Source of the DNA: Marivirga salinae
Lineage (GTDB): Bacteria; Bacteroidota; Bacteroidia; Cytophagales; Cyclobacteriaceae
Assembly: GCF_030503855.1 (NCBI RefSeq)
Contig: NZ_CP129971.1
Coordinates: 2,053,501 to 2,117,500 of the forward strand
Length of the DNA stretch: 64,000 nucleotides
Direction of reading: 5' to 3'
The notes below the pieces were generated by a model. That model searched no databases and had not been told where the DNA came from. It saw only the letters and a list, made by a program, of their open reading frames with translations. The stretch's first letter is position 1. Every line of letters begins with the position of its first letter. A program made the position numbers and the translations under genes. Positions 1 through 64,000 of the stretch are shown here, piece after piece.

Positions 1-79
1 TCAATTTTATGTTTTTATATGGGATGAGGAAATTTCCATATTTTTGTTGTTTTCCTCACAATAAACCTCAAAAATAATA

Positions 80-1228
80 ATGAAATGTTCAATTTCGATT
101 ATTGTATACTTGATAACATCATTTCTAGCGTTTTCCCAAAAGCATCATACCATAAAAGGCCAGTTACTTCAGCATAGTGATTCATCACCAGTATTTAATG
201 CGCATATTTATTTTGATAAAACAGCTATTGGTACCACCACCAATGAAGATGGATTATTTGCATTTCACTTTCTGGAAAATGAAAAACAGTCTAACATTCA
301 TATTTCTTGTATCGGATATAAAATTGATAGTATACCCATAAGCGAATTCCAGAATAAGCCTTTAACAATATTTATTGAGGAGGATAAATTATTCTTATCA
401 GAAGTAGTGGTTAGCCCTAGTGACCCAAATGATATCCTAGAAAAAGCGATTGAAAACTTAGGACAAAATTATCCTAAGGAAAAAATCAGTAAAACGATAT
501 ATTACAAAGAATCAGTTAAGCAAAATGGGAAACCCATTAGGTTGCTGGAAGTAGTGGCAACCATTGTTTCAGATGGCTTCAGTGATTCTCGTCAAAACCC
601 TAAGAAGTATGAACTTTTTATTGATCAAAAACGACCAGATTTTAATTACGATTCAACTTTTGAGGGAGGAAATGGAATAGGAGTTTTGCATGGGCTTCTC
701 TGGACAGAAGCATACTTGAATAAAAGAAAACTTAGAAAATACAATGTTTCATTTGATGGTAAATCCTTTTTTAGAAATCATGAAGTATATAAAATCAGCA
801 TTAGCAAACCTAATAGTCTGGGGACTACCTCAATGTACATTACGGTGGATGAATTTGCTATTGTTGCAATAAGTCAATCCTTTGTAAATCCTAGCAGGAA
901 AAAACCGGATTCGAAACAGCAATTTCAGTTTTTAGCCTTTGATTTATACGTGGATTTTATACAAATGAAGGATGGATATTGGTATATTCATACTATTGAT
1001 GACATCAGGGAAAGCATTTCTCAAGATGGCGCTATCACCAAAATCATAAGGTCCATTCGTACCACTTCTGTAGGTGAAATTCAGGATTTAAATAAAAAGA
1101 ACAGGATTAAGATGAATACTGATTTATATAAATATCCGACCGAATACGACCCTGAGTTTTGGAATCATTACAATGCACCACTTGAAACACAAGAGGAGTT
1201 AAAAGCAAAGCAAGAATTTTCTGAATAG
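80..1228 (+). CDS. Carboxypeptidase-regulatory-like domain protein, exported
   Basis: 382 residues with an N-terminal signal peptide (hydrophobic residues 4-19 ending in AFSQ). Residues ~24-110 form a carboxypeptidase D regulatory-like beta-sandwich: 'IKGQLL', 'AHIYFDKTAIGTTTNEDGLF', 'ISCIGYK', then 'LSEVVV', the usual ending of this domain in Bacteroidota surface proteins. The remainder (~115-380) is a beta-rich region resembling periplasmic or outer-membrane proteins of the DUF5686/TonB-associated type, but too short for a TonB receptor. No plug or barrel signature was seen. Probably a periplasmic or outer-membrane-associated protein of unknown role. It stands alone, followed by a 345-bp gap. 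Domain call is good; function is unknown. Confidence 0.75.
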   Translation: MKCSISIIVYLITSFLAFSQKHHTIKGQLLQHSDSSPVFNAHIYFDKTAIGTTTNEDGLFAFHFLENEKQSNIHISCIGYKIDSIPISEFQNKPLTIFIEEDKLFLSEVVVSPSDPNDILEKAIENLGQNYPKEKISKTIYYKESVKQNGKPIRLLEVVATIVSDGFSDSRQNPKKYELFIDQKRPDFNYDSTFEGGNGIGVLHGLLWTEAYLNKRKLRKYNVSFDGKSFFRNHEVYKISISKPNSLGTTSMYITVDEFAIVAISQSFVNPSRKKPDSKQQFQFLAFDLYVDFIQMKDGYWYIHTIDDIRESISQDGAITKIIRSIRTTSVGEIQDLNKKNRIKMNTDLYKYPTEYDPEFWNHYNAPLETQEELKAKQEFSE

Positions 1229-1311
1229 GAAATCAATTTCTTTCCCATTTCGATCAGTATTTCAAAATATAAAGAATAGAACATTTTAAGCCCTCTACTA
1301 TGTCCAAATTC

Positions 1312-1335
1312 GTTCATTTTTGTTCAAAAATGAAC
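1312..1335. promoter_or_regulatory. Perfect 11-bp inverted repeat in intergenic region
   Basis: GTTCATTTTTG, two bases, then its exact reverse complement CAAAAATGAAC. It lies ~85 bp after the upstream gene and ~240 bp before the DUF5916 gene. The 2-bp spacer favours a protein-binding site over a hairpin, and no T-run follows. The rest of the 1229-1573 gap is A/T-rich with nothing else recognised. Confidence 0.4.
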
Positions 1336-1573
1336 AGCATTTGTACAATAAAAGTACCTCTATTGCCTTTTAATGAAGATGTTTTGAATGGTTTAATTAT
1401 TGAACAAAAATAAAAAGTAATATTTGCAACTTTTTAAAGATAGTAGACATCTTTAAATAAATCTACTTTCTCAAAGTAAATAGAAATAGCACTCTGATAC
1501 TTCTTTTTATGCTGTAAAATGTAGAAATGCAATAGTTAATTATTGTCTGTAAAATTGATATTAAATATTCACC

Positions 1574-4033
1574 ATGCTGAAGTGTTATCTAGTCACATTA
1601 TTTCTGTTTTTGAGTTTTAGTAGTTTTGCACTAGAAACAGATAGTATTTCTCGAAAAAGCATAGAAATTCCTAGAATCTCAGAAGCCCCTAAAATTGATG
1701 GTGTTCTTGACGATATTGCCTGGCAAAATGCCCCCATCGCAACAGATTTTGTCGAAAGAAATCCTAATAATGGAAGACCTATTCCAGATAGTCTATCCAC
1801 TGAAGTGAAAGTAATTTATGATGATTTGGGGGTTTATTTTGGAGCCAAAATGAAAGATCCTGAACCAGATAAAATTTCAAAAGAGCTAACGGAAAGAGAT
1901 AATATAGCAGCGGATGATTTCTTTTTCATTTTATTAAACGGATATAACGATCGCCAACAAAGTATGCAATTTATTGTAACTGCAGCTGGAGTTCAATATG
2001 ATGCTAAAATGACCAATGGAAGGGAGGATAATTCCTGGGATGCAGTTTGGTATAGTGAGGTAAAAATCAATGATGATGGATGGGTGGCAGAAATTTTTAT
2101 TCCTTATTTTATTTTAAGATTTCCGAAGAAGCAAGTGCAAGAATGGGGGCTCAATATGGAAAGAGAAGTTTTTAGGACACGAACTCGCTATAGTTGGAAT
2201 CATGTAGATAATCAAAAAGGAGCTTATTCTTTATATGACGGAGAGATTCATGGAATCGAAAATATAAAAACTCCAACTAGATTATCTTTTCAACCTTATA
2301 TTTCAGCTTACGCCAATAATTATGATGGCAATACTAATTTTAATTTTAATGGTGGATTGGATTTAAAATATGGTATATCAGATGCTTTTACGCTTGATAT
2401 GGTACTGATTCCTGATTTTGGCCAAGCGCGATTTGATAATAATGTTCTTAATTTGTCAGCATTTGAAGTCCAATTTGCAGAACAGCGTGCCTTTTTTAAT
2501 GAAGGAACAGAATTATTTTCCAAAGGTGATATGTTTTATTCCAGAAGAATAGGAGGCAGACCTTCTTCGAGTCCTACCATAAATGAAGGGGAAGAAATAG
2601 CTTTTCAACCCAATGCAGTAGAATTAATAAATGCAACTAAGGTGTCAGGCAGAACAGAGAGTGGATTAGGGATTGGGTTTTTCAATGCCGTTACCAATGA
2701 AGCCTTTGCTCAAATAAGAAATGTAGAGACTGGGGAGATTAGAACTGAAATGGTAGAACCTTATACCAATTACAATGTAACGGTGTTAGATCAGAGGTTT
2801 GGAGATAATAGCTCTTTTTCCTTTGTTAATACCAATGTAAGCAGACTGGGGAATTATAGAGATGCCAATGCAACCGGATTGTATGTTAGCCATACCAATA
2901 AAGCCAATACATGGAATTACAGTGCTAGTACTGAAGGGAGTTGGAGATTTTTGAAAGAGGAGACGATTTTTGGAACTGAAGTTCAAGCAGGTATATCCAA
3001 AATAAGTGGCGAACATAGGTTGGAAGGAAGATTGGATTTAAGAACGCTGGATTATAATATTAATGACTTAGGGTTCTCTACTAACACCAATTATGTTAGA
3101 TATATGGGGTATTATGGGTATCGATATTTACAACCCAAAGGAAACTTGAACAATATGTTTCTTAATTTTAATCTCAATCATTTTAGAAGATTAGATCCTG
3201 ATTTATTTAGCAATTTCACATTTAATTTTAACTCCAGCTTTACCACCAAAGACTTTTTTAGTTATGGGGGTGGTGTGGAAGTGACTCCTTTTGGGACCAA
3301 CGATATTTATGAGCCAAGAGTGAATGGAAGACATGTGCAATTCCCTGGCTATCATGATCAGTGGATTTGGATGAATACTGATTTCAGAAAGAAATTGGCT
3401 TTCGAAGGCTTCATCGATTGGTATAAATTCTTTGAAGAGGGCAGGAGTAATATATTCCTGAGTTTGAATCCACGCTATAGGTTTTCCAATAAATTTAATT
3501 TAAGATATGGTCTGCTTTATAACCCTTCCTATAAGGAACAAGGCTTTGTGGATACAGATGGGGATGATATCATTTTTGGTCAGCGAGATAGATTAACAAT
3601 TGAAAACTCTATTGGAGGGGATTATATTTTCAATAATAAAATATCACTAAACCTTACTTTCAGGCATTATTATTCAGGAGCTATGTATTCAAAACTTTAC
3701 AGTCTAGAACAAAATGGTGAATTAACAGAAGAACCAGAAAGGGAAAATATTTATGATGTTACTTTTAATACCTGGAACCTAGATTTGAAATTTGCATGGT
3801 GGTTTGCACCAGGTAGCCAGATTACTATTTTATATAGAAATGCTTTAGATAGCTACCTGCAGCAAGGTGGTCAGGCTTTTGATGAGAATTTCGATTACTT
3901 ATTTAATCAGCCGCAGCTAAATAGTTTTTCTGTTAGGTTGAGCTATTTCTTGGATTACAATCGAATCCGAAATGCATTCTCCAATAGAAACATGAATAGG
4001 GCTAAGCCTGGTAAAATGACTGCTGGTTTGTAA
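1574..4033 (+). CDS. DUF5916 outer-membrane protein with N-terminal CBM9-like domain
   Basis: 819 residues. Signal peptide at 1-19 (hydrophobic, ending SSFA). Residues ~35-230 match a carbohydrate-binding family 9-like fold: 'IDGVLDDIAWQNA', 'VYFGAKMKDPEP', 'DDFFFILLNGYNDRQQ', 'GWVAEIFIPYFILRF'. The long C-terminal half alternates aromatic/polar residues as in a transmembrane beta barrel and contains the family-typical 'DFGQARFDNNVLNLSAFEVQ', 'EQRAFFNEGTELF' and 'ENSIGGDYIF'. This is the standard DUF5916 arrangement in Bacteroidota; ligand unknown. Monocistronic, ending at a strong bidirectional terminator shared with the convergent permease gene. Confidence 0.88.
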   Translation: MLKCYLVTLFLFLSFSSFALETDSISRKSIEIPRISEAPKIDGVLDDIAWQNAPIATDFVERNPNNGRPIPDSLSTEVKVIYDDLGVYFGAKMKDPEPDKISKELTERDNIAADDFFFILLNGYNDRQQSMQFIVTAAGVQYDAKMTNGREDNSWDAVWYSEVKINDDGWVAEIFIPYFILRFPKKQVQEWGLNMEREVFRTRTRYSWNHVDNQKGAYSLYDGEIHGIENIKTPTRLSFQPYISAYANNYDGNTNFNFNGGLDLKYGISDAFTLDMVLIPDFGQARFDNNVLNLSAFEVQFAEQRAFFNEGTELFSKGDMFYSRRIGGRPSSSPTINEGEEIAFQPNAVELINATKVSGRTESGLGIGFFNAVTNEAFAQIRNVETGEIRTEMVEPYTNYNVTVLDQRFGDNSSFSFVNTNVSRLGNYRDANATGLYVSHTNKANTWNYSASTEGSWRFLKEETIFGTEVQAGISKISGEHRLEGRLDLRTLDYNINDLGFSTNTNYVRYMGYYGYRYLQPKGNLNNMFLNFNLNHFRRLDPDLFSNFTFNFNSSFTTKDFFSYGGGVEVTPFGTNDIYEPRVNGRHVQFPGYHDQWIWMNTDFRKKLAFEGFIDWYKFFEEGRSNIFLSLNPRYRFSNKFNLRYGLLYNPSYKEQGFVDTDGDDIIFGQRDRLTIENSIGGDYIFNNKISLNLTFRHYYSGAMYSKLYSLEQNGELTEEPERENIYDVTFNTWNLDLKFAWWFAPGSQITILYRNALDSYLQQGGQAFDENFDYLFNQPQLNSFSVRLSYFLDYNRIRNAFSNRNMNRAKPGKMTAGL

Positions 4034-4057
4034 ACCATATATCCTAAAATCACAAAA

Positions 4058-4092
4058 AAAAAGTAAGCAAGAATCATTCTTGCTTACTTTTT
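4058..4092. terminator. Bidirectional intrinsic terminator
   Basis: AAAAAGTAAGCAAGAAT (4058-4074), one base, then its perfect reverse complement (4076-4092). This 17-bp inverted repeat carries an A-run on one side and a T-run on the other. It sits between convergent genes (plus gene ends 4033, minus gene ends 4138) and suits termination in both directions. Confidence 0.85.
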
Positions 4093-4137
4093 GATACAGT
4101 TTATTGATCACTCCTATAAAATATTGTCCTCCCTCAT

Positions 4138-6573
4138 TTATTCTATCTTCAAAGATTCCGTAGGGTTTATTTTTGCGGTTTTATAAAGATTGAAAACCAC
4201 CGTTAAGAAAGAAATGACAATTAATATTAGTGTTGGTATTATAAATAAATCAACGCTTAAGTTCATTTTGAAAGCAAAATTGGTAAGCCATTCTCTAGAA
4301 ATATAAAAAACAATGGGTACAGAAATTAAACTTGCCATTAGCAACAGTGTTAAGTACTCTTTTGAAAGGATTAGAATCAATGTGCTTACCCTTGCACCAA
4401 GGATTTTTCTTATGCCCATTTCTTTGGTTCTTTGAACAGTGGAGAATGATACAAAGGCGAATAAACCCATACATGCTATAAATATGGCGATCAATGAGAA
4501 AATCATAAAGATTTTACCGAATTGCAATTCAGCTCGATATTGGTAATTGAATTCATCATCTAAGAAAAAATATTCAAACGGATTTCCTGCGAATTTTTCG
4601 TTATAAGCAGAGCGAATCTGTGATAATGATTCTTCTATATTAGAAGTGTTTATCTTGAAAGAAAAATATCTTCTTACTCCATCAGATGCTACAAAAAGGA
4701 TAGGCATATGGTCTTCTTTTAAAGATTGCCAATGAAAATCCTTAAGTACGCCTGCAACTAATACAGTATCATCACCCACAACTATTTGTTCATTGAGGGC
4801 TTCTTCAGGAGACCCCAATTCATAAGTCTGCAATGCTTGCTGATTTAAGATTACATAGGTATAATCAGAGACAGTTTTGCGATCAAAAGGTTCACCCGCA
4901 AGGAATTCAAGCTCATAAGTATCAAAAAATTTATAATCTACAAAAGAAATTCCTCCAGGTTCATTTTGACTTGGATCTTTGCCTAATTTCCTCATTCCTA
5001 CTACAGCACTATGCCCTTTTCCAGGTATGTTTCCAGAACTTGTAACCGACTGTATGCTTGAATATTTTGAAGTTTCTGTTTTAAATGTAGATAAATTGGA
5101 TGCAATCGTTTCCCTATTTTCAATCAATTCCGGTCCTCTAACAACCAGTATTTGCTCCATATCAACACCCAAATCTTGAGATTTCATAAAGGTGATTTGG
5201 TTATAAATAATGAAAGTCCCAGACAGTAAAATGGAAGAGATCAGAAATTGGAAGATTACTAAGCCTTTACGCAAGTTAAATCTGAAACCTGATATTTTGA
5301 ATTCTGATTTCTGAATGTTTATTGCTTGAAAAGAAGACATTACAAAGGCAGGATAAAATCCAGATATTAAAGCGCTAATAATTGTAAAAAGTACCAATCC
5401 AATCCAAAATTCATAATGACTGAAAAGTAAAAAAGTAAATTCACTATCCAGTATATTATTTAATTCAGAGAGTATGAGGTCAGCAATGAATATAGCGAGT
5501 ATCACTGCGATAAAATTTATTATTAGGGCCTCCATTATAAATTGATTGCGTAATTGTGTTTTTAATGCACCTAATGCTTTTCTTATTCCAACCTCTTTCG
5601 TTCTTTTTATAGAATTTGCTATAGATAAGTTAATGAAATTTAGCCATGCAATGATCAGGATGAAGATTGCAATGATGCCTAATGCTTTTAAATTTCGGAT
5701 ACTTCCATTGTTTGAAATATCATATTCAAGATGGCTAGAGTATAAGTGAATGTCAGTAAGTTGCTGAAGGTTTAATTCCCATTTCACATTGTAGTGATCA
5801 AGTGATTTTCCAAAATTATCGTAAACAAGCTGGTCAAGCTTATTTTCGATATTCCCAATTTTGCTATTTTCACCAATCTTGAAATAGGTGTAAAAATTAC
5901 ATCTTCCCCAAGCCCCGCTTTTATATTCTCCGCTTTCCAAAAGCGAGCGCATGGGTAATAGAAAATCAAATTTAAGATGACTGTTACCTTTTGAAGTATT
6001 TAATACGCCAGTTACTACATAATCTTCTTTAGTCCATCCTTCAACCTTAAGAATTTTACCAATTGGATCAATTTCTTTTCCGAAATATTTAGCCGCCATT
6101 TCATCAGAAATGACAATATTATGTTTATCATTCAATACATTTGAAGGGTCTCCATGTTTTAAAGGGAAATTAAAAACATCAAAGAAAGTGCTATCTACAT
6201 AAAGCATGTCTTGCTCTTCCTCTAAAAAAGGAACGTTTTTATCAGGATTAGTCACCACTGCACCAAAATATTGAGGATGTATCCTGCAGTATTTTTCAAT
6301 CTCAGGAATAACTTCTTCAGCTTTGACACCCATTGCATAAGAGGTTTTTGCTTGCCTGCTTTTTATCACATCATTTTCAGATATATCCAAAGTCAAACGA
6401 TAGAGGTTTTCCGAATCTTTATGAAATTTGTCATAACTTAATTCATAGTGGATATACTGTAAAATTGCAAGACATACTCCAATGCCAATAGCTAATCCTG
6501 CAATATTGATTATTGAGGATGATTTGTATTTTTTAAGGTTTCGAAGTGCTATCGTAAGATTAAATTTTAGCAT
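4138..6573 (-). CDS. ABC transporter permease, FtsX/MacB-type (two FtsX domains)
   Basis: 811 residues. Layout: TM1 (~20-42), periplasmic MacB-PCD-like domain (~45-285), three TM helices (~290-430), then a second TM-PCD-3TM set. Each FtsX core has the family motif: 'EVGIRKALGA' at ~330 and 'EMGIRKILGA' at ~715. No ATPase domain is fused, so it must pair with a separate ATPase; the nearest are at 20453 and 37070. It lies downstream of the NtrB-type kinase and NtrC-type regulator on the same strand and is a paralogue of the six permeases at 21.4-36.6 kb. These proteins typically work as MacB/LolCE-like mechanotransmission exporters or extractors. Substrate unknown. Confidence 0.9.
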   Translation of the reverse strand: MLKFNLTIALRNLKKYKSSSIINIAGLAIGIGVCLAILQYIHYELSYDKFHKDSENLYRLTLDISENDVIKSRQAKTSYAMGVKAEEVIPEIEKYCRIHPQYFGAVVTNPDKNVPFLEEEQDMLYVDSTFFDVFNFPLKHGDPSNVLNDKHNIVISDEMAAKYFGKEIDPIGKILKVEGWTKEDYVVTGVLNTSKGNSHLKFDFLLPMRSLLESGEYKSGAWGRCNFYTYFKIGENSKIGNIENKLDQLVYDNFGKSLDHYNVKWELNLQQLTDIHLYSSHLEYDISNNGSIRNLKALGIIAIFILIIAWLNFINLSIANSIKRTKEVGIRKALGALKTQLRNQFIMEALIINFIAVILAIFIADLILSELNNILDSEFTFLLFSHYEFWIGLVLFTIISALISGFYPAFVMSSFQAINIQKSEFKISGFRFNLRKGLVIFQFLISSILLSGTFIIYNQITFMKSQDLGVDMEQILVVRGPELIENRETIASNLSTFKTETSKYSSIQSVTSSGNIPGKGHSAVVGMRKLGKDPSQNEPGGISFVDYKFFDTYELEFLAGEPFDRKTVSDYTYVILNQQALQTYELGSPEEALNEQIVVGDDTVLVAGVLKDFHWQSLKEDHMPILFVASDGVRRYFSFKINTSNIEESLSQIRSAYNEKFAGNPFEYFFLDDEFNYQYRAELQFGKIFMIFSLIAIFIACMGLFAFVSFSTVQRTKEMGIRKILGARVSTLILILSKEYLTLLLMASLISVPIVFYISREWLTNFAFKMNLSVDLFIIPTLILIVISFLTVVFNLYKTAKINPTESLKIE

Positions 6574-6837
6574 TGGTTATAGGTTTAAGGTTATGAATAA
6601 TTTATTTTTCGTTTAATAAAATTGGCTTCTAATAAAATTAAGATACTTTTTTGTAAAAATTTATTCCTCTCAAGTCCTCACAGCCTTTGGCAGTATCTTT
6701 TGTTTTCTTCCATTTTTATTCCCGTAAATGCGGGACAGGTTGTGGTTAAGTTTCCAGCTTTAGCTGGTTTTTCTCAACTTGAGAACATAGTTTCTTGTCT
6801 TAAATTAATTTTTGATATTCTAATCACTTTATCCCTC

Positions 6838-8193
6838 TCAAACCTTCGGAAACTGCAAAGTGAAAGTCGTATTCACCCCAGGAGTTGAACTTACGCTTAA
6901 CTTCCCTTTATGCAGCTGCATAATTTGCCTTGAAAGCGCCAATCCAATTCCTGAACCCTGTTTTTTGGTCGTAAAAAATGGAATGAAAATGCGGTCTAAA
7001 GCCTCAGGCACTATGCCTTCTCCATTATCTTCAATATTGATATAATAAAAGTTTTGTGTGGTGATTATGGTGATGGTAATAAGAGGGTTTTCCGTCTCTA
7101 ACAGTGCTTCTTTTGCATTTTTCAAGAGATTTATAAATATTAATTGCAATTGTTCTTCATCCGCCCATAAGCTAATATCATTTTCAGGAAGGTTTAATTT
7201 CAACTCAATTTTATGATTGTTTAATTCTTCTTGAAGCAATTTTTGAACATATAAAATCAGCTGTTTGGCAGAAATATTATCAAATTTGGGAGCAGGGATA
7301 TTCGTATAATCTCTATAAGCATTGATAAAATTAATCAAACCTCGACTTCTACTTTCAATGGTTTTCAAGCCGAGTTGTAAATCATCATGAGCTTCCAAAG
7401 GCATGGTAAATGAATCTGAATGCTTGATTAAGTCTTCCTCCATTATATCATTCATAGAATTTACCAAAGAGGCTATAGGCGTAATGGAATTCATGATTTC
7501 ATGGCGAAGTACTTTGGTAAGATTTTGCCAGGCATACAACTCATTTTGTTGTAATTCAGAATAAATATTGTGCATAGAAACAATTTTCCAATTTTTTGTG
7601 CCCAGACGAAGAATAGTACTGTTGAGGGCAAGCTTAATGTCATTGTTGACTATGATCAGGTCACTTTTACCGGGCTTAAGCTTAATGAGTTTCTCGTAAA
7701 TGGCAGGCTGACTTCTTTTTATATCCGATAAATTCCTGATTTGGGGAGTAAGCAACAGCTTTTTAGACATACTATTGAGAATACCTATTTCACCGGATGC
7801 ATCAAAACTTATAATGCCCGTCTGAATGTTTTGTAAAATAGTGGAAAGCATGATGAGATTCTGCTCTTTTTCCGCCCGGGTCTTGCGGAAGACTTCTAAG
7901 ACTTCATTAAAAGCATGATTTAATTCTTTGAATGAATCTCCCATCTTATTATCAGTGGAAAAACCAGAGGAGAAATCAGAATATTTTACGGATTCTAAAA
8001 AACGGATCACTTTTTTATTGATGCTCACCACATAATGATAAAGCTCAATAAATTGAATAATTAATACTATGCCCAGCACAATGGAGCCTAAGTAATTAGC
8101 ACTTGCCTGAATTAAATAGGCAATAAAGGCAAGTACTACAAATACGAGTAGAAGCCTTATAATTACACCAAAACTGAATTTTTTAAATATCAA
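6838..8193 (-). CDS. Sensor histidine kinase, NtrB/NtrY-like
   Basis: 451 residues. Two N-terminal membrane helices (~10-50) with a very short external loop, a HAMP-like linker (~55-95), and a PAS-like domain (~105-205, 'ILQNIQTGIISFDASGEIGI'). The dimerisation domain carries the phospho-acceptor H-box 'LRHEIMNSITPI' (~230-240). The HATPase domain has N-box 'INLLKNAKEAL', G1 'DNGEGI', F box 'FIPFFTTKKQGSGIGLAL'. The short extracytoplasmic part suggests a membrane-sensed signal. It follows the sigma-54 response regulator gene (gap ~400 bp holding repeat E1) and precedes the FtsX permease, so it probably phosphorylates that regulator in control of the export system. Confidence 0.9.
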   Translation of the reverse strand: MIFKKFSFGVIIRLLLVFVVLAFIAYLIQASANYLGSIVLGIVLIIQFIELYHYVVSINKKVIRFLESVKYSDFSSGFSTDNKMGDSFKELNHAFNEVLEVFRKTRAEKEQNLIMLSTILQNIQTGIISFDASGEIGILNSMSKKLLLTPQIRNLSDIKRSQPAIYEKLIKLKPGKSDLIIVNNDIKLALNSTILRLGTKNWKIVSMHNIYSELQQNELYAWQNLTKVLRHEIMNSITPIASLVNSMNDIMEEDLIKHSDSFTMPLEAHDDLQLGLKTIESRSRGLINFINAYRDYTNIPAPKFDNISAKQLILYVQKLLQEELNNHKIELKLNLPENDISLWADEEQLQLIFINLLKNAKEALLETENPLITITIITTQNFYYINIEDNGEGIVPEALDRIFIPFFTTKKQGSGIGLALSRQIMQLHKGKLSVSSTPGVNTTFTLQFPKV

Positions 8194-8260
8194 TTATTTA
8201 TATGTTAGTTTAAATATCTTTTGAATTCTAAATCAAAACATTTCTGTATTTCCCTCCAAT

Positions 8261-8441
8261 AACACCCCTATAATCCCCTCAAGGGGATAGTCCTCACGGA
8301 TTTTAATTTGTAGATGTTAAAAATATTATACTATATTTTTAACATCATAAATAAAAAAATGATCAATTGGTATTAATTCAATTTTAAAAGATAAAGAAAA
8401 TCTGTGCGACTCCCCCCTTGAGGGGGGCGAAGGGGGGTGTC
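8261..8441. repeat. Composite inverted-repeat element, copy E1
   Basis: Left end (8261-8299) reads AACACCCC-TATAAT-CCCCTCAAGGGG-ATAGTCCTCACGG. Right end (8401-8441) reads ...GCGAC-TCCCCCCTTGAGGGGGG-CGAAGGGGGGTGT. Each end has a CCCCTCAAGGGG-type palindrome, and the ends are inverted relative to each other around ~100 bp of A/T-rich sequence. Four more copies: 10348, 20117, 33761, 36628. E1 lies in the opposite orientation to the others. The rest of this intergenic region (8442-8595) holds a C5/G5 hairpin just after the regulator's stop codon. Confidence 0.75.
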
Positions 8442-8595
8442 TCAATAGTTGAATATAATTACTAGTCATTTCTTGTTTCCTTTTACTTTACGTTGCGAGG
8501 TCTTTGCGTCTCCGCGTCTTTGCGAGAGTCACCTCAAGCCTTTGGCTTGTAAAAGCTAATTCATAGCGAATGCCCCCCTTCGGGGGACAGGGGGC

Positions 8596-9984
8596 TTACA
8601 ACCCATATTTCTCCAATCTTCTATACAATGAAGAGCGAGTCAATCCCAAATCCTGTGCAGCCTGCGTTATGTTTCCAAAGTTTTTATCCAAGGCTTTTCT
8701 GATCAATATCTTTTCGACATCCTCAATATTCAAGTGATCTAAATTTACCTTATCTGATTTTTTACTTTCATGATCAGCAGCCTGAAAAAAGAAATCTTCC
8801 GGCTGCAAAACCGATTGATTGCTTAAAATGACTGCTCTTTCAATGCTGTGCTGCAACTCGCGCACATTTCCAGGCCAGTCGTATTTGCACATTCTCGAAA
8901 ATGCGGCATCGCTCACTTTATAAATTTCTTTGTTATACTTTTTGCTGTAGTATTTAATATAATGCTCTGTTAATAGCGGAATGTCTTCCACTCTTTCTCT
9001 CAAAGCAGGTAATTTTATTTCAATGGTATTGATTCTGTAAAGTAAATCTTGTCGGAATTTGCCTGATTGAATCATATCCTGAATAGGCATATTGGTGGCA
9101 CTGATCAATCGGATATCGATATCAACTTCTTTATTGCTTCCTACGCGGGTAACTTTCCTGTTTTGTAAAGCGGCTAATAATTTGGCTTGCTGTGGAAGGC
9201 TAATATTCCCAATTTCATCTAAAAAAAGCGTTCCGTTTTGGGCCACTTCAAATCGACCCGCTCTATCTTCTTTAGCATCTGTAAAAGCCCCTTTTTTATG
9301 GCCGAATAGTTCACTTTCGAATAAACTGTCAGTTACAGAACCTAAATCAACAGTGACAAAAACCTTATCGTCTCTCAATGAATTTCTATGAATGGCTCTG
9401 GCTACTAACTCTTTCCCTGTTCCGTTTTCTCCAGTGATCAAGACATTAGCATCTGTGCGAGATACTCTTTTAATGGTTTCAAAAACCTGCTGCATGGCAG
9501 GTCCTTCCCCAATAATATCTCTGAATCTTCTATCTATGTCTGCTGATAATTGCCTTTGAGTGGATTCCAGCTGGCTTACCTTATTGCCGGCATTTTTGAG
9601 TTTTAAGGCGGAATGTAAAGTGGCTAATAACTTTTCATTGTCCCATGGTTTGAGCACAAAATCAGTAGCGCCTTGCTTGATGACTTTCACAGCTGTATTG
9701 ACATCTCCATAAGCGGTGATGAGCACCACAACCGCAGAAGGATCAATTTCCAGAATTTTATTGAGCCAGTGATAGCCTTCCTGTCCGGTGCTTACGTCCC
9801 TGGTGAAATTCATATCGAGCAAAATGATATCATAGCTATCGTTTTGTAGCAGCGTAGGAATTAAATTAGGATTGCTTTCGATATCTACCCTTTTGAAATG
9901 CCTTTTTAAAAAAATCTTAGCAGCATTAAGAAGATCTTGATTATCATCAACAATAAGTAAGGTGCCTGCTTTGTGCTCATTCAT
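8596..9984 (-). CDS. Sigma-54-dependent response regulator, NtrC family
   Basis: 462 residues. Receiver domain 1-125 with acidic pair D13/D14, phospho-acceptor D57 ('IILLDMNF') and K107 ('VLKPWD'). AAA+ domain ~150-385: Walker A 'GENGTGKE', sigma-54 contact loop 'GAFTDA' (a variant of GAFTGA), Walker B 'GTLFLDEIG', sensor II 'WPGNVRELQHSIERA'. C-terminal Fis-type HTH 'ITQAAQDLGLTRSSLYRRL'. It activates promoters with -24/-12 elements. Its kinase partner is downstream at 6838-8193. Likely targets are the sigma-54-type promoters at 18637, 34124 and 37032, each with a CGTCCG-N4-CGGACG palindrome ~90 bp upstream (inference). Confidence 0.93.
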   Translation of the reverse strand: MNEHKAGTLLIVDDNQDLLNAAKIFLKRHFKRVDIESNPNLIPTLLQNDSYDIILLDMNFTRDVSTGQEGYHWLNKILEIDPSAVVVLITAYGDVNTAVKVIKQGATDFVLKPWDNEKLLATLHSALKLKNAGNKVSQLESTQRQLSADIDRRFRDIIGEGPAMQQVFETIKRVSRTDANVLITGENGTGKELVARAIHRNSLRDDKVFVTVDLGSVTDSLFESELFGHKKGAFTDAKEDRAGRFEVAQNGTLFLDEIGNISLPQQAKLLAALQNRKVTRVGSNKEVDIDIRLISATNMPIQDMIQSGKFRQDLLYRINTIEIKLPALRERVEDIPLLTEHYIKYYSKKYNKEIYKVSDAAFSRMCKYDWPGNVRELQHSIERAVILSNQSVLQPEDFFFQAADHESKKSDKVNLDHLNIEDVEKILIRKALDKNFGNITQAAQDLGLTRSSLYRRLEKYGL

Positions 9985-10063
9985 TATGTAAAAGTATTAT
10001 GCGATTGCTATTTTGACCTGAGAATGATTTTAAGTTCCTGCTAAGCTAGCTAGAACCGTCATC

Positions 10064-10094
10064 TCGGTCCCGATCTCTCGGGATTAACTTTTTT
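10064..10094 (+). terminator. Possible terminator-like hairpin upstream of the regulator gene
   Basis: TCCCGA (10068-10073), four bases, TCGGGA (10078-10083), followed shortly by a run of T. It could end plus-strand transcripts coming toward the repeats. It lies inside the 9985-10604 gap, which otherwise holds the orphan palindrome at 10311, element E2 and no convincing gene. Confidence 0.3.
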
Positions 10095-10310
10095 AAAAAA
10101 AGAAAAATATCGGTGATCTTAAAAGGCTCCCGCAATGCGGAAACAGTTCTTCCATTAATCAAACTCAAGTTAATAAAAAGGAATAGTCAAAAGCTATACC
10201 GTTTTGATAAATTTAATTGAATTAAGATTTAAAAATACTAAGAAATGCTTTTTAATTGATTTGAGAGGCGGTTATTTGGAATTGACTATTGTTAGGGTTT
10301 TTGGCTAAAG

Positions 10311-10326
10311 CGTCCGATATCGGACG
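10311..10326. promoter_or_regulatory. CGTCCG-N4-CGGACG palindrome, orphan copy
   Basis: CGTCCGATATCGGACG, a perfect 16-bp palindrome with the same half-sites as those at 18546, 36944 and (degenerate) 34035. No -24/-12 element was found 88-91 bp away on either strand. It lies ~330 bp upstream of the sigma-54 regulator gene on the minus strand and may be an autoregulatory or displaced site. Confidence 0.55.
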
Positions 10327-10347
10327 TTTCCGGTCATCAGTGGACAG

Positions 10348-10521
10348 CCCCCTAAATCCCCCAAAGGGGGACACGCCCAGAATTAAACTTGTTTTTAATT
10401 TGATAGGACCTCACTTGTCAAATCTCTGCTTGAGATTTGATGAAAAAGTTGCAAAACTTATTATTTCCTACGAAACTCAAGCTGTGAGAACTATCCCCTC
10501 GAGGGGATTATAGGGGTGTTG
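10348..10521. repeat. Composite inverted-repeat element, copy E2
   Basis: Left end is diverged (CCCCCTAAATCCCCCAAAGG...). Right end is canonical: GTGAGAACTATCCCC, then CGAGGGGATTATAGGGGTG (10484-10521). It is followed by a ~65-bp tail (TCTAAAGATGCTAGCTTG... AAATTTTATTATGTAG) recognisably shared with the tails of E4 and E5. Confidence 0.65.
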
Positions 10522-10604
10522 CTTCAGGAATCTAAAGATGCTAGCTTGAAAATTGGAAATTTTATTATGTAGTAGCAAAAAGAAAAAGTGAGACTCTCAA
10601 AATA

Positions 10605-10790
10605 TTGCAGGAGGCCCAGAATTTCCTGCAGGAAGGGTCAATAGTGCCACAGGAAGGGGCCGTATTCCCGCAGGAAGGGTCAATATTCTGACAGGAAGCC
10701 TAAATATTGCCGCAGGAAGGCTCATGGCCTGACAGGAAGGGTGGAAGTCCGACAGGAAGGGTAAAATTCCGACAGGAAACCCTTTAACAC
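10605..10790. repeat. Degenerate tandem repeat block 1 (~20-bp unit)
   Basis: About 8.5 units of 19-22 bp, each beginning (G)CAGGAAGG and drifting in the second half (GTCAATATTCTGA, GGTAAAATTCCGA...). It is followed by a short segment (CGACCAAAAACCCACTTAAT) that also closes the later blocks. The antisense reading frame here is a product of the repeat and is not supported as a gene. Confidence 0.8.
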
Positions 10791-10842
10791 TCTCCTTTCC
10801 CGACCAAAAACCCACTTAATCAACTCAAAAAACCACCTTCGT

Positions 10843-11340
10843 TCCCGCCATACCCTGTATGTCCATGAGATAATCTTTAAATTTCATTCCAAAGCTAGCA
10901 AAGAACTAAGCCGCCCAATTTCCGAGGAACTCGGAAAAGCGGGAAGGAGGAAAGTTTAGCGGGCCAGCGTTGGCATCGCGCGTGGAAGCTTTAAACTTTC
11001 TTGATTTTTTGAATCTTTTTTATCAAGAAAAAAGATTGGCAGAAAAACCTGAAAATTTCAGACATATAGTAATAATGATCTAGAAGACCCTCAAAACCAC
11101 TCAGGAAACCCCAATAATGATTTAGGAAGGGTCAATAATGAGTTAGAACAGCCAATAATGACTTAGGAATGAATATTTTTTGGCTTGAGTCTTCCCTTCT
11201 CGACCAGAAACCCCCTTCATCAAATCTAAGAACCCACCTGCTTTTCTATTAAATCCTGTATTTTGAGTGCTGATTAAGCAACTAATCCGCTATATTTAAT
11301 ATCATTTGGAAGCAAAACGTGTCAATATTCAATCTTTAAT
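10843..11340. repeat. Composite structured repeat, copy A
   Basis: A ~500-bp non-coding element. In order: a REP-like start (CGTTCCCGCCATACC... CATGAGATAATC); 'AAAGCTAGCAAAGAACTA'; a perfect hairpin TTCCGAG-GAA-CTCGGAA (10920-10936); a second hairpin TCTTTTTT-ATCAAG-AAAAAAGA; 'GATTGGCAGAAAAACCTG'; about five 21-bp units (AGGAAGGGTCAATAATGAGTT type); and a closing segment ending AATATTCAATCTTT. The same order recurs in copy B at 11721-12518. The DUF1801 gene starts ~10 bp after copy A ends. Confidence 0.8.
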
Positions 11341-11349
11341 TTAAAGTCG

Positions 11350-11703
11350 ATGAAAAAATCTGAGAATGAAGGAGTTCAACTATTTTTAGACGAAATAAAA
11401 TTGATCGATTCTGACAAATCAACTACGCTTATTGAAATACGTGACATCATTTTGAATGCTTTCCCAAAAACTAAAGAAAGGGTCATGTATGGAGGTCTTG
11501 TATTCTTTCTTAATGATGAAATGTTTAGTGGATTATTCCTAAACAAGCACCATGTCACACTGGAATTTTCAAATGGATACTTAATGGAGGATCCTAAGAA
11601 AGTACTTGAAGGAAAAGGCAAATACCGAAGACATCTTAAAATATTGACTACAGAGGACATTTTAAACAAAGAAGTTTCCTTTTTTGTGAAACAAGCAGTA
11701 TAA
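11350..11703 (+). CDS. DUF1801 domain-containing protein
   Basis: 117 residues, cytosolic, no signal peptide. The YdhG/DUF1801 pattern is visible: 'FLDEIKLIDSDKSTTLIEIRDIILNAFP', 'ERVMYGGLVFFLNDEMFSGLFLNKHHVTLEF', ending 'YRRHLKILTTEDI'. The fold is associated with small single-domain proteins of unclear function (sometimes called iron chaperones on weak grounds). It lies between two copies of a structured repeat with no operon partner. Function unknown. Confidence 0.8.
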   Translation: MKKSENEGVQLFLDEIKLIDSDKSTTLIEIRDIILNAFPKTKERVMYGGLVFFLNDEMFSGLFLNKHHVTLEFSNGYLMEDPKKVLEGKGKYRRHLKILTTEDILNKEVSFFVKQAV

Positions 11704-11720
11704 ATTGATTCCAAAATCCA

Positions 11721-12518
11721 CCTCCGTTCCATCCATGCCCCGAAGGTTCATGAGATAATCTATCAATTTAACTACAAAGCTAGCAAAGAACTAACCCGCC
11801 CAACTTCCGAGGAACTCGGAAAAGCGGGAGGGAGGACAAAAAGGCGGGGAGGGAGCTGGATTGAAGCGTGGGAGCATCTTTTTGTCTTGATTTTTTGCCA
11901 GCCAGAGGCTGGTCAGCCTCTGGCTGATATCTTTTTTATCAAGAAAAAAGATTGGCAGAAAAACCTGAAAATTTCAGAAAATCAGCAACAATGATTCAGA
12001 AAAGCCCCAAAGCCACCTAATAAACCCTCAAAACCACTTAGGAAACCCCAATAATGATCTAGGAAGGGGGTGAAACGGCTCAGGAAAGGGGTAAAACGAT
12101 CTAGGAAGGGGGTAAAATGACTTAGGAAGGGGGTAAAATGACTTAGGAAGGGGGTGAAATGACTCAGGAAAGGGGTAAAATGACTTAGGAAGGGGGTAAA
12201 ATGGTTTAGGAAGCCCTAAAGTCACTCAGGAAGGGTCAATAATCACTCAGGACAGCCAATAATGACTCAGGAAGGGTCAATAGTCACTCAGGAAGCAATA
12301 ATATTGGGTCAGGAAGGGTGAAATTCACTCAGGACAGCATATTATTGGGTTTAAATCTTCCCTTCTCCACCCAAAAACCCATTATCAAATCTGAAAACCC
12401 ACTTACTTTTCGATTAACTCCTGTGTTTTGAGGATGTATTTTATAATTAATCTTCTATATTTATGCATCAAGTTCATCTGCAACCAAAACCTGTAAATAT
12501 TCAATCTTTCTTTTTTTG
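11721..12518. repeat. Composite structured repeat, copy B, with long 21-bp tandem array
   Basis: Same module order as copy A: start CCTCCGTTCCATCCATGCC... CATGAGATAATC; AAAGCTAGCAAAGAACTA; hairpin TTCCGAG-GAA-CTCGGAA (11805-11821); CTTGAT...ATCAAG and T/A-run hairpin; GATTGGCAGAAAAACCTG; about sixteen 20-21-bp units (12000-12350, consensus TAGGAAGGGGGTAAAATGACT, grading into CAGGAAGGGTCAATAATCACT); closing segment ending AATATTCAATCTTT. It differs from copy A by an extra 13-bp hairpin at 11899 and a longer tandem array. No spacer diversity of the CRISPR kind. Confidence 0.8.
11899..11926. repeat. Perfect 13-bp inverted repeat inserted in copy B
   Basis: CAGCCAGAGGCTG, spacer GT, CAGCCTCTGGCTG. 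It is absent from the matching point of copy A, so it looks like a small hairpin insertion. A related GGTTGGTCAGCC-centred hairpin occurs at 42657-42681. Confidence 0.7.
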
Positions 12519-12647
12519 GTTAATGGCGACAGGATAGTTGATACAATAATGTAATTGTTATTGTATCAGGCAGTTGAGGATTGGGATAAGTTTTGTCTCA
12601 TTATTTATTGTACAATACACACATGTTTATAACAAAAAATAACATAA

Positions 12648-12923
12648 ATGACAATATACACTATATCATATGACCTATCAAACCCGGGAAGAGACTATGA
12701 TAGTCTTTCTAATGCGATTAAGTCATACGGGAATTGGTGGCATCAATCAGGTTCTGTTTGGATTATTGCTTCAATAAATACAAATAGTGCCAGTATCAGG
12801 GACTATCTAAAACAATTCATTGATAGTAACGACAAACTGTTTGTAGCAAAACTACATGGTGAGTGGGCAGGTTATGGCTTTACAAAAGAAGAATATGATT
12901 GGATGAAATCTAAAAAGTGGTAA
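12648..12923 (+). CDS. Cas2-like (SinR family) small protein
   Basis: 91 residues. It begins 'MTIYTISYDLSNPGRDYDSL' and continues 'NWWHQSGSVWIIASINTN', the pattern of stand-alone ferredoxin-fold proteins annotated as SinR family and distantly related to Cas2/VapD nucleases. The conserved D after 'ISY' corresponds to the beta1-end aspartate of Cas2. No cas genes or CRISPR repeats occur in the window. The next gene starts three bases after this stop codon, so the two are probably co-transcribed. Nuclease activity is not implied by sequence alone. Confidence 0.72.
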   Translation: MTIYTISYDLSNPGRDYDSLSNAIKSYGNWWHQSGSVWIIASINTNSASIRDYLKQFIDSNDKLFVAKLHGEWAGYGFTKEEYDWMKSKKW

Positions 12924-12925
12924 AT

Positions 12926-13408
12926 ATGGAAGATGTAAATTACTTATCACTTATTGGAGATATTCTTGCGATAATTTCGTTGATTTTGGCCATGTATTTT
13001 TACTACGGTGCGCGAACTAAAGAAATTGATGAACTAAAGAAAATAGTAAACGATCAGGCAAAAGCTGACTTTGATAAGTTGAAAAAGGAACTTTCTGAAA
13101 TTAAAACCAGCATAGGACACCTAAACTCTGAAACTTTCGACCTTTTAAAAAATCAGGTTTCATTTATGCAGGAACAGGTAGGGCAAGTAGGTCAAAAAAC
13201 TACAACTAAACCTGATGTGGAAATCCTTGATACAATTATGAAACACAAGGTTATTACGGTTGAGTCTTTATGTATGACTTTTAACAATATAGAGCGATTT
13301 ATTGTAGTAAAATACGTGGAAGAGTTTGAATCTCGAGGCACAGTAACTTTTGACGGATCAGTTATCAAATTTGCAGATAAGAAGGTAAGTAAAGAAGAAG
13401 AAAGTTAG
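12926..13408 (+). CDS. Membrane-anchored coiled-coil protein with C-terminal winged-helix-like region
   Basis: 160 residues from the ATG at 12926; an in-frame GTG at 12917 would overlap the upstream gene and is less likely. One TM helix (~8-28, 'IGDILAIISLILAMYFYYGA'), a charged coiled coil (~32-85), then a ~55-residue domain ('EILDTIMKHKVITVESLC ... YVEEFESRGTVTF') resembling a small winged helix. The start lies two bases after the Cas2-like gene's stop, indicating coupling. I do not recognise the family. The arrangement suggests a membrane partner for the Cas2-like protein, possibly a two-gene toxin/defence-like module, but that is inference. Confidence 0.65.
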   Translation: MEDVNYLSLIGDILAIISLILAMYFYYGARTKEIDELKKIVNDQAKADFDKLKKELSEIKTSIGHLNSETFDLLKNQVSFMQEQVGQVGQKTTTKPDVEILDTIMKHKVITVESLCMTFNNIERFIVVKYVEEFESRGTVTFDGSVIKFADKKVSKEEES

Positions 13409-13424
13409 AAATACCTTGAACCCT

Positions 13425-13462
13425 TCTTCCCGCCATACACTAAATGGTGGTATCACAAGCTA
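13425..13462. repeat. REP-like hairpin (uninterrupted copy)
   Basis: TTCCCGCCATACACTAAATG followed by GTGGTATCACAAGCTAG. CCGCCAT and ATGGTGG pair (one G-U). Related pieces begin composite copies A and B and occur at ~15187 and ~18470. At 15187-15200 and 16456-16475 the two halves of the same motif flank the IS110 element. Confidence 0.6.
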
Positions 13463-13538
13463 GATTATATTGATCATCCGATCATTTCTTTTATTTATCT
13501 AAAAAGTTAGTTATTATTACTTATTTAAAATCAGAAAT

Positions 13539-14336
13539 ATGAGTTTTATAAATAGTCTCTTCAAAGGTTTTATTAGATCTGCTGTTAATCAGGTTGGTCG
13601 AGATGGTGGAAAAGTGATAAGTAATCAGGTTTATGGTGATAGTCATTCCAAACCAATTAGAATAGTTGATAATTCACATAAACAGAGTAAAGCTCATATA
13701 GAATCAAGAGAGAACCTAATTTCTAGGGGTGATGTGGAGGCAGAGGGTTTGAAGGCCATGTCAGTTAAGTTAAATATTCAAAATACTGTTTTCGGTTTTA
13801 TTGTTTCTCTGTTTATACCTTTAGTTGGGCCACTTTATTGGTTGTACAATTCTCTCAGTTCAATTTTAACTAAATCTATTCCATTTTATAATATTTCACA
13901 AGTAGGTATCTATAAACAAGACCGTAGATATAAAACTGGAAGGAGATTAGAGGGCTATAGAACGGTAAAGCAAAAAACCAATATCAAAGCTGATCCTACT
14001 GATAAGGAAAAAAGTCAATTAAAGCTTAATTCAATAGTATATTTAATTCTTGCAGCTATTGTAGGTTTTGCCCAATATTCTTTTTTCTATGAAAATGTCA
14101 GTAATCCTGAAAATGCCTCAAAAAATGAGGTAGATTTTAAATATGCTGTGGTAAGTTCTAACTCTGGTCTTAATCTTAGATCTGATTCTTCCTTAAATGC
14201 TACTATAATCACTTCAATTCCAAATAATGATACAGTAAAAATTATAAAAGGTACTGATAAGTGGCTTTTGGTAGATTACAAAGAGAACGAGGGATGGGTT
14301 TCAAAAAAATACCTTGTCAGTATTCAAGAAAATTAA
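13539..14336 (+). CDS. SH3 domain-containing membrane protein
   Basis: 265 residues. Cytosolic N-terminus (1-85), a hydrophobic stretch at ~90-115 ('VFGFIVSLFIPLVGPLYWLY'), a basic loop, a second TM (~165-185, 'LNSIVYLILAAIVGFAQYSF'), then an external bacterial SH3 (SH3b) domain at ~198-262 ('VVSSNSGLNLRSDSSLNATI', 'WLLVDYKENEGWVSKKYL'). SH3b domains bind cell-wall or peptide ligands. The gene is 18 bp upstream of the potassium channel gene on the same strand, so the two may be co-expressed. Substrate unknown. Confidence 0.75.
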   Translation: MSFINSLFKGFIRSAVNQVGRDGGKVISNQVYGDSHSKPIRIVDNSHKQSKAHIESRENLISRGDVEAEGLKAMSVKLNIQNTVFGFIVSLFIPLVGPLYWLYNSLSSILTKSIPFYNISQVGIYKQDRRYKTGRRLEGYRTVKQKTNIKADPTDKEKSQLKLNSIVYLILAAIVGFAQYSFFYENVSNPENASKNEVDFKYAVVSSNSGLNLRSDSSLNATIITSIPNNDTVKIIKGTDKWLLVDYKENEGWVSKKYLVSIQEN

Positions 14337-14354
14337 TAGCTATATTTAGTTTAA

Positions 14355-15149
14355 ATGACATTCAAACACAAAATATTTAATTTAGTTGATGAAAATAATA
14401 AGGGCAGTCTACCAAATAGAGCCTTTAATATTTTTATTGTCTTCCTCATAATATTGAATGTTACCGCTATTGTTTTAGAATCTTTTTCACGCATAAAAAG
14501 TACTTATAGTCAGGAGTTTTACATTTTTGAAATTTTCTCTGTAGTAATTTTTACAATAGAATATTTACTGAGAGTTTATACTGCAGATTTTAAATATCCA
14601 AGCAAAACAAAAATAGGTTCTATTGGGACTTTTTTAAGCTCACCTCTCGCGATTATAGATTTACTAGCAATCTTGCCAACTTATTTACCACTCATAATAC
14701 CTATTGATCTCAGATTCATTAGAATTTTAAGACTTCTAAGAATCACAAGACTTTTTAAAATCAATAGATATTCAAATTCACTAAAACTTATTGCAGAGGT
14801 CTTTAAGGATAAACGCTCTGATCTTGGTGTAACAATATTTGTAACATTTATCCTCCTAGTCATTGCATCAACACTTATGTACTACATAGAGGGGCAAGTT
14901 CAACCTGATAAATTTCCAAATATTATTGCTTCGTTTTGGTGGGCGGTGGCAACTCTCACAACTGTTGGTTATGGCGATGTTTATCCGATAACAGGTTTGG
15001 GTCAGTTTATAAGTGGCATAATAGCATTATTAGGAATTGGTCTTGTCGCACTACCTACTGGTATTTTAAGTTCTGCTTTTATTGACAAAATCAACAGTAA
15101 GAGAAGAGCTGATGTGGAAAAATGTCCTACATGTGGTAGAGATTTATAG
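14355..15149 (+). CDS. Voltage-gated potassium channel (6-TM ion transporter)
   Basis: 264 residues. S1-S4 at ~22-140 with an arginine-rich S4 ('LRFIRILRLLRITRLFKI'), S5 (~155-175), pore helix and selectivity filter 'TLTTVGYGDVYP' (~204-215), S6 (~222-245). The filter TVGYGD marks K+ selectivity. The C-terminus is only ~20 residues and ends 'CPTCGRDL', a knuckle-like pair of cysteines rather than an RCK or cyclic-nucleotide domain. It sits in an accessory island between an SH3 protein and an IS110 element. Confidence 0.9.
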   Translation: MTFKHKIFNLVDENNKGSLPNRAFNIFIVFLIILNVTAIVLESFSRIKSTYSQEFYIFEIFSVVIFTIEYLLRVYTADFKYPSKTKIGSIGTFLSSPLAIIDLLAILPTYLPLIIPIDLRFIRILRLLRITRLFKINRYSNSLKLIAEVFKDKRSDLGVTIFVTFILLVIASTLMYYIEGQVQPDKFPNIIASFWWAVATLTTVGYGDVYPITGLGQFISGIIALLGIGLVALPTGILSSAFIDKINSKRRADVEKCPTCGRDL

Positions 15150-15212
15150 TTGATTTCTATAGTTCCCGCAATGTGGAGTATGCCCCCGTTCCCGCCATGC
15201 TACTCTTATGGT

Positions 15213-16220
15213 TTAAGCAAGTATATGCGTATAATTTTTTTCATATTTTCTATTATCTCGTATCACTGCAAAAATTCGATGGATAATTTTTGAACGTATA
15301 GCATTAAGGACTGACATTTTGTTTTTCCCTTCGTCTATTTTTCTATCATAATATTGCCGTAATTCTCCTTTGGTTGATAGGATTGATAAGGCTGCCATAT
15401 GATATAAAGTCTTTAGATTTTTATTGGCTTTAGGGGAGACTTTGTTTCTAGACCTGATACTGGAGCCTGAGTTATAACTAAACGGGGCACAACCGACATG
15501 ACAAGCAAACTTTTTAGGGTTTTCAAACTTGCGAAAATTATCGGTAGCCACAATAGTAGCGATAGCTGTTTGTTTCCCAACCCCTTCTACAGATACTATT
15601 TTAGTAAATGAAGCTTGTATTTCTTCATCATTTTTGATGATTTCATCTATTTTGTTTTCTACTTGTTTAATGGCTTTTTGGAGACAAGAGGTGAGTTTTA
15701 ATATTCGTTTTTTCTTATCTTTAAAGTAGTCCAAGTCCAAAAATCCATCCTCTTGTTTTAACTGGGCTTTGTATTTGGCCATATCTTGTAGTAGTAGGCT
15801 TCTCTCCGTGTGCAGATGTTTTATCTGATTGATAGCCTTAGAGTTACTTTTTATAAGGCGTACTTTATCTACAAACCGTCTGGCATATTCAGCTATTCTT
15901 ACAGCATCAACTCTATCATTTTTACCACGTATTAACCCCTGTGAATGGCGAATATCGTAAGGCGATTCTAACCAAAAATCCAAATCTAAGCTAAGTGCTA
16001 CATCCAACAGTTTATTACCAAAATGTCCAGTATGCTCAGCACATATTAAGGTGTTCTCCTTTTTGAGGTTATATTCGGTAAAGAACTGTTCAAATTCTTT
16101 TAAGAGTGAGGTTCGATCGTTTGACCACTGAACGCTAATTATTTCTCCTTCCATTGTAAGTAGGGCAATATCCAGTACTGTCTTACTAATATCAATACCA
16201 ATAAAGTTTGAGTAATTCAT
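15213..16220 (-). CDS. IS110 family transposase
   Basis: 335 residues from the ATG at 16220 ('MNYSNFIGIDISK'); an in-frame TTG at 16247 is less likely. N-terminal DEDD RuvC-like domain: D in 'GIDISK', E in 'CAEHTGHFGNKLL', D/D in 'GKNDRVDAVRIAEY'. A coiled-coil middle is followed by the Transposase_20 domain with 'VSVEGVGKQTAIATI', 'FACHVGCAPFSYNSGSSIR' and the catalytic-serine region. Full length and apparently intact. IS110 enzymes are guided by a bridge RNA from the non-coding end. One copy in this window. Confidence 0.95.
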   Translation of the reverse strand: MNYSNFIGIDISKTVLDIALLTMEGEIISVQWSNDRTSLLKEFEQFFTEYNLKKENTLICAEHTGHFGNKLLDVALSLDLDFWLESPYDIRHSQGLIRGKNDRVDAVRIAEYARRFVDKVRLIKSNSKAINQIKHLHTERSLLLQDMAKYKAQLKQEDGFLDLDYFKDKKKRILKLTSCLQKAIKQVENKIDEIIKNDEEIQASFTKIVSVEGVGKQTAIATIVATDNFRKFENPKKFACHVGCAPFSYNSGSSIRSRNKVSPKANKNLKTLYHMAALSILSTKGELRQYYDRKIDEGKNKMSVLNAIRSKIIHRIFAVIRDNRKYEKNYTHILA

Positions 16221-16460
16221 AGATCTGAGTAATTTTAAATTGAACAAAAAAACTGGGGGTTAAGAAATCTGAACTATTACCTAATAACCTTATCGGTGAC
16301 AAACTCTTATACAGGTCTGAGTTCAGAGGGGAAACAAGTATTTAGAAGCATGATGAATCTTTTTCACTGCATGGTATAAGTCACTTGAATCCCTCTTAAC
16401 CAACAGAAATATAAAACCTATTTCTTGAAATATTATAACAGTACTAAGCTAAGGTCTGCA
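16221..16460 (-). ncRNA. Candidate IS110 bridge RNA region
   Basis: Non-coding end upstream of the transposase, where IS110-group elements encode their bridge RNA (established for the family). On the plus strand CTGCATGG occurs both inside the region (16367-16374) and at its outer boundary (16456-16463), and AGAAGCATG (from ~16344) resembles the opposite boundary read on the same strand (GAGTAGCATGG). Such matches would fit guide loops. RNA structure and ends are not determined. Confidence 0.4.
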
Positions 16461-16530
16461 TGGTGGTAGCAAAAGCTAGAATATTTATATAATTTCAAAA
16501 AATTGCCAGTTATTTTATTTACTGGCGTTT

Positions 16531-16568
16531 ATTTGATTTCAAATATTTGTCATTATTTACTATATTTG
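16531..16568 (+). promoter_or_regulatory. Candidate promoter/operator of the AbiE-type pair
   Basis: TATATTTG (16561-16568) fits the Bacteroidota -7 element TAnnTTTG, ~19 bp before the antitoxin start. A 6-bp inverted repeat ATTTGA-TT-TCAAAT (16531-16544) lies just upstream. No -33 element is found at ideal spacing. Autoregulation by the antitoxin is typical of AbiE systems; its use here is inference. Confidence 0.4.
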
Positions 16569-16586
16569 GCATAAATTTGATTTGAA

Positions 16587-17351
16587 ATGCCTAAAATTAT
16601 TGAAAATAGATTGATAGAAGAATTTAAAGAAAGAGATGCCTTCTCAAGAGAAGCTCTATTTGACTTTTTTAGGTATTACGAACCAGACCTGAAAGAAGGA
16701 ACTTTTGGATGGCGAATTTATGATCTTAAGAATAAGAATATTATAAAATCAGTGCAAAGGGGTTATTACACTATTTCTTACAAGCCCAAATTCAAGCCTG
16801 AGATTTCTGGAGAGATTTTGAAACTTGCAAAACTAATTTCAGAGCGGTTTGAAGATGTGAAACATTGTATTTGGAGTACTGACTGGTTTAATGAATTCTC
16901 ACAACATCAATCAGGTAAAAGATTAATCATAATTGAAATTGAAAAGGATTTTATCGAATCACTTTTCTACGAATTGAAGGACAACTTTAAATTTGACTTT
17001 TATCTTAATCCTGATGAAAAAGCAATAGACTTTTATATCTCGGAAAGTAAAAATCCTGTCATTATAAAAAAACTCATCACAAGGTCACCAATTTCAAAAA
17101 GAACCGAGAAGAGAATTAAATTCCACACTCCCTTACTTGAAAAAATATTGGTTGATGTTTTTACAGAAAGCAAATTATTCTATTTCTATCAGGGAGCGGA
17201 ATTGATGCACATATATGAAAATGCTTTAAAGAATTATACAATTAATTTTACGAAGTTATTCAGTTATGCTAAACGCAGAGACCAAGAACAAGACATCAAA
17301 CAATTTATGACTAACAACATATCACACCTAGTAAAAGATGTAATAGAATGA
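16587..17351 (+). CDS. AbiEi-like antitoxin, DUF6577 family
   Basis: 254 residues, soluble. N-terminal winged-helix-like region (1-70, 'DAFSREALFDFFRYYEPDL', 'GWRIYDLKNKNIIKSVQRGYYTI'), followed by a domain typical of type IV AbiEi antitoxins ('CIWSTDWFNEF', 'LITRSPISKRTEKRIKFHTP'). Its last codons overlap the start of the nucleotidyltransferase toxin gene by 4 bp (ATGA), the usual translational coupling of such pairs. Expected roles: neutralise the partner and repress the operon. Confidence 0.8.
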   Translation: MPKIIENRLIEEFKERDAFSREALFDFFRYYEPDLKEGTFGWRIYDLKNKNIIKSVQRGYYTISYKPKFKPEISGEILKLAKLISERFEDVKHCIWSTDWFNEFSQHQSGKRLIIIEIEKDFIESLFYELKDNFKFDFYLNPDEKAIDFYISESKNPVIIKKLITRSPISKRTEKRIKFHTPLLEKILVDVFTESKLFYFYQGAELMHIYENALKNYTINFTKLFSYAKRRDQEQDIKQFMTNNISHLVKDVIE

Positions 17352-18451
17352 TAAAAGAACATTGCTTTACTGAAGAATGGTTAGATGCTTTCAAAAATCA
17401 GAAAGAGCACAAGAGAATAGATAAGGCTATTCTTGAAAAAATGATTTATGCAATTCATTTGCTGGAACGCATTAAAGCAAATGGGCTCGATTTTATTTTC
17501 AAAGGTGGAACCAGTTTGTTGCTCTTATTGGAGGAAGGAAATAGATTCTCTATTGATATTGATATCATATGCAATACTAAAAGAGATACTCTAGAAAAAA
17601 TATTAAGTAAAGTAGTGGATTCGTCTAATTTCAAGTCGTTTGAACTGGATGAACCCCGTAGTTATAAAACAGGGATACCAAAAGCACATTATTCTTTTGC
17701 TTTTGATTCCGCTACCAAGGGAAAATATTCTGGGACTATTTTGTTAGATGTATTAATTGAAGATTCGATATATCCTGAATTAACGGAAAGACCAGTTCAG
17801 ACCAAATGGATTGAAATTGAAGAAGAAACAAAAATTAAATTACCTACTATAGATGCAATTACTGGAGACAAGCTTACCGCTTTTGCACCCAACACAATTG
17901 GTATTCCGTATTTTAAAGGGAAAGATCAACAACCATTCTCCATGGAGATTTGCAAACAACTATTTGATTTAAGTAAACTGTTCGAAAGAATAGAAAATAT
18001 TGAAATTGTTGCCCAAAGTTTTGAAGTTTTTGCAACGCACGAAATTGAGTATCGCAAAACTGAGAAATCTGATTTAACACCAGAAAATGTACTGCAAGAC
18101 ACTTTAGATACTTGCTTAATTCTTGCAAAAAAAGGAAGCGGAACAACAGACGAAAAATCAAAATTCATCGAACTGCAGAGAGGAATAACAGCTTTTGGTA
18201 CTGGCTTCTTAATGGTTGGTAATTTCAGAATTGATGATGCTGTACCTGCTAGTGCACGGATTGCCTATTTAGCAGCTAAAATATTACACAAAGAAATGTC
18301 TCCGCTTCAATATTACAATGGGCAAGACATTAAGGAATTAACAATTGAAAACCAAAATTGGAATTTTCTAAATCGCTTAAAAAGACAACCCGACAAGTCA
18401 AGTTTTTACTATTGGTATAAGACTGTTGAATTACTTGGTGAATTAAAATAG
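17348..18451 (+). CDS. AbiEii/AbiGii-type nucleotidyltransferase toxin
   Basis: 367 residues. The nucleotidyltransferase core is visible at ~48-75: 'FIFKGGTSLLLL' (the G-G-T/S motif) and 'FSIDIDIIC' (metal-binding D-x-D). Further family motifs are 'TGDKLTAFAPNTIG' and the helical C-terminal part. AbiEii-type enzymes transfer nucleotides to RNA (tRNA acceptor stems in characterised members) and cause growth arrest, often as phage defence. The 4-bp overlap with the upstream DUF6577 antitoxin supports the assignment. Both genes look intact. Confidence 0.87.
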   Translation: MIKEHCFTEEWLDAFKNQKEHKRIDKAILEKMIYAIHLLERIKANGLDFIFKGGTSLLLLLEEGNRFSIDIDIICNTKRDTLEKILSKVVDSSNFKSFELDEPRSYKTGIPKAHYSFAFDSATKGKYSGTILLDVLIEDSIYPELTERPVQTKWIEIEEETKIKLPTIDAITGDKLTAFAPNTIGIPYFKGKDQQPFSMEICKQLFDLSKLFERIENIEIVAQSFEVFATHEIEYRKTEKSDLTPENVLQDTLDTCLILAKKGSGTTDEKSKFIELQRGITAFGTGFLMVGNFRIDDAVPASARIAYLAAKILHKEMSPLQYYNGQDIKELTIENQNWNFLNRLKRQPDKSSFYYWYKTVELLGELK

Positions 18452-18545
18452 GATTATGGTTACGTTCCCGTTTCCATCATGTTCTACATGGCGTTAGGTT
18501 GGCAATTCATTTTCCAAACCACATAATCCCCTCCAAAAACCCACC

Positions 18546-18561
18546 CGTCCGCTATCGGACG
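18546..18561. promoter_or_regulatory. Putative activator site (UAS) upstream of adaptor gene
   Basis: CGTCCGCTATCGGACG, perfect 6-4-6 palindrome, starting 91 bp before the -24 box at 18637. Same motif and spacing as at 34035 and 36944. The sequence after the palindrome (GTTTGCGTGCTTTTATGAAC) is also similar to that after 36959 (GTATTCTCTCGTTTTTGAAC). Confidence 0.7.
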
Positions 18562-18636
18562 TTTGCGTGCTTTTATGAACACATGCTAATAGCGATTTAT
18601 CCCTTTAAATACTAATGAAGCCACTTTTACTATACT

Positions 18637-18651
18637 TGGCACAGAGTTGGT
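18637..18651 (+). promoter_or_regulatory. Sigma-54-like -24/-12 promoter of the adaptor gene
   Basis: TGGCAC-AGAG-TTGGT. The -24 hexamer is perfect, but the spacer is 4 rather than 5 bases, one shorter than the two other promoters in the locus. The gene starts 31 bp downstream. Confidence 0.55.
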
Positions 18652-18681
18652 AAAAGTGTATTTGCATTATTAAAAATTTCA

Positions 18682-19935
18682 ATGGATAAGAAAATAGTAC
18701 AAAAAAAGTGGACGGGTAAAAGGTTGCTATTAATAGGTTTTGGTATTCTCATTTTATGCCTGATTGTTTACCAATTGCTTTTTGCAGATAATCGCTCTAC
18801 ACTCAATGTCAATAAAGATAGACTGAGCATAGGCACGGTGAAGATGGGTGAGTTCAAAGATTTTATTCCGGTTACCGGCAATGTGGAACCAGGAGAAACT
18901 TTTTATTTGGATGCCATTGAAGGCGGAATTATAGCCGAAATCGTGCGTGAGTCCGGTGCCATAGTGGAAAAAGGCGATACCATTTTAACTTTAACCAATT
19001 CCAATTTGCAGTTGGAGGTGATGCAAAGGGAAACGCAACTTTATGAGCAAATCAATAATTTGAGACAAACCCGATTGCTGCTCGACCAAAACGATTTAAG
19101 TCAGCAAGCGCAATTAGCCGAAATTGATTATCAACTGAATTTATTAAAGCCACAATATATTCGCTTTAAAAGCCTGTTTGAGCAAAAACTGATTTCCGAA
19201 AGAGAATTTGAGGAGGTAAGGGAGAATTACGAATATAATGTAAAGCGCAAGCAATTGACTTATAGAAGCTATAGAAACGATTCCGTTGCCCGTGTTTTTC
19301 AATTACGCCAATTGGCCAATTCCGAAGCTAGAATGCAAAGAAGCTTAGATGCAGTCGGCAAGATTTTAAATAATTTAACCCTAAAAGCCTCCAGAGATGG
19401 TCAACTAGCCACACCTCAATTGGAAGTAGGGCAATCTGTGAACTCAGGTCAGCGCTTAGGGCAGATTGATGTGATGAACAATTACAAAATCAGGGTAGCC
19501 ATAGATGAGCTGTATCTGCCAAGAGTAGATCTCGGACAAAAAGGAAGCTTTTCATTTTCTGGAGAGGATTATCAGCTAGTTATCAATAAAATTTACCCGA
19601 CTATTAGCAATGGTAGATTTGAAGTAGATATGGTCTTTGAAGGGGAAAGTCCGGAAGGCATTAGAAGAGGGCAAACGGTAAGAATCAAATTGGAATTAGG
19701 CGCCACAGAAGAGACTTTATTATTGCCAGTTGGTGGTTTTTATAAAGATACGGGCGGTAATTGGGCTTATGTCATCAACCCAGCCAATAAAGATGAGGCC
19801 GTAAAACAGCCGATCAGATTGGGTAGAAAAAATATAGATTATTATGAAGTGCTGGAAGGATTGGCAGCTGGCGATCAGGTGATTGTATCGGGCTATGAGA
19901 ACTATGGGGATAATGAGAAGCTGAGCTTGGAATGA
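18682..19935 (+). CDS. Periplasmic adaptor subunit (HlyD/MacA-type) of ABC exporter
   Basis: 417 residues. N-terminal TM anchor (~13-31), first half of a biotinyl-lipoyl barrel (~55-110, 'FIPVTGNVEPGE', 'GGIIAEIVRESGAIVEKGDT'), a long alpha-helical hairpin (~112-230), the returning lipoyl half ('LTLKASRDGQLATPQLEVGQ'), a beta barrel (~270-340) and a membrane-proximal domain ending 'GLAAGDQVIVSGYENYG'. It bridges inner-membrane FtsX permeases to a TolC-type channel; candidates for both lie downstream. It opens the exporter locus and is preceded by a sigma-54-like promoter. No ATPase is fused. Confidence 0.92.
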   Translation: MDKKIVQKKWTGKRLLLIGFGILILCLIVYQLLFADNRSTLNVNKDRLSIGTVKMGEFKDFIPVTGNVEPGETFYLDAIEGGIIAEIVRESGAIVEKGDTILTLTNSNLQLEVMQRETQLYEQINNLRQTRLLLDQNDLSQQAQLAEIDYQLNLLKPQYIRFKSLFEQKLISEREFEEVRENYEYNVKRKQLTYRSYRNDSVARVFQLRQLANSEARMQRSLDAVGKILNNLTLKASRDGQLATPQLEVGQSVNSGQRLGQIDVMNNYKIRVAIDELYLPRVDLGQKGSFSFSGEDYQLVINKIYPTISNGRFEVDMVFEGESPEGIRRGQTVRIKLELGATEETLLLPVGGFYKDTGGNWAYVINPANKDEAVKQPIRLGRKNIDYYEVLEGLAAGDQVIVSGYENYGDNEKLSLE

Positions 19936-19958
19936 GTTGGAAGCTCGAAGTGGTACCT

Positions 19959-20045
19959 AGGTCAGTACCGAAGGTCAGACCGGAGATAGCTTGAAGTGGG
20001 AAGATGGAAGTTGGATGATTAGGTCAGTACCGAAGGTCAGACCGG
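19959..20045. repeat. 26-bp direct repeat, two copies
   Basis: Identical 26-base copies at 19959-19984 and 20020-20045, beginning TAGGTCAGTACC and ending GGTCAGACCGG. Offset is 61 bp, with partly similar flanks (TTGAAGTGGGAAGATGGAAG). It is the first part of the 517-bp non-coding stretch between adaptor and ATPase genes, which also holds E3 and an 8-bp tandem repeat. Confidence 0.75.
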
Positions 20046-20116
20046 GAATAGAAGTAAAGTTGAAATAGATTGAAATAAAGGGGAATAGGGGTTGAGGTTT
20101 AGGTTAACTAAGTTAA

Positions 20117-20288
20117 AACACCCCCCAACCCCCCTCAAGGGGGGAGCCCGCAACGATTTAGATAACTGCTTATGATTGCACTTTATCAAGCTTTAAATTT
20201 AAAGAGTAAGGAAATGGTAGTAAAGATTGCAGTTTTATGCTTATTTAAATCGAAGAGACTATCCCCTTGAGGGGATCATAGGGGTGTT
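20117..20288. repeat. Composite inverted-repeat element, copy E3
   Basis: Left end AACACCCCCCAACC then CCCCTCAAGGGGGG (20117-20145). Right end AGACTATCCCCTTGAGGGG then ATCATAGGGGTGTT (20256-20288). Same design and orientation as E4 and E5, with ~110 bp of A/T-rich sequence between the ends. Confidence 0.75.
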
Positions 20289-20380
20289 ATTTTTGGCAGG
20301 ACTAGTGAAAAACAAAATAAAATTAGGAAATAGATTATATTAATAAATTAGAAACAATAGATATGGCAACTTTATAACGC

Positions 20381-20444
20381 GGCAACTTGCAAACCTGCAA
20401 ACCTGCCAACATGAAAACTTGCCAACCTGACAACTTGTAAACTT
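20381..20444 (+). repeat. 8-bp tandem repeat in the leader of the ABC ATPase gene
   Basis: Eight consecutive 8-base units with consensus G-N-(C/A)-A-A-C-(C/T)-T: GGCAACTT, GCAAACCT, GCAAACCT, GCCAACAT, GAAAACTT, GCCAACCT, GACAACTT, GTAAACTT. The array ends 8 bases before the ATG at 20453 and covers the ribosome-binding region. Confidence 0.8.
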
Positions 20445-20452
20445 AAAAAAAT

Positions 20453-21151
20453 ATGGATCATGTAATTAAAACGGTGGATTTAACAAAGCTTTATACTACT
20501 GAGGAGGTGGAGACTACGGCTTTGAATAATATCAATATTGAGATTAAAAAGGGCGAATTTGTTGCTATAATGGGACCTTCGGGTTGTGGAAAATCTACTT
20601 TGCTTAATATTTTGGGCTTGTTGGATAATCCTAATTCAGGTGAATACCACTTTGTGGATCATGAAGTGGCCAAATATTCGGAACGCCAGAGAGCGCAACT
20701 TAGAAAAGGCTCTATTGGCTTCGTTTTCCAAAGCTTTAACCTTATTGACGAGCTGACGGTATTTGAAAATGTAGAGCTGCCATTGCTTTATATGAAAGTG
20801 CCTTCTGCTGAAAGGAAAACCATGGTAGAAGAAGTGCTGACCCGCATGAATATTATGCACAGGCGCAATCACTTCCCGCAGCAATTATCCGGTGGACAGC
20901 AACAAAGAGTGGCTATTTCTAGAGCCATTGTAGCCAAGCCAGATGTAATCTTGGCCGATGAGCCAACCGGTAATTTGGATTCAGCCAATGGCGAAGAAGT
21001 GATGAAATTATTGGAGCAATTGAATAATGAAGGCACCACCATCGTGATGGTAACGCACTCCCCACATGATTCCAATTATGCGCACAGAGTCATCAATTTA
21101 TTTGATGGACAGGTAGTGACAGAAAATATTAGAGAGCAGTTCCATGTGTGA
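20453..21151 (+). CDS. ABC transporter ATP-binding protein, MacB/LolD-type
   Basis: 232 residues. Walker A 'GPSGCGKST' (~41-49), Q-loop 'FVFQSFNLIDELTV', signature 'LSGGQQQRVAISRAI' (~145-159), Walker B 'VILADEPTG', D-loop 'NLDSANG', switch His in 'VTHSPH'. All catalytic positions are canonical. LolD/MacB-type ATPases power FtsX permeases. This one precedes five permeases on the same strand and is the likely engine for several of them. A hairpin with T-rich tail (21207-21260) follows and may attenuate readthrough. Confidence 0.93.
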   Translation: MDHVIKTVDLTKLYTTEEVETTALNNINIEIKKGEFVAIMGPSGCGKSTLLNILGLLDNPNSGEYHFVDHEVAKYSERQRAQLRKGSIGFVFQSFNLIDELTVFENVELPLLYMKVPSAERKTMVEEVLTRMNIMHRRNHFPQQLSGGQQQRVAISRAIVAKPDVILADEPTGNLDSANGEEVMKLLEQLNNEGTTIVMVTHSPHDSNYAHRVINLFDGQVVTENIREQFHV

Positions 21152-21206
21152 TAATGGATCAAGTTCTCGCAGACATTCCAGCCAGCTGGAAATTCAATGT
21201 AATTAA

Positions 21207-21260
21207 GTTAAGGAAATACCCTTAACGAGTTTTTCGCTTAAGCGAAAAAACTTTTGTTTT
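21207..21260 (+). terminator. Double hairpin, terminator or attenuator candidate
   Basis: GTTAAGG...CCTTAAC (21207-21226) followed by AGTTTTTCGCTT / AAGCGAAAAAACT (21228-21252, one bulged A) and a T-rich stretch CTTTTGTTTTCTTTT. It lies 56-110 bp after the ATPase stop in a 293-bp gap before the permease array. That gap also has an imperfect long inverted repeat CTCTTGTGGTT...AACCACAAAAGAG. Confidence 0.5.
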
Positions 21261-21444
21261 CTTTTGAATCTCTTGTGGTTGGAAATTGCTAAGGTAGGTG
21301 CAGATTACTGACATTTTTTATTAACCACAAAAGAGACAAGAGAACACAAAGGAAAATAACCAAGGTTATTTTTTTAGGATTTCAGTTCGAAGAGATCTTA
21401 TTAATTAGAAGAAATTAAATACTTCAAAATTTAAAATTACGGCC

Positions 21445-23844
21445 ATGCTGAAAAATTATATACTTGTTGCTGTTCGCAATATTCTTCGAAACAAAACCAT
21501 CTCATTTATCAATATCTTCGGATTGGCAGTGAGTATGACGGTTTGCCTATTGTTGATTTTAATTGTTGCAGATCAATATTCTTACGATAATTTTCATTCC
21601 GATTCTGATAAAATCTATAGGGTAATTACAGATCGTGAAAAGCAAAATGACGGAATATGGAGCACAGCAACCGCCCCATTTCCATTGGCAGCTGCTTTAG
21701 AAGGACAGCAAGGCGTGGAGGAATTAGCATTGGTGAAGAAGAATTTTGAAGGCACAGCCAAATGGGAACAAGCAGAAATTCCATTTCACGGACTTTTTGC
21801 TAATAATGAAGTCTTCAGCATTTTCAATTTCCCTATGGCAAAAGGAAATGCCTATGAGGCACTTTCCCTTCCTAATGCTGTAGTCTTAAGCAATGAAATG
21901 GCTACTAAGTTATTTGGAGATGCTGACCCAATCGGTCAAACAATTGAAGTAGAGGAAGTTGGCGAATATGTGATAACAGGAGTATTGGAAGAATTCCCTG
22001 GCAAAACACATTTTGATTTTGATATGCTGGCTTCAGTCAATGGACTTCCCTTACTGGAAAAGGAAGGGAAACTCTTAGCACCATTAACAGACTGGCATAA
22101 CATTTATGACAATTATATCTACATCAAAACTTCAGAGAGCTTTCAGGAAGGAGATTTAGAATCCATTCTAACCAAAGCTTCTACTGATAACTATAGTACC
22201 GAAGGCGATTATAGCTTTACCTTTAAAATGCAACCCCTTTCAGAGATTACCATGGGACCCTTGCTAAGCAATACCATGGGCTTCGGATTACCGGCTATCG
22301 TGATGTATGTATTATTGGGACTCGCCTTTGTAGTGATGCTTTCTGCTTGTTTTAATTACGCCAATTTAACCACAGCCAGGGCTATGAACCGAGCAAAAGA
22401 GATTGGTGTCAGAAAAGTAATAGGAGCCGGTAAAAAACACATTATGGGTCAGTTTTTAACAGAAGCAATCATCATTGCTATGTTTGCTTTTGGGATTGCA
22501 GCTCTTTTAGTGGAATATCTTCACCCTTCATTGAATACAATGTTTGCTTCATTAGGAGCTCCCATCCGCTTTGATAAAACCAATAATCTTTATCTAATAT
22601 ATGTGGGCTTTGCAGCTTTAACAGGCATTATCGCAGGTATAGTTCCGGCTATATTTTTCTCTTCCACCAATGCTTTGACAGCCCTGAAGAAATCAATTAA
22701 TCTGGAAAATTTAGGTAAGAAAGTGGGGATTGCTCGATTCAGTATCCGCAAAGTGTTGGTAGTCACTCAATTTGCTTTCTCCATTTTCTTTGTAGTGACC
22801 ATTATCACCATTTATCAGCAGATGAATATGGTATTGACGGCTGATCATGGTTTTAAGACAGAGAATATTCTGAATGTGAAATTGGAGGGAATGCCTTATG
22901 AAACCATCAAAAATGAATTTAGCTCCATAGCCAATGTGCAAGCTATTTCAGCAACTACACATATGCCAGCATTAGGTACCAATAATGGCTTTGAGGTGGA
23001 CTTACCAAATGAGGAAGACCCCTTATTTATGAACTATCTGGGAGTAGATAATCACTATATACCCTCAATGGAAATTGAGTTGGTAGCGGGAAGGAATTAT
23101 CCTGAAAACATGCCAAATGAAGAGCGCTATATTTTAATTAATGAGCGTGCAGTAGAGCGAATTGGTTGGGAAGGCCCTGAAGAAGCTATTGGTCAATATC
23201 TAACGGTTGGTGAGAATCAGGTTGAGGTTATTGGAGTCCTAAAAGATTTCCATTATGAAAGAATGGATGAAGAAATAGGGCCAATGGCATTAAGATATAA
23301 ACCTTCTGAAGTGCAAACTATGATTGTGACCATTAATCAGAATCAGGAAAAGGAAACCCTTGCACAATTAGAAGCTGCCTGGAAAAAGCATACTAACAGA
23401 CCATTTAGCTACAGCTATTTTGAAGATGATATGAAAGTAAGCTATGGATATTTTGCTGCTTTGCTTGCTGTTTTAGGCTATGTAACCATCATAGTAGTGT
23501 CATTAGCATGCCTTGGACTATTAGGAATGGTTATTTTCCATATCCAGAACAAAACCAAGGAAATAGGTATCAGAAAAACATTGGGAGCGGAAGCCTGGAA
23601 CATCACCATGACGGTGAGCAAGAGCTTTATAATCCTGATAGGAATTTCCTATTTGATTGCTGGGCCACTGGCCTATTTTGTGAATGTAAGTTGGCTAAAA
23701 ATGAATGCCTATAAAATAGATTTCGGTGTCGGAACTATTGCTATTGGCTTTCTTCTAGTCTTGGCTGTAGTGGCACTGACTATTGGAAGTCAGGTTTACA
23801 AAGCCTTAAAAATCAATCCAGTGGAGTCATTAAGAAGTGAATAA
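21445..23844 (+). CDS. ABC transporter permease, FtsX/MacB-type (array member 1)
   Basis: 799 residues; TM-PCD-3TM twice. First FtsX motif 'EIGVRKVIGAGKKHIMGQFL' at ~330, second 'EIGIRKTLGAEAWNITMTV' at ~710. The periplasmic domain has the family block 'FNFPMAKGNAYEALSLPNAV' / 'IGQTIEVEEVGEYVITGVL'. First of five permease genes separated by only 17-37 bp, so probably one transcript. It would pair with the ATPase at 20453. Substrate not deducible. Confidence 0.92.
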   Translation: MLKNYILVAVRNILRNKTISFINIFGLAVSMTVCLLLILIVADQYSYDNFHSDSDKIYRVITDREKQNDGIWSTATAPFPLAAALEGQQGVEELALVKKNFEGTAKWEQAEIPFHGLFANNEVFSIFNFPMAKGNAYEALSLPNAVVLSNEMATKLFGDADPIGQTIEVEEVGEYVITGVLEEFPGKTHFDFDMLASVNGLPLLEKEGKLLAPLTDWHNIYDNYIYIKTSESFQEGDLESILTKASTDNYSTEGDYSFTFKMQPLSEITMGPLLSNTMGFGLPAIVMYVLLGLAFVVMLSACFNYANLTTARAMNRAKEIGVRKVIGAGKKHIMGQFLTEAIIIAMFAFGIAALLVEYLHPSLNTMFASLGAPIRFDKTNNLYLIYVGFAALTGIIAGIVPAIFFSSTNALTALKKSINLENLGKKVGIARFSIRKVLVVTQFAFSIFFVVTIITIYQQMNMVLTADHGFKTENILNVKLEGMPYETIKNEFSSIANVQAISATTHMPALGTNNGFEVDLPNEEDPLFMNYLGVDNHYIPSMEIELVAGRNYPENMPNEERYILINERAVERIGWEGPEEAIGQYLTVGENQVEVIGVLKDFHYERMDEEIGPMALRYKPSEVQTMIVTINQNQEKETLAQLEAAWKKHTNRPFSYSYFEDDMKVSYGYFAALLAVLGYVTIIVVSLACLGLLGMVIFHIQNKTKEIGIRKTLGAEAWNITMTVSKSFIILIGISYLIAGPLAYFVNVSWLKMNAYKIDFGVGTIAIGFLLVLAVVALTIGSQVYKALKINPVESLRSE

Positions 23845-23861
23845 ACCAAATTTTTGAAATC

Positions 23862-26321
23862 ATGCTAAAAAACTATATAAAAATCGCTTTTAGAAACTTA
23901 TTAAAATATAAGCTTTATTCAACAATTAATCTCATAGGTCTTTCAGTAGGCTTAGGGATTAGCATTCTGATATTCTTATTTGTTCAGCATGAAAATTCCT
24001 TTGATGATTTCCATGCGAAGAAAGATAGAATCGTGCGTGGTCTATGGGAATCAGGAGATACAGGAAACGTGGCTATTACTGCAAGTACACCTATGGCCTT
24101 TCCCACCACTATAAAAGACAAATTCGATGGTGTAGAAAAAGCATCGCATTATGTGAATACTGGGGCTTTAACGAAGACTGAGGGAGGACAAAGCATTGAC
24201 CAACCACTCCATGTTGTGAGTGCTGATTTTCTGGATATTTTTACTTTCGAAGTATTGCATGGAGAACAGAATCCTTTCTTAAATGAAGAAGATGCAGCTC
24301 AAATTGTAATCACGGAGAAAGTTGCAGAAAGCTATTTTGGTACTACAGATGTTGTTGGAAAAACACTGCTTATTCAACTAGGATTAGCTTATCAGCCTTT
24401 TGCAGTAAAATCGGTATTGGCAAACCCTCCGTCCAATTCAAGCCTTGATTTCGAAATTTTATTGCCGGAAGCAACTTTAAAAACAATTATAGGCGAAGAT
24501 TACCGGGATAGATGGCATAATACCTATGGTGGAAGTTTTGTTCTACTGGCTGAGGGAAGCACTATTTCTGATTTGGAAGCTGGCTTTGCATCTCTGGTTA
24601 GTGAAATAGTGGAAAGAGATGAGGAAGAAGATGTTTATAATTTGCTTTTGCAACCCCTTGAAGAAATTCATCTCGACAGCAGTATTGAAACCAGTACTGT
24701 AGTGGCCACAAATCCCAAGCTGTTGTGGATTCTATCGGGTATTGCCATGCTGATTCTATTGATTGCCTGTATTAATTTTACCACTTTATCGATCGGCAGG
24801 TCAGCAACTAGAGCTAAGGAAGTAGGCGTTCGAAAAACCATGGGTGCTGCCTATAAACAGCTTTTCGGTCAATTTATGACGGAATCTATGCTAATGACTT
24901 TTGCGGCTGCCATAGTGGGTATTGTGCTAGCGAATCTATTTCTGCCTGTTTTTAATAATCTTTTTGAGAAATCATTAGAGATAATTTTTAGTCCGGTTCA
25001 GTTGGCTATTATTCTGGCTTTGCTCATTTTAATTACCTTCATAGCAGGAGCATATCCGGCTTTGTTTCTTTCACAATTGCGTCCTATTGCAGTGCTGAAG
25101 AGTAGTTTAAACCTTAATTTTGGTAAGCAAGGGTTGCGAAAATTCCTGTTAGGATTTCAGCTTTTTCTGTCACTTTTTTTATTGGCGTGTACGCTCATAA
25201 TGTACAGGCAAATGAAGGAAATCAACCAATATAGTTTGGGCTTTACCAAAGACAATGTTCTAATGGTGGAAGTACCTGCTGTTCCTGATCAAGACATATT
25301 TAAAGTTATTGAGAACAGTTTCAAAAAAGCAGATCGGTATAAAAAGGTGATTCAGCAAAATGCTCAAATTGAAAGCGCAGCCATTGCGAATGCAACTTAT
25401 GGAAACGAGACCTGGTGGGAAGGTGGTTTTCCTGACAAAACAGGTGCTATGAAGTATTTCAAATTCAGTTTTGTAGGAGCTGAATATGCGGATATTCTTG
25501 ATTTGGAATTTGTAGCAGGAAGAAATTTTTCAGCAGATATTCCTTCAGATAGTGGTGCAGTCATTATTAATGAGGCTTTTGCCCAACTGATGAAAATGGA
25601 AAACCCACTTCAGGAGCAAATCCATTCTGCCAAGGGAGAAGGATTTAAAAACAATAGGATTATTGGTGTGATGAAGGATTTTCACCATGCGGCACTGTAT
25701 GATAAAATAGAACCGGTGATGATTGCATTAAATCCTCAAGCTGTTTTCTCAGGCATCAATTCACTCAGTATTTCAGGAGGGACAAATCCTACGGTTTACA
25801 TAAAAGCGGCTTCTAATGATTTTCAGGCTGTCTTATCAACGCTGAAGAGCGAATGGGTGAAGCTATATCCTGAGGAACCATTTAATTTCTCATTTTTAGA
25901 TGAGGTAGTACAAAGACAGTATTTGGCCGATCAACAGCTAGGGAAGATGGTGGGCATCGCTTCTTTGATTGCTATTTTCATTGCTGCAATGGGCTTATTT
26001 GCGCTGGCTTCACTTTCAATTACGGGTCGAATGAAAGAAATAGGGATCCGAAAAGTGATGGGAGCTTCGGCTTATAATATTTCCTTAATGTTTAACAAAG
26101 AATTTCTCAAAATCACGCTCTTAGGAATTGTGTTGGCCATGCCAGTCAGTTATTGGTTAATGAGCAAATGGCTAGATCAGTTTGAGATGCAATCCACACC
26201 GAGTATAGGAGTATTTCTTATTACCATTGCCCTTGGAATTGCTTTTACGGTAATTATAGTCTCATTTCAGACGATAAAAGCGGGTCTGATGAACCCGGTG
26301 AAGAGCTTGAAAGAGGAGTAA
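23862..26321 (+). CDS. ABC transporter permease, FtsX/MacB-type (array member 2)
   Basis: 819 residues, the longest of the array. Motifs 'EVGVRKTMGAAYKQLFGQFM' and 'EIGIRKVMGASAYNISLMF'. The second periplasmic domain carries an insertion relative to the others, roughly residues 495-600, with an alternative loop ('NATYGNETWWEGGFPDKTG'). It starts 17 bp after the previous stop. Divergence from its neighbours (the matching lines are similar only in motifs) indicates old duplication rather than recent amplification. Confidence 0.92.
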   Translation: MLKNYIKIAFRNLLKYKLYSTINLIGLSVGLGISILIFLFVQHENSFDDFHAKKDRIVRGLWESGDTGNVAITASTPMAFPTTIKDKFDGVEKASHYVNTGALTKTEGGQSIDQPLHVVSADFLDIFTFEVLHGEQNPFLNEEDAAQIVITEKVAESYFGTTDVVGKTLLIQLGLAYQPFAVKSVLANPPSNSSLDFEILLPEATLKTIIGEDYRDRWHNTYGGSFVLLAEGSTISDLEAGFASLVSEIVERDEEEDVYNLLLQPLEEIHLDSSIETSTVVATNPKLLWILSGIAMLILLIACINFTTLSIGRSATRAKEVGVRKTMGAAYKQLFGQFMTESMLMTFAAAIVGIVLANLFLPVFNNLFEKSLEIIFSPVQLAIILALLILITFIAGAYPALFLSQLRPIAVLKSSLNLNFGKQGLRKFLLGFQLFLSLFLLACTLIMYRQMKEINQYSLGFTKDNVLMVEVPAVPDQDIFKVIENSFKKADRYKKVIQQNAQIESAAIANATYGNETWWEGGFPDKTGAMKYFKFSFVGAEYADILDLEFVAGRNFSADIPSDSGAVIINEAFAQLMKMENPLQEQIHSAKGEGFKNNRIIGVMKDFHHAALYDKIEPVMIALNPQAVFSGINSLSISGGTNPTVYIKAASNDFQAVLSTLKSEWVKLYPEEPFNFSFLDEVVQRQYLADQQLGKMVGIASLIAIFIAAMGLFALASLSITGRMKEIGIRKVMGASAYNISLMFNKEFLKITLLGIVLAMPVSYWLMSKWLDQFEMQSTPSIGVFLITIALGIAFTVIIVSFQTIKAGLMNPVKSLKEE

Positions 26322-26358
26322 TAAAAATTAATGTAGTCGCTACTTAAAGAATAGGAAG

Positions 26359-28806
26359 ATGTTAAAAAACTATCTAAAAATCGCCTGGAGAAACCTTATG
26401 AAAAATAAGCTGTACTCCATTATTAATATTACTGGTTTATCAGTGGGGGTAGCCTGTAGTTTGCTCATATTTTTGTATGTTTCAAATGAGCTTTCTTATG
26501 ATGAATTTCATGAAAACACAATTTATAGAGCGACTAGAGATTTAAGAATTGGTGACAATGAAGTCAGTTTTCCCTTTACACCAGCTCCTTTATCGGGTGT
26601 TTTGAATAATGAAATACCAGAGGTAAATCAGGCGGTAAGAATTAGAACGGTAGGCTCTTATCTAGTGAAGCGTACAGATTCTGATGAATCCTTTAAAAAA
26701 GAGGGATTGATGTTTGCAGATTCCGGATTTTTTAAGGTTTTTAGTTTCCCACTTTTGGAGGGTAATCCAGAACGTCAGTTTAAAGAACCTAATACCATTG
26801 CGATAAGTAATCAAATGGCCAAAAAGTACTTCCCTAATCAAAGTGCCATCAATAAGTCATTGGTATTAGACGGAGAAGATACCTACAAGATTACAGGAGT
26901 TTTTGAAGACATTCCTACTAATTCTCATTTTCAAGCTAATTTTTTAATGTCAATGGCCAATCTTAGCAGGGCAGAAAACACTTCCTTTACAAGCAATAAT
27001 TTTTACACCTATTTTACTGTAGATGATAAGGTTGATCCTAAGGTGTTACAGACAAAGATTAATGAGGCGGTAAATGTGTATTTAGAACCTCAAATCATGA
27101 AATTTATGGGGAAAAGCTTGAAAGAGCTTGAAGCCTTAGGGAACTATTATGTGATTGAAATTCAATCTCTAAAAGATATTTATTTGAATTCTGATTTTAC
27201 GGTTGACATTGGGCTGATGGGTAACAAAGACTACATTTATCTATTTTCCGCCATCGCTATTTTTATCATCATTTTAGCATGCATTAATTTCATGAATTTA
27301 TCTACGGCTCGCTCAGCCAATCGCTCCAAGGAAGTTGGCGTAAGGAAAGCGCTAGGTTCTAAAAAATCGAATTTAATTAAACAGTTTTTGGTGGAATCAA
27401 TCCTGGTGAGTTTAATATCAATTATTGCAGGGATTCTACTAGTGATCATAGTATTGCCGATGTTCAATAATATTACGGGCAAGGTTTTAATAATGCCTGA
27501 TTACAACTTCACTTTTATTTTGAGTGTAGTTATAGCAGCCATTTTTGTGGGAATACTGGCCGGAATTTATCCAGCCTTTTATCTAAGCTCCTTTAAACCT
27601 GTAGAAACATTAAAAGGAAAAGCTTCTTTAGGAACTGGTAATTCATTTATTAGAAGTGGCCTAGTGGTATTTCAATTTTTCATAAGTATTCTTTTGATAA
27701 TTGGAACCATCGCGATATATCAACAAATAAACTTTATTCAAAATAAGGAACTGGGTTTTAAAAAAGATCGAGTCTTACTGGTAAATGATGCTTATATGCT
27801 TAATGAGCAACGGCAGGCGTTTAAGGAAGAAGTCCGAAAAATTCCAGATGTTAGCCAGGCTTCTTACAGTGGTTTTTTACCCGTGAGTGGTTATAACCGA
27901 AGTGATAATACTTTCTGGCGTGAAGGGGAACAGCCAACTGAAGATAATCTGGTTAGTACACAAATTTGGTCCGTTGATCATGATTATTTGGAAACCTATC
28001 AAATGGAATTAGTATGGGGACGTAATTTCAAGCCAAATCTTGCATCCGATTCCTCCGCTTTGATTATTAATGAAGCAGCTTTTCGAGCTTTTGGTTTCAC
28101 AGATATGAATGGAGATAATTACATCCAAACCAATGCATTTGATCAAGAAACTGGCGAGTTTTCAAGTAAAACATTTAATAAATATAAAGTGCTAGGAGTC
28201 GTAAAGGATTTTCATTACGAATCCTTAAAAAATGATATTGGACCATTAGCTTTCCAATTAAATGACAACAGTAGTGTACTAGCTGTTCAACTGAAAACTG
28301 ATAATATTCAATCTTCCATACAAGCCATTGAAGGATTGTGGAAGCAGTTTGCCTCAAGCTTACCATTTAATTATAATTTTCTAGATACGGAGTTTGATAA
28401 CATGTATAATTCCGAAATACGACTAAGCAAAATCTTTTCTGTTTTTGCAGGTCTTGCTATTATGATTGGTTGCCTGGGATTGTTCGCGTTAGCCTCTTTT
28501 ATGGCAGAGCAAAGAACAAAAGAAATAGGCATAAGAAAGGTGCTAGGTGCCAGCGTAAGTGGTATTGTTCTAATGCTTTCAAAGCAATTCTCCAAGCTGG
28601 TTTTGATAGCATTTCTTATTGCGGTACCGCTAGCATGGTGGGGCATTTCAAGCTGGCTGGAAAGTTATCAATACAGAATTTCTATTGGGTGGGAGTTATT
28701 TGCTCTATCTGGAATAGCTGCATTTATTATAGCGTGGATAACGGTTGCTTATCATTCCATTAAAGTAGCGGTTAGTAATCCGGTGAATTCCTTAAAGAAT
28801 GAATAA
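26359..28806 (+). CDS. ABC transporter permease, FtsX/MacB-type (array member 3)
   Basis: 815 residues. Motifs 'EVGVRKALGSKKSNLIKQFL' and 'EIGIRKVLGASVSGIVLML'. N-terminal TM1 at ~20-40 ('YSIINITGLSVGVACSLLIF'). 'GVVKDFHYESL' marks the second periplasmic domain, a block shared with the other members ('GVLKDFHYE', 'GVMKDFHHA'). The 37-bp gap after member 2 is the largest within the array. Confidence 0.92.
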   Translation: MLKNYLKIAWRNLMKNKLYSIINITGLSVGVACSLLIFLYVSNELSYDEFHENTIYRATRDLRIGDNEVSFPFTPAPLSGVLNNEIPEVNQAVRIRTVGSYLVKRTDSDESFKKEGLMFADSGFFKVFSFPLLEGNPERQFKEPNTIAISNQMAKKYFPNQSAINKSLVLDGEDTYKITGVFEDIPTNSHFQANFLMSMANLSRAENTSFTSNNFYTYFTVDDKVDPKVLQTKINEAVNVYLEPQIMKFMGKSLKELEALGNYYVIEIQSLKDIYLNSDFTVDIGLMGNKDYIYLFSAIAIFIIILACINFMNLSTARSANRSKEVGVRKALGSKKSNLIKQFLVESILVSLISIIAGILLVIIVLPMFNNITGKVLIMPDYNFTFILSVVIAAIFVGILAGIYPAFYLSSFKPVETLKGKASLGTGNSFIRSGLVVFQFFISILLIIGTIAIYQQINFIQNKELGFKKDRVLLVNDAYMLNEQRQAFKEEVRKIPDVSQASYSGFLPVSGYNRSDNTFWREGEQPTEDNLVSTQIWSVDHDYLETYQMELVWGRNFKPNLASDSSALIINEAAFRAFGFTDMNGDNYIQTNAFDQETGEFSSKTFNKYKVLGVVKDFHYESLKNDIGPLAFQLNDNSSVLAVQLKTDNIQSSIQAIEGLWKQFASSLPFNYNFLDTEFDNMYNSEIRLSKIFSVFAGLAIMIGCLGLFALASFMAEQRTKEIGIRKVLGASVSGIVLMLSKQFSKLVLIAFLIAVPLAWWGISSWLESYQYRISIGWELFALSGIAAFIIAWITVAYHSIKVAVSNPVNSLKNE

Positions 28807-28824
28807 CCCTTAATATAAATCATT

Positions 28825-31236
28825 ATGCTTCTAAACTACATCAAAATCTTTTTCAGACAACTTTTTAAAAATAAAGCCTATTCATTAATCAATATTGGAG
28901 GCTTGTCGATAGGTATAGCAGCGGTCTTACTTATTATGTCATATGTGCAATTTGAGCAAAGTTATGATACTGATTTATCGGATGCTGACCAGATTTATAG
29001 ATTAAATCTCAGTTCTACATCTGGGGATCAGATAAGTGAACATAGTGCTAGAACTGCCCCAGCCATGGGACAATTGGCTTTGGATGAAGTCCCAGCTGTA
29101 GAAGCTTTTAGCCGTGTTGTGATTATGGGTGAAGTAATAGCAGGTCTGGATGAGGAATTTATTCGAGAGGAACATATTTTCCTGACAGATGCTCAATACT
29201 TTGAATTTTTTGATCTCAATATAAAGCAAGGTGATTTGGATAAAATGAATTCACCTTTAAAAGCAATGCTTTCAGAGGCTACAGCTCTGAATATATATGG
29301 CAAGGATGATCCTACCGGAAAAGTATTGGAAATTAACAGTACTAATTTTGATGGAACGGTGGAGTTTGAAGTTGCAGGAGTTTTTGAATCTACTCCAATG
29401 AATAGACATTTAAGACCCCAGATTCTTATTTCTTATGCTACGCTACATCATTTTATAGGGAAGCAAGTGGATCAGTCTTTTGATTGGCAAAATATGTACA
29501 CTTATTTGAAGGTGAATGAAAATGCCAATATAATTGAAGCGCAATTGCAATTAAATAATGCTTTGCAAACTCGTCATGGAGAAGCATTAAAAGCAGCAGA
29601 TAGCGAATGGGAGCTAGATTTACAATCCGTAGAACAAATCCATACTACCACTCAATATGTCGGAGAGTATAATACTGGAATAGACGGAAGTAAACTGAAA
29701 TATTTTATTTGGATTGCTGCTTTTGTCTTATTGATGGTTTACCTCAATAGCATTAACATTACCAATGCAAGAGCGCTTAATCGAGCAAAAGAAATTGGAG
29801 TAAGAAAAGTATCAGGTGGCAATAAAAATCAGCTTTTTATCCAGTTTATGCTTGAATCTTTATTCATAAATTTAATTGCAGTTTCAATTGCTGCGGTTAT
29901 AATTGCAATATCAGGTAATTTCATTGTGGAAGGGTTGAATTTGAATTTACCTGAATCCACTTTTACATTTAACCAGCTTTATCCAGCTTTATTTTTCTTA
30001 TGGATATTCGGGACTTTGATTTCTGGTATATATCCAGCCACAGTATTAACTTCCTTTTCTCCATCTGTTGTATTAAAAGGAAGGCTCACTATTAAATTAA
30101 AAAATACTTTTGCAAGACCTCTTTTAGTATCTCAATTGGTATTCTGTCTAGTGATTCTTTCGGGAATACTCACAGTTTACTATCAGCTCAATCATATGCG
30201 AGAGCAGGAGTTAGGGATTACATTGAACGATAAATTGGTAGTTCGTTCACCTATGCTTTTTGTAGAAGGTAGCGGTAATTATCAAGAACAAATGAATAAT
30301 GCATTAACCAAAATTCAAGGTATAAAATCAGTGGCTGCTGCTAATGAAATTCCGGGCAATGAAGTGTATTGGCGAACTGATAATGTGCATCTTGAAGGGG
30401 GAGATAAAAGTGGCGCCATGTATAGCATATTGAATGTTGGCCAAAATTATTTTGAAACCTTTAAAATACAATTAAAAGCGGGTAGGTATTTCAATAGTAC
30501 GCTAGAAAGCGGAAGTGAAGCTATTATCAATGAAAAAGCAATGGCTAATCTGGGGATTGATAAACCAGAGAATGCAATTGGTGAGCAGCTTTTCAGTAAT
30601 GGAAATGCAGTATCTATTGTAGGTGTAATCGATAACTACAGGCAGCAAGGGGTTAATAATCAAATAAGTCCAATGGTTTTAAACTACTCATCTGGTGATT
30701 TGAACTATTACATTTTGGATTATAATCAAGCTGAAGTTGAGAAGATACTACCTCAAGTAGCCGCTTCATTCAATAAGCTATTTCCTACCTCACCTTTTGA
30801 ATACTATTTTCTTGATGAACATTTTGATAAACAGTATAAAAGTGAGCTACAATTTGTCAAATTATTCAGTATTGCTGCCATTATAGCCATAATAGTAGCT
30901 GTAATGGGAATAGTGGGAGTTACCACTCAATTGATCATCCAAAGAAATAAAGAAATCAGTATCCGTAAAATTATGGGTGCCTCGTTTACAGACGTTTTAG
31001 CTCTGGTTTCTCGTGAATATCTTGTTTGGCTAAGTATCTGTTTTACTGTGGGTATTCCTTTATCCTATTATTTATTTTCTAACTGGCTGGATAATTTCTT
31101 AATCAGAATAGAGCTTGGCTGGTGGTTTTTCGCTATTCCAGTATTATTAATAACCATCATATTTATTGGTTCTACATTATTTCAAACTATTAAAGCTGCA
31201 TGGGTAAATCCTGCAGAGACTTTGAAAAATGAGTAA
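28825..31236 (+). CDS. ABC transporter permease, FtsX/MacB-type (array member 4)
   Basis: 803 residues. First motif 'EIGVRKVSGGNKNQLFIQFM' (GA of the usual LGA replaced by SGG), second 'EISIRKIMGASFTDVLALV'. The shared 'KDFHYE' block is altered here to 'IDNYRQQGVNN', so this member may have a different periplasmic partner surface. It starts 18 bp after member 3 with a near-identical initial codon context (ATGCTTCTAAACTAC) to member 5, suggesting those two share a more recent origin. Confidence 0.9.
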   Translation: MLLNYIKIFFRQLFKNKAYSLINIGGLSIGIAAVLLIMSYVQFEQSYDTDLSDADQIYRLNLSSTSGDQISEHSARTAPAMGQLALDEVPAVEAFSRVVIMGEVIAGLDEEFIREEHIFLTDAQYFEFFDLNIKQGDLDKMNSPLKAMLSEATALNIYGKDDPTGKVLEINSTNFDGTVEFEVAGVFESTPMNRHLRPQILISYATLHHFIGKQVDQSFDWQNMYTYLKVNENANIIEAQLQLNNALQTRHGEALKAADSEWELDLQSVEQIHTTTQYVGEYNTGIDGSKLKYFIWIAAFVLLMVYLNSINITNARALNRAKEIGVRKVSGGNKNQLFIQFMLESLFINLIAVSIAAVIIAISGNFIVEGLNLNLPESTFTFNQLYPALFFLWIFGTLISGIYPATVLTSFSPSVVLKGRLTIKLKNTFARPLLVSQLVFCLVILSGILTVYYQLNHMREQELGITLNDKLVVRSPMLFVEGSGNYQEQMNNALTKIQGIKSVAAANEIPGNEVYWRTDNVHLEGGDKSGAMYSILNVGQNYFETFKIQLKAGRYFNSTLESGSEAIINEKAMANLGIDKPENAIGEQLFSNGNAVSIVGVIDNYRQQGVNNQISPMVLNYSSGDLNYYILDYNQAEVEKILPQVAASFNKLFPTSPFEYYFLDEHFDKQYKSELQFVKLFSIAAIIAIIVAVMGIVGVTTQLIIQRNKEISIRKIMGASFTDVLALVSREYLVWLSICFTVGIPLSYYLFSNWLDNFLIRIELGWWFFAIPVLLITIIFIGSTLFQTIKAAWVNPAETLKNE

Positions 31237-31255
31237 AAATTTAATTTAAATCATC

Positions 31256-33658
31256 ATGCTTCTAAACTACCTTAAAATCGCCCTGCGTAATATCAAGCGC
31301 CACAGCCTGCGCTCTTTTATTCATGTGATAGGCTTATCCATTGGAATTGCGGCTTGTTTTGTCATCTATAATTTAGTGAGGTATGAGTATAGCTTTGACC
31401 AATTTCATCCTGAAAAGGAGAAAATTCATAGGATTATGAGTGTTACGGGCAATGCAGAGGAGCAATGGCCTAATTCCGGTACGCATTTCCCTTTGGCAGA
31501 AGCGGTTAGAAATGAATTGCCTTTAGCGACTGAAGTGAACCATTTCTATACGTCTAATTCAGTAATGATAAGCTCTGCAGATGGAGAAAAGAATTTTGGT
31601 AGACAGAGCGGGGTTATTTATGCAGATTCCTCCTATTTTCAGATGTTTCCTTATCAATGGTTGAGTGGTAATAGAATCAATGCTTTAAAAAACATGAATT
31701 CTATTGTACTTACTGAAAAAGCGATGCAGAAATATTTTGGGGATATTTCACCAAATAAGGCTATGGGTAGGGAGCTCATGGTGGCCGATTCAATTCCATT
31801 GAAAGTAACAGGGGTGGTGGCTGATTTTAAAGAAAATAGCGATTTTACTTTTACAGAATTTATTTCCATGGCCACTATTTTAAATAAGGAAAGTTTTCGA
31901 AATGAATTTCATGTTGACAATTGGGAAAATGTCACCTCTTCCTCTCAATTATTTATTAAGATCGATCCCAATGACTTTCATGAAGCAGAAAAAACACTTT
32001 TGGCCATTAGAGATAAATATATTGAACAGGAAGATGATTGGAAGACAGACTTTACTTTAGAGCCATTAAATGAACTTCATTTTAGCCAGCCTTATAGTAC
32101 AAAGGCAGCTGATAAAAAGGTGATTAACGGACTTATAGCTATTGGTTTTTTTATTCTTTTCATTGCCTGTGTCAATTTCATTAATTTGGAAACAGCTCAA
32201 GCCAAATTAAGAGCGAAAGAGGTAGGCGTAAGAAAATCATTAGGTAGCAGTAGGAAGCAATTGATAGCACAATTTCTTAGCGAAACTTTTTTAATCATAA
32301 TTTGCGCCATTATTATTGCCTTATTTTTAAGCGAACTGGGTATAGCTTATTTCAAAGATCTTTTGCCGGCTAACTTAAGCTTTGATTATTGGTCAGTCAA
32401 TAATGTGGTTTTTCTGTCATTGCTTTCCATTGTGATATTGCTGCTTTCCGGCTTTTATCCTGCTTTACTTTTGTCTGGCTATTCTCCTGTAAAGGCATTA
32501 AAAGGTGACCGCACATTTAAAAAAGGCTTTGATTTCCAATATTTCCTTAGAAAAAATCTGACCGTGCTGCAGTTTACTTTGTCCATTGCCTTTATCATAA
32601 TTGTGATGGCCGTAAGTGGGCAAATTGATTATTTGTTGAAAAAAGATGTGGGTTTTAATAAAGAGGCTGTGATGTACACCTTCACAGCTTTCGATTTTGA
32701 TGATCAAAGGAATCAGGTATTGAAAGAAGAACTAAAAAAGTATTCTTTTATTCAGGATGTGAGTTTGAGCAGCGAAATGCTTATTTCCCAAGGGCTATGG
32801 ACTACTTCCATAAGTTTGGCTGAAGACACAAGTGATTTTGAATTGGGTATTCAGATAAAAAAAGCGGATACATCCTATATAAATTTATATGATGTGCCGC
32901 TTATAGCAGGAAGAAACTACAGAATTGATTCAGATGAAACCTTAATCAATGAAATGGCTGCAAGCAAATTGGGATTTGAAAATCCTGAGGAGGCTATTGG
33001 TGAGCGAATAGATTATAATAATGAAGAACTGATTATAGTTGGAATATTTAAAGATGTTCATACACAATCCATGTACAGTGCCATCAGACCTATGATGATC
33101 AAAACTGACAATAATGGCTTATTTACGACCAATATAAAATTGAAACCTAATATTGATTTGGTAACCGCCAAAGAGCAAATGCAGGCAAGTTATCGCTCGA
33201 TTTATCCTAATGAAAACCATGAGTTTAAATTTTTGGATAAAACAGTTGAGAACTTTTACCAATCAGAATTAAGGATGAAACGAGTGTTGGGATTTGCCAC
33301 TGTTGTAGCAATTTTGATCAGTTGTTTAGGGCTATTTGGCTTGTCTTCTTTCACCATAGCGCAAAGGACGAAAGAGATCAGCATCCGAAAAGTGTTGGGA
33401 GCTTCTTTATCCAATATTTTAATTTTAATCACCAAAGAATACGCATTTCTGATAGCGATTGCCTTTGTATTGTCTATCTATCCAGCCTGGTATTTTTTGA
33501 ATAACTGGCTAAGTAATTTTCAATACCGCATGGAATTATCCGCATTGACTTTTATAGTGGCGGGCATAATTGCTTTTGTTTTAAGCTTATTAATTGTAGG
33601 GCTACATTCTTTAAAAGCAGCGAATAGCAATCCTGCTGAGGTGTTGAAGGATGAGTGA
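31256..33658 (+). CDS. ABC transporter permease, FtsX/MacB-type (array member 5)
   Basis: 800 residues. Motifs 'EVGVRKSLGSSRKQLIAQFL' and 'EISIRKVLGASLSNILILI'; periplasmic block 'GIFKDVHTQSM'. Last gene of the uninterrupted array, followed by a 522-bp intergenic region with element E4, a degenerate activator palindrome and a sigma-54 promoter. No clear terminator was seen directly after its stop, although the palindromic ends of E4 could act as one. Confidence 0.92.
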   Translation: MLLNYLKIALRNIKRHSLRSFIHVIGLSIGIAACFVIYNLVRYEYSFDQFHPEKEKIHRIMSVTGNAEEQWPNSGTHFPLAEAVRNELPLATEVNHFYTSNSVMISSADGEKNFGRQSGVIYADSSYFQMFPYQWLSGNRINALKNMNSIVLTEKAMQKYFGDISPNKAMGRELMVADSIPLKVTGVVADFKENSDFTFTEFISMATILNKESFRNEFHVDNWENVTSSSQLFIKIDPNDFHEAEKTLLAIRDKYIEQEDDWKTDFTLEPLNELHFSQPYSTKAADKKVINGLIAIGFFILFIACVNFINLETAQAKLRAKEVGVRKSLGSSRKQLIAQFLSETFLIIICAIIIALFLSELGIAYFKDLLPANLSFDYWSVNNVVFLSLLSIVILLLSGFYPALLLSGYSPVKALKGDRTFKKGFDFQYFLRKNLTVLQFTLSIAFIIIVMAVSGQIDYLLKKDVGFNKEAVMYTFTAFDFDDQRNQVLKEELKKYSFIQDVSLSSEMLISQGLWTTSISLAEDTSDFELGIQIKKADTSYINLYDVPLIAGRNYRIDSDETLINEMAASKLGFENPEEAIGERIDYNNEELIIVGIFKDVHTQSMYSAIRPMMIKTDNNGLFTTNIKLKPNIDLVTAKEQMQASYRSIYPNENHEFKFLDKTVENFYQSELRMKRVLGFATVVAILISCLGLFGLSSFTIAQRTKEISIRKVLGASLSNILILITKEYAFLIAIAFVLSIYPAWYFLNNWLSNFQYRMELSALTFIVAGIIAFVLSLLIVGLHSLKAANSNPAEVLKDE

Positions 33659-33760
33659 TTTGGCTTAATAACTTTTCCAAAGTTCAGGGCATTGGAAAAG
33701 GTATTATTATTAGCGGTTTTGCCATGACCTTCATAAGAAGATAATTTACCACTTAAATCC

Positions 33761-33943
33761 ACACCCCCCTTCGCCCCCCTCAAGGGGGGAGTTCTCACGG
33801 AAATTACTTTCGGTATTTTAATTTGAAAAGGTTGTTTTCTAAAATAATCTGTTTTTAAAAAGTAATAAATAGTGATGAGTTTTAATTTTTTCTATTGAAT
33901 TAAATCTGTGAGATTGTCCCCTTGAGGGGACTATAGGGGTGTT
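33761..33943. repeat. Composite inverted-repeat element, copy E4
   Basis: Left end ACACCCCCCTTCG then CCCCCCTCAAGGGGGG and AGTTCTCACGG (33761-33800). Right end GTGAGATTGTCCCCTTGAGG then GGACTATAGGGGTGTTG. A conserved tail of ~65 bp follows (AGATTTAAAGGTGTTAGC ... GGAAATCTAGTTATATAG). Left end and internal sequence are very close to E5. Confidence 0.8.
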
Positions 33944-34034
33944 GCTTGAAAGATTTAAAGGTGTTAGCTGTAACAGAGGAAATCTAGTTATATAGTAAAA
34001 AAAGAAAGTAACTAGCTTCTTCTATCAAATCAAC

Positions 34035-34050
34035 CGACCGCTGACGGACA
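34035..34050. promoter_or_regulatory. Putative activator site (UAS), degenerate copy
   Basis: CGACCGCTGACGGACA matches the CGTCCG-N4-CGGACG palindrome at 10 of 12 half-site bases. It starts 89 bp before the -24 box at 34124, and is followed by ATTACGAACA where the other copies have TTTNTGAACA. Confidence 0.6.
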
Positions 34051-34123
34051 AACCCACAACAATTACGAACATATAAATAACAAAAACCTTTTTGTAATCA
34101 ATCTGAGGCTATTTTTTACAGTA

Positions 34124-34139
34124 TGGCACTCCAATTGAA
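34124..34139 (+). promoter_or_regulatory. Sigma-54 -24/-12 promoter of permease 6
   Basis: TGGCAC-TCCAA-TTGAA: perfect -24 hexamer and standard 5-base spacer, GG-to-G(A) spacing of 10. The gene starts 41 bp downstream. Confidence 0.7.
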
Positions 34140-34180
34140 TAAGAACTGCAAGACTATTTTTCAATTTAAACAAACAGAGC

Positions 34181-36555
34181 ATGTTTAAACATAACCTTCT
34201 CATTATCTACCGCAATTTCAAGCGATTTAAAAGTACTTTTTTCATCAACCTTTTAGGGCTTTCAACCGGTATGGCTTGCGCTCTGCTTATTTTCCTGTGG
34301 GTAAATGATGAGCTTTCTATAGATAAATTTCATGAAAATGATGATCAGCTTTATCAAGTTTATTTACATCATGATGAAAAGGGAGAAACCCGTACTGCAC
34401 CACCAGTTCCAGCACTTTTAGCGGATGTGTTGGAAGAGGAAGTTCCGGAAGTGCTCACAGCAGTAGAAGATACAGATACTAATGAGTTTGGGGATAGCTT
34501 TTCTTTAACCACTGGTGATGATAAAATGAAGGCTAGAGGAAAATTTTCTGGCGAAGGATATTTTCAGTTATTCTCTTTTACGTTTTTAAAGGGTAATGCT
34601 GAAACAGCATTGGCTGATAAAAAGGCATAGTTTTAACAGAATCTTTAGCTAACAGGATTTTCGGAACTACCGAGGTGATAGGTAAAAGCCTTGAATGGCA
34701 GATACTGAAATTCAAGGGACAAGCACAGGTTTCGGCTGTAATTCATGATTTACCTGATAACAGCACAGAATCCTTCGAGTTTGTACTTCCTTTTTCAGTA
34801 TTTATTGATGATTTGATGGGACAGGAGCGTAACCATTGGGGCAATTATATAGCGCTTACTTATGTGCAATTGGCTGAAGGAACAGATGTATCACAACTGA
34901 ATGAGAAATTAGCTCCACTGATAAAAAACAAAGTAGAATGGAGTAATGTCGAACCCTTTGTGAAGCAGTATTCAAGTAGGTATTTACATGGAAAATTTGA
35001 AAATGGACAGGAAGCAGGTGGGCGAATTACTTATGTACGTTTATTTGGGATCATAGCATTATTTGTTTTATCGATTGCCTGTATCAATTTTATGAATTTA
35101 AGCACTGCCCGAGCAGCCGGAAGATTAAAGGAAATAGGCGTAAAAAAGACTTTAGGAGCTAATAGAAAACAATTAATTATTCAACACCTTGGCGAGTCCG
35201 TTGCGATGACCATTCTTTCTTTACTAGTGGCTTATTTACTAGTATTGTTACTCTTGCCACAGTTTAATGCGATTACAGATAAGAATCTGAGTCTTCAACT
35301 AACTCCTAATTTATTGATAGCCACAGCAAGCATTACGCTTTTTACAGGACTGTTGGCAGGCAGCTATCCAGCACTTTATCTTTCCGGTTTTAAGCCGGTT
35401 AGCATTTTAAAAGGCAAACTGACTACCTCAACAGGTGAATTATGGACCAGGAAAGGCTTGGTAGTTTTTCAATTTGTTATTTCAATTGTGCTTTTAGTGT
35501 CCGTTTGGGTGGTTTATAAACAAATTGAATATGTACAGGACAAAAACCTTGGGTACGAAAGACAACAAGTTATCAAAATCCCAATAGAAGGGGAAGTAGC
35601 CAATCGTTTAGAGCTTTTTATTGAGCGCTTAAAAGCCGTTCCTGGAGTGGTGAATGCTTCAGCAACAACACACTCAATTGTGAAAAGTGGTGCTTCCACT
35701 ACAGGAGTTACCTGGCAAGGAAAAGATCCCGATAGCAATATTTTATTTGAACAAGCCAGGGCATATTATGGCTTAATTGAGACTTTAGGCATTGAAATGA
35801 AAGAGGGGAGGAGCTTCTCTGAAAAATATGGAGCGGAGGAAAATAAGATTATATTTAATGAAGCGGCTATTAAGGTAATGGGTTTGGAAGATCCAATCGG
35901 CAAAACAGTTACCATGTGGGGCAAGGAAAAAGAAATCATTGGTGTCGTAAAAGATTTCCATTTTTCTTCCCTTCACGAGGAGGTTTCTCCCATGCTTTTT
36001 CATTTCGATATCAGTTTTATGCTGAGCATTTTTGCTAAAATTCAAGCCAATAGTACGGAGGAAACGCTCGCAGGAATTCAGGCACTTTATAAAGATTTTA
36101 ACCCAGGATTTACCTTGAATTACGAGTTTCTGGATGCTAATTATCAGGCTCAATATCAAGCAGAACAAAAAGTGTCTTTGCTTTCCCGCTACTTTGCCGG
36201 AATTGCTATTATTATCTCTTGTTTAGGTTTATTCGGATTGGCTGCTTTTACGGCCGAACGCAGACAGAAAGAGATCGGAATCAGAAAAATATTAGGGGCA
36301 GGAGGTTTGCAGATCATGAAATTACTTTCTGCCGATTTCACTAAAATGGTATTTATTGCTAATGTAATAGCCTTGCCTATAAGTTTCTGGGCTACTCAAA
36401 ACTGGCTACAAGGCTTTGCCTATAGTATTGAACCCGAATGGTGGTATTTTGCAGGTGCAGGACTGATTGCACTAATAATAGCATGGATCACGATCAGCTT
36501 TCAAACCATTAAGGCAATCCGCTTAAATCCCGCAGAAACTTTAAAGGATGAATGA
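34181..36555 (+). pseudogene. ABC transporter permease, FtsX/MacB-type, frameshifted (array member 6)
   Basis: Residues 1-149 are read from 34181 to 34630 and stop in 'ALADKKA*'. The homologous continuation ('IVLTESLANRIFGTTEVIGK') resumes one frame back at ~34630 and runs to 36555. One missing base after GATAAAAAGGCA accounts for it; corrected, the product would be ~791 residues, the family's normal length. Motifs downstream are intact: 'EIGVKKTLGANRKQLIIQHL' and 'EIGIRKILGAGGLQIMKLL'. It has its own sigma-54 promoter. The lesion may be a real mutation or a sequencing error. A -1 slip on T-AAA-AAG would also restore the frame but has no other support. Confidence 0.85.
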
Positions 36556-36627
36556 TTTGGCTATCAACTTTTCCAAAGTCTGTAGTATTTGCGGTTTTTG
36601 AACTGAAGTTTATTAACACCGATTTCG

Positions 36628-36811
36628 ACACCCCCCTTCGCCCCCCTCAAGGGGGGAGTTCTCACGGAATTACATTCGATATTATAATTTGAAAAAGTTA
36701 TTTTATAATATATTTTAATAGAAAAAAAGAAATAAATAGTGATGAATTTTATTATTTCCTGCAAAAATAAATCGGTGAGAACTATCCCCTTGAGGGGATT
36801 ATAGGGGTGTT
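36628..36811. repeat. Composite inverted-repeat element, copy E5
   Basis: Left end ACACCCCCCTTCG then CCCCCCTCAAGGGGGG and AGTTCTCACGG. Right end GTGAGAACTATCCCCTTGAG then GGGATTATAGGGGTGTTG. It is followed by the same ~65-bp tail as E4 (AGATGTAAAGCTGTGGCTTG ... GGAAATCTTGCCATATAATAG). The region between permease 6 and ATPase 2 is a paralogue of the region before permease 6. Confidence 0.8.
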
Positions 36812-36943
36812 GTTTTGGAGATGTAAAGCTGTGGCTTGAAAATAGGAAATCTTGCCATATAATAGAAAAAAGAAAGGAGAAGAAAATTTTAAATGAATGC
36901 CTAAAACTTCAAGGAAAACTTTAATTGACAATCAACAAAACAC

Positions 36944-36959
36944 CGTCCGATTTCGGACG
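36944..36959. promoter_or_regulatory. Putative activator site (UAS) upstream of ATPase 2
   Basis: CGTCCGATTTCGGACG: perfect CGTCCG/CGGACG half-sites, starting 88 bp before the -24 box at 37032. Confidence 0.7.
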
Positions 36960-37031
36960 TATTCTCTCGTTTTTGAACAACTACATACAGAAAAGATGTC
37001 TTTATAAGTCTTTAAAGCCATATTTTTGGAA

Positions 37032-37047
37032 TGGCACATTAATTGGA
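37032..37047 (+). promoter_or_regulatory. Sigma-54 -24/-12 promoter of ATPase 2 and TolC genes
   Basis: TGGCAC-ATTAA-TTGGA: perfect -24 hexamer and standard 5-base spacer. The expected start point (~12 bases after the -12 element) would leave a leader of only ~12 bases before the ATG at 37070. Confidence 0.7.
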
Positions 37048-37069
37048 AAACCACATGAAAAACTAAGAT

Positions 37070-37765
37070 ATGATCACATTAACAGATTTAGACAAATACA
37101 TAAGCAATAAGTTTCAAAGGCAGTTTATCTTAAAGGGATTAAATCTCCAGATTGAAAAAGGTGAGTTTGTGACCATAATGGGGCCAAGCGGAGCAGGGAA
37201 GTCTTCTTTGTTGAATATCATCGGTTTATTGGATGATCATTCAGCGGGGGGGTACCATCTCTTTGATGAAAAAATTGAATCGCTTAGTGAGAAAAGAAAA
37301 TCAGCTTTGCACAAAGAACATTTCGGATTCGTTTTTCAAGCTTATCACTTAATAGACGAACTGACGGTTTATGAAAATATTGAAACCCCATTGCTGTATA
37401 GAGGAGTGAAATCTTCAGAAAGAAAAAGCCTTGTAGCGGAAATGCTAGATAAATTCGGGATAGTGGCTAAAAAGGATTTGTTTCCAGCTCAGCTTTCCGG
37501 TGGGCAACAGCAATTAGTTGGGGTAGCCAGAGCTATTATTGGGAAACCTTCTATTTTATTGGCAGATGAACCTACAGGAAATCTTCATTCAACCCAATCA
37601 AAAGAAATCATGGAGCTTTTTCAGGAGCTCAACCGACAAGGAACCACCATCATTCAAGTGACCCATTCAGAAGAAAACGCACAATATGGTTCAAGAATAA
37701 TTGAATTAGAAGATGGAGCCATACTTAAAGATATTTCGCTTAAAAATGAATTACATGTTTCATAA
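37070..37765 (+). CDS. ABC transporter ATP-binding protein, MacB/LolD-type, divergent
   Basis: 231 residues. Walker A 'GPSGAGKSS', Q-loop 'FVFQAYHLIDELTV', Walker B 'ILLADEPTG' and switch His 'VTHSEE' are intact. The signature reads 'LSGGQQQLVGVARAI' (usual R after QQQ is L) and the D-loop reads 'NLHSTQS' where NLDS is expected. These changes may lower activity or make it a partner in a heterodimer with the ATPase at 20453. It overlaps the TolC gene and is preceded by its own sigma-54 promoter. Confidence 0.9.
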   Translation: MITLTDLDKYISNKFQRQFILKGLNLQIEKGEFVTIMGPSGAGKSSLLNIIGLLDDHSAGGYHLFDEKIESLSEKRKSALHKEHFGFVFQAYHLIDELTVYENIETPLLYRGVKSSERKSLVAEMLDKFGIVAKKDLFPAQLSGGQQQLVGVARAIIGKPSILLADEPTGNLHSTQSKEIMELFQELNRQGTTIIQVTHSEENAQYGSRIIELEDGAILKDISLKNELHVS

Positions 37766-39092
37766 AAATATACTATTTGCCTTTCTGTTTTCCCTTTTAT
37801 CTTATTCTGGTTTCTCCCAAAATCAGCAAGAAAAAGTAATAAGCTTACAAGAGGCAATTGCCATAGGATTAGATAGAAATGTCAGCCTAAGACAAGCAGA
37901 AAATCAATTGATGAGTTTGTCAATGGATCAAACCCAAGCTAAAATGGCCTATTTGCCTAATGTTTCCTTAAATGTGAGGGCAACTAGGCAAGTTGGACAG
38001 CAATTTCAATTGGTGGAAGATGGTTTTGAAATCAGTAATGTGCAAGCCGACAGATTATCAGGAGGACTTTCTGCAAGTTTATCCGTATTTGAGGGGTTTA
38101 ATAGACAGAATCAAATGCGTATTTCTAATTTGGAATTTAAAGCTCAGTCAGAAGGAATAGAAAGAGAAAGACAGAATGTTATTTTCTTGGTTGCACAGCA
38201 ATATCTTCAAATATTGTTGGACCAGCAGTTATTGGAAATAGCCAAAAAGAATGTTGAAAACCAAAAGAATCAGTTAGATCGAATTGAAGGATTTGCCAAT
38301 ACAGGCTTAAGACCACAAGCTGATTTCTTCACACAAAATGCAGCTGTAAAACAACTGGAATTGGAGCTTATAGAGGCGGAGAATACACTCTTGCTGGATA
38401 AGGCTCAACTCACTCAGATTTTACAGCTTAATCCGTTGGAAATGTATAAAGTCTCTTCAGATGAATTGATGGAATTACCTCAAAATCAGAAATTGGAATT
38501 GGCAGAATTATTTAATCTGGCGATAGAAAATAGAGCTGACTTAAAACAACTGAGATTTAGAACTCAATCAGCTGATCAAAATATAGAAAGTTTAAAGTCT
38601 GGTTATTTACCAAGTCTTAGGGCATTTTATGAATACGGAACTCAATATAGCTCACTTAACACCTTGAATTATAAAGAGCAATTATTGGATTTATACCCCA
38701 CAAATGTAGTTGGATTGAATTTAAGCATTCCTCTTTTTAATAATTACATTAACAAAGCAAATGTGGCAAGAGCAAAGGTGCAATTATATAATACCGAACT
38801 TGATTATGAAAATACTGAACGCTTGATTTTTCAAGATGTGCAAAATGCATATCTGAATTATAATGCTGCTATTAAACGTTTTGAAGTGAGCAATTCTGCC
38901 TTTGAAGCAGCAGAGGAAGCCTATAAAGTACAAGAAGAACGCTATAATGCCGGTATTGCCAACTTGGCGGATTTGTCTTTAGCTAATCAGGAATTTGTAA
39001 CAGCTTCAGCTAATAAGGAACAAGCCCGATTTACCCTTATTTTTCAAGAAATGATAGTGGAATATCAGGTGGGGACTTTGGAATTTAAGTAA
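37746..39092 (+). CDS. TolC-type outer-membrane efflux protein
   Basis: About 448 residues from the ATG at 37746 (ATG at 37755 also fits; one at 37713 would add an odd extension). Signal peptide 'ILFAFLFSLLSYSGFSQ'. Two outer-membrane efflux repeats: 'ISLQEAIAIGLDRNVSLRQA' opens the first, 'LAELFNLAIENRADLKQL' the second, each followed by long helices. Typical endings 'VGLNLSIPLFNNY' and 'AEEAYKVQEERYNAGIANLA'. It would form the outer channel for the adaptor at 18682. Start codon lies inside the ATPase gene, so translation is probably coupled. Confidence 0.9.
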   Translation: MNYMFHKNILFAFLFSLLSYSGFSQNQQEKVISLQEAIAIGLDRNVSLRQAENQLMSLSMDQTQAKMAYLPNVSLNVRATRQVGQQFQLVEDGFEISNVQADRLSGGLSASLSVFEGFNRQNQMRISNLEFKAQSEGIERERQNVIFLVAQQYLQILLDQQLLEIAKKNVENQKNQLDRIEGFANTGLRPQADFFTQNAAVKQLELELIEAENTLLLDKAQLTQILQLNPLEMYKVSSDELMELPQNQKLELAELFNLAIENRADLKQLRFRTQSADQNIESLKSGYLPSLRAFYEYGTQYSSLNTLNYKEQLLDLYPTNVVGLNLSIPLFNNYINKANVARAKVQLYNTELDYENTERLIFQDVQNAYLNYNAAIKRFEVSNSAFEAAEEAYKVQEERYNAGIANLADLSLANQEFVTASANKEQARFTLIFQEMIVEYQVGTLEFK

Positions 39093-39141
39093 AGGATTTT
39101 ATAATTGTATTTTATAGTGATTAGTTCTTTTGAGAAGATCC

Positions 39142-40089
39142 TTAATTGTTCTCAACAATCTCTTTGTACAATTGATTTATTTCAGATAAATTCGGTTCTT
39201 GTTTCATCCACTTAATCCGCTCGTCCTGTGTTTCCATCCATCTGTACAACCAACTTATTCCCCATTTTTTATAGTAGATATCTTCTTGGGCATAGATAGT
39301 GTCAGTTAAGGATTCTTCAAAACTGACAATTTCATAATTCTCCTTTTCTACTCGAGTGATTATTTCTCCTATATAGTCAGTATTGATAGCATTGTCATGG
39401 CAGAGGTAAATATGCTTTACTGGACGTTTGTAGATGCTATTTGCCATGGATTCATAAAAGGACAACAGCTCTAAGGTCTTTTCTACATATTGTTCACCTA
39501 TTGCTGCGGCTTTGTCTATTTTTCCATTATTTAGATAATGTAGATATACATAATTAAACATCCAGTCAGAACTTTCTACCGTAAAGGGTGCAATTACATA
39601 ATCCTTCGATTTTAAATATGCTCTAATTTCTACATGTTGGCTTGAATCTGCCCCCATATCATTGAATGGAAATCGGAAATATTTTACCTCTTTGTTGTAA
39701 TTGGAAGCGTATTCTTTGGTTAGTTTTTCACCTTCTTCTATATCCTGAACGAATTTATCGTAACCAACTGCTGAATACCTGACGTGACTATAGGAATGGT
39801 TGCCAACTATAGAATTTTGGTTTTGAATCCACAATTCCAGCAACTCCTTATTCTCCTTCTTAAATTCATTATTGAAAATCTTAGCTTCATTTATGAAAAT
39901 GGTAAAGGGGATTTTTAAGGAATCCAAGACATTCAATAGTGTTGGCTCGAAATTCTCTTTTTGATATTTTCTGGTATTAGGAACATCATCTATTGTTATA
40001 GAAATTGATTTCTTTTGTGAAAAAGCAGAAATATTCACAAAGAGACATAAACAAAGCAGAATTATATATTTGCTATTTTGGGCTTTCAT
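39142..40089 (-). CDS. Polysaccharide deacetylase (NodB) family protein, exported
   Basis: 315 residues with a signal peptide (ending SAFSQ). NodB motifs: motif 1 'SITIDDVPN' (D-D metal/base pair), motif 2 'GNHSYSHVRYS' (H-x3-H metal ligands), motif 3 'YFRFPFND'. These enzymes remove N-acetyl groups from chitin- or peptidoglycan-like polymers. Metal ligands are present, so it is likely active in the periplasm. It is the last of a minus-strand group (DUF418 protein, CPBP protease, this gene) and faces the TolC gene tail to tail across 49 bp. Confidence 0.87.
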   Translation of the reverse strand: MKAQNSKYIILLCLCLFVNISAFSQKKSISITIDDVPNTRKYQKENFEPTLLNVLDSLKIPFTIFINEAKIFNNEFKKENKELLELWIQNQNSIVGNHSYSHVRYSAVGYDKFVQDIEEGEKLTKEYASNYNKEVKYFRFPFNDMGADSSQHVEIRAYLKSKDYVIAPFTVESSDWMFNYVYLHYLNNGKIDKAAAIGEQYVEKTLELLSFYESMANSIYKRPVKHIYLCHDNAINTDYIGEIITRVEKENYEIVSFEESLTDTIYAQEDIYYKKWGISWLYRWMETQDERIKWMKQEPNLSEINQLYKEIVENN

Positions 40090-40107
40090 TTTTTTAAATT
40101 TAAAATA

Positions 40108-40828
40108 CTATTTAAAGTAGATATAATAAGTCAATATAATAGCTGCCATATTATAAATTCCATGAGCTATAATGGTAGCAGTGAGTCTTTTTGTTGAGAT
40201 AAATAATAAAGTGTACATGATGGTAGGCACTAAAATATCAAACCAATCCAATGCACTCGATGGCATATGTCCTAACGAAAACAGCAAGATGGATAAAATT
40301 GCGGAAAACCATAAACCAGTTTTGGGGTTTTTAAAGGTATCTTTTAAAACATTGATGAAATAGCCTCTGTTGAAAAGTTCTTCGGTTATGCCACCACCAA
40401 TTACGCCTAAAGCTATAAAGGAAAGTAATCCAACTAAACTGCCATCATACATAGTCAACATATGGCTAATATCTGCTCTGGATGCCCCGCCTGTGTTGGG
40501 AATAAGTATAACAAACTGAAGAATAGTCCATAAGGCACCGAAACCTAAACCCAGAAAGATATTCTTTTTTAAGATTTACAAACTTAAGCCCTATGTCACT
40601 AAAGTTTTTCTTCAAGATTTTGAGTGAAAAATAGAGCAGGGCGGTAACACCTATAAATTGAAAAAGGGCGATGAGTAATAAGTTTATTCCAATCTTACCC
40701 CCATTTATTTTTGTTACCCCAAAGAATACATCAGGGATAATGAAAAGGATATATCCTAAAAGAATGGTAGCAATAAAAACAATCAGCGTTTTAGATTTGC
40801 TTACGGTGCTTTTGTTGTGGTTTGTCAT
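40108..40828 (-). pseudogene. CPBP family intramembrane metalloprotease, frameshifted
   Basis: The N-terminal half (from 40828, 'KTLIVFIATILLGYILFIIP') and the C-terminal half (to 40108, with 'GGGITEELFNRGYF', 'FSLGH', 'IIAHGIYN') are in different frames. Reading one A fewer in the six-base homopolymer at 40565-40570 (T on the plus strand) restores a continuous ~240-residue protein through 'IFLGLGFGALWTILQFVIL'. The CPBP glutamate pair and both histidines are intact after correction. A homopolymer slip could be real, phase-variable or a sequencing error. Confidence 0.8.
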
Positions 40829-40877
40829 ATTGAATATTCTTAAAGTTTCATGCTATGAGACGCTTAGAATTCTTGCC

Positions 40878-42131
40878 TTAGTTGTTGAATGATTTGTAAG
40901 TAAGTTTCCTCCATATAAATTCTAATGGCCCTTGTTTGTGGTATCTTAACCATAGCATGCTTAGTAAAATTTGAATGATCCAAATGATTACTACGAATCC
41001 CAAAAGTTCAAATCGAAATAATTGATTAAATAACCCAAATCCATATCCATAGAAAATCAACCCCAGGATAATACTTTGAAATATATAGTTGGATAAAGCC
41101 GTCCTCCCAATTTTTGAAAGCACTTTTATATTGATGTTTTTTAGAAATACTTGATAGATTCCATTAAATAATAAAACATAAGCAATCCCTAAAAGCTCTT
41201 TTGGAAAAGTGAAGAGAAGGGCTTTCCAAACTTGTAAAACAGGCTCATGGTCTTTGTAAGTCCAATAAAAATAGCGCAGATAATTAATCAGTAAACCAAC
41301 TATTACTAAACTTATGGTGATGATCCAATAGTAGTTCCAGGATCTATAATCAGAAAAAATCCCCGTCCTGTATAACAACATCCCGATTGACATTACGATA
41401 AGTGTTGAAAGGATGAGAGATTGATGGTAAAATGCTCCTTTATGAACTTTTAATTTGGTATAGCTGCTTTTTACTCCCTCCCAATAGGTTGGTTTCGGAT
41501 TTTCAATAACTTCTGTGGTATTGGATGATTTTATTGAGTAGCGTTTTTCCCATGAATTTATGCGTTTTGTTTCATCTTCTGTTCGTTGGTTTTCGGGCAC
41601 TTTCAATGCTTTTTGATAACTCGCAAATGTATCTTTTCTATTTTCAATGTTTTCATATGATTTTATGAATAGGAGAGAGGAGAGAAAAGCTACTATCAGG
41701 ATGAGATATTTCGATTGAACAGCCCTGAAGGGGAATAACAAAAAACCACAAATTGCATAATGATATAAAATATCCCCATCCCAGATCAAATAGGCATGCA
41801 AGACTCCAAAAACAAACAGCCATAAAAGTCTTCTGGCATATAAATCCAAGGCCTTTAAACCTTTAACTTTTTCTTGGATTCGTTCCATAAAAATGACAAA
41901 ACCAACACCAAAAAGTAAGGCAAACATGGTGTAGAACTTTCCTTGTGTTAAAAAATAGACCCAAAAACGTGTGTTGTGATCAATAGAGCTGTCATATCCA
42001 TATTGCCATGAGCTCCATGGATTAGGATAAGCAAAGGATTCAATATTAATAAACAGTATCCCAAGAATGGCTACCCCCCTAAGAAAATCAAGAGAACCAA
42101 TGCGTTCATTAATTTTAGTGGGCTGGGTCAT
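40878..42131 (-). CDS. DUF418 domain-containing membrane protein
   Basis: 417 residues with about nine TM helices. The N-terminus 'NERIGSLDFLRGVAILGILF' and C-terminal 'IGRTALSNYIFQSIILGLIF' are hallmarks of DUF418/YeiB-like proteins, relatives of membrane acyltransferases. A charged loop (~165-225) separates the two halves. Role unknown, possibly modification of envelope components. Upstream gene of the minus-strand group that includes the CPBP and deacetylase genes. Confidence 0.85.
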   Translation of the reverse strand: MTQPTKINERIGSLDFLRGVAILGILFINIESFAYPNPWSSWQYGYDSSIDHNTRFWVYFLTQGKFYTMFALLFGVGFVIFMERIQEKVKGLKALDLYARRLLWLFVFGVLHAYLIWDGDILYHYAICGFLLFPFRAVQSKYLILIVAFLSSLLFIKSYENIENRKDTFASYQKALKVPENQRTEDETKRINSWEKRYSIKSSNTTEVIENPKPTYWEGVKSSYTKLKVHKGAFYHQSLILSTLIVMSIGMLLYRTGIFSDYRSWNYYWIITISLVIVGLLINYLRYFYWTYKDHEPVLQVWKALLFTFPKELLGIAYVLLFNGIYQVFLKNINIKVLSKIGRTALSNYIFQSIILGLIFYGYGFGLFNQLFRFELLGFVVIIWIIQILLSMLWLRYHKQGPLEFIWRKLTYKSFNN

Positions 42132-42446
42132 AATTTTATTTTTAATTTATCCAGAGCTTTTAGTCTATTGTCAAGTGAAATTGTACTTAAAAAAGCAGTT
42201 AAATATAGTAGGTCTTTACTTCCTGTACAAATTGAAAGTTTCAAGGCATTAACCATGCTCAATCTATTCATATTTGTGATTCTAAAATTATGTTGCAATA
42301 ACTAAAAAATTAGAATCTCGTATTTGATTAGTGAAGATAACATGCTTTAAATCAGTGAATAATAATTGTAGCGATAAAAGACTATTTTATTTTCATACTT
42401 TTTAAAATTGAATAGATTCAATTTGGTAGAACCAAACTCTTTAACA

Positions 42447-42617
42447 ATGAAAAAAATACAACCTTATCAAATTGTCTTATTTCTTATTCTATCATTCACT
42501 TTAAGTAGTTGCGAAATTATTGGAGATATTTTTGAAGCTGGCATATGGGTCGGAGTTATACTAGTAGTAGTGCTAATTGCCCTTGTTATTTGGGTAATTA
42601 AAAAAATAATCAGCTAG
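42447..42617 (+). CDS. Small lipoprotein with C-terminal membrane helix
   Basis: 56 residues from the ATG at 42447; the upstream in-frame TTG at 42408 is unlikely. Lipobox 'TLSSC' at ~16-20, followed by 'EIIGDIFEAGIWVGVIL' and a second hydrophobic helix ending in lysines. Small proteins of this pattern are common in Bacteroidota and are sometimes mislabelled as phosphatidate cytidylyltransferase. Function unknown. Confidence 0.65.
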   Translation: MKKIQPYQIVLFLILSFTLSSCEIIGDIFEAGIWVGVILVVVLIALVIWVIKKIIS

Positions 42618-42656
42618 AATTTAGGAGACTTCATACTTCAAGTTCTATCAGTCTTT

Positions 42657-42889
42657 CCAACCAAAGGTTGGTCAGCCAATGGCTGAGAACTAGACTTCAA
42701 AAAATAGAAGATATATTTCCCTTTGTGAAAACTTTGCGAGACCCTTTATGCGTCAAAGACGCCTGCGGACAATTCTTGTTATATAGTAGAAAAAAATTAT
42801 CTAATGCAATTTGATTAGCCCTCACAATCCTGAGACAAAACGCCAAAATTTAATTGCAGCTATTCAATTTGTAAGAATATTTATTCTTA
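42657..42889. repeat. Hairpins in the 42618-43042 intergenic region
   Basis: CCAACC-AAA-GGTTGG (42657-42671) followed by AGCCA-AT-GGCT (42674-42684) resembles the insertion at 11899 through the shared GGTTGGTCAGCC/GGCTGGTCAGCC core. Further on, TAAGAATA-TT-TATTCTTA (42872-42889) is a perfect 8-bp inverted repeat ~155 bp upstream of the MarR gene, a possible operator. No gene was seen in this stretch. Confidence 0.5.
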
Positions 42890-43013
42890 ATAAATGATGA
42901 AAATGTTATTACCTAATGTACAAATGTTGTTTAGTTGTATTTTTAGTGGATTAGTTCAAATCTTTAATCTGAAACATCAAATTCAAAATCAAGTTAAATC
43001 CAGAAATTTGCAT

Positions 43014-43021
43014 TAATTTTG
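43014..43021 (+). promoter_or_regulatory. Candidate -7 element of the MarR gene
   Basis: TAATTTTG fits the Bacteroidota TAnnTTTG element 21 bp before the ATG at 43043. The -33 element is poor. Confidence 0.35.
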
Positions 43022-43042
43022 TTGCTATACTAATAATTAATA

Positions 43043-43477
43043 ATGCAAGAAGCTGAGAAATATAGTCGATATTCATTTTTATTGGATAAAACAGCACGGA
43101 GGGTAAAGCAATATGCTAAGCAAAGATTCAGGGAATTAGGCTGGACGATCACGATTGACCAATGGGCAGTTTTAAAGCAATTGTACGATAAAGGCGAAGT
43201 AAATCAGAGGGAATTGGCGAGTAATACTTTCAAAGATCACCCCACCATGACCCGTATTATTGATTTATTGAAAGCCAAGGAATTGATAGAGCGTAAGCCG
43301 CATCCAGCTGATAGAAGAAGCTTTATAATAGCTTTAACACCTGAAGGTAAATCTATGGTGGAAGAATGTCTTCCCGAGGTACAAAAAATCAGGATGAAAG
43401 CTTGGGAAAATCTTTCAGATAAAGATTTTCAAGAGTTTAAAAGGATCTTGGAGAGTATTTATCAGAATTTGTCTTAA
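43043..43477 (+). CDS. MarR family transcriptional regulator
   Basis: 144 residues. Winged helix-turn-helix core ~35-110 with 'WAVLKQLYDKGEVNQREL', 'DHPTMTRIIDLLKAKELIER' (recognition helix) and the wing 'HPADRRSFIIALTPEGK'. Usually a dimeric repressor released by small phenolic ligands or oxidation. Its 3' end overlaps the convergent PD40 gene by 4 bp. Target not evident; it may act on its own promoter. Confidence 0.9.
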   Translation: MQEAEKYSRYSFLLDKTARRVKQYAKQRFRELGWTITIDQWAVLKQLYDKGEVNQRELASNTFKDHPTMTRIIDLLKAKELIERKPHPADRRSFIIALTPEGKSMVEECLPEVQKIRMKAWENLSDKDFQEFKRILESIYQNLS

Positions 43478-44466
43478 AATTTGATTTTTTCTATCCCAAC
43501 ATAATAAAGATCAAAACCACCAAGTCCGCCAGGTCGGTTTGATGAAAAAATCATCAAATCATTGGTATATCCTTGTTCTTGAGGTCTGATGATAGGGCGA
43601 TATTCATCATACTCCGAATTGATTTCAGCCCCGAAATTTTCAGGTGCTGTCCATTCTCCATTTATTTTTTCAGAATAATACAGGTCAAATCCACCAAAAC
43701 CACCTGCTCTGTCTGATGCAAAAACCATGAAATCTTCCATAATGAAAGGACATTTATCATCAGAGGTAGAATTTAGTACATCTATTGAGCGTATTGTTTT
43801 CTCCGAATCATCATAGAGTCTATCTAGCAGATCTAGAGAATTATCAAGCTCAACATTGAGAATATCAAATTGACCATTTCTATTGCTACACCAGTAAATT
43901 TGACTGCTATCTTTATTTAATGCCGGATAATAATCATCAAAAGAAGAATTTAAATAGGAAATAGAAGCTATAGTGTCATATTCCTGATTGTTTAAATTAT
44001 GAGTAAATTTTATGTCAAAATTCCCCGATTCATTATTGGCATATAATAAAATTCTGCTATCGCTATAGGTAAACCTCCTAGTAAGATAAGGGCCAAATTC
44101 ATCTGAAGTGCTGTTAATTTTTCTTAAAGCATGATGCAAATCAAAGTTTCTTATATATACACTCATATTGGTATTTGTTTCTTCTTCAATTTGGAATTCA
44201 CCAGACGATTTGGAAAAGTGAAACTTTATGAGTTTATAAATTATATCATACTCCCCACCAGCGGAATTTCTATTAGAAGAAAAACACAAAGGAAAAGTCT
44301 CTCCTAAAATTGGAGAAGTGGAATTGTAATCATCATATTCTGAATTGACAAATTCAAGATTAACTGGGCTGCTTGAGATTGTTGCTGAATTATATTTGTA
44401 GCCAAAAATTTTATTGCAAGAATAGATAATAGGGATTAAAAGGAGAATAGTTAAAAGTTTCTTCAT
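43474..44466 (-). CDS. PD40/TolB-like beta-propeller lipoprotein
   Basis: 330 residues with a lipoprotein signal (lipobox 'IIYSC'). Contains WD40-like PD40 blades: 'PLCFSSNRNSAGGEYDI', 'IYWCSNRNGQFDI', 'MVFASDRAGGFGGFDLYY', 'MIFSSNRPGGLGGFDLYYV'. In Bacteroidota such propellers are often linked to OmpA/PorE-type envelope proteins, but there is no OmpA domain here. Monocistronic. Cell location is periplasmic by the signal. Confidence 0.83.
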   Translation of the reverse strand: MKKLLTILLLIPIIYSCNKIFGYKYNSATISSSPVNLEFVNSEYDDYNSTSPILGETFPLCFSSNRNSAGGEYDIIYKLIKFHFSKSSGEFQIEEETNTNMSVYIRNFDLHHALRKINSTSDEFGPYLTRRFTYSDSRILLYANNESGNFDIKFTHNLNNQEYDTIASISYLNSSFDDYYPALNKDSSQIYWCSNRNGQFDILNVELDNSLDLLDRLYDDSEKTIRSIDVLNSTSDDKCPFIMEDFMVFASDRAGGFGGFDLYYSEKINGEWTAPENFGAEINSEYDEYRPIIRPQEQGYTNDLMIFSSNRPGGLGGFDLYYVGIEKIKF

Positions 44467-44700
44467 CTTGGTTCTATTTTATTATCAACATGCGTATTTA
44501 ACGAATATTTTTTGCTTTATTACAATTTTGAGACTTTAATAGTGCATTTCTCAATTTAATTAGCTGTTTTGTTGTTGATCCATTTAAATGTTGAATCAAT
44601 GTAGGTTAGCAAATCATCTTAAACTTTAAAAATGACGGTTATGAGATTTTTTTCAACGGATAATTGTTAATTTTATAAATTATAGAAATACCCAGAATTC

Positions 44701-45777
44701 ATGAGGAAAATACTATTCCTTTTTCTTTTTCTAGCGCTATCCATCGAGATAAGTGCACAAGTTTCCAAGCCTAAATATGCCAATGAATTTTTGGCAATCG
44801 GAGTAGGGGCAAGGGCTTTTGCTTTGGGCGGTGCTTCTGTAGCTTCTGTTGAAGGGGCTTCTGCCGGATATTGGAATCCTGCGAAACTCTCAAGTCTGGA
44901 AACTGACCACTCATTGGATCTGATGCATGCAGAATATTTTGCCGGCATTGCTGCCTATGATTATGTGGGCTTTGCTACTTCAATTGATGAAGATAGTAAA
45001 ATGGGTTTTTCCATGATCAGGTTTGGTGTAGATGATATCCCGGATACTCGATTTATCTATGATGCCAATGGAGCCTTGAATTATGATAATATCAGATTTT
45101 TCTCCGCTGCTGATTATGCCTTTCAATTTTCTTACGCTCGTGATTTAAAGTTTTTAGAAGGCTTATCTTTCGGTGCAAATGCAAAAGTGATTCATCGAAC
45201 GGTAGGTGAATTTGCCAAAGCATGGGGTTTTGGCTTTGATTTGGGTGCAGCTTACAAATGGAAGAATTTGGATGTGGCTTTAGTGGCTCGTGATGTCACG
45301 GGAACTTTTACCACTTGGTATCATAATGTAACTTTGATAGAAGATATTTATACGCAAACCAATAATAAAATCCCCGAAAATACGACTGAAATGGCTGTTC
45401 CGCGATTAGTGTTTGGAACGGCTTATACTCAGGAATTACCCTACAAATTCTCCATAATGGGGGAGGTAAATTTCGATGCTACCTTTGATGGCCCGCGGAA
45501 TACATATATTAGTGAAGAGAAATTCTCCATTGATCCACGTGGAGGAGTAGAATTGGCTTATGATAAAATGGCCTTTCTCAGATTTGGCGGTAATAACCTT
45601 CAAAAGATCAAGAATTTTAATGGAACTGAAAGATGGAATGGTCAGGCAAGTATTGGTGCTGGTTTTCGATATAAAATCCTGCAAATTGATTATGCTTTCA
45701 CTGACTTAGGCGATTATTCTGAATCACTCTATTCTCATGTTTTTACTTTGATTTTTAATTGGGATGCTAAAGAATAA
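44701..45777 (+). CDS. porV2: Type IX secretion-associated PorV2-like outer-membrane protein
   Basis: 358 residues with signal peptide (ends ISAQ). It begins 'YANEFLAIGVGARAFALGGA' and 'GASAGYWNPAKLS', the PorV/PorQ/LptO signature, and continues as a 14-strand-type barrel ending 'YSHVFTLIFNWD'. PorV shuttles T9SS cargo to the PorU sortase. This paralogue is encoded directly before a PorU-like gene with a 14-bp overlap, as in other Cytophagales porV2-porU2 pairs. Cargo is not known. Confidence 0.87.
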   Translation: MRKILFLFLFLALSIEISAQVSKPKYANEFLAIGVGARAFALGGASVASVEGASAGYWNPAKLSSLETDHSLDLMHAEYFAGIAAYDYVGFATSIDEDSKMGFSMIRFGVDDIPDTRFIYDANGALNYDNIRFFSAADYAFQFSYARDLKFLEGLSFGANAKVIHRTVGEFAKAWGFGFDLGAAYKWKNLDVALVARDVTGTFTTWYHNVTLIEDIYTQTNNKIPENTTEMAVPRLVFGTAYTQELPYKFSIMGEVNFDATFDGPRNTYISEEKFSIDPRGGVELAYDKMAFLRFGGNNLQKIKNFNGTERWNGQASIGAGFRYKILQIDYAFTDLGDYSESLYSHVFTLIFNWDAKE

Positions 45778-48700
45778 AATTTTCACAACCATATTAACTA
45801 TTATTCTATCTGTTCACTATGTTTTTTCACAGGATCCGCAATCATGGATTAATTTCAATCAATCCTATTATAAAATCAGTCTTGAATCTACGGCTGCTTA
45901 TGAATTAGATTATAATGATCTAATTGAAGCTGGTGTGCCGATTTCCAGTATTGATGCCAGATCATTACAGATATTTCACAGAGGACAAGAAATAGCGATC
46001 AGAGTGATTGGTCAGAACGATGGTAGACTAGATGAAGGCGATGTTATCCAGTTTCTGGCTAAAAGAAATGACGGAACTTCCGATACACCTTTATATAAAA
46101 ATCCGGATCATCAACCACATCAATATTTTAATCTCTTCACGGATGAGTCTGCTTATTTTTTGACTTGGAAAAATGATGGTACCAACGGAAAAAGAATTCA
46201 GGAGCAGAATATTATCAACAACACCAATAATTTAGCTGCTGAAAATTCAGTTGAGAAAGAAATTTTAAGGCTATTTACAGCTAATGCAGATAGGGGGCAG
46301 CGATATAGCCCACAAAATGAAGTGTATAATTCTGCTTTTGATTTGGGGGAAGGATGGACTGGTTCTGCATTTACTAATCCAAGCAATTTTTCAATTACAG
46401 ATTTGGATAAAGCGGCTCGTTCTGAACTTCCACCTACATTGGAAATCTTGATTCAAGGAAGAAATATGCGCCAGCATCAGACTGAAGTTTTGGTTGGGCC
46501 AAATGAAAATTCCTTAAGATCGCTTGGTACTGTGAATTTCAAGGAATATGAATATGAGATTTTTTCGGGTGATTTAGAATGGACAGATATTGCTAATAGT
46601 GGCGATTTAGTCCTAAGGCTTGTGCCACAAGCTGAAGGTGTTGATAGGATTTCGGTTTCTTACATTAAAGTTAATTTTCAAATGGAGCCTGATTTGAATA
46701 ATGAAGCAGGCGGGAAATTAACCTTAAACCCAAATCCTAATGGTTCTTCATATGTACAGTTTTTGAATACAAATAGTACGGCAAGATTATATAGAACTGA
46801 CAATTTTAATGAGCCGGTTTTATTGCGCACCAACAGAATAGGTTCTGAAATCAATACTGTAGTTCAAAACACTGTAAATGGAGTAGAATTGTATTTACAA
46901 AATCAAAACTTTCTTACTCCCAGTATAGAAAAGGTAAATTTTAGAGATTTCAGCAATTTCAATCCTGATTATGTTATTCTTAGCCATCCAGAGCTAAGCA
47001 ATCCTAGCGGGGATTATACTAATCCCGTGAAAGCTTATGCAGCTTACCGTAATTCTGAAGCTGGAGGTGGGTACGATACGTTGGTGGTGGATATCAATAG
47101 AATTTACAACCAATTCAATTATGGGGAAATCTCTCCTTTAGCGGTATATAGATTCACTCAATATTTGGTGGCAAATACCAAAGCAGAAATGGTTTTTATC
47201 ATTGGCAAAGGAGTGAATTGGCATCATAACTTTTACAGAAGAAATGATCTTCCTAATCAAGATCTTTATAATGAATTTGTTCCAACAGCCGGCTCACCAG
47301 GTTCTGATATTCTTTTTGGATTTGATTTGGAGGAGAATAATAGAGCCGCTATTTCCTTTGGAAGGATTAATGCTCATAACAGTCAAAATGTAGCTGATTA
47401 TTTGGATAAGATTAAGGAAATGGAAGCTAAGCCTTTTGATGACTTGAGAAGAAAACATTTCTTGAACTTAAGTGGTGGGGTTTCCTTTTCTGAAGTTAAC
47501 AGGTTTTTAGGCTATATAAATGATTTTGCCAGATATGCAGAAAGCCCTTACATAGGTGGAGATTATTCAAATTTAACTAAAGAAACCACACAGGTAGTGG
47601 AATTTATCAACGTTGCAGATCAAGTAAATCAAGGCTTGAATTTGATTACTTTTTTTGGTCATTCCGGCCCCAACACTGCGGATATTGATATTGGTCGTGT
47701 TTCAGATGAAAATTTAGGTTATAATAATAAAGGGAAATATCCATTTATTTTAATTAATGGTTGTAATGCGGGTTCTTTTTATCGCTTGCAAAAAAACGAA
47801 ACTCCATTTGGAGAAGATTGGGTGAATACTCCAGAAAAAGGTTCTACTGGTGTTTTAGCACATGTTTATTTAGGGTTTCCAAATGAATTAAAAAGATATA
47901 GCGATTTATTTTATGCCAATGCATATGGCGATTCGGTCATGATAGATCAACCTCTAGGATTGGTTCATCAAAAAACCATAAATGACTATTTAGCTAATTT
48001 TGGAACTAATCCTGCTCCTTTGTACATGTCTCAGGCTCAACAAATGAATTTATTATGTGATCCTGCTTACAAACTTTTTCCTGCAGGCAAAACTGATTAT
48101 GCAATTTCTGATGAGGATTTGGAAGTAGTTTCCGTGGACGGGCAACCAATAGATGCTTTAACTCCTGAATTCGGGGTGGATGTTATCATTCGAAATTATG
48201 GGATCACTAATGCAGATTCAATTGAGATTTTGGTTAAAAGAACTTTACCAAACAATGAAATGATCGTGCAGGATACTCAGAAAGTAGCCGCAATAAAATA
48301 TCAGGATACCGTAAGGGTTAATATTTATAATGACCTGCCTGAAAGTTTTGGACAAAATATATTTGAGGTAATTATCGATCCGGCAGGAAAAATACCCGAG
48401 ATCAAAGATGAAAATAATATTGCCACTATTAATTATTTCCTCACATTAGGCACTACGCTAAATTTATATCCTTATGATGAAGGATTGAGTGATCAACAAA
48501 TCATTAGCTTGACTGCCCAATCTGTAGATTTACTTTCTGACGAAAGAGACTTTTTATTTGAATTGGATACATCAATAAAATTCAATAGCCCTTATTTAAA
48601 AACACAAAACATTAGAGCCAAGGTAATTGCAAAGTGGGAAACTAATTTACTACCCAATGAAAATCAAGCGTATTTCTGGAGGACAAAATTCACTAACCCG

Positions 48701-50764
48701 AGAGATGGAGAACTTGATGAATGGACCATTTCAAATTTCACCTACAGTAGTTCCGCCCAACAAGGATGGCAGCAGAATTCTGATGACCAATTTTTATTAA
48801 ATAGCATAGAAGGAATTACAATCGGGGAGACTTGGAGTTTTGAGGAAAATACTTTTAATCTAACAGTTGAAGCCCCAGGAAATAGTGGAATTGACGATAT
48901 CAGCATTAGAATAAATGGAAATCAATATGCCACATCAGGTAATCAAACAGGACCTTGTAAGATCAATACTTTGAATTTAGTAGCCTTTGACAAATCTTCT
49001 GGAGTACCTTATTATATTCTTTCAAATGGTGGATTTGATGTTTTGGATCCACTTTTATGCGGTATTAGACCACAAGTCATCAACCAAATTAGAAATAACC
49101 AATTATCACAACCTGAGACCTATTTCAAGAAATATTTTGATGAATTGCCAGATGGTGATATTGTACTTATGACTTCTTATGACAGCGTGGCTTGGAATAT
49201 TTTAAGAGCCAATAACAGAGCAGAATTACTTGATCTTGGTGCCTCAGCTAGTGTCATAGACAATCTTCAAAATGGAGATCCTTATATATTATTGGGCAGA
49301 AAAGGATTGGGCGCGGCAAATGGAATAGAAGTTACCGCTACTCAAACTCCTAAAAGCGAGCAGACCATTTCGCTAGATAAGGTAGTGGAAGCTCGATTTG
49401 AATCAGGTTCTATTATTTCAAAAACGATTGGACCGGTTAAAGAATGGATTCAGTTGGATGCTGAATTTGCTGATGTGGAGGCTTCAGATGATATAAGACT
49501 GGATGTCTTTGGAATTGATAGCCTTAATAATCAAACTTTATTGTTCTCTGATGCCGTACTTCCACTGGATATTTCGGCAATTGATGTAAATCAATATCCA
49601 CAATTACGATTGAGGTTAACTGTTAGCGACCCTGATAATTTAAGTCCTGCAAAACTTGCCACTTGGAAAGTAAATTTCAGAGAAGTACCGGATGCAGTTT
49701 TGCTTCCTGCTGAAACTGCCGGAAAGGCAAGTACAGAATTGGCGGAAGGAGAGAAATTCAATAAATCATTTCGAGTGGTTAATGTTACACCTAATAATTT
49801 TGACGAGCCAATTCCTTATATACGCCAAGTATTCAATAGAAATGACAGGGTTTTCCATAATGAAAATTATACCTTAACTCCTTTGCCAGCGGATTCTGAT
49901 ACCACTTTTTCAATCGAAGTGGATACCAGAGGCAAGGTGGGAGAGAATGATTTAACATTAAACCTCAATCCATATTCAAATTATAATGAAAAGAAATTGA
50001 CCAATAATGTGATTTCTTATCAAAAGCTTTTTGAAGTTAAGAAGGATTCATTGCCTCCTTTTGTGGAGGTGACTTTCGATGGAATTTCCATTTTAGATGG
50101 CGATATAGTATCTCCTCGACCATATATCCAAATAAAATTGAAGGATGAAAATACTTTAATTAATAAAACCGATACCACAGGAATAGAAATTCAATTGCGA
50201 AGAGATTGTGAGGAATGTGTGAGTGAAAGAATAAATTTCTCCAATTCGAATATTGAGTGGTTACCCGCCACGGATGAGAGTCCATTCACGGTAAACTACC
50301 AGCCGAATGCCTTAGAAGACGGAAACTATCAACTGAGGGTGCAAGCAACAGATGCGAGTGAAAACACAGCCGGAGAGGAGCCTTATAAAGTGAGGTTTGA
50401 AGTGATCAATGCTTCCACCATCACTAATTTTTATCCTTATCCTAATCCCTTTTCTACCAGTACTCGCTTTGTATTTACTCTAACCGGAACTGATTTACCA
50501 CAGGAAATTAAAATTCAAATCTTGACTGTTACGGGTAGAGTAGTAAGAGAAATTTTGCAAGATGAAATTGGTCCCATCCACATAGGAAATAATATCACCG
50601 ATTATGCATGGGATGGCAAGGATGAATTCGGAGATAGATTAGCCAATGGAGTTTACCTCTACAGAGTTCTAGTCCGGAAAGACGGAGCCTTTATGGAACA
50701 ACGAGCTACCGCAGGAGATAGAGCCTTTACCGAAGGCTATGGGAAGTTGTATATTCTGAGGTGA
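45764..50764 (+). CDS. porU2: Type IX secretion sortase-like C25 peptidase, PorU2
   Basis: 1666 residues. Signal peptide (to ~22), N-terminal beta domain (~25-400), gingipain-type C25 caspase-fold domain (~410-780) with catalytic His633 in 'FFGHSGPN' and Cys667 in 'LINGCNAGSF', followed by CARDB/Ig-like beta domains, then a C-terminal region ending with 'YPYPNPFSTSTRFVFTLTG' and 'WDGKDEFGDRLANGVYLYRV', a T9SS C-terminal-domain (FlgD-like) sorting signal. PorU cleaves such signals from cargo and attaches the cargo to lipid. Partner gene porV2 overlaps its start. Both catalytic residues are present, so it is likely active. Confidence 0.88.
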   Translation: MLKNKIFTTILTIILSVHYVFSQDPQSWINFNQSYYKISLESTAAYELDYNDLIEAGVPISSIDARSLQIFHRGQEIAIRVIGQNDGRLDEGDVIQFLAKRNDGTSDTPLYKNPDHQPHQYFNLFTDESAYFLTWKNDGTNGKRIQEQNIINNTNNLAAENSVEKEILRLFTANADRGQRYSPQNEVYNSAFDLGEGWTGSAFTNPSNFSITDLDKAARSELPPTLEILIQGRNMRQHQTEVLVGPNENSLRSLGTVNFKEYEYEIFSGDLEWTDIANSGDLVLRLVPQAEGVDRISVSYIKVNFQMEPDLNNEAGGKLTLNPNPNGSSYVQFLNTNSTARLYRTDNFNEPVLLRTNRIGSEINTVVQNTVNGVELYLQNQNFLTPSIEKVNFRDFSNFNPDYVILSHPELSNPSGDYTNPVKAYAAYRNSEAGGGYDTLVVDINRIYNQFNYGEISPLAVYRFTQYLVANTKAEMVFIIGKGVNWHHNFYRRNDLPNQDLYNEFVPTAGSPGSDILFGFDLEENNRAAISFGRINAHNSQNVADYLDKIKEMEAKPFDDLRRKHFLNLSGGVSFSEVNRFLGYINDFARYAESPYIGGDYSNLTKETTQVVEFINVADQVNQGLNLITFFGHSGPNTADIDIGRVSDENLGYNNKGKYPFILINGCNAGSFYRLQKNETPFGEDWVNTPEKGSTGVLAHVYLGFPNELKRYSDLFYANAYGDSVMIDQPLGLVHQKTINDYLANFGTNPAPLYMSQAQQMNLLCDPAYKLFPAGKTDYAISDEDLEVVSVDGQPIDALTPEFGVDVIIRNYGITNADSIEILVKRTLPNNEMIVQDTQKVAAIKYQDTVRVNIYNDLPESFGQNIFEVIIDPAGKIPEIKDENNIATINYFLTLGTTLNLYPYDEGLSDQQIISLTAQSVDLLSDERDFLFELDTSIKFNSPYLKTQNIRAKVIAKWETNLLPNENQAYFWRTKFTNPRDGELDEWTISNFTYSSSAQQGWQQNSDDQFLLNSIEGITIGETWSFEENTFNLTVEAPGNSGIDDISIRINGNQYATSGNQTGPCKINTLNLVAFDKSSGVPYYILSNGGFDVLDPLLCGIRPQVINQIRNNQLSQPETYFKKYFDELPDGDIVLMTSYDSVAWNILRANNRAELLDLGASASVIDNLQNGDPYILLGRKGLGAANGIEVTATQTPKSEQTISLDKVVEARFESGSIISKTIGPVKEWIQLDAEFADVEASDDIRLDVFGIDSLNNQTLLFSDAVLPLDISAIDVNQYPQLRLRLTVSDPDNLSPAKLATWKVNFREVPDAVLLPAETAGKASTELAEGEKFNKSFRVVNVTPNNFDEPIPYIRQVFNRNDRVFHNENYTLTPLPADSDTTFSIEVDTRGKVGENDLTLNLNPYSNYNEKKLTNNVISYQKLFEVKKDSLPPFVEVTFDGISILDGDIVSPRPYIQIKLKDENTLINKTDTTGIEIQLRRDCEECVSERINFSNSNIEWLPATDESPFTVNYQPNALEDGNYQLRVQATDASENTAGEEPYKVRFEVINASTITNFYPYPNPFSTSTRFVFTLTGTDLPQEIKIQILTVTGRVVREILQDEIGPIHIGNNITDYAWDGKDEFGDRLANGVYLYRVLVRKDGAFMEQRATAGDRAFTEGYGKLYILR

Positions 50765-50874
50765 TGGTGTTTTAATCATTGGTCAGGGTCAAAAACCGTC
50801 AATTATGATTCTATCTGCATTGAAAGGATTTCTTTAGTATTAATCTATTTCTTCCCTATTAATTTATTTTAAGT

Positions 50875-50909
50875 GTAGAATTAAACGTTTATTATACGTG
50901 TAATTCTAC
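50875..50909. terminator. Hairpin after porU2
   Basis: GTAGAATT (50875-50882) pairs with AATTCTAC (50902-50909). There is further partial pairing inside and no T-run. It lies between porU2 and the first cassette boundary and may terminate porU2. Confidence 0.35.
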
Positions 50910-51054
50910 GGATAATGCCAATTGATTGAGTTTAAGTGGTTAAAATGGGTTTTTTATTAACTATTAATTCAGTAGATTGCCTGACATAAGGTATATATAA
51001 TCACCGGGGGGTGACTATATTCAATTGTTAGCTCTCATTCAGAAAATCATCAAT

Positions 51055-52107
51055 ATGCCAGGAATGACAAAAGAAGAAGGAATTAATCAAGTCTATGGTG
51101 GAGGAGGACATGTGGTTATCTTAGGAGCAGGAGCAAGTATTGCTTCGACCTATCGAAATGCTGAAAGAAATGGTAAAAGACTTCCATCAATGGATAATTT
51201 CGTTGACTTGGTTGGACTTCATGAAATAATTGAAAAAGTACCTGATAATCTTCGAGCCGATAATTTTGAAAAATTGTATACTAATCTTCATTCGGAAAAT
51301 CCCGACTCTGAAATACTAAGAGCAGTTGAACAGCGGATTCAAGATTACTTTGGAAACATGGAATTGCCTGATGAACCGACAATTTATGATTACATGGTTT
51401 TGTCATTGAGAGGGAAAGACTTGATAGCTACTTTTAACTGGGATCCTTTTTTATATCAAGCATGGGTAAGGAATAGAAAGTTTACTGATGACTTGCCCCA
51501 CCTTTCATTTTTACATGGAAACGTTGCCATTGGCTACAGCAAAGAAGATAAAAGATGCGGCCCCGTTGGTTACCAAGCAAGACAAGATGGAGGTGAATTC
51601 GAACCTACTAAACTCTTATATCCGGTAGAACAAAAAAATTATACAAATGACGAATTCATCAATATTGAATGGGAACGGATGAAGTATTGGTTGAGCAAAG
51701 AGAGAGGGACTGTTCGTGCTACCATTTTTGGATATGGTGCTCCAGTTTCTGACATAGAAGCTGTATCTTTATTGAATAATGCATGGGGAACTCCTGATGA
51801 TCGATCAATGGAACAATTTGAAATCATTGATATAACCTCAGAAGAAGAATTAAGGAATCGTTGGAATGGATTTATACATTCTCATCATTATGATGTTACT
51901 GACAATTATTTCGGCTCTTCATTGGCTTATAATCCTCGAAGAACAAGTGAGAGCTATTTTAGTCACTATGAACCTTTAACCCCTGCAGAAGCTTTTAGAA
52001 GTTCAAATCCAATTCCACAAAACTTTAAGACTCTTGATGAATTATGGAAATGGCACGAACCATTAATTGAAGCAGAGTTAAAAAATGAAAATGAAAACGA
52101 GAGCTAA
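51055..52107 (+). CDS. SIR2-like domain protein (cassette 1)
   Basis: 350 residues from the ATG at 51055. A TTG at 51025 is in frame but straddles the cassette boundary at 51027/51028, so it is not preferred. Rossmann-type NAD-binding start 'HVVILGAGASIASTYRNA' (GAGAS), 'LIATFNWDPFLYQA' (the N-x-D motif, N at ~127) and 'FLHGN' (catalytic-type His ~153) follow the order of SIR2-like NADase families used in several anti-phage systems. The C-terminal part (~200-350) is unassigned. It stands alone, without a TIR, Ago or HerA partner. Defence role is inference from the family. Confidence 0.7.
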   Translation: MPGMTKEEGINQVYGGGGHVVILGAGASIASTYRNAERNGKRLPSMDNFVDLVGLHEIIEKVPDNLRADNFEKLYTNLHSENPDSEILRAVEQRIQDYFGNMELPDEPTIYDYMVLSLRGKDLIATFNWDPFLYQAWVRNRKFTDDLPHLSFLHGNVAIGYSKEDKRCGPVGYQARQDGGEFEPTKLLYPVEQKNYTNDEFINIEWERMKYWLSKERGTVRATIFGYGAPVSDIEAVSLLNNAWGTPDDRSMEQFEIIDITSEEELRNRWNGFIHSHHYDVTDNYFGSSLAYNPRRTSESYFSHYEPLTPAEAFRSSNPIPQNFKTLDELWKWHEPLIEAELKNENENES

Positions 52108-52230
52108 CACTATATAAGCGTAATGCGGTCTGAACGGCTAAAATTGAGCATTATGTCTCCAATAAACTTTGCGGTAGGTGGACAATGAATTGCTGCGAAA
52201 CCCGCACTACGCTTATACTTAACGTTATGC
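52101..52230 (+). repeat. attC site 1 (130 bp)
   Basis: Opens GAGCTAAC (overlapping the SIR2-like stop codon) and ends GTTATGC. Arms TATAAGCGTAATGCGG and CCGCACTACGCTTATA pair with one mismatch. The opening is the reverse complement of GTTAGCTC at 51027-51034, the start of cassette 1. Confidence 0.85.
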
Positions 52231-52281
52231 ACAATTACCAACTAGCTCTCATATAAGTATTGAAAATAAACTACCCTTCAA

Positions 52282-53133
52282 ATGAGTAAGAAGAAAGAGA
52301 CTTCAATTTCAGAATTAATAATTTTTGGTTCGATGCAATTATTAATATCCGTTATACTTCTATTTAATGGATTCACTTACATAACTGATCATTTCGTCAA
52401 TGATGGTCAAATCGAAAATGGTTCTACAAAGCAAAAAGGCTTGTTAGCGTTTATGTCTTTATTAGAAAAAGGATGGTGGAAATATTTAATAGTCTTAATA
52501 TTTGGCACGATTGGATTTTTGATGCTAAAAGAGGCAAGAAATAAGCTGAGCAAGTCATCAAAAAGTAACAACTTGAATCCAAAAACTAAAATAAATAATC
52601 TGCCAAAAGAAAAATTTATGACTGTTGATATAGAAAGTCAAAAGGAAGGATATAAAGAAATAGTAAGGCTATGCTCATCTAATACAAATAGAGAAGAGTT
52701 GATTAATTTCATAGAATCCTTAAAAAACTATAATGGAGATAAAAACTATTACAATACATTAAATTATGTAATGGAACATTTTGACAACAATTCTATACAC
52801 TTGATTATGGCTCTTGATTGGAAACAGGAAATCACTGATTTAAAGTGGAGAATTGAATCAGCACTAAAAAGTAATTTCCGAGTAACAGCAGACTTACCCG
52901 ATCCATCAAAATATGGAGAAGACAAAGCTGTTTCCGATAAAAACGTTTTTATTGATTACAATAATTCAATAAATAGAGAAGGATTTGAGCTTTCATTTGT
53001 TGACACAGATTCAGATGAATATGTAATAATCGTCAATAAACTTCAAGATTCTACAAAAATTGCCACAGCAATCGATAAAATTGGATATGAACGCTTATCG
53101 GCTGATTCTCATAAAATTAACGGGGCTAAATAA
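52282..53133 (+). CDS. Two-TM hypothetical protein (cassette 2, first gene)
   Basis: 283 residues. TM helices at ~12-32 and ~64-84, a basic linker (90-115), then a soluble domain ('YKEIVRLCSSNTNREELINF', 'LDWKQEITDLKWRIESALK', 'VDTDSDEYVIIVNKLQD') that I cannot assign to a family with confidence. It starts 52 bp after the attC1 R' box, giving room for a leader. The next gene begins one base after its stop codon, so this cassette is bicistronic, which is unusual for integron cassettes. Confidence 0.6.
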   Translation: MSKKKETSISELIIFGSMQLLISVILLFNGFTYITDHFVNDGQIENGSTKQKGLLAFMSLLEKGWWKYLIVLIFGTIGFLMLKEARNKLSKSSKSNNLNPKTKINNLPKEKFMTVDIESQKEGYKEIVRLCSSNTNREELINFIESLKNYNGDKNYYNTLNYVMEHFDNNSIHLIMALDWKQEITDLKWRIESALKSNFRVTADLPDPSKYGEDKAVSDKNVFIDYNNSINREGFELSFVDTDSDEYVIIVNKLQDSTKIATAIDKIGYERLSADSHKINGAK

Positions 53134-53134
53134 A

Positions 53135-53710
53135 ATGAAGTACTTTATCACCATAGCATTAGCCTGCTTAATAACAGCTTATCAAACCCCAGACGACTGG
53201 ACAGGTCAATGGTACTCACCTAATGGTCTAATTAAAGTTGAGTTAAATACAAATAATTCTTATAGTCTGCACCATATAGAAGGTACTGAAAGTGGGACTT
53301 GGGCAAAGCGCTCAGATACAATTATTCTCAGTGATTCAACAATACTTCAAATAGATTCATCAAACCTTCTTTTAAGTGGTAACAAATTATCTAAAGAAAA
53401 ACCTCAAACCTCTGTTCCTCACAATACCAATTTAAAAGGACTAAATTTCATATGGACTTTCGAATCGGAAGGAATACAAATAGACACTGTTTCATTTCGC
53501 GATAGTTCATATTACTCATCATTTAATGACCGAAGTTATCAATACAGATTAATTTCATTTAATGGACTTCTTTTTTTTACACACAACAATTTATCCAACA
53601 TCGGTGACAGATACTATTTAGTACATACTCTGAATAAAAAAGAATTGATTTTAGACTTCTATGTTTATGACACTAAAAAGCATATAAAAACAGTATTAAG
53701 GAGATTATAA
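53135..53710 (+). CDS. Exported hypothetical protein (cassette 2, second gene)
   Basis: 191 residues from the ATG at 53135, directly after the preceding stop (TAA A ATG). An upstream start at 53060 would overlap by 74 bp and is less plausible. Signal peptide 'YFITIALACLITAYQ'. The mature part is beta-rich ('WTGQWYSPNGLIKVELNTNN ... GTESGTWAKRSDTIILSDS'), like lipocalin-type or copper-resistance-like small periplasmic sandwiches. Not assigned. Confidence 0.6.
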   Translation: MKYFITIALACLITAYQTPDDWTGQWYSPNGLIKVELNTNNSYSLHHIEGTESGTWAKRSDTIILSDSTILQIDSSNLLLSGNKLSKEKPQTSVPHNTNLKGLNFIWTFESEGIQIDTVSFRDSSYYSSFNDRSYQYRLISFNGLLFFTHNNLSNIGDRYYLVHTLNKKELILDFYVYDTKKHIKTVLRRL

Positions 53711-53712
53711 AA

Positions 53713-53928
53713 GTGCATAACAATACCTAAAAATGCATTTGCTCACTGCTTTTAGCAAAGTAATTAAGTAAATCGCCACAAAGCCAAACATTTAATTTTA
53801 TTAAGATAGTTGGCAGACAAAGTGATCCTTGCTTTATACAACTCCTAAATTGTAGTTATGATTTGGCTTTGCTACTTTAGTGCTTCGTCAGCTAAGTGTG
53901 GCAAACGCATTTTAGCTTGGCGTTGTAC
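53713..53928 (+). repeat. attC site 2 (216 bp)
   Basis: Opens GTGCATAAC, exact reverse complement of the cassette 2 start GTTATGCAC (52224), and ends GTTGTAC. Outer arms AAAATGCATTTGCT / GCAAACGCATTTT pair. Closely related to attC 7 throughout, including the long central loop. Confidence 0.85.
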
Positions 53929-53939
53929 CCAATTAAAAA

Positions 53940-54476
53940 ATGAATAAAACCATATTAAAAAACATTCTTGCATTAATAAGTCTTAGTGGACTTGGACTGG
54001 TGATGTCAATTCTGGGTCTCAAGATGCTAATTGATAACCAGACGAGAAATCTAGACGACACACACAAATTGACAGGGACTATTGAATTAACTCAAATTGT
54101 AACTGATAATAAAAAGGTAGGAGCTGTACCATTTACCTACACTGACCAAGATTATTTTGGAATTAAATTAAAAGAACATGACAAGTTGTTTGGAACCTTT
54201 AACCCTAAGCAGTCCTATTATGAATTACAGAAACAGTTAAACCAAGGGAAACAAATAACAATATTTTACTACGACTCCTCTGATAAAAGCCCAACAAATA
54301 ATGTTTATCAAATAGAATCTAACGGACAGATAATTGTAAATCATTCTGACTATCAAAAAAACCATTCAATAGCAGCAATTGCAATCATTTGCTTTGGACT
54401 TCTTTGTTTGGGAATGTTAATATGGATTTTAAAAACCAAGAATATAAAAGAAAACTGGGCACAACATTCTGTATAA
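53940..54476 (+). CDS. Two-TM hypothetical protein (cassette 3)
   Basis: 178 residues. TM1 ~8-30 ('ILALISLSGLGLVMSILGL') and TM2 ~142-163 ('IAAIAIICFGLLCLGMLIW') flank an extracytoplasmic beta-rich domain of ~105 residues. The layout resembles DUF3592-like proteins but the similarity is loose. It starts 12 bp after the attC2 R' box. The coding end runs into the R'' box of attC3. Confidence 0.6.
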   Translation: MNKTILKNILALISLSGLGLVMSILGLKMLIDNQTRNLDDTHKLTGTIELTQIVTDNKKVGAVPFTYTDQDYFGIKLKEHDKLFGTFNPKQSYYELQKQLNQGKQITIFYYDSSDKSPTNNVYQIESNGQIIVNHSDYQKNHSIAAIAIICFGLLCLGMLIWILKTKNIKENWAQHSV

Positions 54477-54653
54477 ATCATGGCTGTAAGTAGGTTATTG
54501 TGACTTCGGCTCTTTGTAGATAGCCCGTCAATCTGCAGGATTGATTTATTGGGTAAGAATTAATTTAATAAGCCAATCCTGCGGATTGCCTCGGTAGTTA
54601 ACGCAAATTTTTATACTTTTAATCAGCCACGAATTTATACAGTGGCGTTGGCA
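54457..54653 (+). repeat. attC site 3 (197 bp)
   Basis: Opens GGGCACAAC (one mismatch to the reverse complement of the cassette 3 start GTTGTACCC at 53922) and ends GTTGGCA. Arms CTGTATAAATCATGGCTG and CAGCCACGAATTTATACAG pair. Same family as attC 5 and attC 8, with an extra ~45 bp in the loop. Confidence 0.85.
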
Positions 54654-54675
54654 TCAATAAAATAATTGCAATAAA

Positions 54676-55290
54676 ATGACACTGAGAAATTTGATTATAT
54701 TTCTACTGATTATTACTTCTTGCAATAACAAAAATTCTGCGACAGAGAACTCCAAAGGGAAAGCAACTAAACATGCTCAGAAAGTTGAACCTGTAAATAT
54801 AGAGAAAAAGGAAGAAGAATCGGGAATTGAACCAAGCGAGCAAGAACAGAATGAAATCTATTCCAAGGAATCATTAAATAAAGCCGATTCTGCAACTTTA
54901 GACTCTTTAAGAACATCTTTGCCTTTATCATGGGAAAGATTTGGAATAGAAAACAAAGACACAGTCTCCTACGATTTTTGCGGAGCATCCAACCCTCAAT
55001 TCTCATTAAATAACGACTTAACCGCAATAACTATTAGTATAGGAAACGAACTACATGAGAAATTTCAAATTGAAGAAATTTTTTATAATGACTCTATCTA
55101 CCTGTTTAGCTTTAAAGAGAAAAAAATGGGGTTAGAAAAATGCATTCTACTCATAAAAGATAAAAGTCGTCAAATAGGCAAATTATTAATTTATGATGCA
55201 AATCCTGAAGACAGCTACTCATATTTGCCTAAAACAATCCTTTCAGAAAAAAGACGAATAGTCTATGACTGTGACTCAGTGGAAGAATAG
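54676..55290 (+). CDS. Hypothetical lipoprotein (cassette 4)
   Basis: 204 residues. Lipobox 'LLIITSC' at ~16, then a long acidic/lysine-rich low-complexity linker (20-70) and a compact domain with three cysteines ('SYDFCGASNPQF', 'LEKCILLIK', 'VYDCDSVEE'). No family recognised. Single-gene cassette bounded by attC 3 and attC 4. Confidence 0.6.
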   Translation: MTLRNLIIFLLIITSCNNKNSATENSKGKATKHAQKVEPVNIEKKEEESGIEPSEQEQNEIYSKESLNKADSATLDSLRTSLPLSWERFGIENKDTVSYDFCGASNPQFSLNNDLTAITISIGNELHEKFQIEEIFYNDSIYLFSFKEKKMGLEKCILLIKDKSRQIGKLLIYDANPEDSYSYLPKTILSEKRRIVYDCDSVEE

Positions 55291-55293
55291 ACT

Positions 55294-55500
55294 GATGCCA
55301 ACACTATGTAAAAACCATGCGCTTCAGCAGTTTCAGGCAATCATATTAGTAAATTCCCGCAATTTTTGGCAATCAGTGTAAAATGTTAAGTCAAACTATT
55401 GCAGGCAACAAAATGAAGCCATTGGCAACAAAATAAAAATTGCTATCTTCATTTCCTTAATTAAATGTGGCGCACGGATTTTTACACGCGCCCGTTGTAC
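55294..55500 (+). repeat. attC site 4 (207 bp)
   Basis: Opens GATGCCAAC, exact reverse complement of the cassette 4 start GTTGGCATC (54647), and ends GTTGTAC. Arms TGTAAAAACCATGCGC and GCGCACGGATTTTTACA pair. The sequence is unlike the other sites. Confidence 0.85.
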
Positions 55501-55523
55501 ACAAGCGTAAACACGGATCAGCA

Positions 55524-55937
55524 TTGATAAGAAAGATACTAGTTGGAATTTTATTACTTGCAATTATTGCTGTAATCGGATTTTTTGCTTTTATGGCAAA
55601 TTTCGAGGTATTTGACGAACCAATAGAAACGGAGTTAAAAGTGGAATGTGATTACGAAGGATTACGGAAAGTGAAAATGACCGAAATGACTGGAAATGCA
55701 ACTCTCAATAGTTCAATCCATGTTTATGCCACTACATGCGAATACGATGAAAGTGATGAACATGAATCAATCTTTGTTGCAAGCTCTGGATTTTTAAAAC
55801 CAAAAGATGTGAACTTTGAATGGAAAAGCTTTGACACCTTGACAATCAGATACAATAAAAAGCTTGAGGTTTTCAAACAAAAAGCAAAATCGGAATCTGT
55901 AAATCCCAGTATAATTATTGAGTACATCGAGGAATAG
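55524..55937 (+). CDS. Single-TM hypothetical protein (cassette 5)
   Basis: About 138 residues if the TTG at 55524 starts translation ('LIRKILVGILLLAIIAVIGF'). An in-frame GTG at 55467 lies inside the preceding attC site, which cannot be part of this gene's own cassette (boundary at 55494/55495). TM helix at the N-terminus, then a small extracytoplasmic domain ('VKMTEMTGNATLNSSIHVYA') with two cysteines. No family recognised. Start codon uncertain. Confidence 0.5.
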   Translation: MIRKILVGILLLAIIAVIGFFAFMANFEVFDEPIETELKVECDYEGLRKVKMTEMTGNATLNSSIHVYATTCEYDESDEHESIFVASSGFLKPKDVNFEWKSFDTLTIRYNKKLEVFKQKAKSESVNPSIIIEYIEE

Positions 55938-55944
55938 AAAGCCA

Positions 55945-56096
55945 GTGTACAACATCCTGTATAAATCATGGCTGTTAGTAGGTTATTGTAGCTTCGGCTC
56001 ATTGTAGAAAGCCTGGCAATCCGCAGGATTGCCTCGGTAGTTAACGCAAATTTTTATACTTTTAATCAGCCACGAATTTATACAGTGGCGTTGTGT
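55945..56096 (+). repeat. attC site 5 (152 bp)
   Basis: Opens GTGTACAAC, exact reverse complement of the cassette 5 start GTTGTACAC (55494), and ends GTTGTGT. Arms CCTGTATAAATCATGGCTG and CAGCCACGAATTTATACAG. Same family as attC 3 and 8. Confidence 0.85.
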
Positions 56097-56114
56097 GGCA
56101 TAAAATAAAACAAA

Positions 56115-56696
56115 ATGGATAGATTATTAAAAACAGGTGGACTTCAAACATTTCTAATATTATTCTCACCTTTTCTCTTTATTGTAATTCTAATGTTTGG
56201 AATGACTGGTTCTGGGATTTTTAATAATAACCTATTCATGTTTGCTGGATTTTTTTACGTTTATCCTCAGATGTTCATTTTAACATATTGGCCTTATTAT
56301 GTTTCTAATAAGATAAACGACCAACTGGACGAAAAAGAAAACTTAAAAGGATTAAACACCAGATTTAAGATAGCTAAGATTATTATAATAGGTTGCCTAA
56401 TTGCTGGACTTGTAAATATAGTAGCAATGTATTCCGGAGCATCAGAATCAATAATGCAAGCACTGATGATAGTTTCACTCCCTTTTAATATTGGACAAAT
56501 ATTCATATTGATTAATCTGTTAATAGGGTTCTATACCTTATCTAAAATGATTGAATTAAAAATATCTGGCACAAATAGTTCAGGTAACACATTTGTATTA
56601 TTCTTCTTCATGCCGTTTACAATAGGTATAATTCAAAGGAAAATACGAACCATTTTTGATGAAAATTATAAAACGACCACACAACAAGGTGTATGA
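56115..56696 (+). CDS. Four-TM hypothetical protein (cassette 6)
   Basis: 193 residues with TM helices at ~11-31, ~38-60, ~90-110 and ~118-140 and a short hydrophobic segment near 155-172. The charged loop after TM2 ('NKINDQLDEKENLKGLNTRF') and cytosolic end suggest an inner-membrane protein. No family recognised. Its stop codon lies inside the attC6 R'' box region. Confidence 0.6.
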   Translation: MDRLLKTGGLQTFLILFSPFLFIVILMFGMTGSGIFNNNLFMFAGFFYVYPQMFILTYWPYYVSNKINDQLDEKENLKGLNTRFKIAKIIIIGCLIAGLVNIVAMYSGASESIMQALMIVSLPFNIGQIFILINLLIGFYTLSKMIELKISGTNSSGNTFVLFFFMPFTIGIIQRKIRTIFDENYKTTTQQGV

Positions 56697-56738
56697 TGCA
56701 TACCCTTCGGGATACGCACCATACACAGAACGTTAGAG
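56678..56738 (+). repeat. attC site 6 (61 bp)
   Basis: Opens CCACACAAC, exact reverse complement of the cassette 6 start GTTGTGTGG (56090), and ends GTTAGAG. Arms GTGTATGATGCATACCC and GGGATACGCACCATACAC pair around a small loop. The size is that of a classical 59-base element. Confidence 0.9.
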
Positions 56739-56757
56739 ACAATTAGTCCCAACTAAA

Positions 56758-57240
56758 ATGCAGTCGATAATAGACATAGATAAAGAAAGTTTTAAAACAC
56801 AATTAATTGAGTTAAAGAAAAACCTCAGAAAGGACTCTTTTGGATTCATCAAAGATTTCAACATAAATTTCAATAATGTAGAAATGGTAGAAGATACTTT
56901 TAAGGTTACTCGGAATGCAAATATGCTAAACCCATTTAGAGGTACTGGACAAATTATTGGACAACTGAATGAGTCAAATAAATCCGAAACAATCATAGAC
57001 TATATAGTAAAACCAGAAATTAGCCTAACTCAATATTATATTTTCTTATCGTTGTTCTTTGCGGCTTGGTTGGCATATTCTATTTATTTAGGAGACTTGT
57101 TATTATCTGCAATTGGATTAGTAGCAACAGGACTAATTTTCTTATTTATTTATCTTCTCAATAGATTCCAGATAAATAGTCTAAACAATTATTTTCAGAA
57201 AGTTCTGAACCAAATAAAAACAGGCTCTAACATTCACTAA
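56758..57240 (+). CDS. Two-TM hypothetical protein (cassette 7)
   Basis: 160 residues. The soluble N-terminal part (1-90, 'KDFNINFNNVEMVEDTFKVT') precedes two adjacent TM helices (~97-140) and a short tail. No family recognised. It starts 19 bp after the attC6 R' box and ends inside attC7. Confidence 0.6.
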   Translation: MQSIIDIDKESFKTQLIELKKNLRKDSFGFIKDFNINFNNVEMVEDTFKVTRNANMLNPFRGTGQIIGQLNESNKSETIIDYIVKPEISLTQYYIFLSLFFAAWLAYSIYLGDLLLSAIGLVATGLIFLFIYLLNRFQINSLNNYFQKVLNQIKTGSNIH

Positions 57241-57442
57241 AAATGCATTTGCTTACTGCATCTAGCAAAGTGAAGCGGTAAAACTCCACAAAGCCAAACT
57301 GATGATTTCATTTAGATTTATGGCAAGCATTCAGCTTGGTTTACTTCTTTTCTCTTTCAATTATTGTGGTTATGGTTTGGCTTCGCTACTTTAGTATTTC
57401 ATCAGCGAAGTGTAGCAAACGCATTTTAGCTTCGCGTTAGGT
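57223..57442 (+). repeat. attC site 7 (220 bp)
   Basis: Opens GGCTCTAAC (one mismatch to the reverse complement of the cassette 7 start GTTAGAGAC at 56732) and ends GTTAGGT. Arms and loop resemble attC 2 (AAAAATGCATTTGCT ... GCAAACGCATTTTAGCTT), showing two cassettes with the same site family. Confidence 0.85.
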
Positions 57443-57449
57443 TTTATTT

Positions 57450-58088
57450 ATGAGCCAGAAATTAGAGAAAAATATCACCAAAGTATTTCATGGGGCTTTA
57501 TTAGTATCCTTCCTTACTATTGCTATTCCAATAGTTTTTGCTCTTATAACTAATTACAATCAACCAACTGTAATCATCTGGTACATCGGCTACGCAAACC
57601 TTTTTGTGCTTTGGCCCTTGATTATAATATCTCTCATTGGATCGGTTATTCTACACTTCAAATATCATGGCTTATCTAGAGGAACAGAGAAATCCTCAGT
57701 AAGAGTATTAAGTGCGATTTTGGCAGTAGCGATAGTTTACCTGGGAACTAATGAACTTAAATTCCAAAACAACCAATTGGATGTGACTTTTAAAAACAAC
57801 TCATCTGAAATTATTAAGCATATTAGGTTGTTTGGTAGAGGTGCACTCACTGAACTTGATTCACTTGCACCCTTTTCTGATACAACTGTAATATTCAGAG
57901 GTAAATCAATTCTTAGAAAGATTGATAACGACTATGAAAATGAAGTAACTCTTCTTTACTACACCGATTCAACACATTTCAGACAACCAATCCTTCAAGG
58001 CTTTGGAAGATGGAGAGTATTTAATGGGCCATTTCAACTTAATTTCTATGGTCCTGATTCTGTTGAATTAAACTACTTGAAAAAATGA
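57450..58088 (+). CDS. Three-TM hypothetical protein (cassette 8)
   Basis: 212 residues. TM helices ~18-38, ~46-70 and ~88-105, then an extracytoplasmic domain of ~105 residues ('LDVTFKNNSSEIIKHIRLFG', 'FSDTTVIFRGKSIL'). It starts just 8 bp after the attC7 boundary. No family recognised. Confidence 0.6.
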   Translation: MSQKLEKNITKVFHGALLVSFLTIAIPIVFALITNYNQPTVIIWYIGYANLFVLWPLIIISLIGSVILHFKYHGLSRGTEKSSVRVLSAILAVAIVYLGTNELKFQNNQLDVTFKNNSSEIIKHIRLFGRGALTELDSLAPFSDTTVIFRGKSILRKIDNDYENEVTLLYYTDSTHFRQPILQGFGRWRVFNGPFQLNFYGPDSVELNYLKK

Positions 58089-58089
58089 C

Positions 58090-58242
58090 AAAACCTAACA
58101 TTCTGTATAAATCATGGCTATTAGTAGGTTATTGATACTTCAGTTCTTCATAGAGAGCCCGTCAATCCTGCGGATTGCCTCGGTAGTTAATTGAAATTTT
58201 ATTACTTTTAATCAGCCACGAATTTATAAAGTGGCGTTGTGT
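58090..58242 (+). repeat. attC site 8 (153 bp)
   Basis: Opens AAAACCTAAC, exact reverse complement of the cassette 8 start GTTAGGTTTT (57436), and ends GTTGTGT. Arms TCTGTATAAATCATGGCT and AGCCACGAATTTATAAAG. Same family as attC 3 and 5. Confidence 0.85.
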
Positions 58243-58266
58243 GTAACCTAAAATATTTTCAGAATT

Positions 58267-58956
58267 ATGAAAAAAATTATATGTGTTTTTCTTCTGACAA
58301 TAGTAATATTCTCTTGTAATACTAATGAGGATATAAATCTAGGTACACCAACCACGATTACAGGAAGTGTTAAAGATATTTACAACAATGAAAAAGTCTC
58401 AAACTATAAAATAGTTTTGAAAAAAACATATTACTGTGGAGGAGGGTGGAGTTTTGGTGGGGATGGTATTTGTTCTGAAGAAATTTTAGAGATAGAATCT
58501 GATTTGAATGGTTATTTTGAGTTTGAATTCAACTATTTAATAGAAGACCCTGAAAATGAACGTTACTTTATAAGCAGTAACTATATTAATTACCCTTACA
58601 ATGTTCATAACCAAACAGGAGAAATACAAAGGGGAGAAATAAATAAAATTGATATTGAAGTTTGGAAACCTATCAAAGTAACTCTGAACTTAACTTTAAA
58701 AAATAATCATTCACCTCCATTAATATCTGAAATAAGACAGGATAATGGAAATAAATCTATTTCAGAATTTACATACAGTAAAGATACTACAAGAGAAATA
58801 GGATTATTTATTGAACCTCAACAAGAATCTTCATTAATATTTAGATATAATGAAGATTATTCTAATGGCGGACTGCATCAAATGATCGGCTTAGAATTCA
58901 AATCTTCACTTAATGATACAACTATATATTCAACTGTTGATTGTAATACTTTTTAG
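58267..58956 (+). CDS. Hypothetical lipoprotein with beta-sandwich start (cassette 9)
   Basis: 229 residues. Lipobox 'VIFSC' at ~17. Residues 28-125 ('TTITGSVKDIYNNEKVSNYK', 'DLNGYFEFEFNY') look like a carboxypeptidase-regulatory-like sandwich. The second half is also beta-rich and unassigned. Starts 25 bp after the attC8 boundary. Confidence 0.62.
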   Translation: MKKIICVFLLTIVIFSCNTNEDINLGTPTTITGSVKDIYNNEKVSNYKIVLKKTYYCGGGWSFGGDGICSEEILEIESDLNGYFEFEFNYLIEDPENERYFISSNYINYPYNVHNQTGEIQRGEINKIDIEVWKPIKVTLNLTLKNNHSPPLISEIRQDNGNKSISEFTYSKDTTREIGLFIEPQQESSLIFRYNEDYSNGGLHQMIGLEFKSSLNDTTIYSTVDCNTF

Positions 58957-59038
58957 ATGTTTATAAACTGCACTTAGATTGACTGAAAGACTAAATATCA
59001 GACCCTGAATAGAATAGAGATTAACTAATTGAAAAGGC

Positions 59039-59171
59039 TACACACAACACGAGGCTAAAAACAATGGCGATGTACAGGTAATTAAAAATTTCTCGCTTTT
59101 TATTACCTTTATTTGTGACAGCTAATGAAGTGGTTTAAATCCGCCACAGTTTTTTAGCCCAGTCGTTGGGC
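59039..59171 (+). repeat. attC site 9 (133 bp)
   Basis: Opens TACACACAAC, exact reverse complement of the cassette 9 start GTTGTGTGTA (58236), and ends GTTGGGC. Arms GGCTAAAAACAATGGCG and CCGCCACAGTTTTTTAGCC pair with mismatches. This site and the leader after it fill most of the 310-bp gap. Confidence 0.82.
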
Positions 59172-59266
59172 ATAACACCCACGCATTAAAGAGTAAAAAT
59201 AAAAACTGCAGATATCAGAAAATCTGACATTTATTATTTTACTTGAATTATAGAAATCTGTTTTAA

Positions 59267-60079
59267 ATGAATTTACATAGGTCAATCGGCTATACTTCTG
59301 ACTGGTATCACACGTTCTTATTAAGCCTAATATTGGCAACAACGATTGTAGTCGTTCTAATTTTTCTTCAACCATTTGATATTTACACGAATCAAATAGA
59401 GTATAAAAACATCAAGCTGGTTGGTTATGGTATTTGTATCATCCTACCAATATTATTGATTCATGTTTTAGAAGAGTTTTGGTATAGATTCACACTTGGA
59501 AAATGGCATATTTATCAAGAGCTAGTAATCTTGGTTTTGGGATTTTTATTGATTTCAAGTACTGCCTATTTCTATAATGTTTTAGTTGTCAATGACCTTA
59601 ATATTAAACTGAATCATATGCTGCAATGGTTCACAAACTTCGGTTTACCCTTTGTCCCTATTTTTATTCCATTTTGGGTCTATCTTCGATTAAGGTTTAG
59701 TAAAATTATTGTACAACCAGACATTGATAAAAAGGAAAAGACAATTTCGATAGAAGGGTATAACCAAAATGAAGTAGTAGAATTCCTGGAAAAAGATTTT
59801 CTTATGGCAAGAGCACAATCAAATTATGTGGACATTTACTACATAAAAAATGAATTGCCTAAAAAAGAAATAATCCGATCAAAATTTGTTGATATAAAAA
59901 ATAAAATTCTATCAGCAGAACAAGTCCATAGGTCATACTTAGTAAATCCTTTACAGATAAATCAGATATATGGAAATACCCGTAAAGGTTACATCAAGAT
60001 AACTAAATTGGAAGAAGAGGTTCCTGTATCACCAAAATACTTTTTAGGGATAAAAAAGTATCTGCAAAATCAACCTTAA
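59267..60079 (+). CDS. LytTR-domain transcriptional regulator with membrane domain (cassette 10)
   Basis: 270 residues. Four TM helices in the first 145 residues ('FLLSLILATTIVVVLIFLQP' ... 'FGLPFVPIFIPFWVYL'), a linker, then a LytTR DNA-binding domain at ~165-265 ('FLMARAQSNYVDIYYI', 'IIRSKFVDIKNKIL', 'VHRSYLVNPLQINQIYG'). No receiver domain. Such membrane-anchored LytTR regulators (LytTR regulatory-system type) sense at the membrane and act directly on DNA. It shares a cassette, or a pair of fused cassettes, with the aspartyl-protease-like gene that follows. Confidence 0.85.
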   Translation: MNLHRSIGYTSDWYHTFLLSLILATTIVVVLIFLQPFDIYTNQIEYKNIKLVGYGICIILPILLIHVLEEFWYRFTLGKWHIYQELVILVLGFLLISSTAYFYNVLVVNDLNIKLNHMLQWFTNFGLPFVPIFIPFWVYLRLRFSKIIVQPDIDKKEKTISIEGYNQNEVVEFLEKDFLMARAQSNYVDIYYIKNELPKKEIIRSKFVDIKNKILSAEQVHRSYLVNPLQINQIYGNTRKGYIKITKLEEEVPVSPKYFLGIKKYLQNQP

Positions 60080-60202
60080 AAGTCAAGCTGATTTCACAAC
60101 CTTCAAACTCATCCCAAAAGCTTCAAATCTGTCACTTAGTTTTTTTCATAAAGTAACTGCTCACGTTCTTTACCAGAATACTATTGTAATCTAATTAAAG
60201 AA

Positions 60203-61186
60203 ATGAACAAAAAACTTAAAAATTTATCACTGGCAGCAGTCATCATTCTTGGCCTTTTATTTACCAGCTGGAAGGTCTTTAACTATTATTGGAGAACCAA
60301 AAACACTGTAAGTACATTTAAGAATTTTAAAGAACCTAAAACCGTGAGCTATTCTAATATAAAGTGGGTTTCAGGATCATATGGAGATTTAAAAACGGAT
60401 ATAAGTTCCTTTTTCGTAAAGGTAAAGCTAAATGGTATTGATGATTCTTTCTATATGCAGTTTGATACTGGGACGTCTCAAAGTAAACTCTATGGTAAAA
60501 CTTTAAATGCCTTAAAATTAAAGTATCCTTCTTTTGAGTTCAAAAAAAGTCAGTCTGGTAATTATTGGTTAGAGTCTTCAACCTTATCAATAGGATCCGT
60601 TAGTCTCCAAGCAGACAATTTGTTGGTCTTATCCGAGCTCGGGAGTGCCGAAATAGATAGTTCATTTACGGTGCTAGGTACGATTGGTTATGATGCCATT
60701 TTTGGGAGGAAATTACTACTCGATTTCAAGAAAAATAAATTAGCCATTACAAATCATAACCTCAAAGAGCTAGAATATAAATTTAATGAAATTAAAGGCG
60801 CTAGTGTAAATCAATTCCCAATCTTATTCCCTGCAGAAGTTGATGGTGAGAATGTGCAGCTGACATACGATACAGGCTCTAGCATGTTTCCACTCATCGT
60901 AGATAATCAAAAACTGCAAAATTTAGAAAGCGCTGGATCGATAGATACGTTATGTTGCATAACTAGCTGGGGAAAATCTTATGATTTTTATAGAAGAAAG
61001 TTAAACACTGATATCACGGTAGGAAAATTAATTGAAGAGAAACCTTATGTGTACTCTTCAAATAGTATGTCTCCATATGATTTCTTTCCCAATTGGTTAA
61101 TGATGGGACTAGCAGGAAATAAAATGTTCTTAAATGAAGTGATTTTAATAGATACTGAGAATAATATTTTTGGAATAGGTGAATGA
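60203..61186 (+). CDS. Membrane-anchored aspartyl-protease-like protein with two DTG motifs
   Basis: 327 residues. N-terminal TM anchor (~9-30). Two aspartyl-protease signatures: 'MQFDTGTSQSKLYG' (~91-100) followed by 'LGTIGYDAIFGRKLLLDF', and 'LTYDTGSSMFPLIVD' (~222-230) followed by the hydrophobic 'MMGLAGNKMFLNEVILID'. Two D-T-G motifs in one chain suggest a bilobed, pepsin-like arrangement, whereas most bacterial retropepsin-like proteins have one and dimerise. Both aspartates are present. Periplasmic by topology; substrate unknown. Lies 123 bp after the LytTR gene. Confidence 0.7.
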   Translation: MNKKLKNLSLAAVIILGLLFTSWKVFNYYWRTKNTVSTFKNFKEPKTVSYSNIKWVSGSYGDLKTDISSFFVKVKLNGIDDSFYMQFDTGTSQSKLYGKTLNALKLKYPSFEFKKSQSGNYWLESSTLSIGSVSLQADNLLVLSELGSAEIDSSFTVLGTIGYDAIFGRKLLLDFKKNKLAITNHNLKELEYKFNEIKGASVNQFPILFPAEVDGENVQLTYDTGSSMFPLIVDNQKLQNLESAGSIDTLCCITSWGKSYDFYRRKLNTDITVGKLIEEKPYVYSSNSMSPYDFFPNWLMMGLAGNKMFLNEVILIDTENNIFGIGE

Positions 61187-61193
61187 TATAAAC

Positions 61194-61326
61194 TTTGCCA
61201 ACACTAAATATAGGTCATTAGGCAAATAGTGCTAAATTTCAAAATGATTACATTTAAGAAAATTTGTGCGGATTTGGTGGCTTGGAGCCTTGAAGAGCCC
61301 AAAGCCCTATATTCTTAATGTTGTAG
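61194..61326 (+). repeat. attC site 10 (133 bp)
   Basis: Opens TTTGCCAAC and ends GTTGTAG. The opening matches the reverse complement of the cassette 10 start GTTGGGCAT only partly (ATGCCCAAC expected), so either cassette 10 drifted or an internal site was lost between 60080 and 60202. Arms AACACTAAATATAGG and CCTATATTCTTAATGTT pair approximately. Confidence 0.7.
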
Positions 61327-61355
61327 CCAATAGGGGTACTGTAAAAAAACAGTAA

Positions 61356-62150
61356 ATGAACAAAACTATATTTGAGATTACCAAAATGGACTGTCCTTCG
61401 GAAGAAAACCTAATCCGAATGAAACTGGAAGGAATTTCGAGTGTTGCGAATTTGGACTTTGACATTCCTAATCGAAAATTGACTGTTTTTCACAGAGGAG
61501 AAATTGACCAAATCGAAAAATTCGTTCTCGAATTGAATTTAGGCGGAAAGAAAATTTCAACAGAACAAACCAATCAAACAGAATTTAAAGAAAATACAAA
61601 CCAGAGAAAACTACTTTGGATAGTACTTGGAATCAATTTTTCCTTTTTCCTTATTGAAATGACATCTGGACTAATTTCAAAATCAATGGGATTAGTTGCT
61701 GACAGTTTGGATATGCTCGCAGACTCGTTTGTTTATGGGATCAGTCTGTTTGCGGTTGGCGGAACTTTGTCAAGAAAAAAGCGGATAGCCAAGCTTGCTG
61801 GTTATTTTCAAATAACGCTTGCGATTATCGGATTTGTAGAAGTATTAAGAAGGTTTTTTGGAGCAGAAAAACTACCTGACTTTTCGACAATGATAGTTGT
61901 CTCGATTTTCGCACTTATCGCAAATGGAATTTGTTTGTATTTGCTGCAAAATTCAAAGAGTAAGGACGAAGCTCATATGAAAGCAAGTATGATTTTCACT
62001 TCAAATGATGTGGTTATCAATCTGGGAGTAATAACAGCTGGAGTTTTGGTAAATTGGTTAAACTCTAATAAGCCTGACTTGATAATCGGGACAATCGTTT
62101 TTGGTTTGGTAATTCAAGGAGCAATAAGAATATTAAAACTTGGAAAATGA
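61356..62150 (+). CDS. Cation transporter (CDF-like) with N-terminal metal-associated domain (cassette 11)
   Basis: 264 residues. N-terminal HMA-like domain (1-68, 'ITKMDCPSEENLIRMKL') with one cysteine, then six TM helices (~85-260): 'SFFLIEMTSGLISKSMGLVA', 'DSLDMLADSFVYGISLFAVG' (CDF metal-site D-x3-D in 'DSLDMLAD'), and a second site 'TSNDVVINLGVITAG'. Probable Zn2+/Co2+/Fe2+ efflux of the COG1230-like type. Full-length cytosolic CTD is absent, as is common for this shorter subgroup. The only transporter in the array. Confidence 0.85.
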   Translation: MNKTIFEITKMDCPSEENLIRMKLEGISSVANLDFDIPNRKLTVFHRGEIDQIEKFVLELNLGGKKISTEQTNQTEFKENTNQRKLLWIVLGINFSFFLIEMTSGLISKSMGLVADSLDMLADSFVYGISLFAVGGTLSRKKRIAKLAGYFQITLAIIGFVEVLRRFFGAEKLPDFSTMIVVSIFALIANGICLYLLQNSKSKDEAHMKASMIFTSNDVVINLGVITAGVLVNWLNSNKPDLIIGTIVFGLVIQGAIRILKLGK

Positions 62151-62161
62151 AAAAAATCACT

Positions 62162-62392
62162 GTCTACAACATTATGTGTTATGAAAAGCCATAAGAATTC
62201 CAGCCAACCGTTTGTTCTATAAATTTACACTATTTATTCTAAACTGCTACTGCTCATACACGAGACCCTTAGCGGTAATGTAAGACAACGCGCAAAATCA
62301 ACATTTCACTAACAGACTAATCGAATTCAAAATAAGTTAATTCAAAAAAAAAAGTTGTATTTAGTTGTCGCGTATATTATATTTACGACAAC
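62162..62392 (+). repeat. Eroded attC site 11 and end of the array
   Basis: GTCTACAAC (62162-62170) matches the reverse complement of the cassette 11 start GTTGTAGCC with one mismatch, but no convincing R' box (GTTRRRY) with pairing arms follows. The array therefore ends in a truncated site. The 62171-62360 stretch shows no gene. A clear regulatory palindrome (62364-62392) follows. Confidence 0.6.
62364..62392. promoter_or_regulatory. GTTGTCG-N15-CGACAAC inverted repeat, MarR-type operator candidate
   Basis: Perfect 7-bp arms (GTTGTCG 62364-62370, CGACAAC 62386-62392), 16 bases before the ATG of the VOC gene. It is placed to be bound by the MarR regulator encoded two genes downstream. Confidence 0.55.
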
Positions 62393-62407
62393 AAAAATAT
62401 ATTTACA

Positions 62408-62776
62408 ATGAGACGATTAGAATTTGCATCTTTACAAGTGAGAGACTTAAAAGCATCCACAGAGTTTTACACTCAAAAATTAGGGTTTGAACTTTCTGAA
62501 ATGAATAATCCAGAAGCAACAATTTTCAAATTTAACAAAGGAGAAGCCAGCTTTGCCATAAGAACACCCATTGGAAGTATTGAAAATCAAGAACTTGGGA
62601 ACGGAGTTTCGGTTTGGTTTGCCATTGACGAAAAAATTGAAGATTTAAAAATTCGTCTACAACAAAATGGAGTCACAATTTTGGGCGACATTATGCAAAC
62701 ACCTTTTGGAAAAGCTTTGCACATAAAAGATTTGGACGGCTACAAGCTCACATTTTTGGAACAAACAAATAGTTGA
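62408..62776 (+). CDS. VOC family protein (glyoxalase/bleomycin-resistance fold)
   Basis: 122 residues with both beta-alpha-beta3 modules: 'FASLQVRDLKASTEFYTQKL' and 'FGKALHIKDLDGYKLTFLE'. The metal-ligand positions are partly occupied (H in 'LHIKD', E near the C-terminus; no H in 'FASLQV'), so a binding rather than enzymatic role is possible. First gene of a tight three-gene group (3-bp gap, then 8-bp overlap) with EVE and MarR genes, behind a MarR-type operator. Confidence 0.85.
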   Translation: MRRLEFASLQVRDLKASTEFYTQKLGFELSEMNNPEATIFKFNKGEASFAIRTPIGSIENQELGNGVSVWFAIDEKIEDLKIRLQQNGVTILGDIMQTPFGKALHIKDLDGYKLTFLEQTNS

Positions 62777-62779
62777 AAA

Positions 62780-63220
62780 ATGGGAAGTAGAGAAAACAAA
62801 TATTGGATAATTGTTGCATCAAAGGACCACGTAAAAACAGGAATAGCCGAAGGAATCGCTCAAGCCTGCCACGGAAAAGCATCACCATTGCGTAGAATGG
62901 AAAAGGGAGACTTTGTTATCTATTATTCGGGAAAACAAAGTTTTGGAAAACCCGAAAAATGCCAAGAATTCACTGCAATTGGGGAGGTTGAAGATGACGA
63001 AGTTTATTCTTTTCAAATGACCAAAGACTTTTGTCCTTTCAGAAGAAACATAACTTTTTTTGAAAGTAAAGATATTTCTATATTACCATTAATTGACAGC
63101 TTAGAATTTATAAAAAACAAACAAAAATGGGGCTATCCATTCCGCTCTGGTTTCTTTGAAGTTAACAAACACGACTTCGATTTAATTTCAAACCAAATGT
63201 TAGAAAACACTTATGCCTGA
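62780..63220 (+). CDS. EVE domain-containing protein
   Basis: 146 residues, a single EVE/PUA-like domain: 'YWIIVASKDHVKTGIAEGIA', 'GKASPLRRMEKGDFVIYYSG', 'FTAIGEVEDDEVYSF'. EVE domains bind modified bases in nucleic acids and occur in modification-dependent restriction and RNA-related proteins. Here it is unfused. It overlaps the MarR gene by 8 bp. Confidence 0.88.
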   Translation: MGSRENKYWIIVASKDHVKTGIAEGIAQACHGKASPLRRMEKGDFVIYYSGKQSFGKPEKCQEFTAIGEVEDDEVYSFQMTKDFCPFRRNITFFESKDISILPLIDSLEFIKNKQKWGYPFRSGFFEVNKHDFDLISNQMLENTYA

Positions 63221-63674
63221 AAAAATAGAATTTAAGTTTAAAAGCCCTAATGAAAGTCCAGGTTATTTATTGGCAAATCTAACTTTATTATGGCAACGCA
63301 AACAAAAGAAAATTTTAGACCCTTTGAATTTGACACATACACAATTTGTGCTTTTGGCATCATTGGGTTGGCTTTCAAGAGAAAATGATTTTGTAACACA
63401 AGTGGATATTGCAAATCAAGGAAATGCGGACAGAATGATGGTTTCCAAGGTTTTGAGAACCTTGGAAGAAAAGAAATTTATCCATAGACAAGAGCACCCA
63501 ACTGACACAAGAGCCAAAGTAATTAAATTGACAAATGAAGGTGCAGAAATTCTACAAAAAGCATTGATAGTTGTTGAAAATACCGATATAGAGTTCTTTT
63601 CAGTTTTAGGTAATAACTTACCTTCATTTAATAAGAATATGGCAAATTTGATTGACAAAAACAAAGATGAATAA
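63213..63674 (+). CDS. MarR family transcriptional regulator
   Basis: 153 residues. wHTH with 'THTQFVLLASLGWLSREND', 'QGNADRMMVSKVLRTLEEKK' (recognition helix) and wing 'HPTDTRAKVIKLTNEGAEI'. Translation is coupled to the EVE gene (8-bp overlap). Likely autoregulator of the VOC-EVE-marR operon through the inverted repeat at 62364-62392. The following 155 bp hold no recognised feature. Confidence 0.9.
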   Translation: MPEKIEFKFKSPNESPGYLLANLTLLWQRKQKKILDPLNLTHTQFVLLASLGWLSRENDFVTQVDIANQGNADRMMVSKVLRTLEEKKFIHRQEHPTDTRAKVIKLTNEGAEILQKALIVVENTDIEFFSVLGNNLPSFNKNMANLIDKNKDE

Positions 63675-63829
63675 AAGCACTAACCGTTTACAATGCATAT
63701 AAAAAATAGGCGAAATAGTAGTAAAAAAAGGTTTTAGACTCGTTTCGAACTTTATGCATAACCTAAAGGTTCGATTTTCCTAATCGCTTACATTACATGT
63801 ACTAATCGTTATTTTTAAAATAAATTTCT

Positions 63830-64000
63830 ATGCAAAATCCCTATTTATCAATTTGGACAAAACCAAAAGAAACATTCAGATTGTTTTTCAAAGAAAGACC
63901 TTCTAAGTCAGTCTACAAACTTCCATTTGTCGTATTAGGCATTTCTTTGGCACTCAATGTTGGACAAGACATTTTTCAAGTCTTAGGTGCTGATTCTTCC
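63830..64000 (+). CDS. YIP1-like membrane protein, N-terminal fragment
   Basis: 57 codons to the window edge, beginning 'MQNPYLSIWTKPKETFRLFF' and continuing into a first TM helix ('LPFVVLGISLALNVGQDIF'). The start fits Bacteroidota YIP1 family proteins ('NPFLSIWTKPRETIR' type). Truncated by the window end. Confidence 0.7.
   Translation, partial: MQNPYLSIWTKPKETFRLFFKERPSKSVYKLPFVVLGISLALNVGQDIFQVLGADSS

Follow-up and report, generated by a model that had tools for sequence, protein, structure and literature searches.

The window analyzed here, a stretch of 64,000 nucleotides from the Marivirga salinae chromosome, contains an array of mobile gene cassettes headed by an attI, one of at least five such arrays in this chromosome, which are most likely recombined in trans by a XerA-like recombinase that is not an IntI (we put the probability of this reading at about 0.84). 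The recombinase, encoded at 2.66 Mb, would act on all arrays of the chromosome, the window array included. Acting on folded attC sites, it would release the cassettes between them in circular form, and would then insert these circles beside GTT at the attI hairpins.

The window array consists of 11 plus-strand units spanning 51027–62170, preceded at 50875–51026 by three further features: a palindrome, 16 bp from the 3' end of an integrase gene, and a hairpin that resembles attI. Each unit starts with GTT at the first coordinate given:

50875–50914, no strand: 40-bp palindrome, a copy of the one in array A that lies between the integrase gene and its divergent partner gene
50974–50989, plus: trace of the integrase 3' end, 16 bp identical, stop codon included
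50994–51029, plus: attI-like hairpin, terminating at GTT
51027–52223, plus: cassette 1, 360-aa ORF (51025–52107) and attC; no Pfam or PADLOC match
52224–53921, plus: cassette 2, ORFs 52282–53133 (DUF6630) and 53135–53710, attC
53922–54646, plus: cassette 3, 178-aa ORF; array C opens with an identical cassette
54647–55493, plus: cassette 4, 204-aa ORF, attC
55494–56089, plus: cassette 5, 156-aa ORF (listed from 55467), attC
56090–56731, plus: cassette 6, 193-aa ORF; an identical cassette stands first behind the integrase gene (array A)
56732–57435, plus: cassette 7, 160-aa ORF, attC
57436–58235, plus: cassette 8, 212-aa ORF; a 94 per cent identical protein is encoded by unit 3 of a different array in the Marivirga genome G005
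58236–59164, plus: cassette 9, 229-aa ORF, attC
59165–61319, plus: cassette 10, ORFs 59267–60079 (LytTR) and 60203–61186; decayed ends; 74.5 per cent identical to a Marivirga sericea unit
61320–62170, plus: unit 11, cation-efflux ORF 61356–62150; closing half of the site missing

The start of a unit is the complement of its own end. Across units, 61 of the 66 non-fixed positions match, and when ends were permuted among starts none of 100,000 permutations reached this value (mean 24.9, sd 5.3, maximum 53). The unit at 59165 was scored from a start that is one base off, which makes its pairing score an underestimate; this unit is also absent from the start/end pairs quoted in an earlier note on this DNA, all ten of which we recovered (over nine bases, seven match exactly and three have a single mismatch). 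That note had described eleven units, each closed by a palindrome; the units and their ends hold, but unit 11 lacks the closing half-site, so that ten units are complete. It also had the element begin at 51027, which is indeed the start of unit 1, but the palindrome, integrase trace and attI-like hairpin extend the element back to 50875. A plus-strand scan of the 64-kb window for AAC...GTT palindromes with matching arms, which does not pick up the unit 6 and unit 10 sites, returned 14 pairs: eight are unit ends, one (56111–56240) is a chance pair within the array and five lie elsewhere. An earlier unit scan yielded mostly chance pairs and was discarded. No Rfam match was found in the window at gathering scores, and no PADLOC match among six of its ORFs.

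Two of the cassettes recur elsewhere in the chromosome. Specifically, units 3 and 6 are found 100 per cent identical, cut at GTT, as the first cassettes of arrays C and A, respectively, where they sit behind the attI. Because these exact copies in other arrays are bordered by GTT, we conclude that cassettes move between arrays, as mobile cassettes of integrons do. Together with the self-pairing of unit ends, the GTT-bordered duplicates bear out the suggestion of past circular cassettes and integron-type logic in a Bacteroidota chromosome. A comparison of strains likewise favours mobility, since the arrays behind porU2 differ or are missing. The porU2 gene is kept in all nine other genomes of the genus; behind it, two (G005 and G004) carry a palindrome- and attI-headed array whose cassettes are different, in one (G001) the contig ends after the palindrome, and in six no such module or chain was found. 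The 13 window cassette ORFs were also sought behind porU2 in these nine genomes, and none turned up there.

Five attI-like sites were identified in the genome, each followed by GTT and cassettes. One is a hairpin directly behind the stop codon of the integrase gene, and four further copies head arrays without an integrase gene, including that of the window, where positions 50966–51029 are 94 per cent identical over 64 bp to the site behind the integrase gene. As in integrons, an attI thus lies beside the integrase gene, and the newest-looking cassette copies occupy the first position. The arrangement recurs in relatives: a hairpin and GTT follow the integrase stop codon in 45 of 78 named loci, compared with 10 of 445 random pieces. 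A strict hairpin test (net 7) gave 22 of 90 versus 1 of 273 random pieces, and a looser one (net 4) gave 54 of 89 versus 10 of 445.

The earlier note was correct that no integrase gene adjoins the window array, and there is no integrase-family gene within the 64-kb window. Its picture was incomplete, as a candidate non-IntI integrase with its own array (array A, directly behind the gene) is encoded 0.56 Mb away. The further attC sites that the note suggested looking for are present in the additional arrays; the intI gene, for which it also proposed a search, was not found in this genome at E 1e-60, and the XerA-like recombinase is present instead. The window array resembles CALIN, i.e. clusters of attC sites without an integrase, in having at least two attC sites and no adjacent integrase gene, but it differs from them in being headed by its own attI, palindrome and integrase-gene trace.

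The candidate recombinase is a 386-aa XerA-like tyrosine recombinase. Its best profile match is XerA (218 bits), and archaeal XerA (5HXY and 4A8E) is also nearest by predicted structure, although the protein studied here has an extra N-terminal domain and is associated with cassette arrays. Against the IntI profile it scores 208.8 bits, below the curated cut-off of 265. The interval from the lysine hairpin to HxxR is 58–61 residues in 88 of 91 recombinases (three lack the motif) and 100 residues in 28 of 29 IntI proteins (one lacks the motif), and the alignment to VchIntIA breaks at the IntI insertion. In a midpoint-rooted tree whose bootstrap had not fully settled, 25 IntI proteins group apart from it (support 100/99). 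We therefore call the protein the putative non-IntI integrase of an integron-like system, to which cutting at attC and attI is assigned by association. Matches to the N-terminal domain in the PDB (E 0.53 and 1.1) and scattered ones in Pfam (best E 0.0076) are attributable to chance and were rejected; a HARP-like fold is one conceivable candidate.

This association is visible in relatives. At 80 named loci, chains of at least two cassettes occur in 10 of 16 downstream flanks of at least 9 kb (the other six hold no chain) and in 23 of 37 of at least 2.5 kb, and in none of 63 upstream flanks. At the same loci, 102 attC-like palindromes were counted in 276,752 bp downstream versus 13 in 703,940 bp upstream. 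Among 20 further loci, ten have chains, all of them among the 15 of at least 9 kb. A figure of 19 of 25 is inflated by 11 loci that had been kept for having arrays, and the named-loci count is the unbiased one. Ten of the 21 relatives in the first sample, which included this genome, have no chain: five of these are pieces shorter than 5.5 kb, and five (L058, L063, L068, L069 and L071) hold 14–20 kb. Chains of two were also seen in four of 56 other pieces (from own flanks and from IntI-bearing genomes). Because sites and loci are mutually related, none of these counts are independent, and L062 and L110 are the same DNA. The gene family of the recombinase is broader than the arrays: of 395 genomes sampled from the class, 196 have a member at E 1e-70, and not every one of these carries arrays.

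The attC sites were characterized in a set of 157 distinct sites from 39 loci (163 sites in the arm and mismatch counts), in which end pairing and arm similarity are selected features, as sites were chosen by them. The R''/R' boxes are split between cassette ends, and L boxes and spacers are present. An A.C mismatch, which is G.T on the bottom strand, occurs in 150 of 163 sites, with its mirror image in one; it may set the strand or the direction. No extrahelical base is fixed: 66 of the 163 sites have no arm indel, and the others have it at varied places. The bottom strand, which is the probable substrate of the recombinase, folds better in 144 of 163 sites; seven of 11 unrelated palindromes share this sign, so that this control is too small. 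For five window sites folded as they stand in the chromosome, DNA folding z-scores were −2.18, −4.27, −0.41, −4.51 and −2.32 for the bottom strand and, in the same order, −1.35, −3.17, −0.02, −2.81 and −2.73 for the top strand. For the site at 58094–58241, neither strand folds better than its shuffles. At 59041–59171, the top strand is slightly the better folder. Our own covariance model, R1, gave 11 matches up to E 10 over eight sources, all in the window, L005, L020 and L021, and scored 150 of 1061 candidates genome-wide with one match, a result that carries no information. Since it finds only three of the window sites, R1 misses the long ones, to which it is insensitive; it has no match in the classical array L209 or in L006, L007 and L022, and its absence from L022 is also a miss, as L022 is an array.

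As a yardstick, 10 and then 20 IntI flanks from other classes were examined; only L209 (genome G103) gave a long chain (nine sites) and a few gave two or three, so that the yardstick is one array. L209 shares with the arrays described here the circular-cassette logic, split R boxes, GTT borders, AACA...CGTT, long imperfect palindromes, a first position next to attI and a better-folding bottom strand (in 9 of 9 sites, read on the minus strand, which also carries all 14 of its ORFs of at least 120 aa). These shared features, including the AACA, CGTT and R boxes, would suit attC clusters left by a lost or foreign IntI, and classical IntI does occur in the phylum (matches at E 1e-60 in 95 of 345 genomes, of which 94 belong to classes other than that of Marivirga). 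Such a remnant is nevertheless unlikely. The genome has no IntI match at E 1e-60, and a XerA-like gene heads the arrays here and in relatives. All nine printed L209 sites carry one extra base in the left arm, whereas here this fixed base is absent and the A.C mismatch is found instead. Unlike in classical integrons, the recombinase lies outside the IntI clade without the IntI insertion, its gene is on the same strand as the cassettes and ahead of them with attI behind its stop codon, attI takes the form of a hairpin and has additional copies at other places, and the neighbouring gene is a divergent zinc-ribbon gene.

XerC/D or another enzyme could also act on the sites. The genome has four Phage_integrase genes; two genes were judged by eye to resemble XerC/D, and these housekeeping enzymes might move cassettes as dif-like modules, with the XerA-like gene as a passenger at the array head. 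We regard this as quite improbable: dif sites are short, whereas each site here forms a long, imperfect hairpin and has split R boxes, and the XerA-like gene occupies the head position, its stop codon directly followed by attI, rather than lying anywhere in the array. That the units form a family of small transposable repeats, or of hairpin elements that landed between genes, is very improbable. Several attC sites do share a long apical sequence and form repeat families, but the start of a unit matches its own end, and the duplicated units border exactly at GTT and adjoin attI. IS110-family elements (IS1111-attC) target attC, and IS110-family copies lie within attC sites here too; in this case all three copies seen occupy an identical position within a single attC family of this system.

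If the XerA-like protein does recombine cassettes in trans, this could have a wider meaning. We consider the chances even that these arrays represent a second integron lineage in Bacteroidota, with XerA-like recombinases without the IntI insertion, an N-terminal domain and a bottom-strand G.T wobble in place of the insertion and extrahelical bases, a hairpin attI, and one integrase for several dispersed arrays, a zinc-ribbon protein on the palindrome controlling both. An integron integrase is considered to be defined by the IntI insertion and the contacts that this makes with extrahelical bases of attC, and surveys look for these features; a cassette system with neither would be overlooked or classed among orphan attC clusters. 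Such a system would be a second example in which to study the true requirements for capturing cassettes through folded single strands, add a pool of mobile cassettes in Bacteroidota and make a single versus multiple origin of integrons testable.

The divergent zinc-ribbon gene lies beside the recombinase gene in 64 of 80 loci, and its product, together with the palindrome, may regulate the system; the predicted structure (mean pLDDT of 92) had no PDB match under E 0.001. Among the cargo, one cassette of array A encodes a regulator, a C5 methyltransferase and an NgoFVII-like nuclease.

The genome belongs to Marivirga, as a genome classed in the same genus (G003) contains 13,060 bp identical to Marivirga sericea DSM 4125. 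The window array (array B) comprises eleven plus-strand units set between two ORFs:

2,053,501–2,117,500 of the contig: the window, in a one-contig genome of 4,494,741 bases
45764–50764 of the window: 1666-aa ORF, left neighbour of the array, named porU2 in the earlier note
51027–62170 of the window, plus strand: array B
62408 of the window: VOC-like ORF, right neighbour of the array

Each unit starts with GTT, and the complement of its own beginning precedes the imperfect palindrome (attC) at its end. Across the eleven units, 61 of the 66 free positions agree between a unit's own end and its own start, compared to at best 53 in 100,000 trials with permuted ends. All ten start/end pairs named in the earlier note, which had proposed an integron-type cassette array, are present: seven match exactly, and the other three each have a single mismatch. 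The ends of the unit at 59165 are decayed. The half-site that closes the last unit (62162–62210) resembles the one that closes a unit of array C (another array of this genome) in front of that array's insertion sequences, and the second half is missing from both.

The window cassettes have moved, and their boundaries and movement are directly visible. Cassette 3 (53922–54646) matches the first cassette of the array at 4.38 Mb (array C) at every one of its 725 bp, and cassette 6 (56090–56731) is identical to the first cassette of the array at 2.66 Mb (array A); in both cases identity runs from GTT to the next GTT or one base past it. Directly ahead of each second copy lies an attI-like hairpin, and the position right behind attI is where newcomers to an integron are expected. 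A protein 94 per cent identical to that of cassette 8 is encoded in the third unit of another G005 array, M. sericea carries a 74.5 per cent identical relative of cassette 10, and unit 11 has relatives at 82 per cent, located 4.3 kb behind the integrase of the flavobacterium Xanthomarina sp. F2636L, and at 83 per cent in G004 (G005 and G004 are other genomes of the genus). In two arrays of G004 (L235 and L240), the first cassette behind attI begins in the same way.

The Phage_integrase family has four matches in the Marivirga genome, of which, judged by eye, two are XerC/D-like and one is transposon-integrase-like. The fourth (hereafter, the integrase) is followed directly, on the same strand, by a hairpin, a GTT, and array A. 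A 70-bp query from this junction matched five places in the genome, each with GTT and cassettes next:

2,662,655–2,663,815, minus strand: integrase (386 aa), with array A behind it
array B (window): junction match of 94 per cent over 64 bp, including 16 bp of the integrase gene end
4.38 Mb: array C, junction-query match
0.38 Mb: array D, junction-query match
1.47 Mb: array E, junction-query match

At A, a 40-bp palindrome occupies the space between the integrase and its divergent neighbour; at B, C, and D it precedes the hairpin, and E has a shortened version. Palindrome and attI modules had matches in eight of ten genus genomes (own included). The genome thus has one such integrase and five attI-headed arrays. 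This integrase probably serves all five, a reading supported by the cassettes that A, B, and C have in common. The earlier statement that no integrase adjoins the window array holds; the candidate lies elsewhere in the genome, at 2.66 Mb with an array of its own, and has non-IntI features.

Among its relatives, too, the integrase is associated with cassette arrays. In a scan of named genomes, the best 80 of 546 integrase relatives were kept (three titles, those of L133, L144, and L151, name other phyla). Their loci contain 102 attC-like palindromes in 276,752 bp downstream versus 13 in 703,940 bp upstream. Chains, defined as two or more cassettes whose own ends match, are seen downstream in 10 of 16 flanks of at least 9 kb and 23 of 37 of at least 2.5 kb, and upstream in none of 63. 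Of 21 integrase loci in a first sample, which included the own genome, 11 had chains and 10 had none (five of these ten short); of 20 further loci of the class (profile scores 350 to 577 bits), 10 had chains, all among the 15 with at least 9 kb. The contig breaks off no more than 300 bp behind the integrase in 25 of the 80 records, as would be expected if repeats are located there, and in no record does it end that close ahead of the integrase. On a Rufibacter plasmid, two weaker units are chained behind an integrase-family gene recorded as a tyrosine-type recombinase; on a Chryseobacterium plasmid, the chain signal behind such a gene is equivocal.

A hairpin behind the stop codon with GTT within nine bases is present in 45 of 78 named loci, and hairpin and GTT in 54 of all 89 loci used versus 10 of 445 random upstream pieces. 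In 64 of the 80 named loci, and in 10 of the 11 first-sample loci with arrays, a divergently oriented gene located 72–310 bp upstream of the integrase encodes a 124-aa zinc-ribbon protein; the Marivirga genome has one full copy of this gene. The predicted fold of the protein is confident, with no match in the PDB under E 0.001. Because the gene adjoins the palindrome, its position suggests a putative regulator.

Across 39 loci, the 157 distinct attC sites have GTTR in 154, C before GTT in 156, A after AAC in 152, T at +7 in 147, and A at +8 in 139; sites within an array are related to each other, and the counts are hence not independent. A classical IntI array (L209), read on the coding strand, has AACA and CGTT too, so both features are common to the two types. 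In all nine printed L209 sites the left arm has a single extra base, always at the same place, whereas 66 of 163 sites of the present system have arms free of indels and the others have them at varying places. Inside the stem, a left A faces a right C in 150 of 163 sites (the mirror image in one; the next commonest mismatch in 23), which makes a G.T pair on the bottom strand. With ends joined as in the circle, the bottom strand folds better in 144 of 163 sites, as in nine of nine at L209; seven of 11 unrelated palindromes gave the same sign, and in five window sites folded in their chromosomal form, the strand difference is small and at one reversed.

By sequence, the integrase is not an IntI. 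It scores 218 bits against the NCBIfam XerA model, whose cut-off is 220, and 208.8 bits, in two pieces, against the integron integrase model (cut-off 265), and its alignment with VchIntIA (2A3V) breaks at the site of IntI's own insertion. From the lysine hairpin to HxxR there are 58–61 residues in 88 of 91 integrase relatives (motif absent in three), 100 in 28 of 29 IntI (absent in one), and 64 and 66 in the genome's two XerC/D-like proteins. A tree of 99 proteins sets 25 IntI apart with support of 100/99 (the root is arbitrary and the bootstrap has not settled fully). Residues 1–115 form an extra domain, for which the structure predicted from the relative in M. sericea (mean pLDDT 81.9) shows the order beta-beta-alpha-beta-beta-alpha-beta; neither Pfam nor the PDB sequences gave a convincing match to it. 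The nearest structures to the whole model are XerA and VchIntIA. Classical IntI occurs in other classes of the phylum: at E 1e-60 it is matched in 95 of 345 genomes, with 93 exceeding the cut-off, and 94 of the 95 lie outside the class of Marivirga, whose share of the 345 is only partly listed. Several integrase relatives (L032, L034, and others) have in-frame stops, suggesting repeated gene loss.

The Marivirga system works like an integron, and to that extent the integron-type reading stands; yet its integrase lacks the IntI insertion and lies outside the IntI clade, two defining features, and its sites have no fixed extrahelical base. We therefore class it as an integron-like variant separate from the IntI integrons. 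In the most likely mechanism, a cassette would fold on the bottom strand, the recombinase would pair the R boxes, cut at GTT, and join the cassette to the GTT behind the attI hairpin. We infer the recombinase's part from its association with arrays, and can only guess at the roles of the stem mismatch, N-terminal domain, palindrome, and zinc-ribbon protein.

In the comparison of related strains that the earlier note had called for, cassette content in the porU2 flank differs across the genus. PorU2 was found in all nine other genomes; behind it, an array headed by palindrome and attI is present in G005 and G004, with cassettes different from those of the window, G001 has the palindrome and then a contig end, and the remaining six yielded neither module nor cassette chain. 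None of 13 window cassette ORFs was found behind porU2 in the nine genomes, nor were the three genes right of the window array found in these flanks, and the right end of the array is thus not a conserved border.

Arrays A, C, and D each contain one IS110-family copy (L005:9221–10279, L020:13113–14171, and L021:12805–13863, respectively), all at the same point in the apical stem of one attC family. In array A (L005), one cassette (13413–15811) encodes an HTH regulator, a C5 DNA methyltransferase, and an NgoFVII-like nuclease, and is by predicted content a type II restriction-modification system; two ORFs (1811–3043 and 8007–9065) match Pfam PF00144, beta-lactamase superfamily serine hydrolases.
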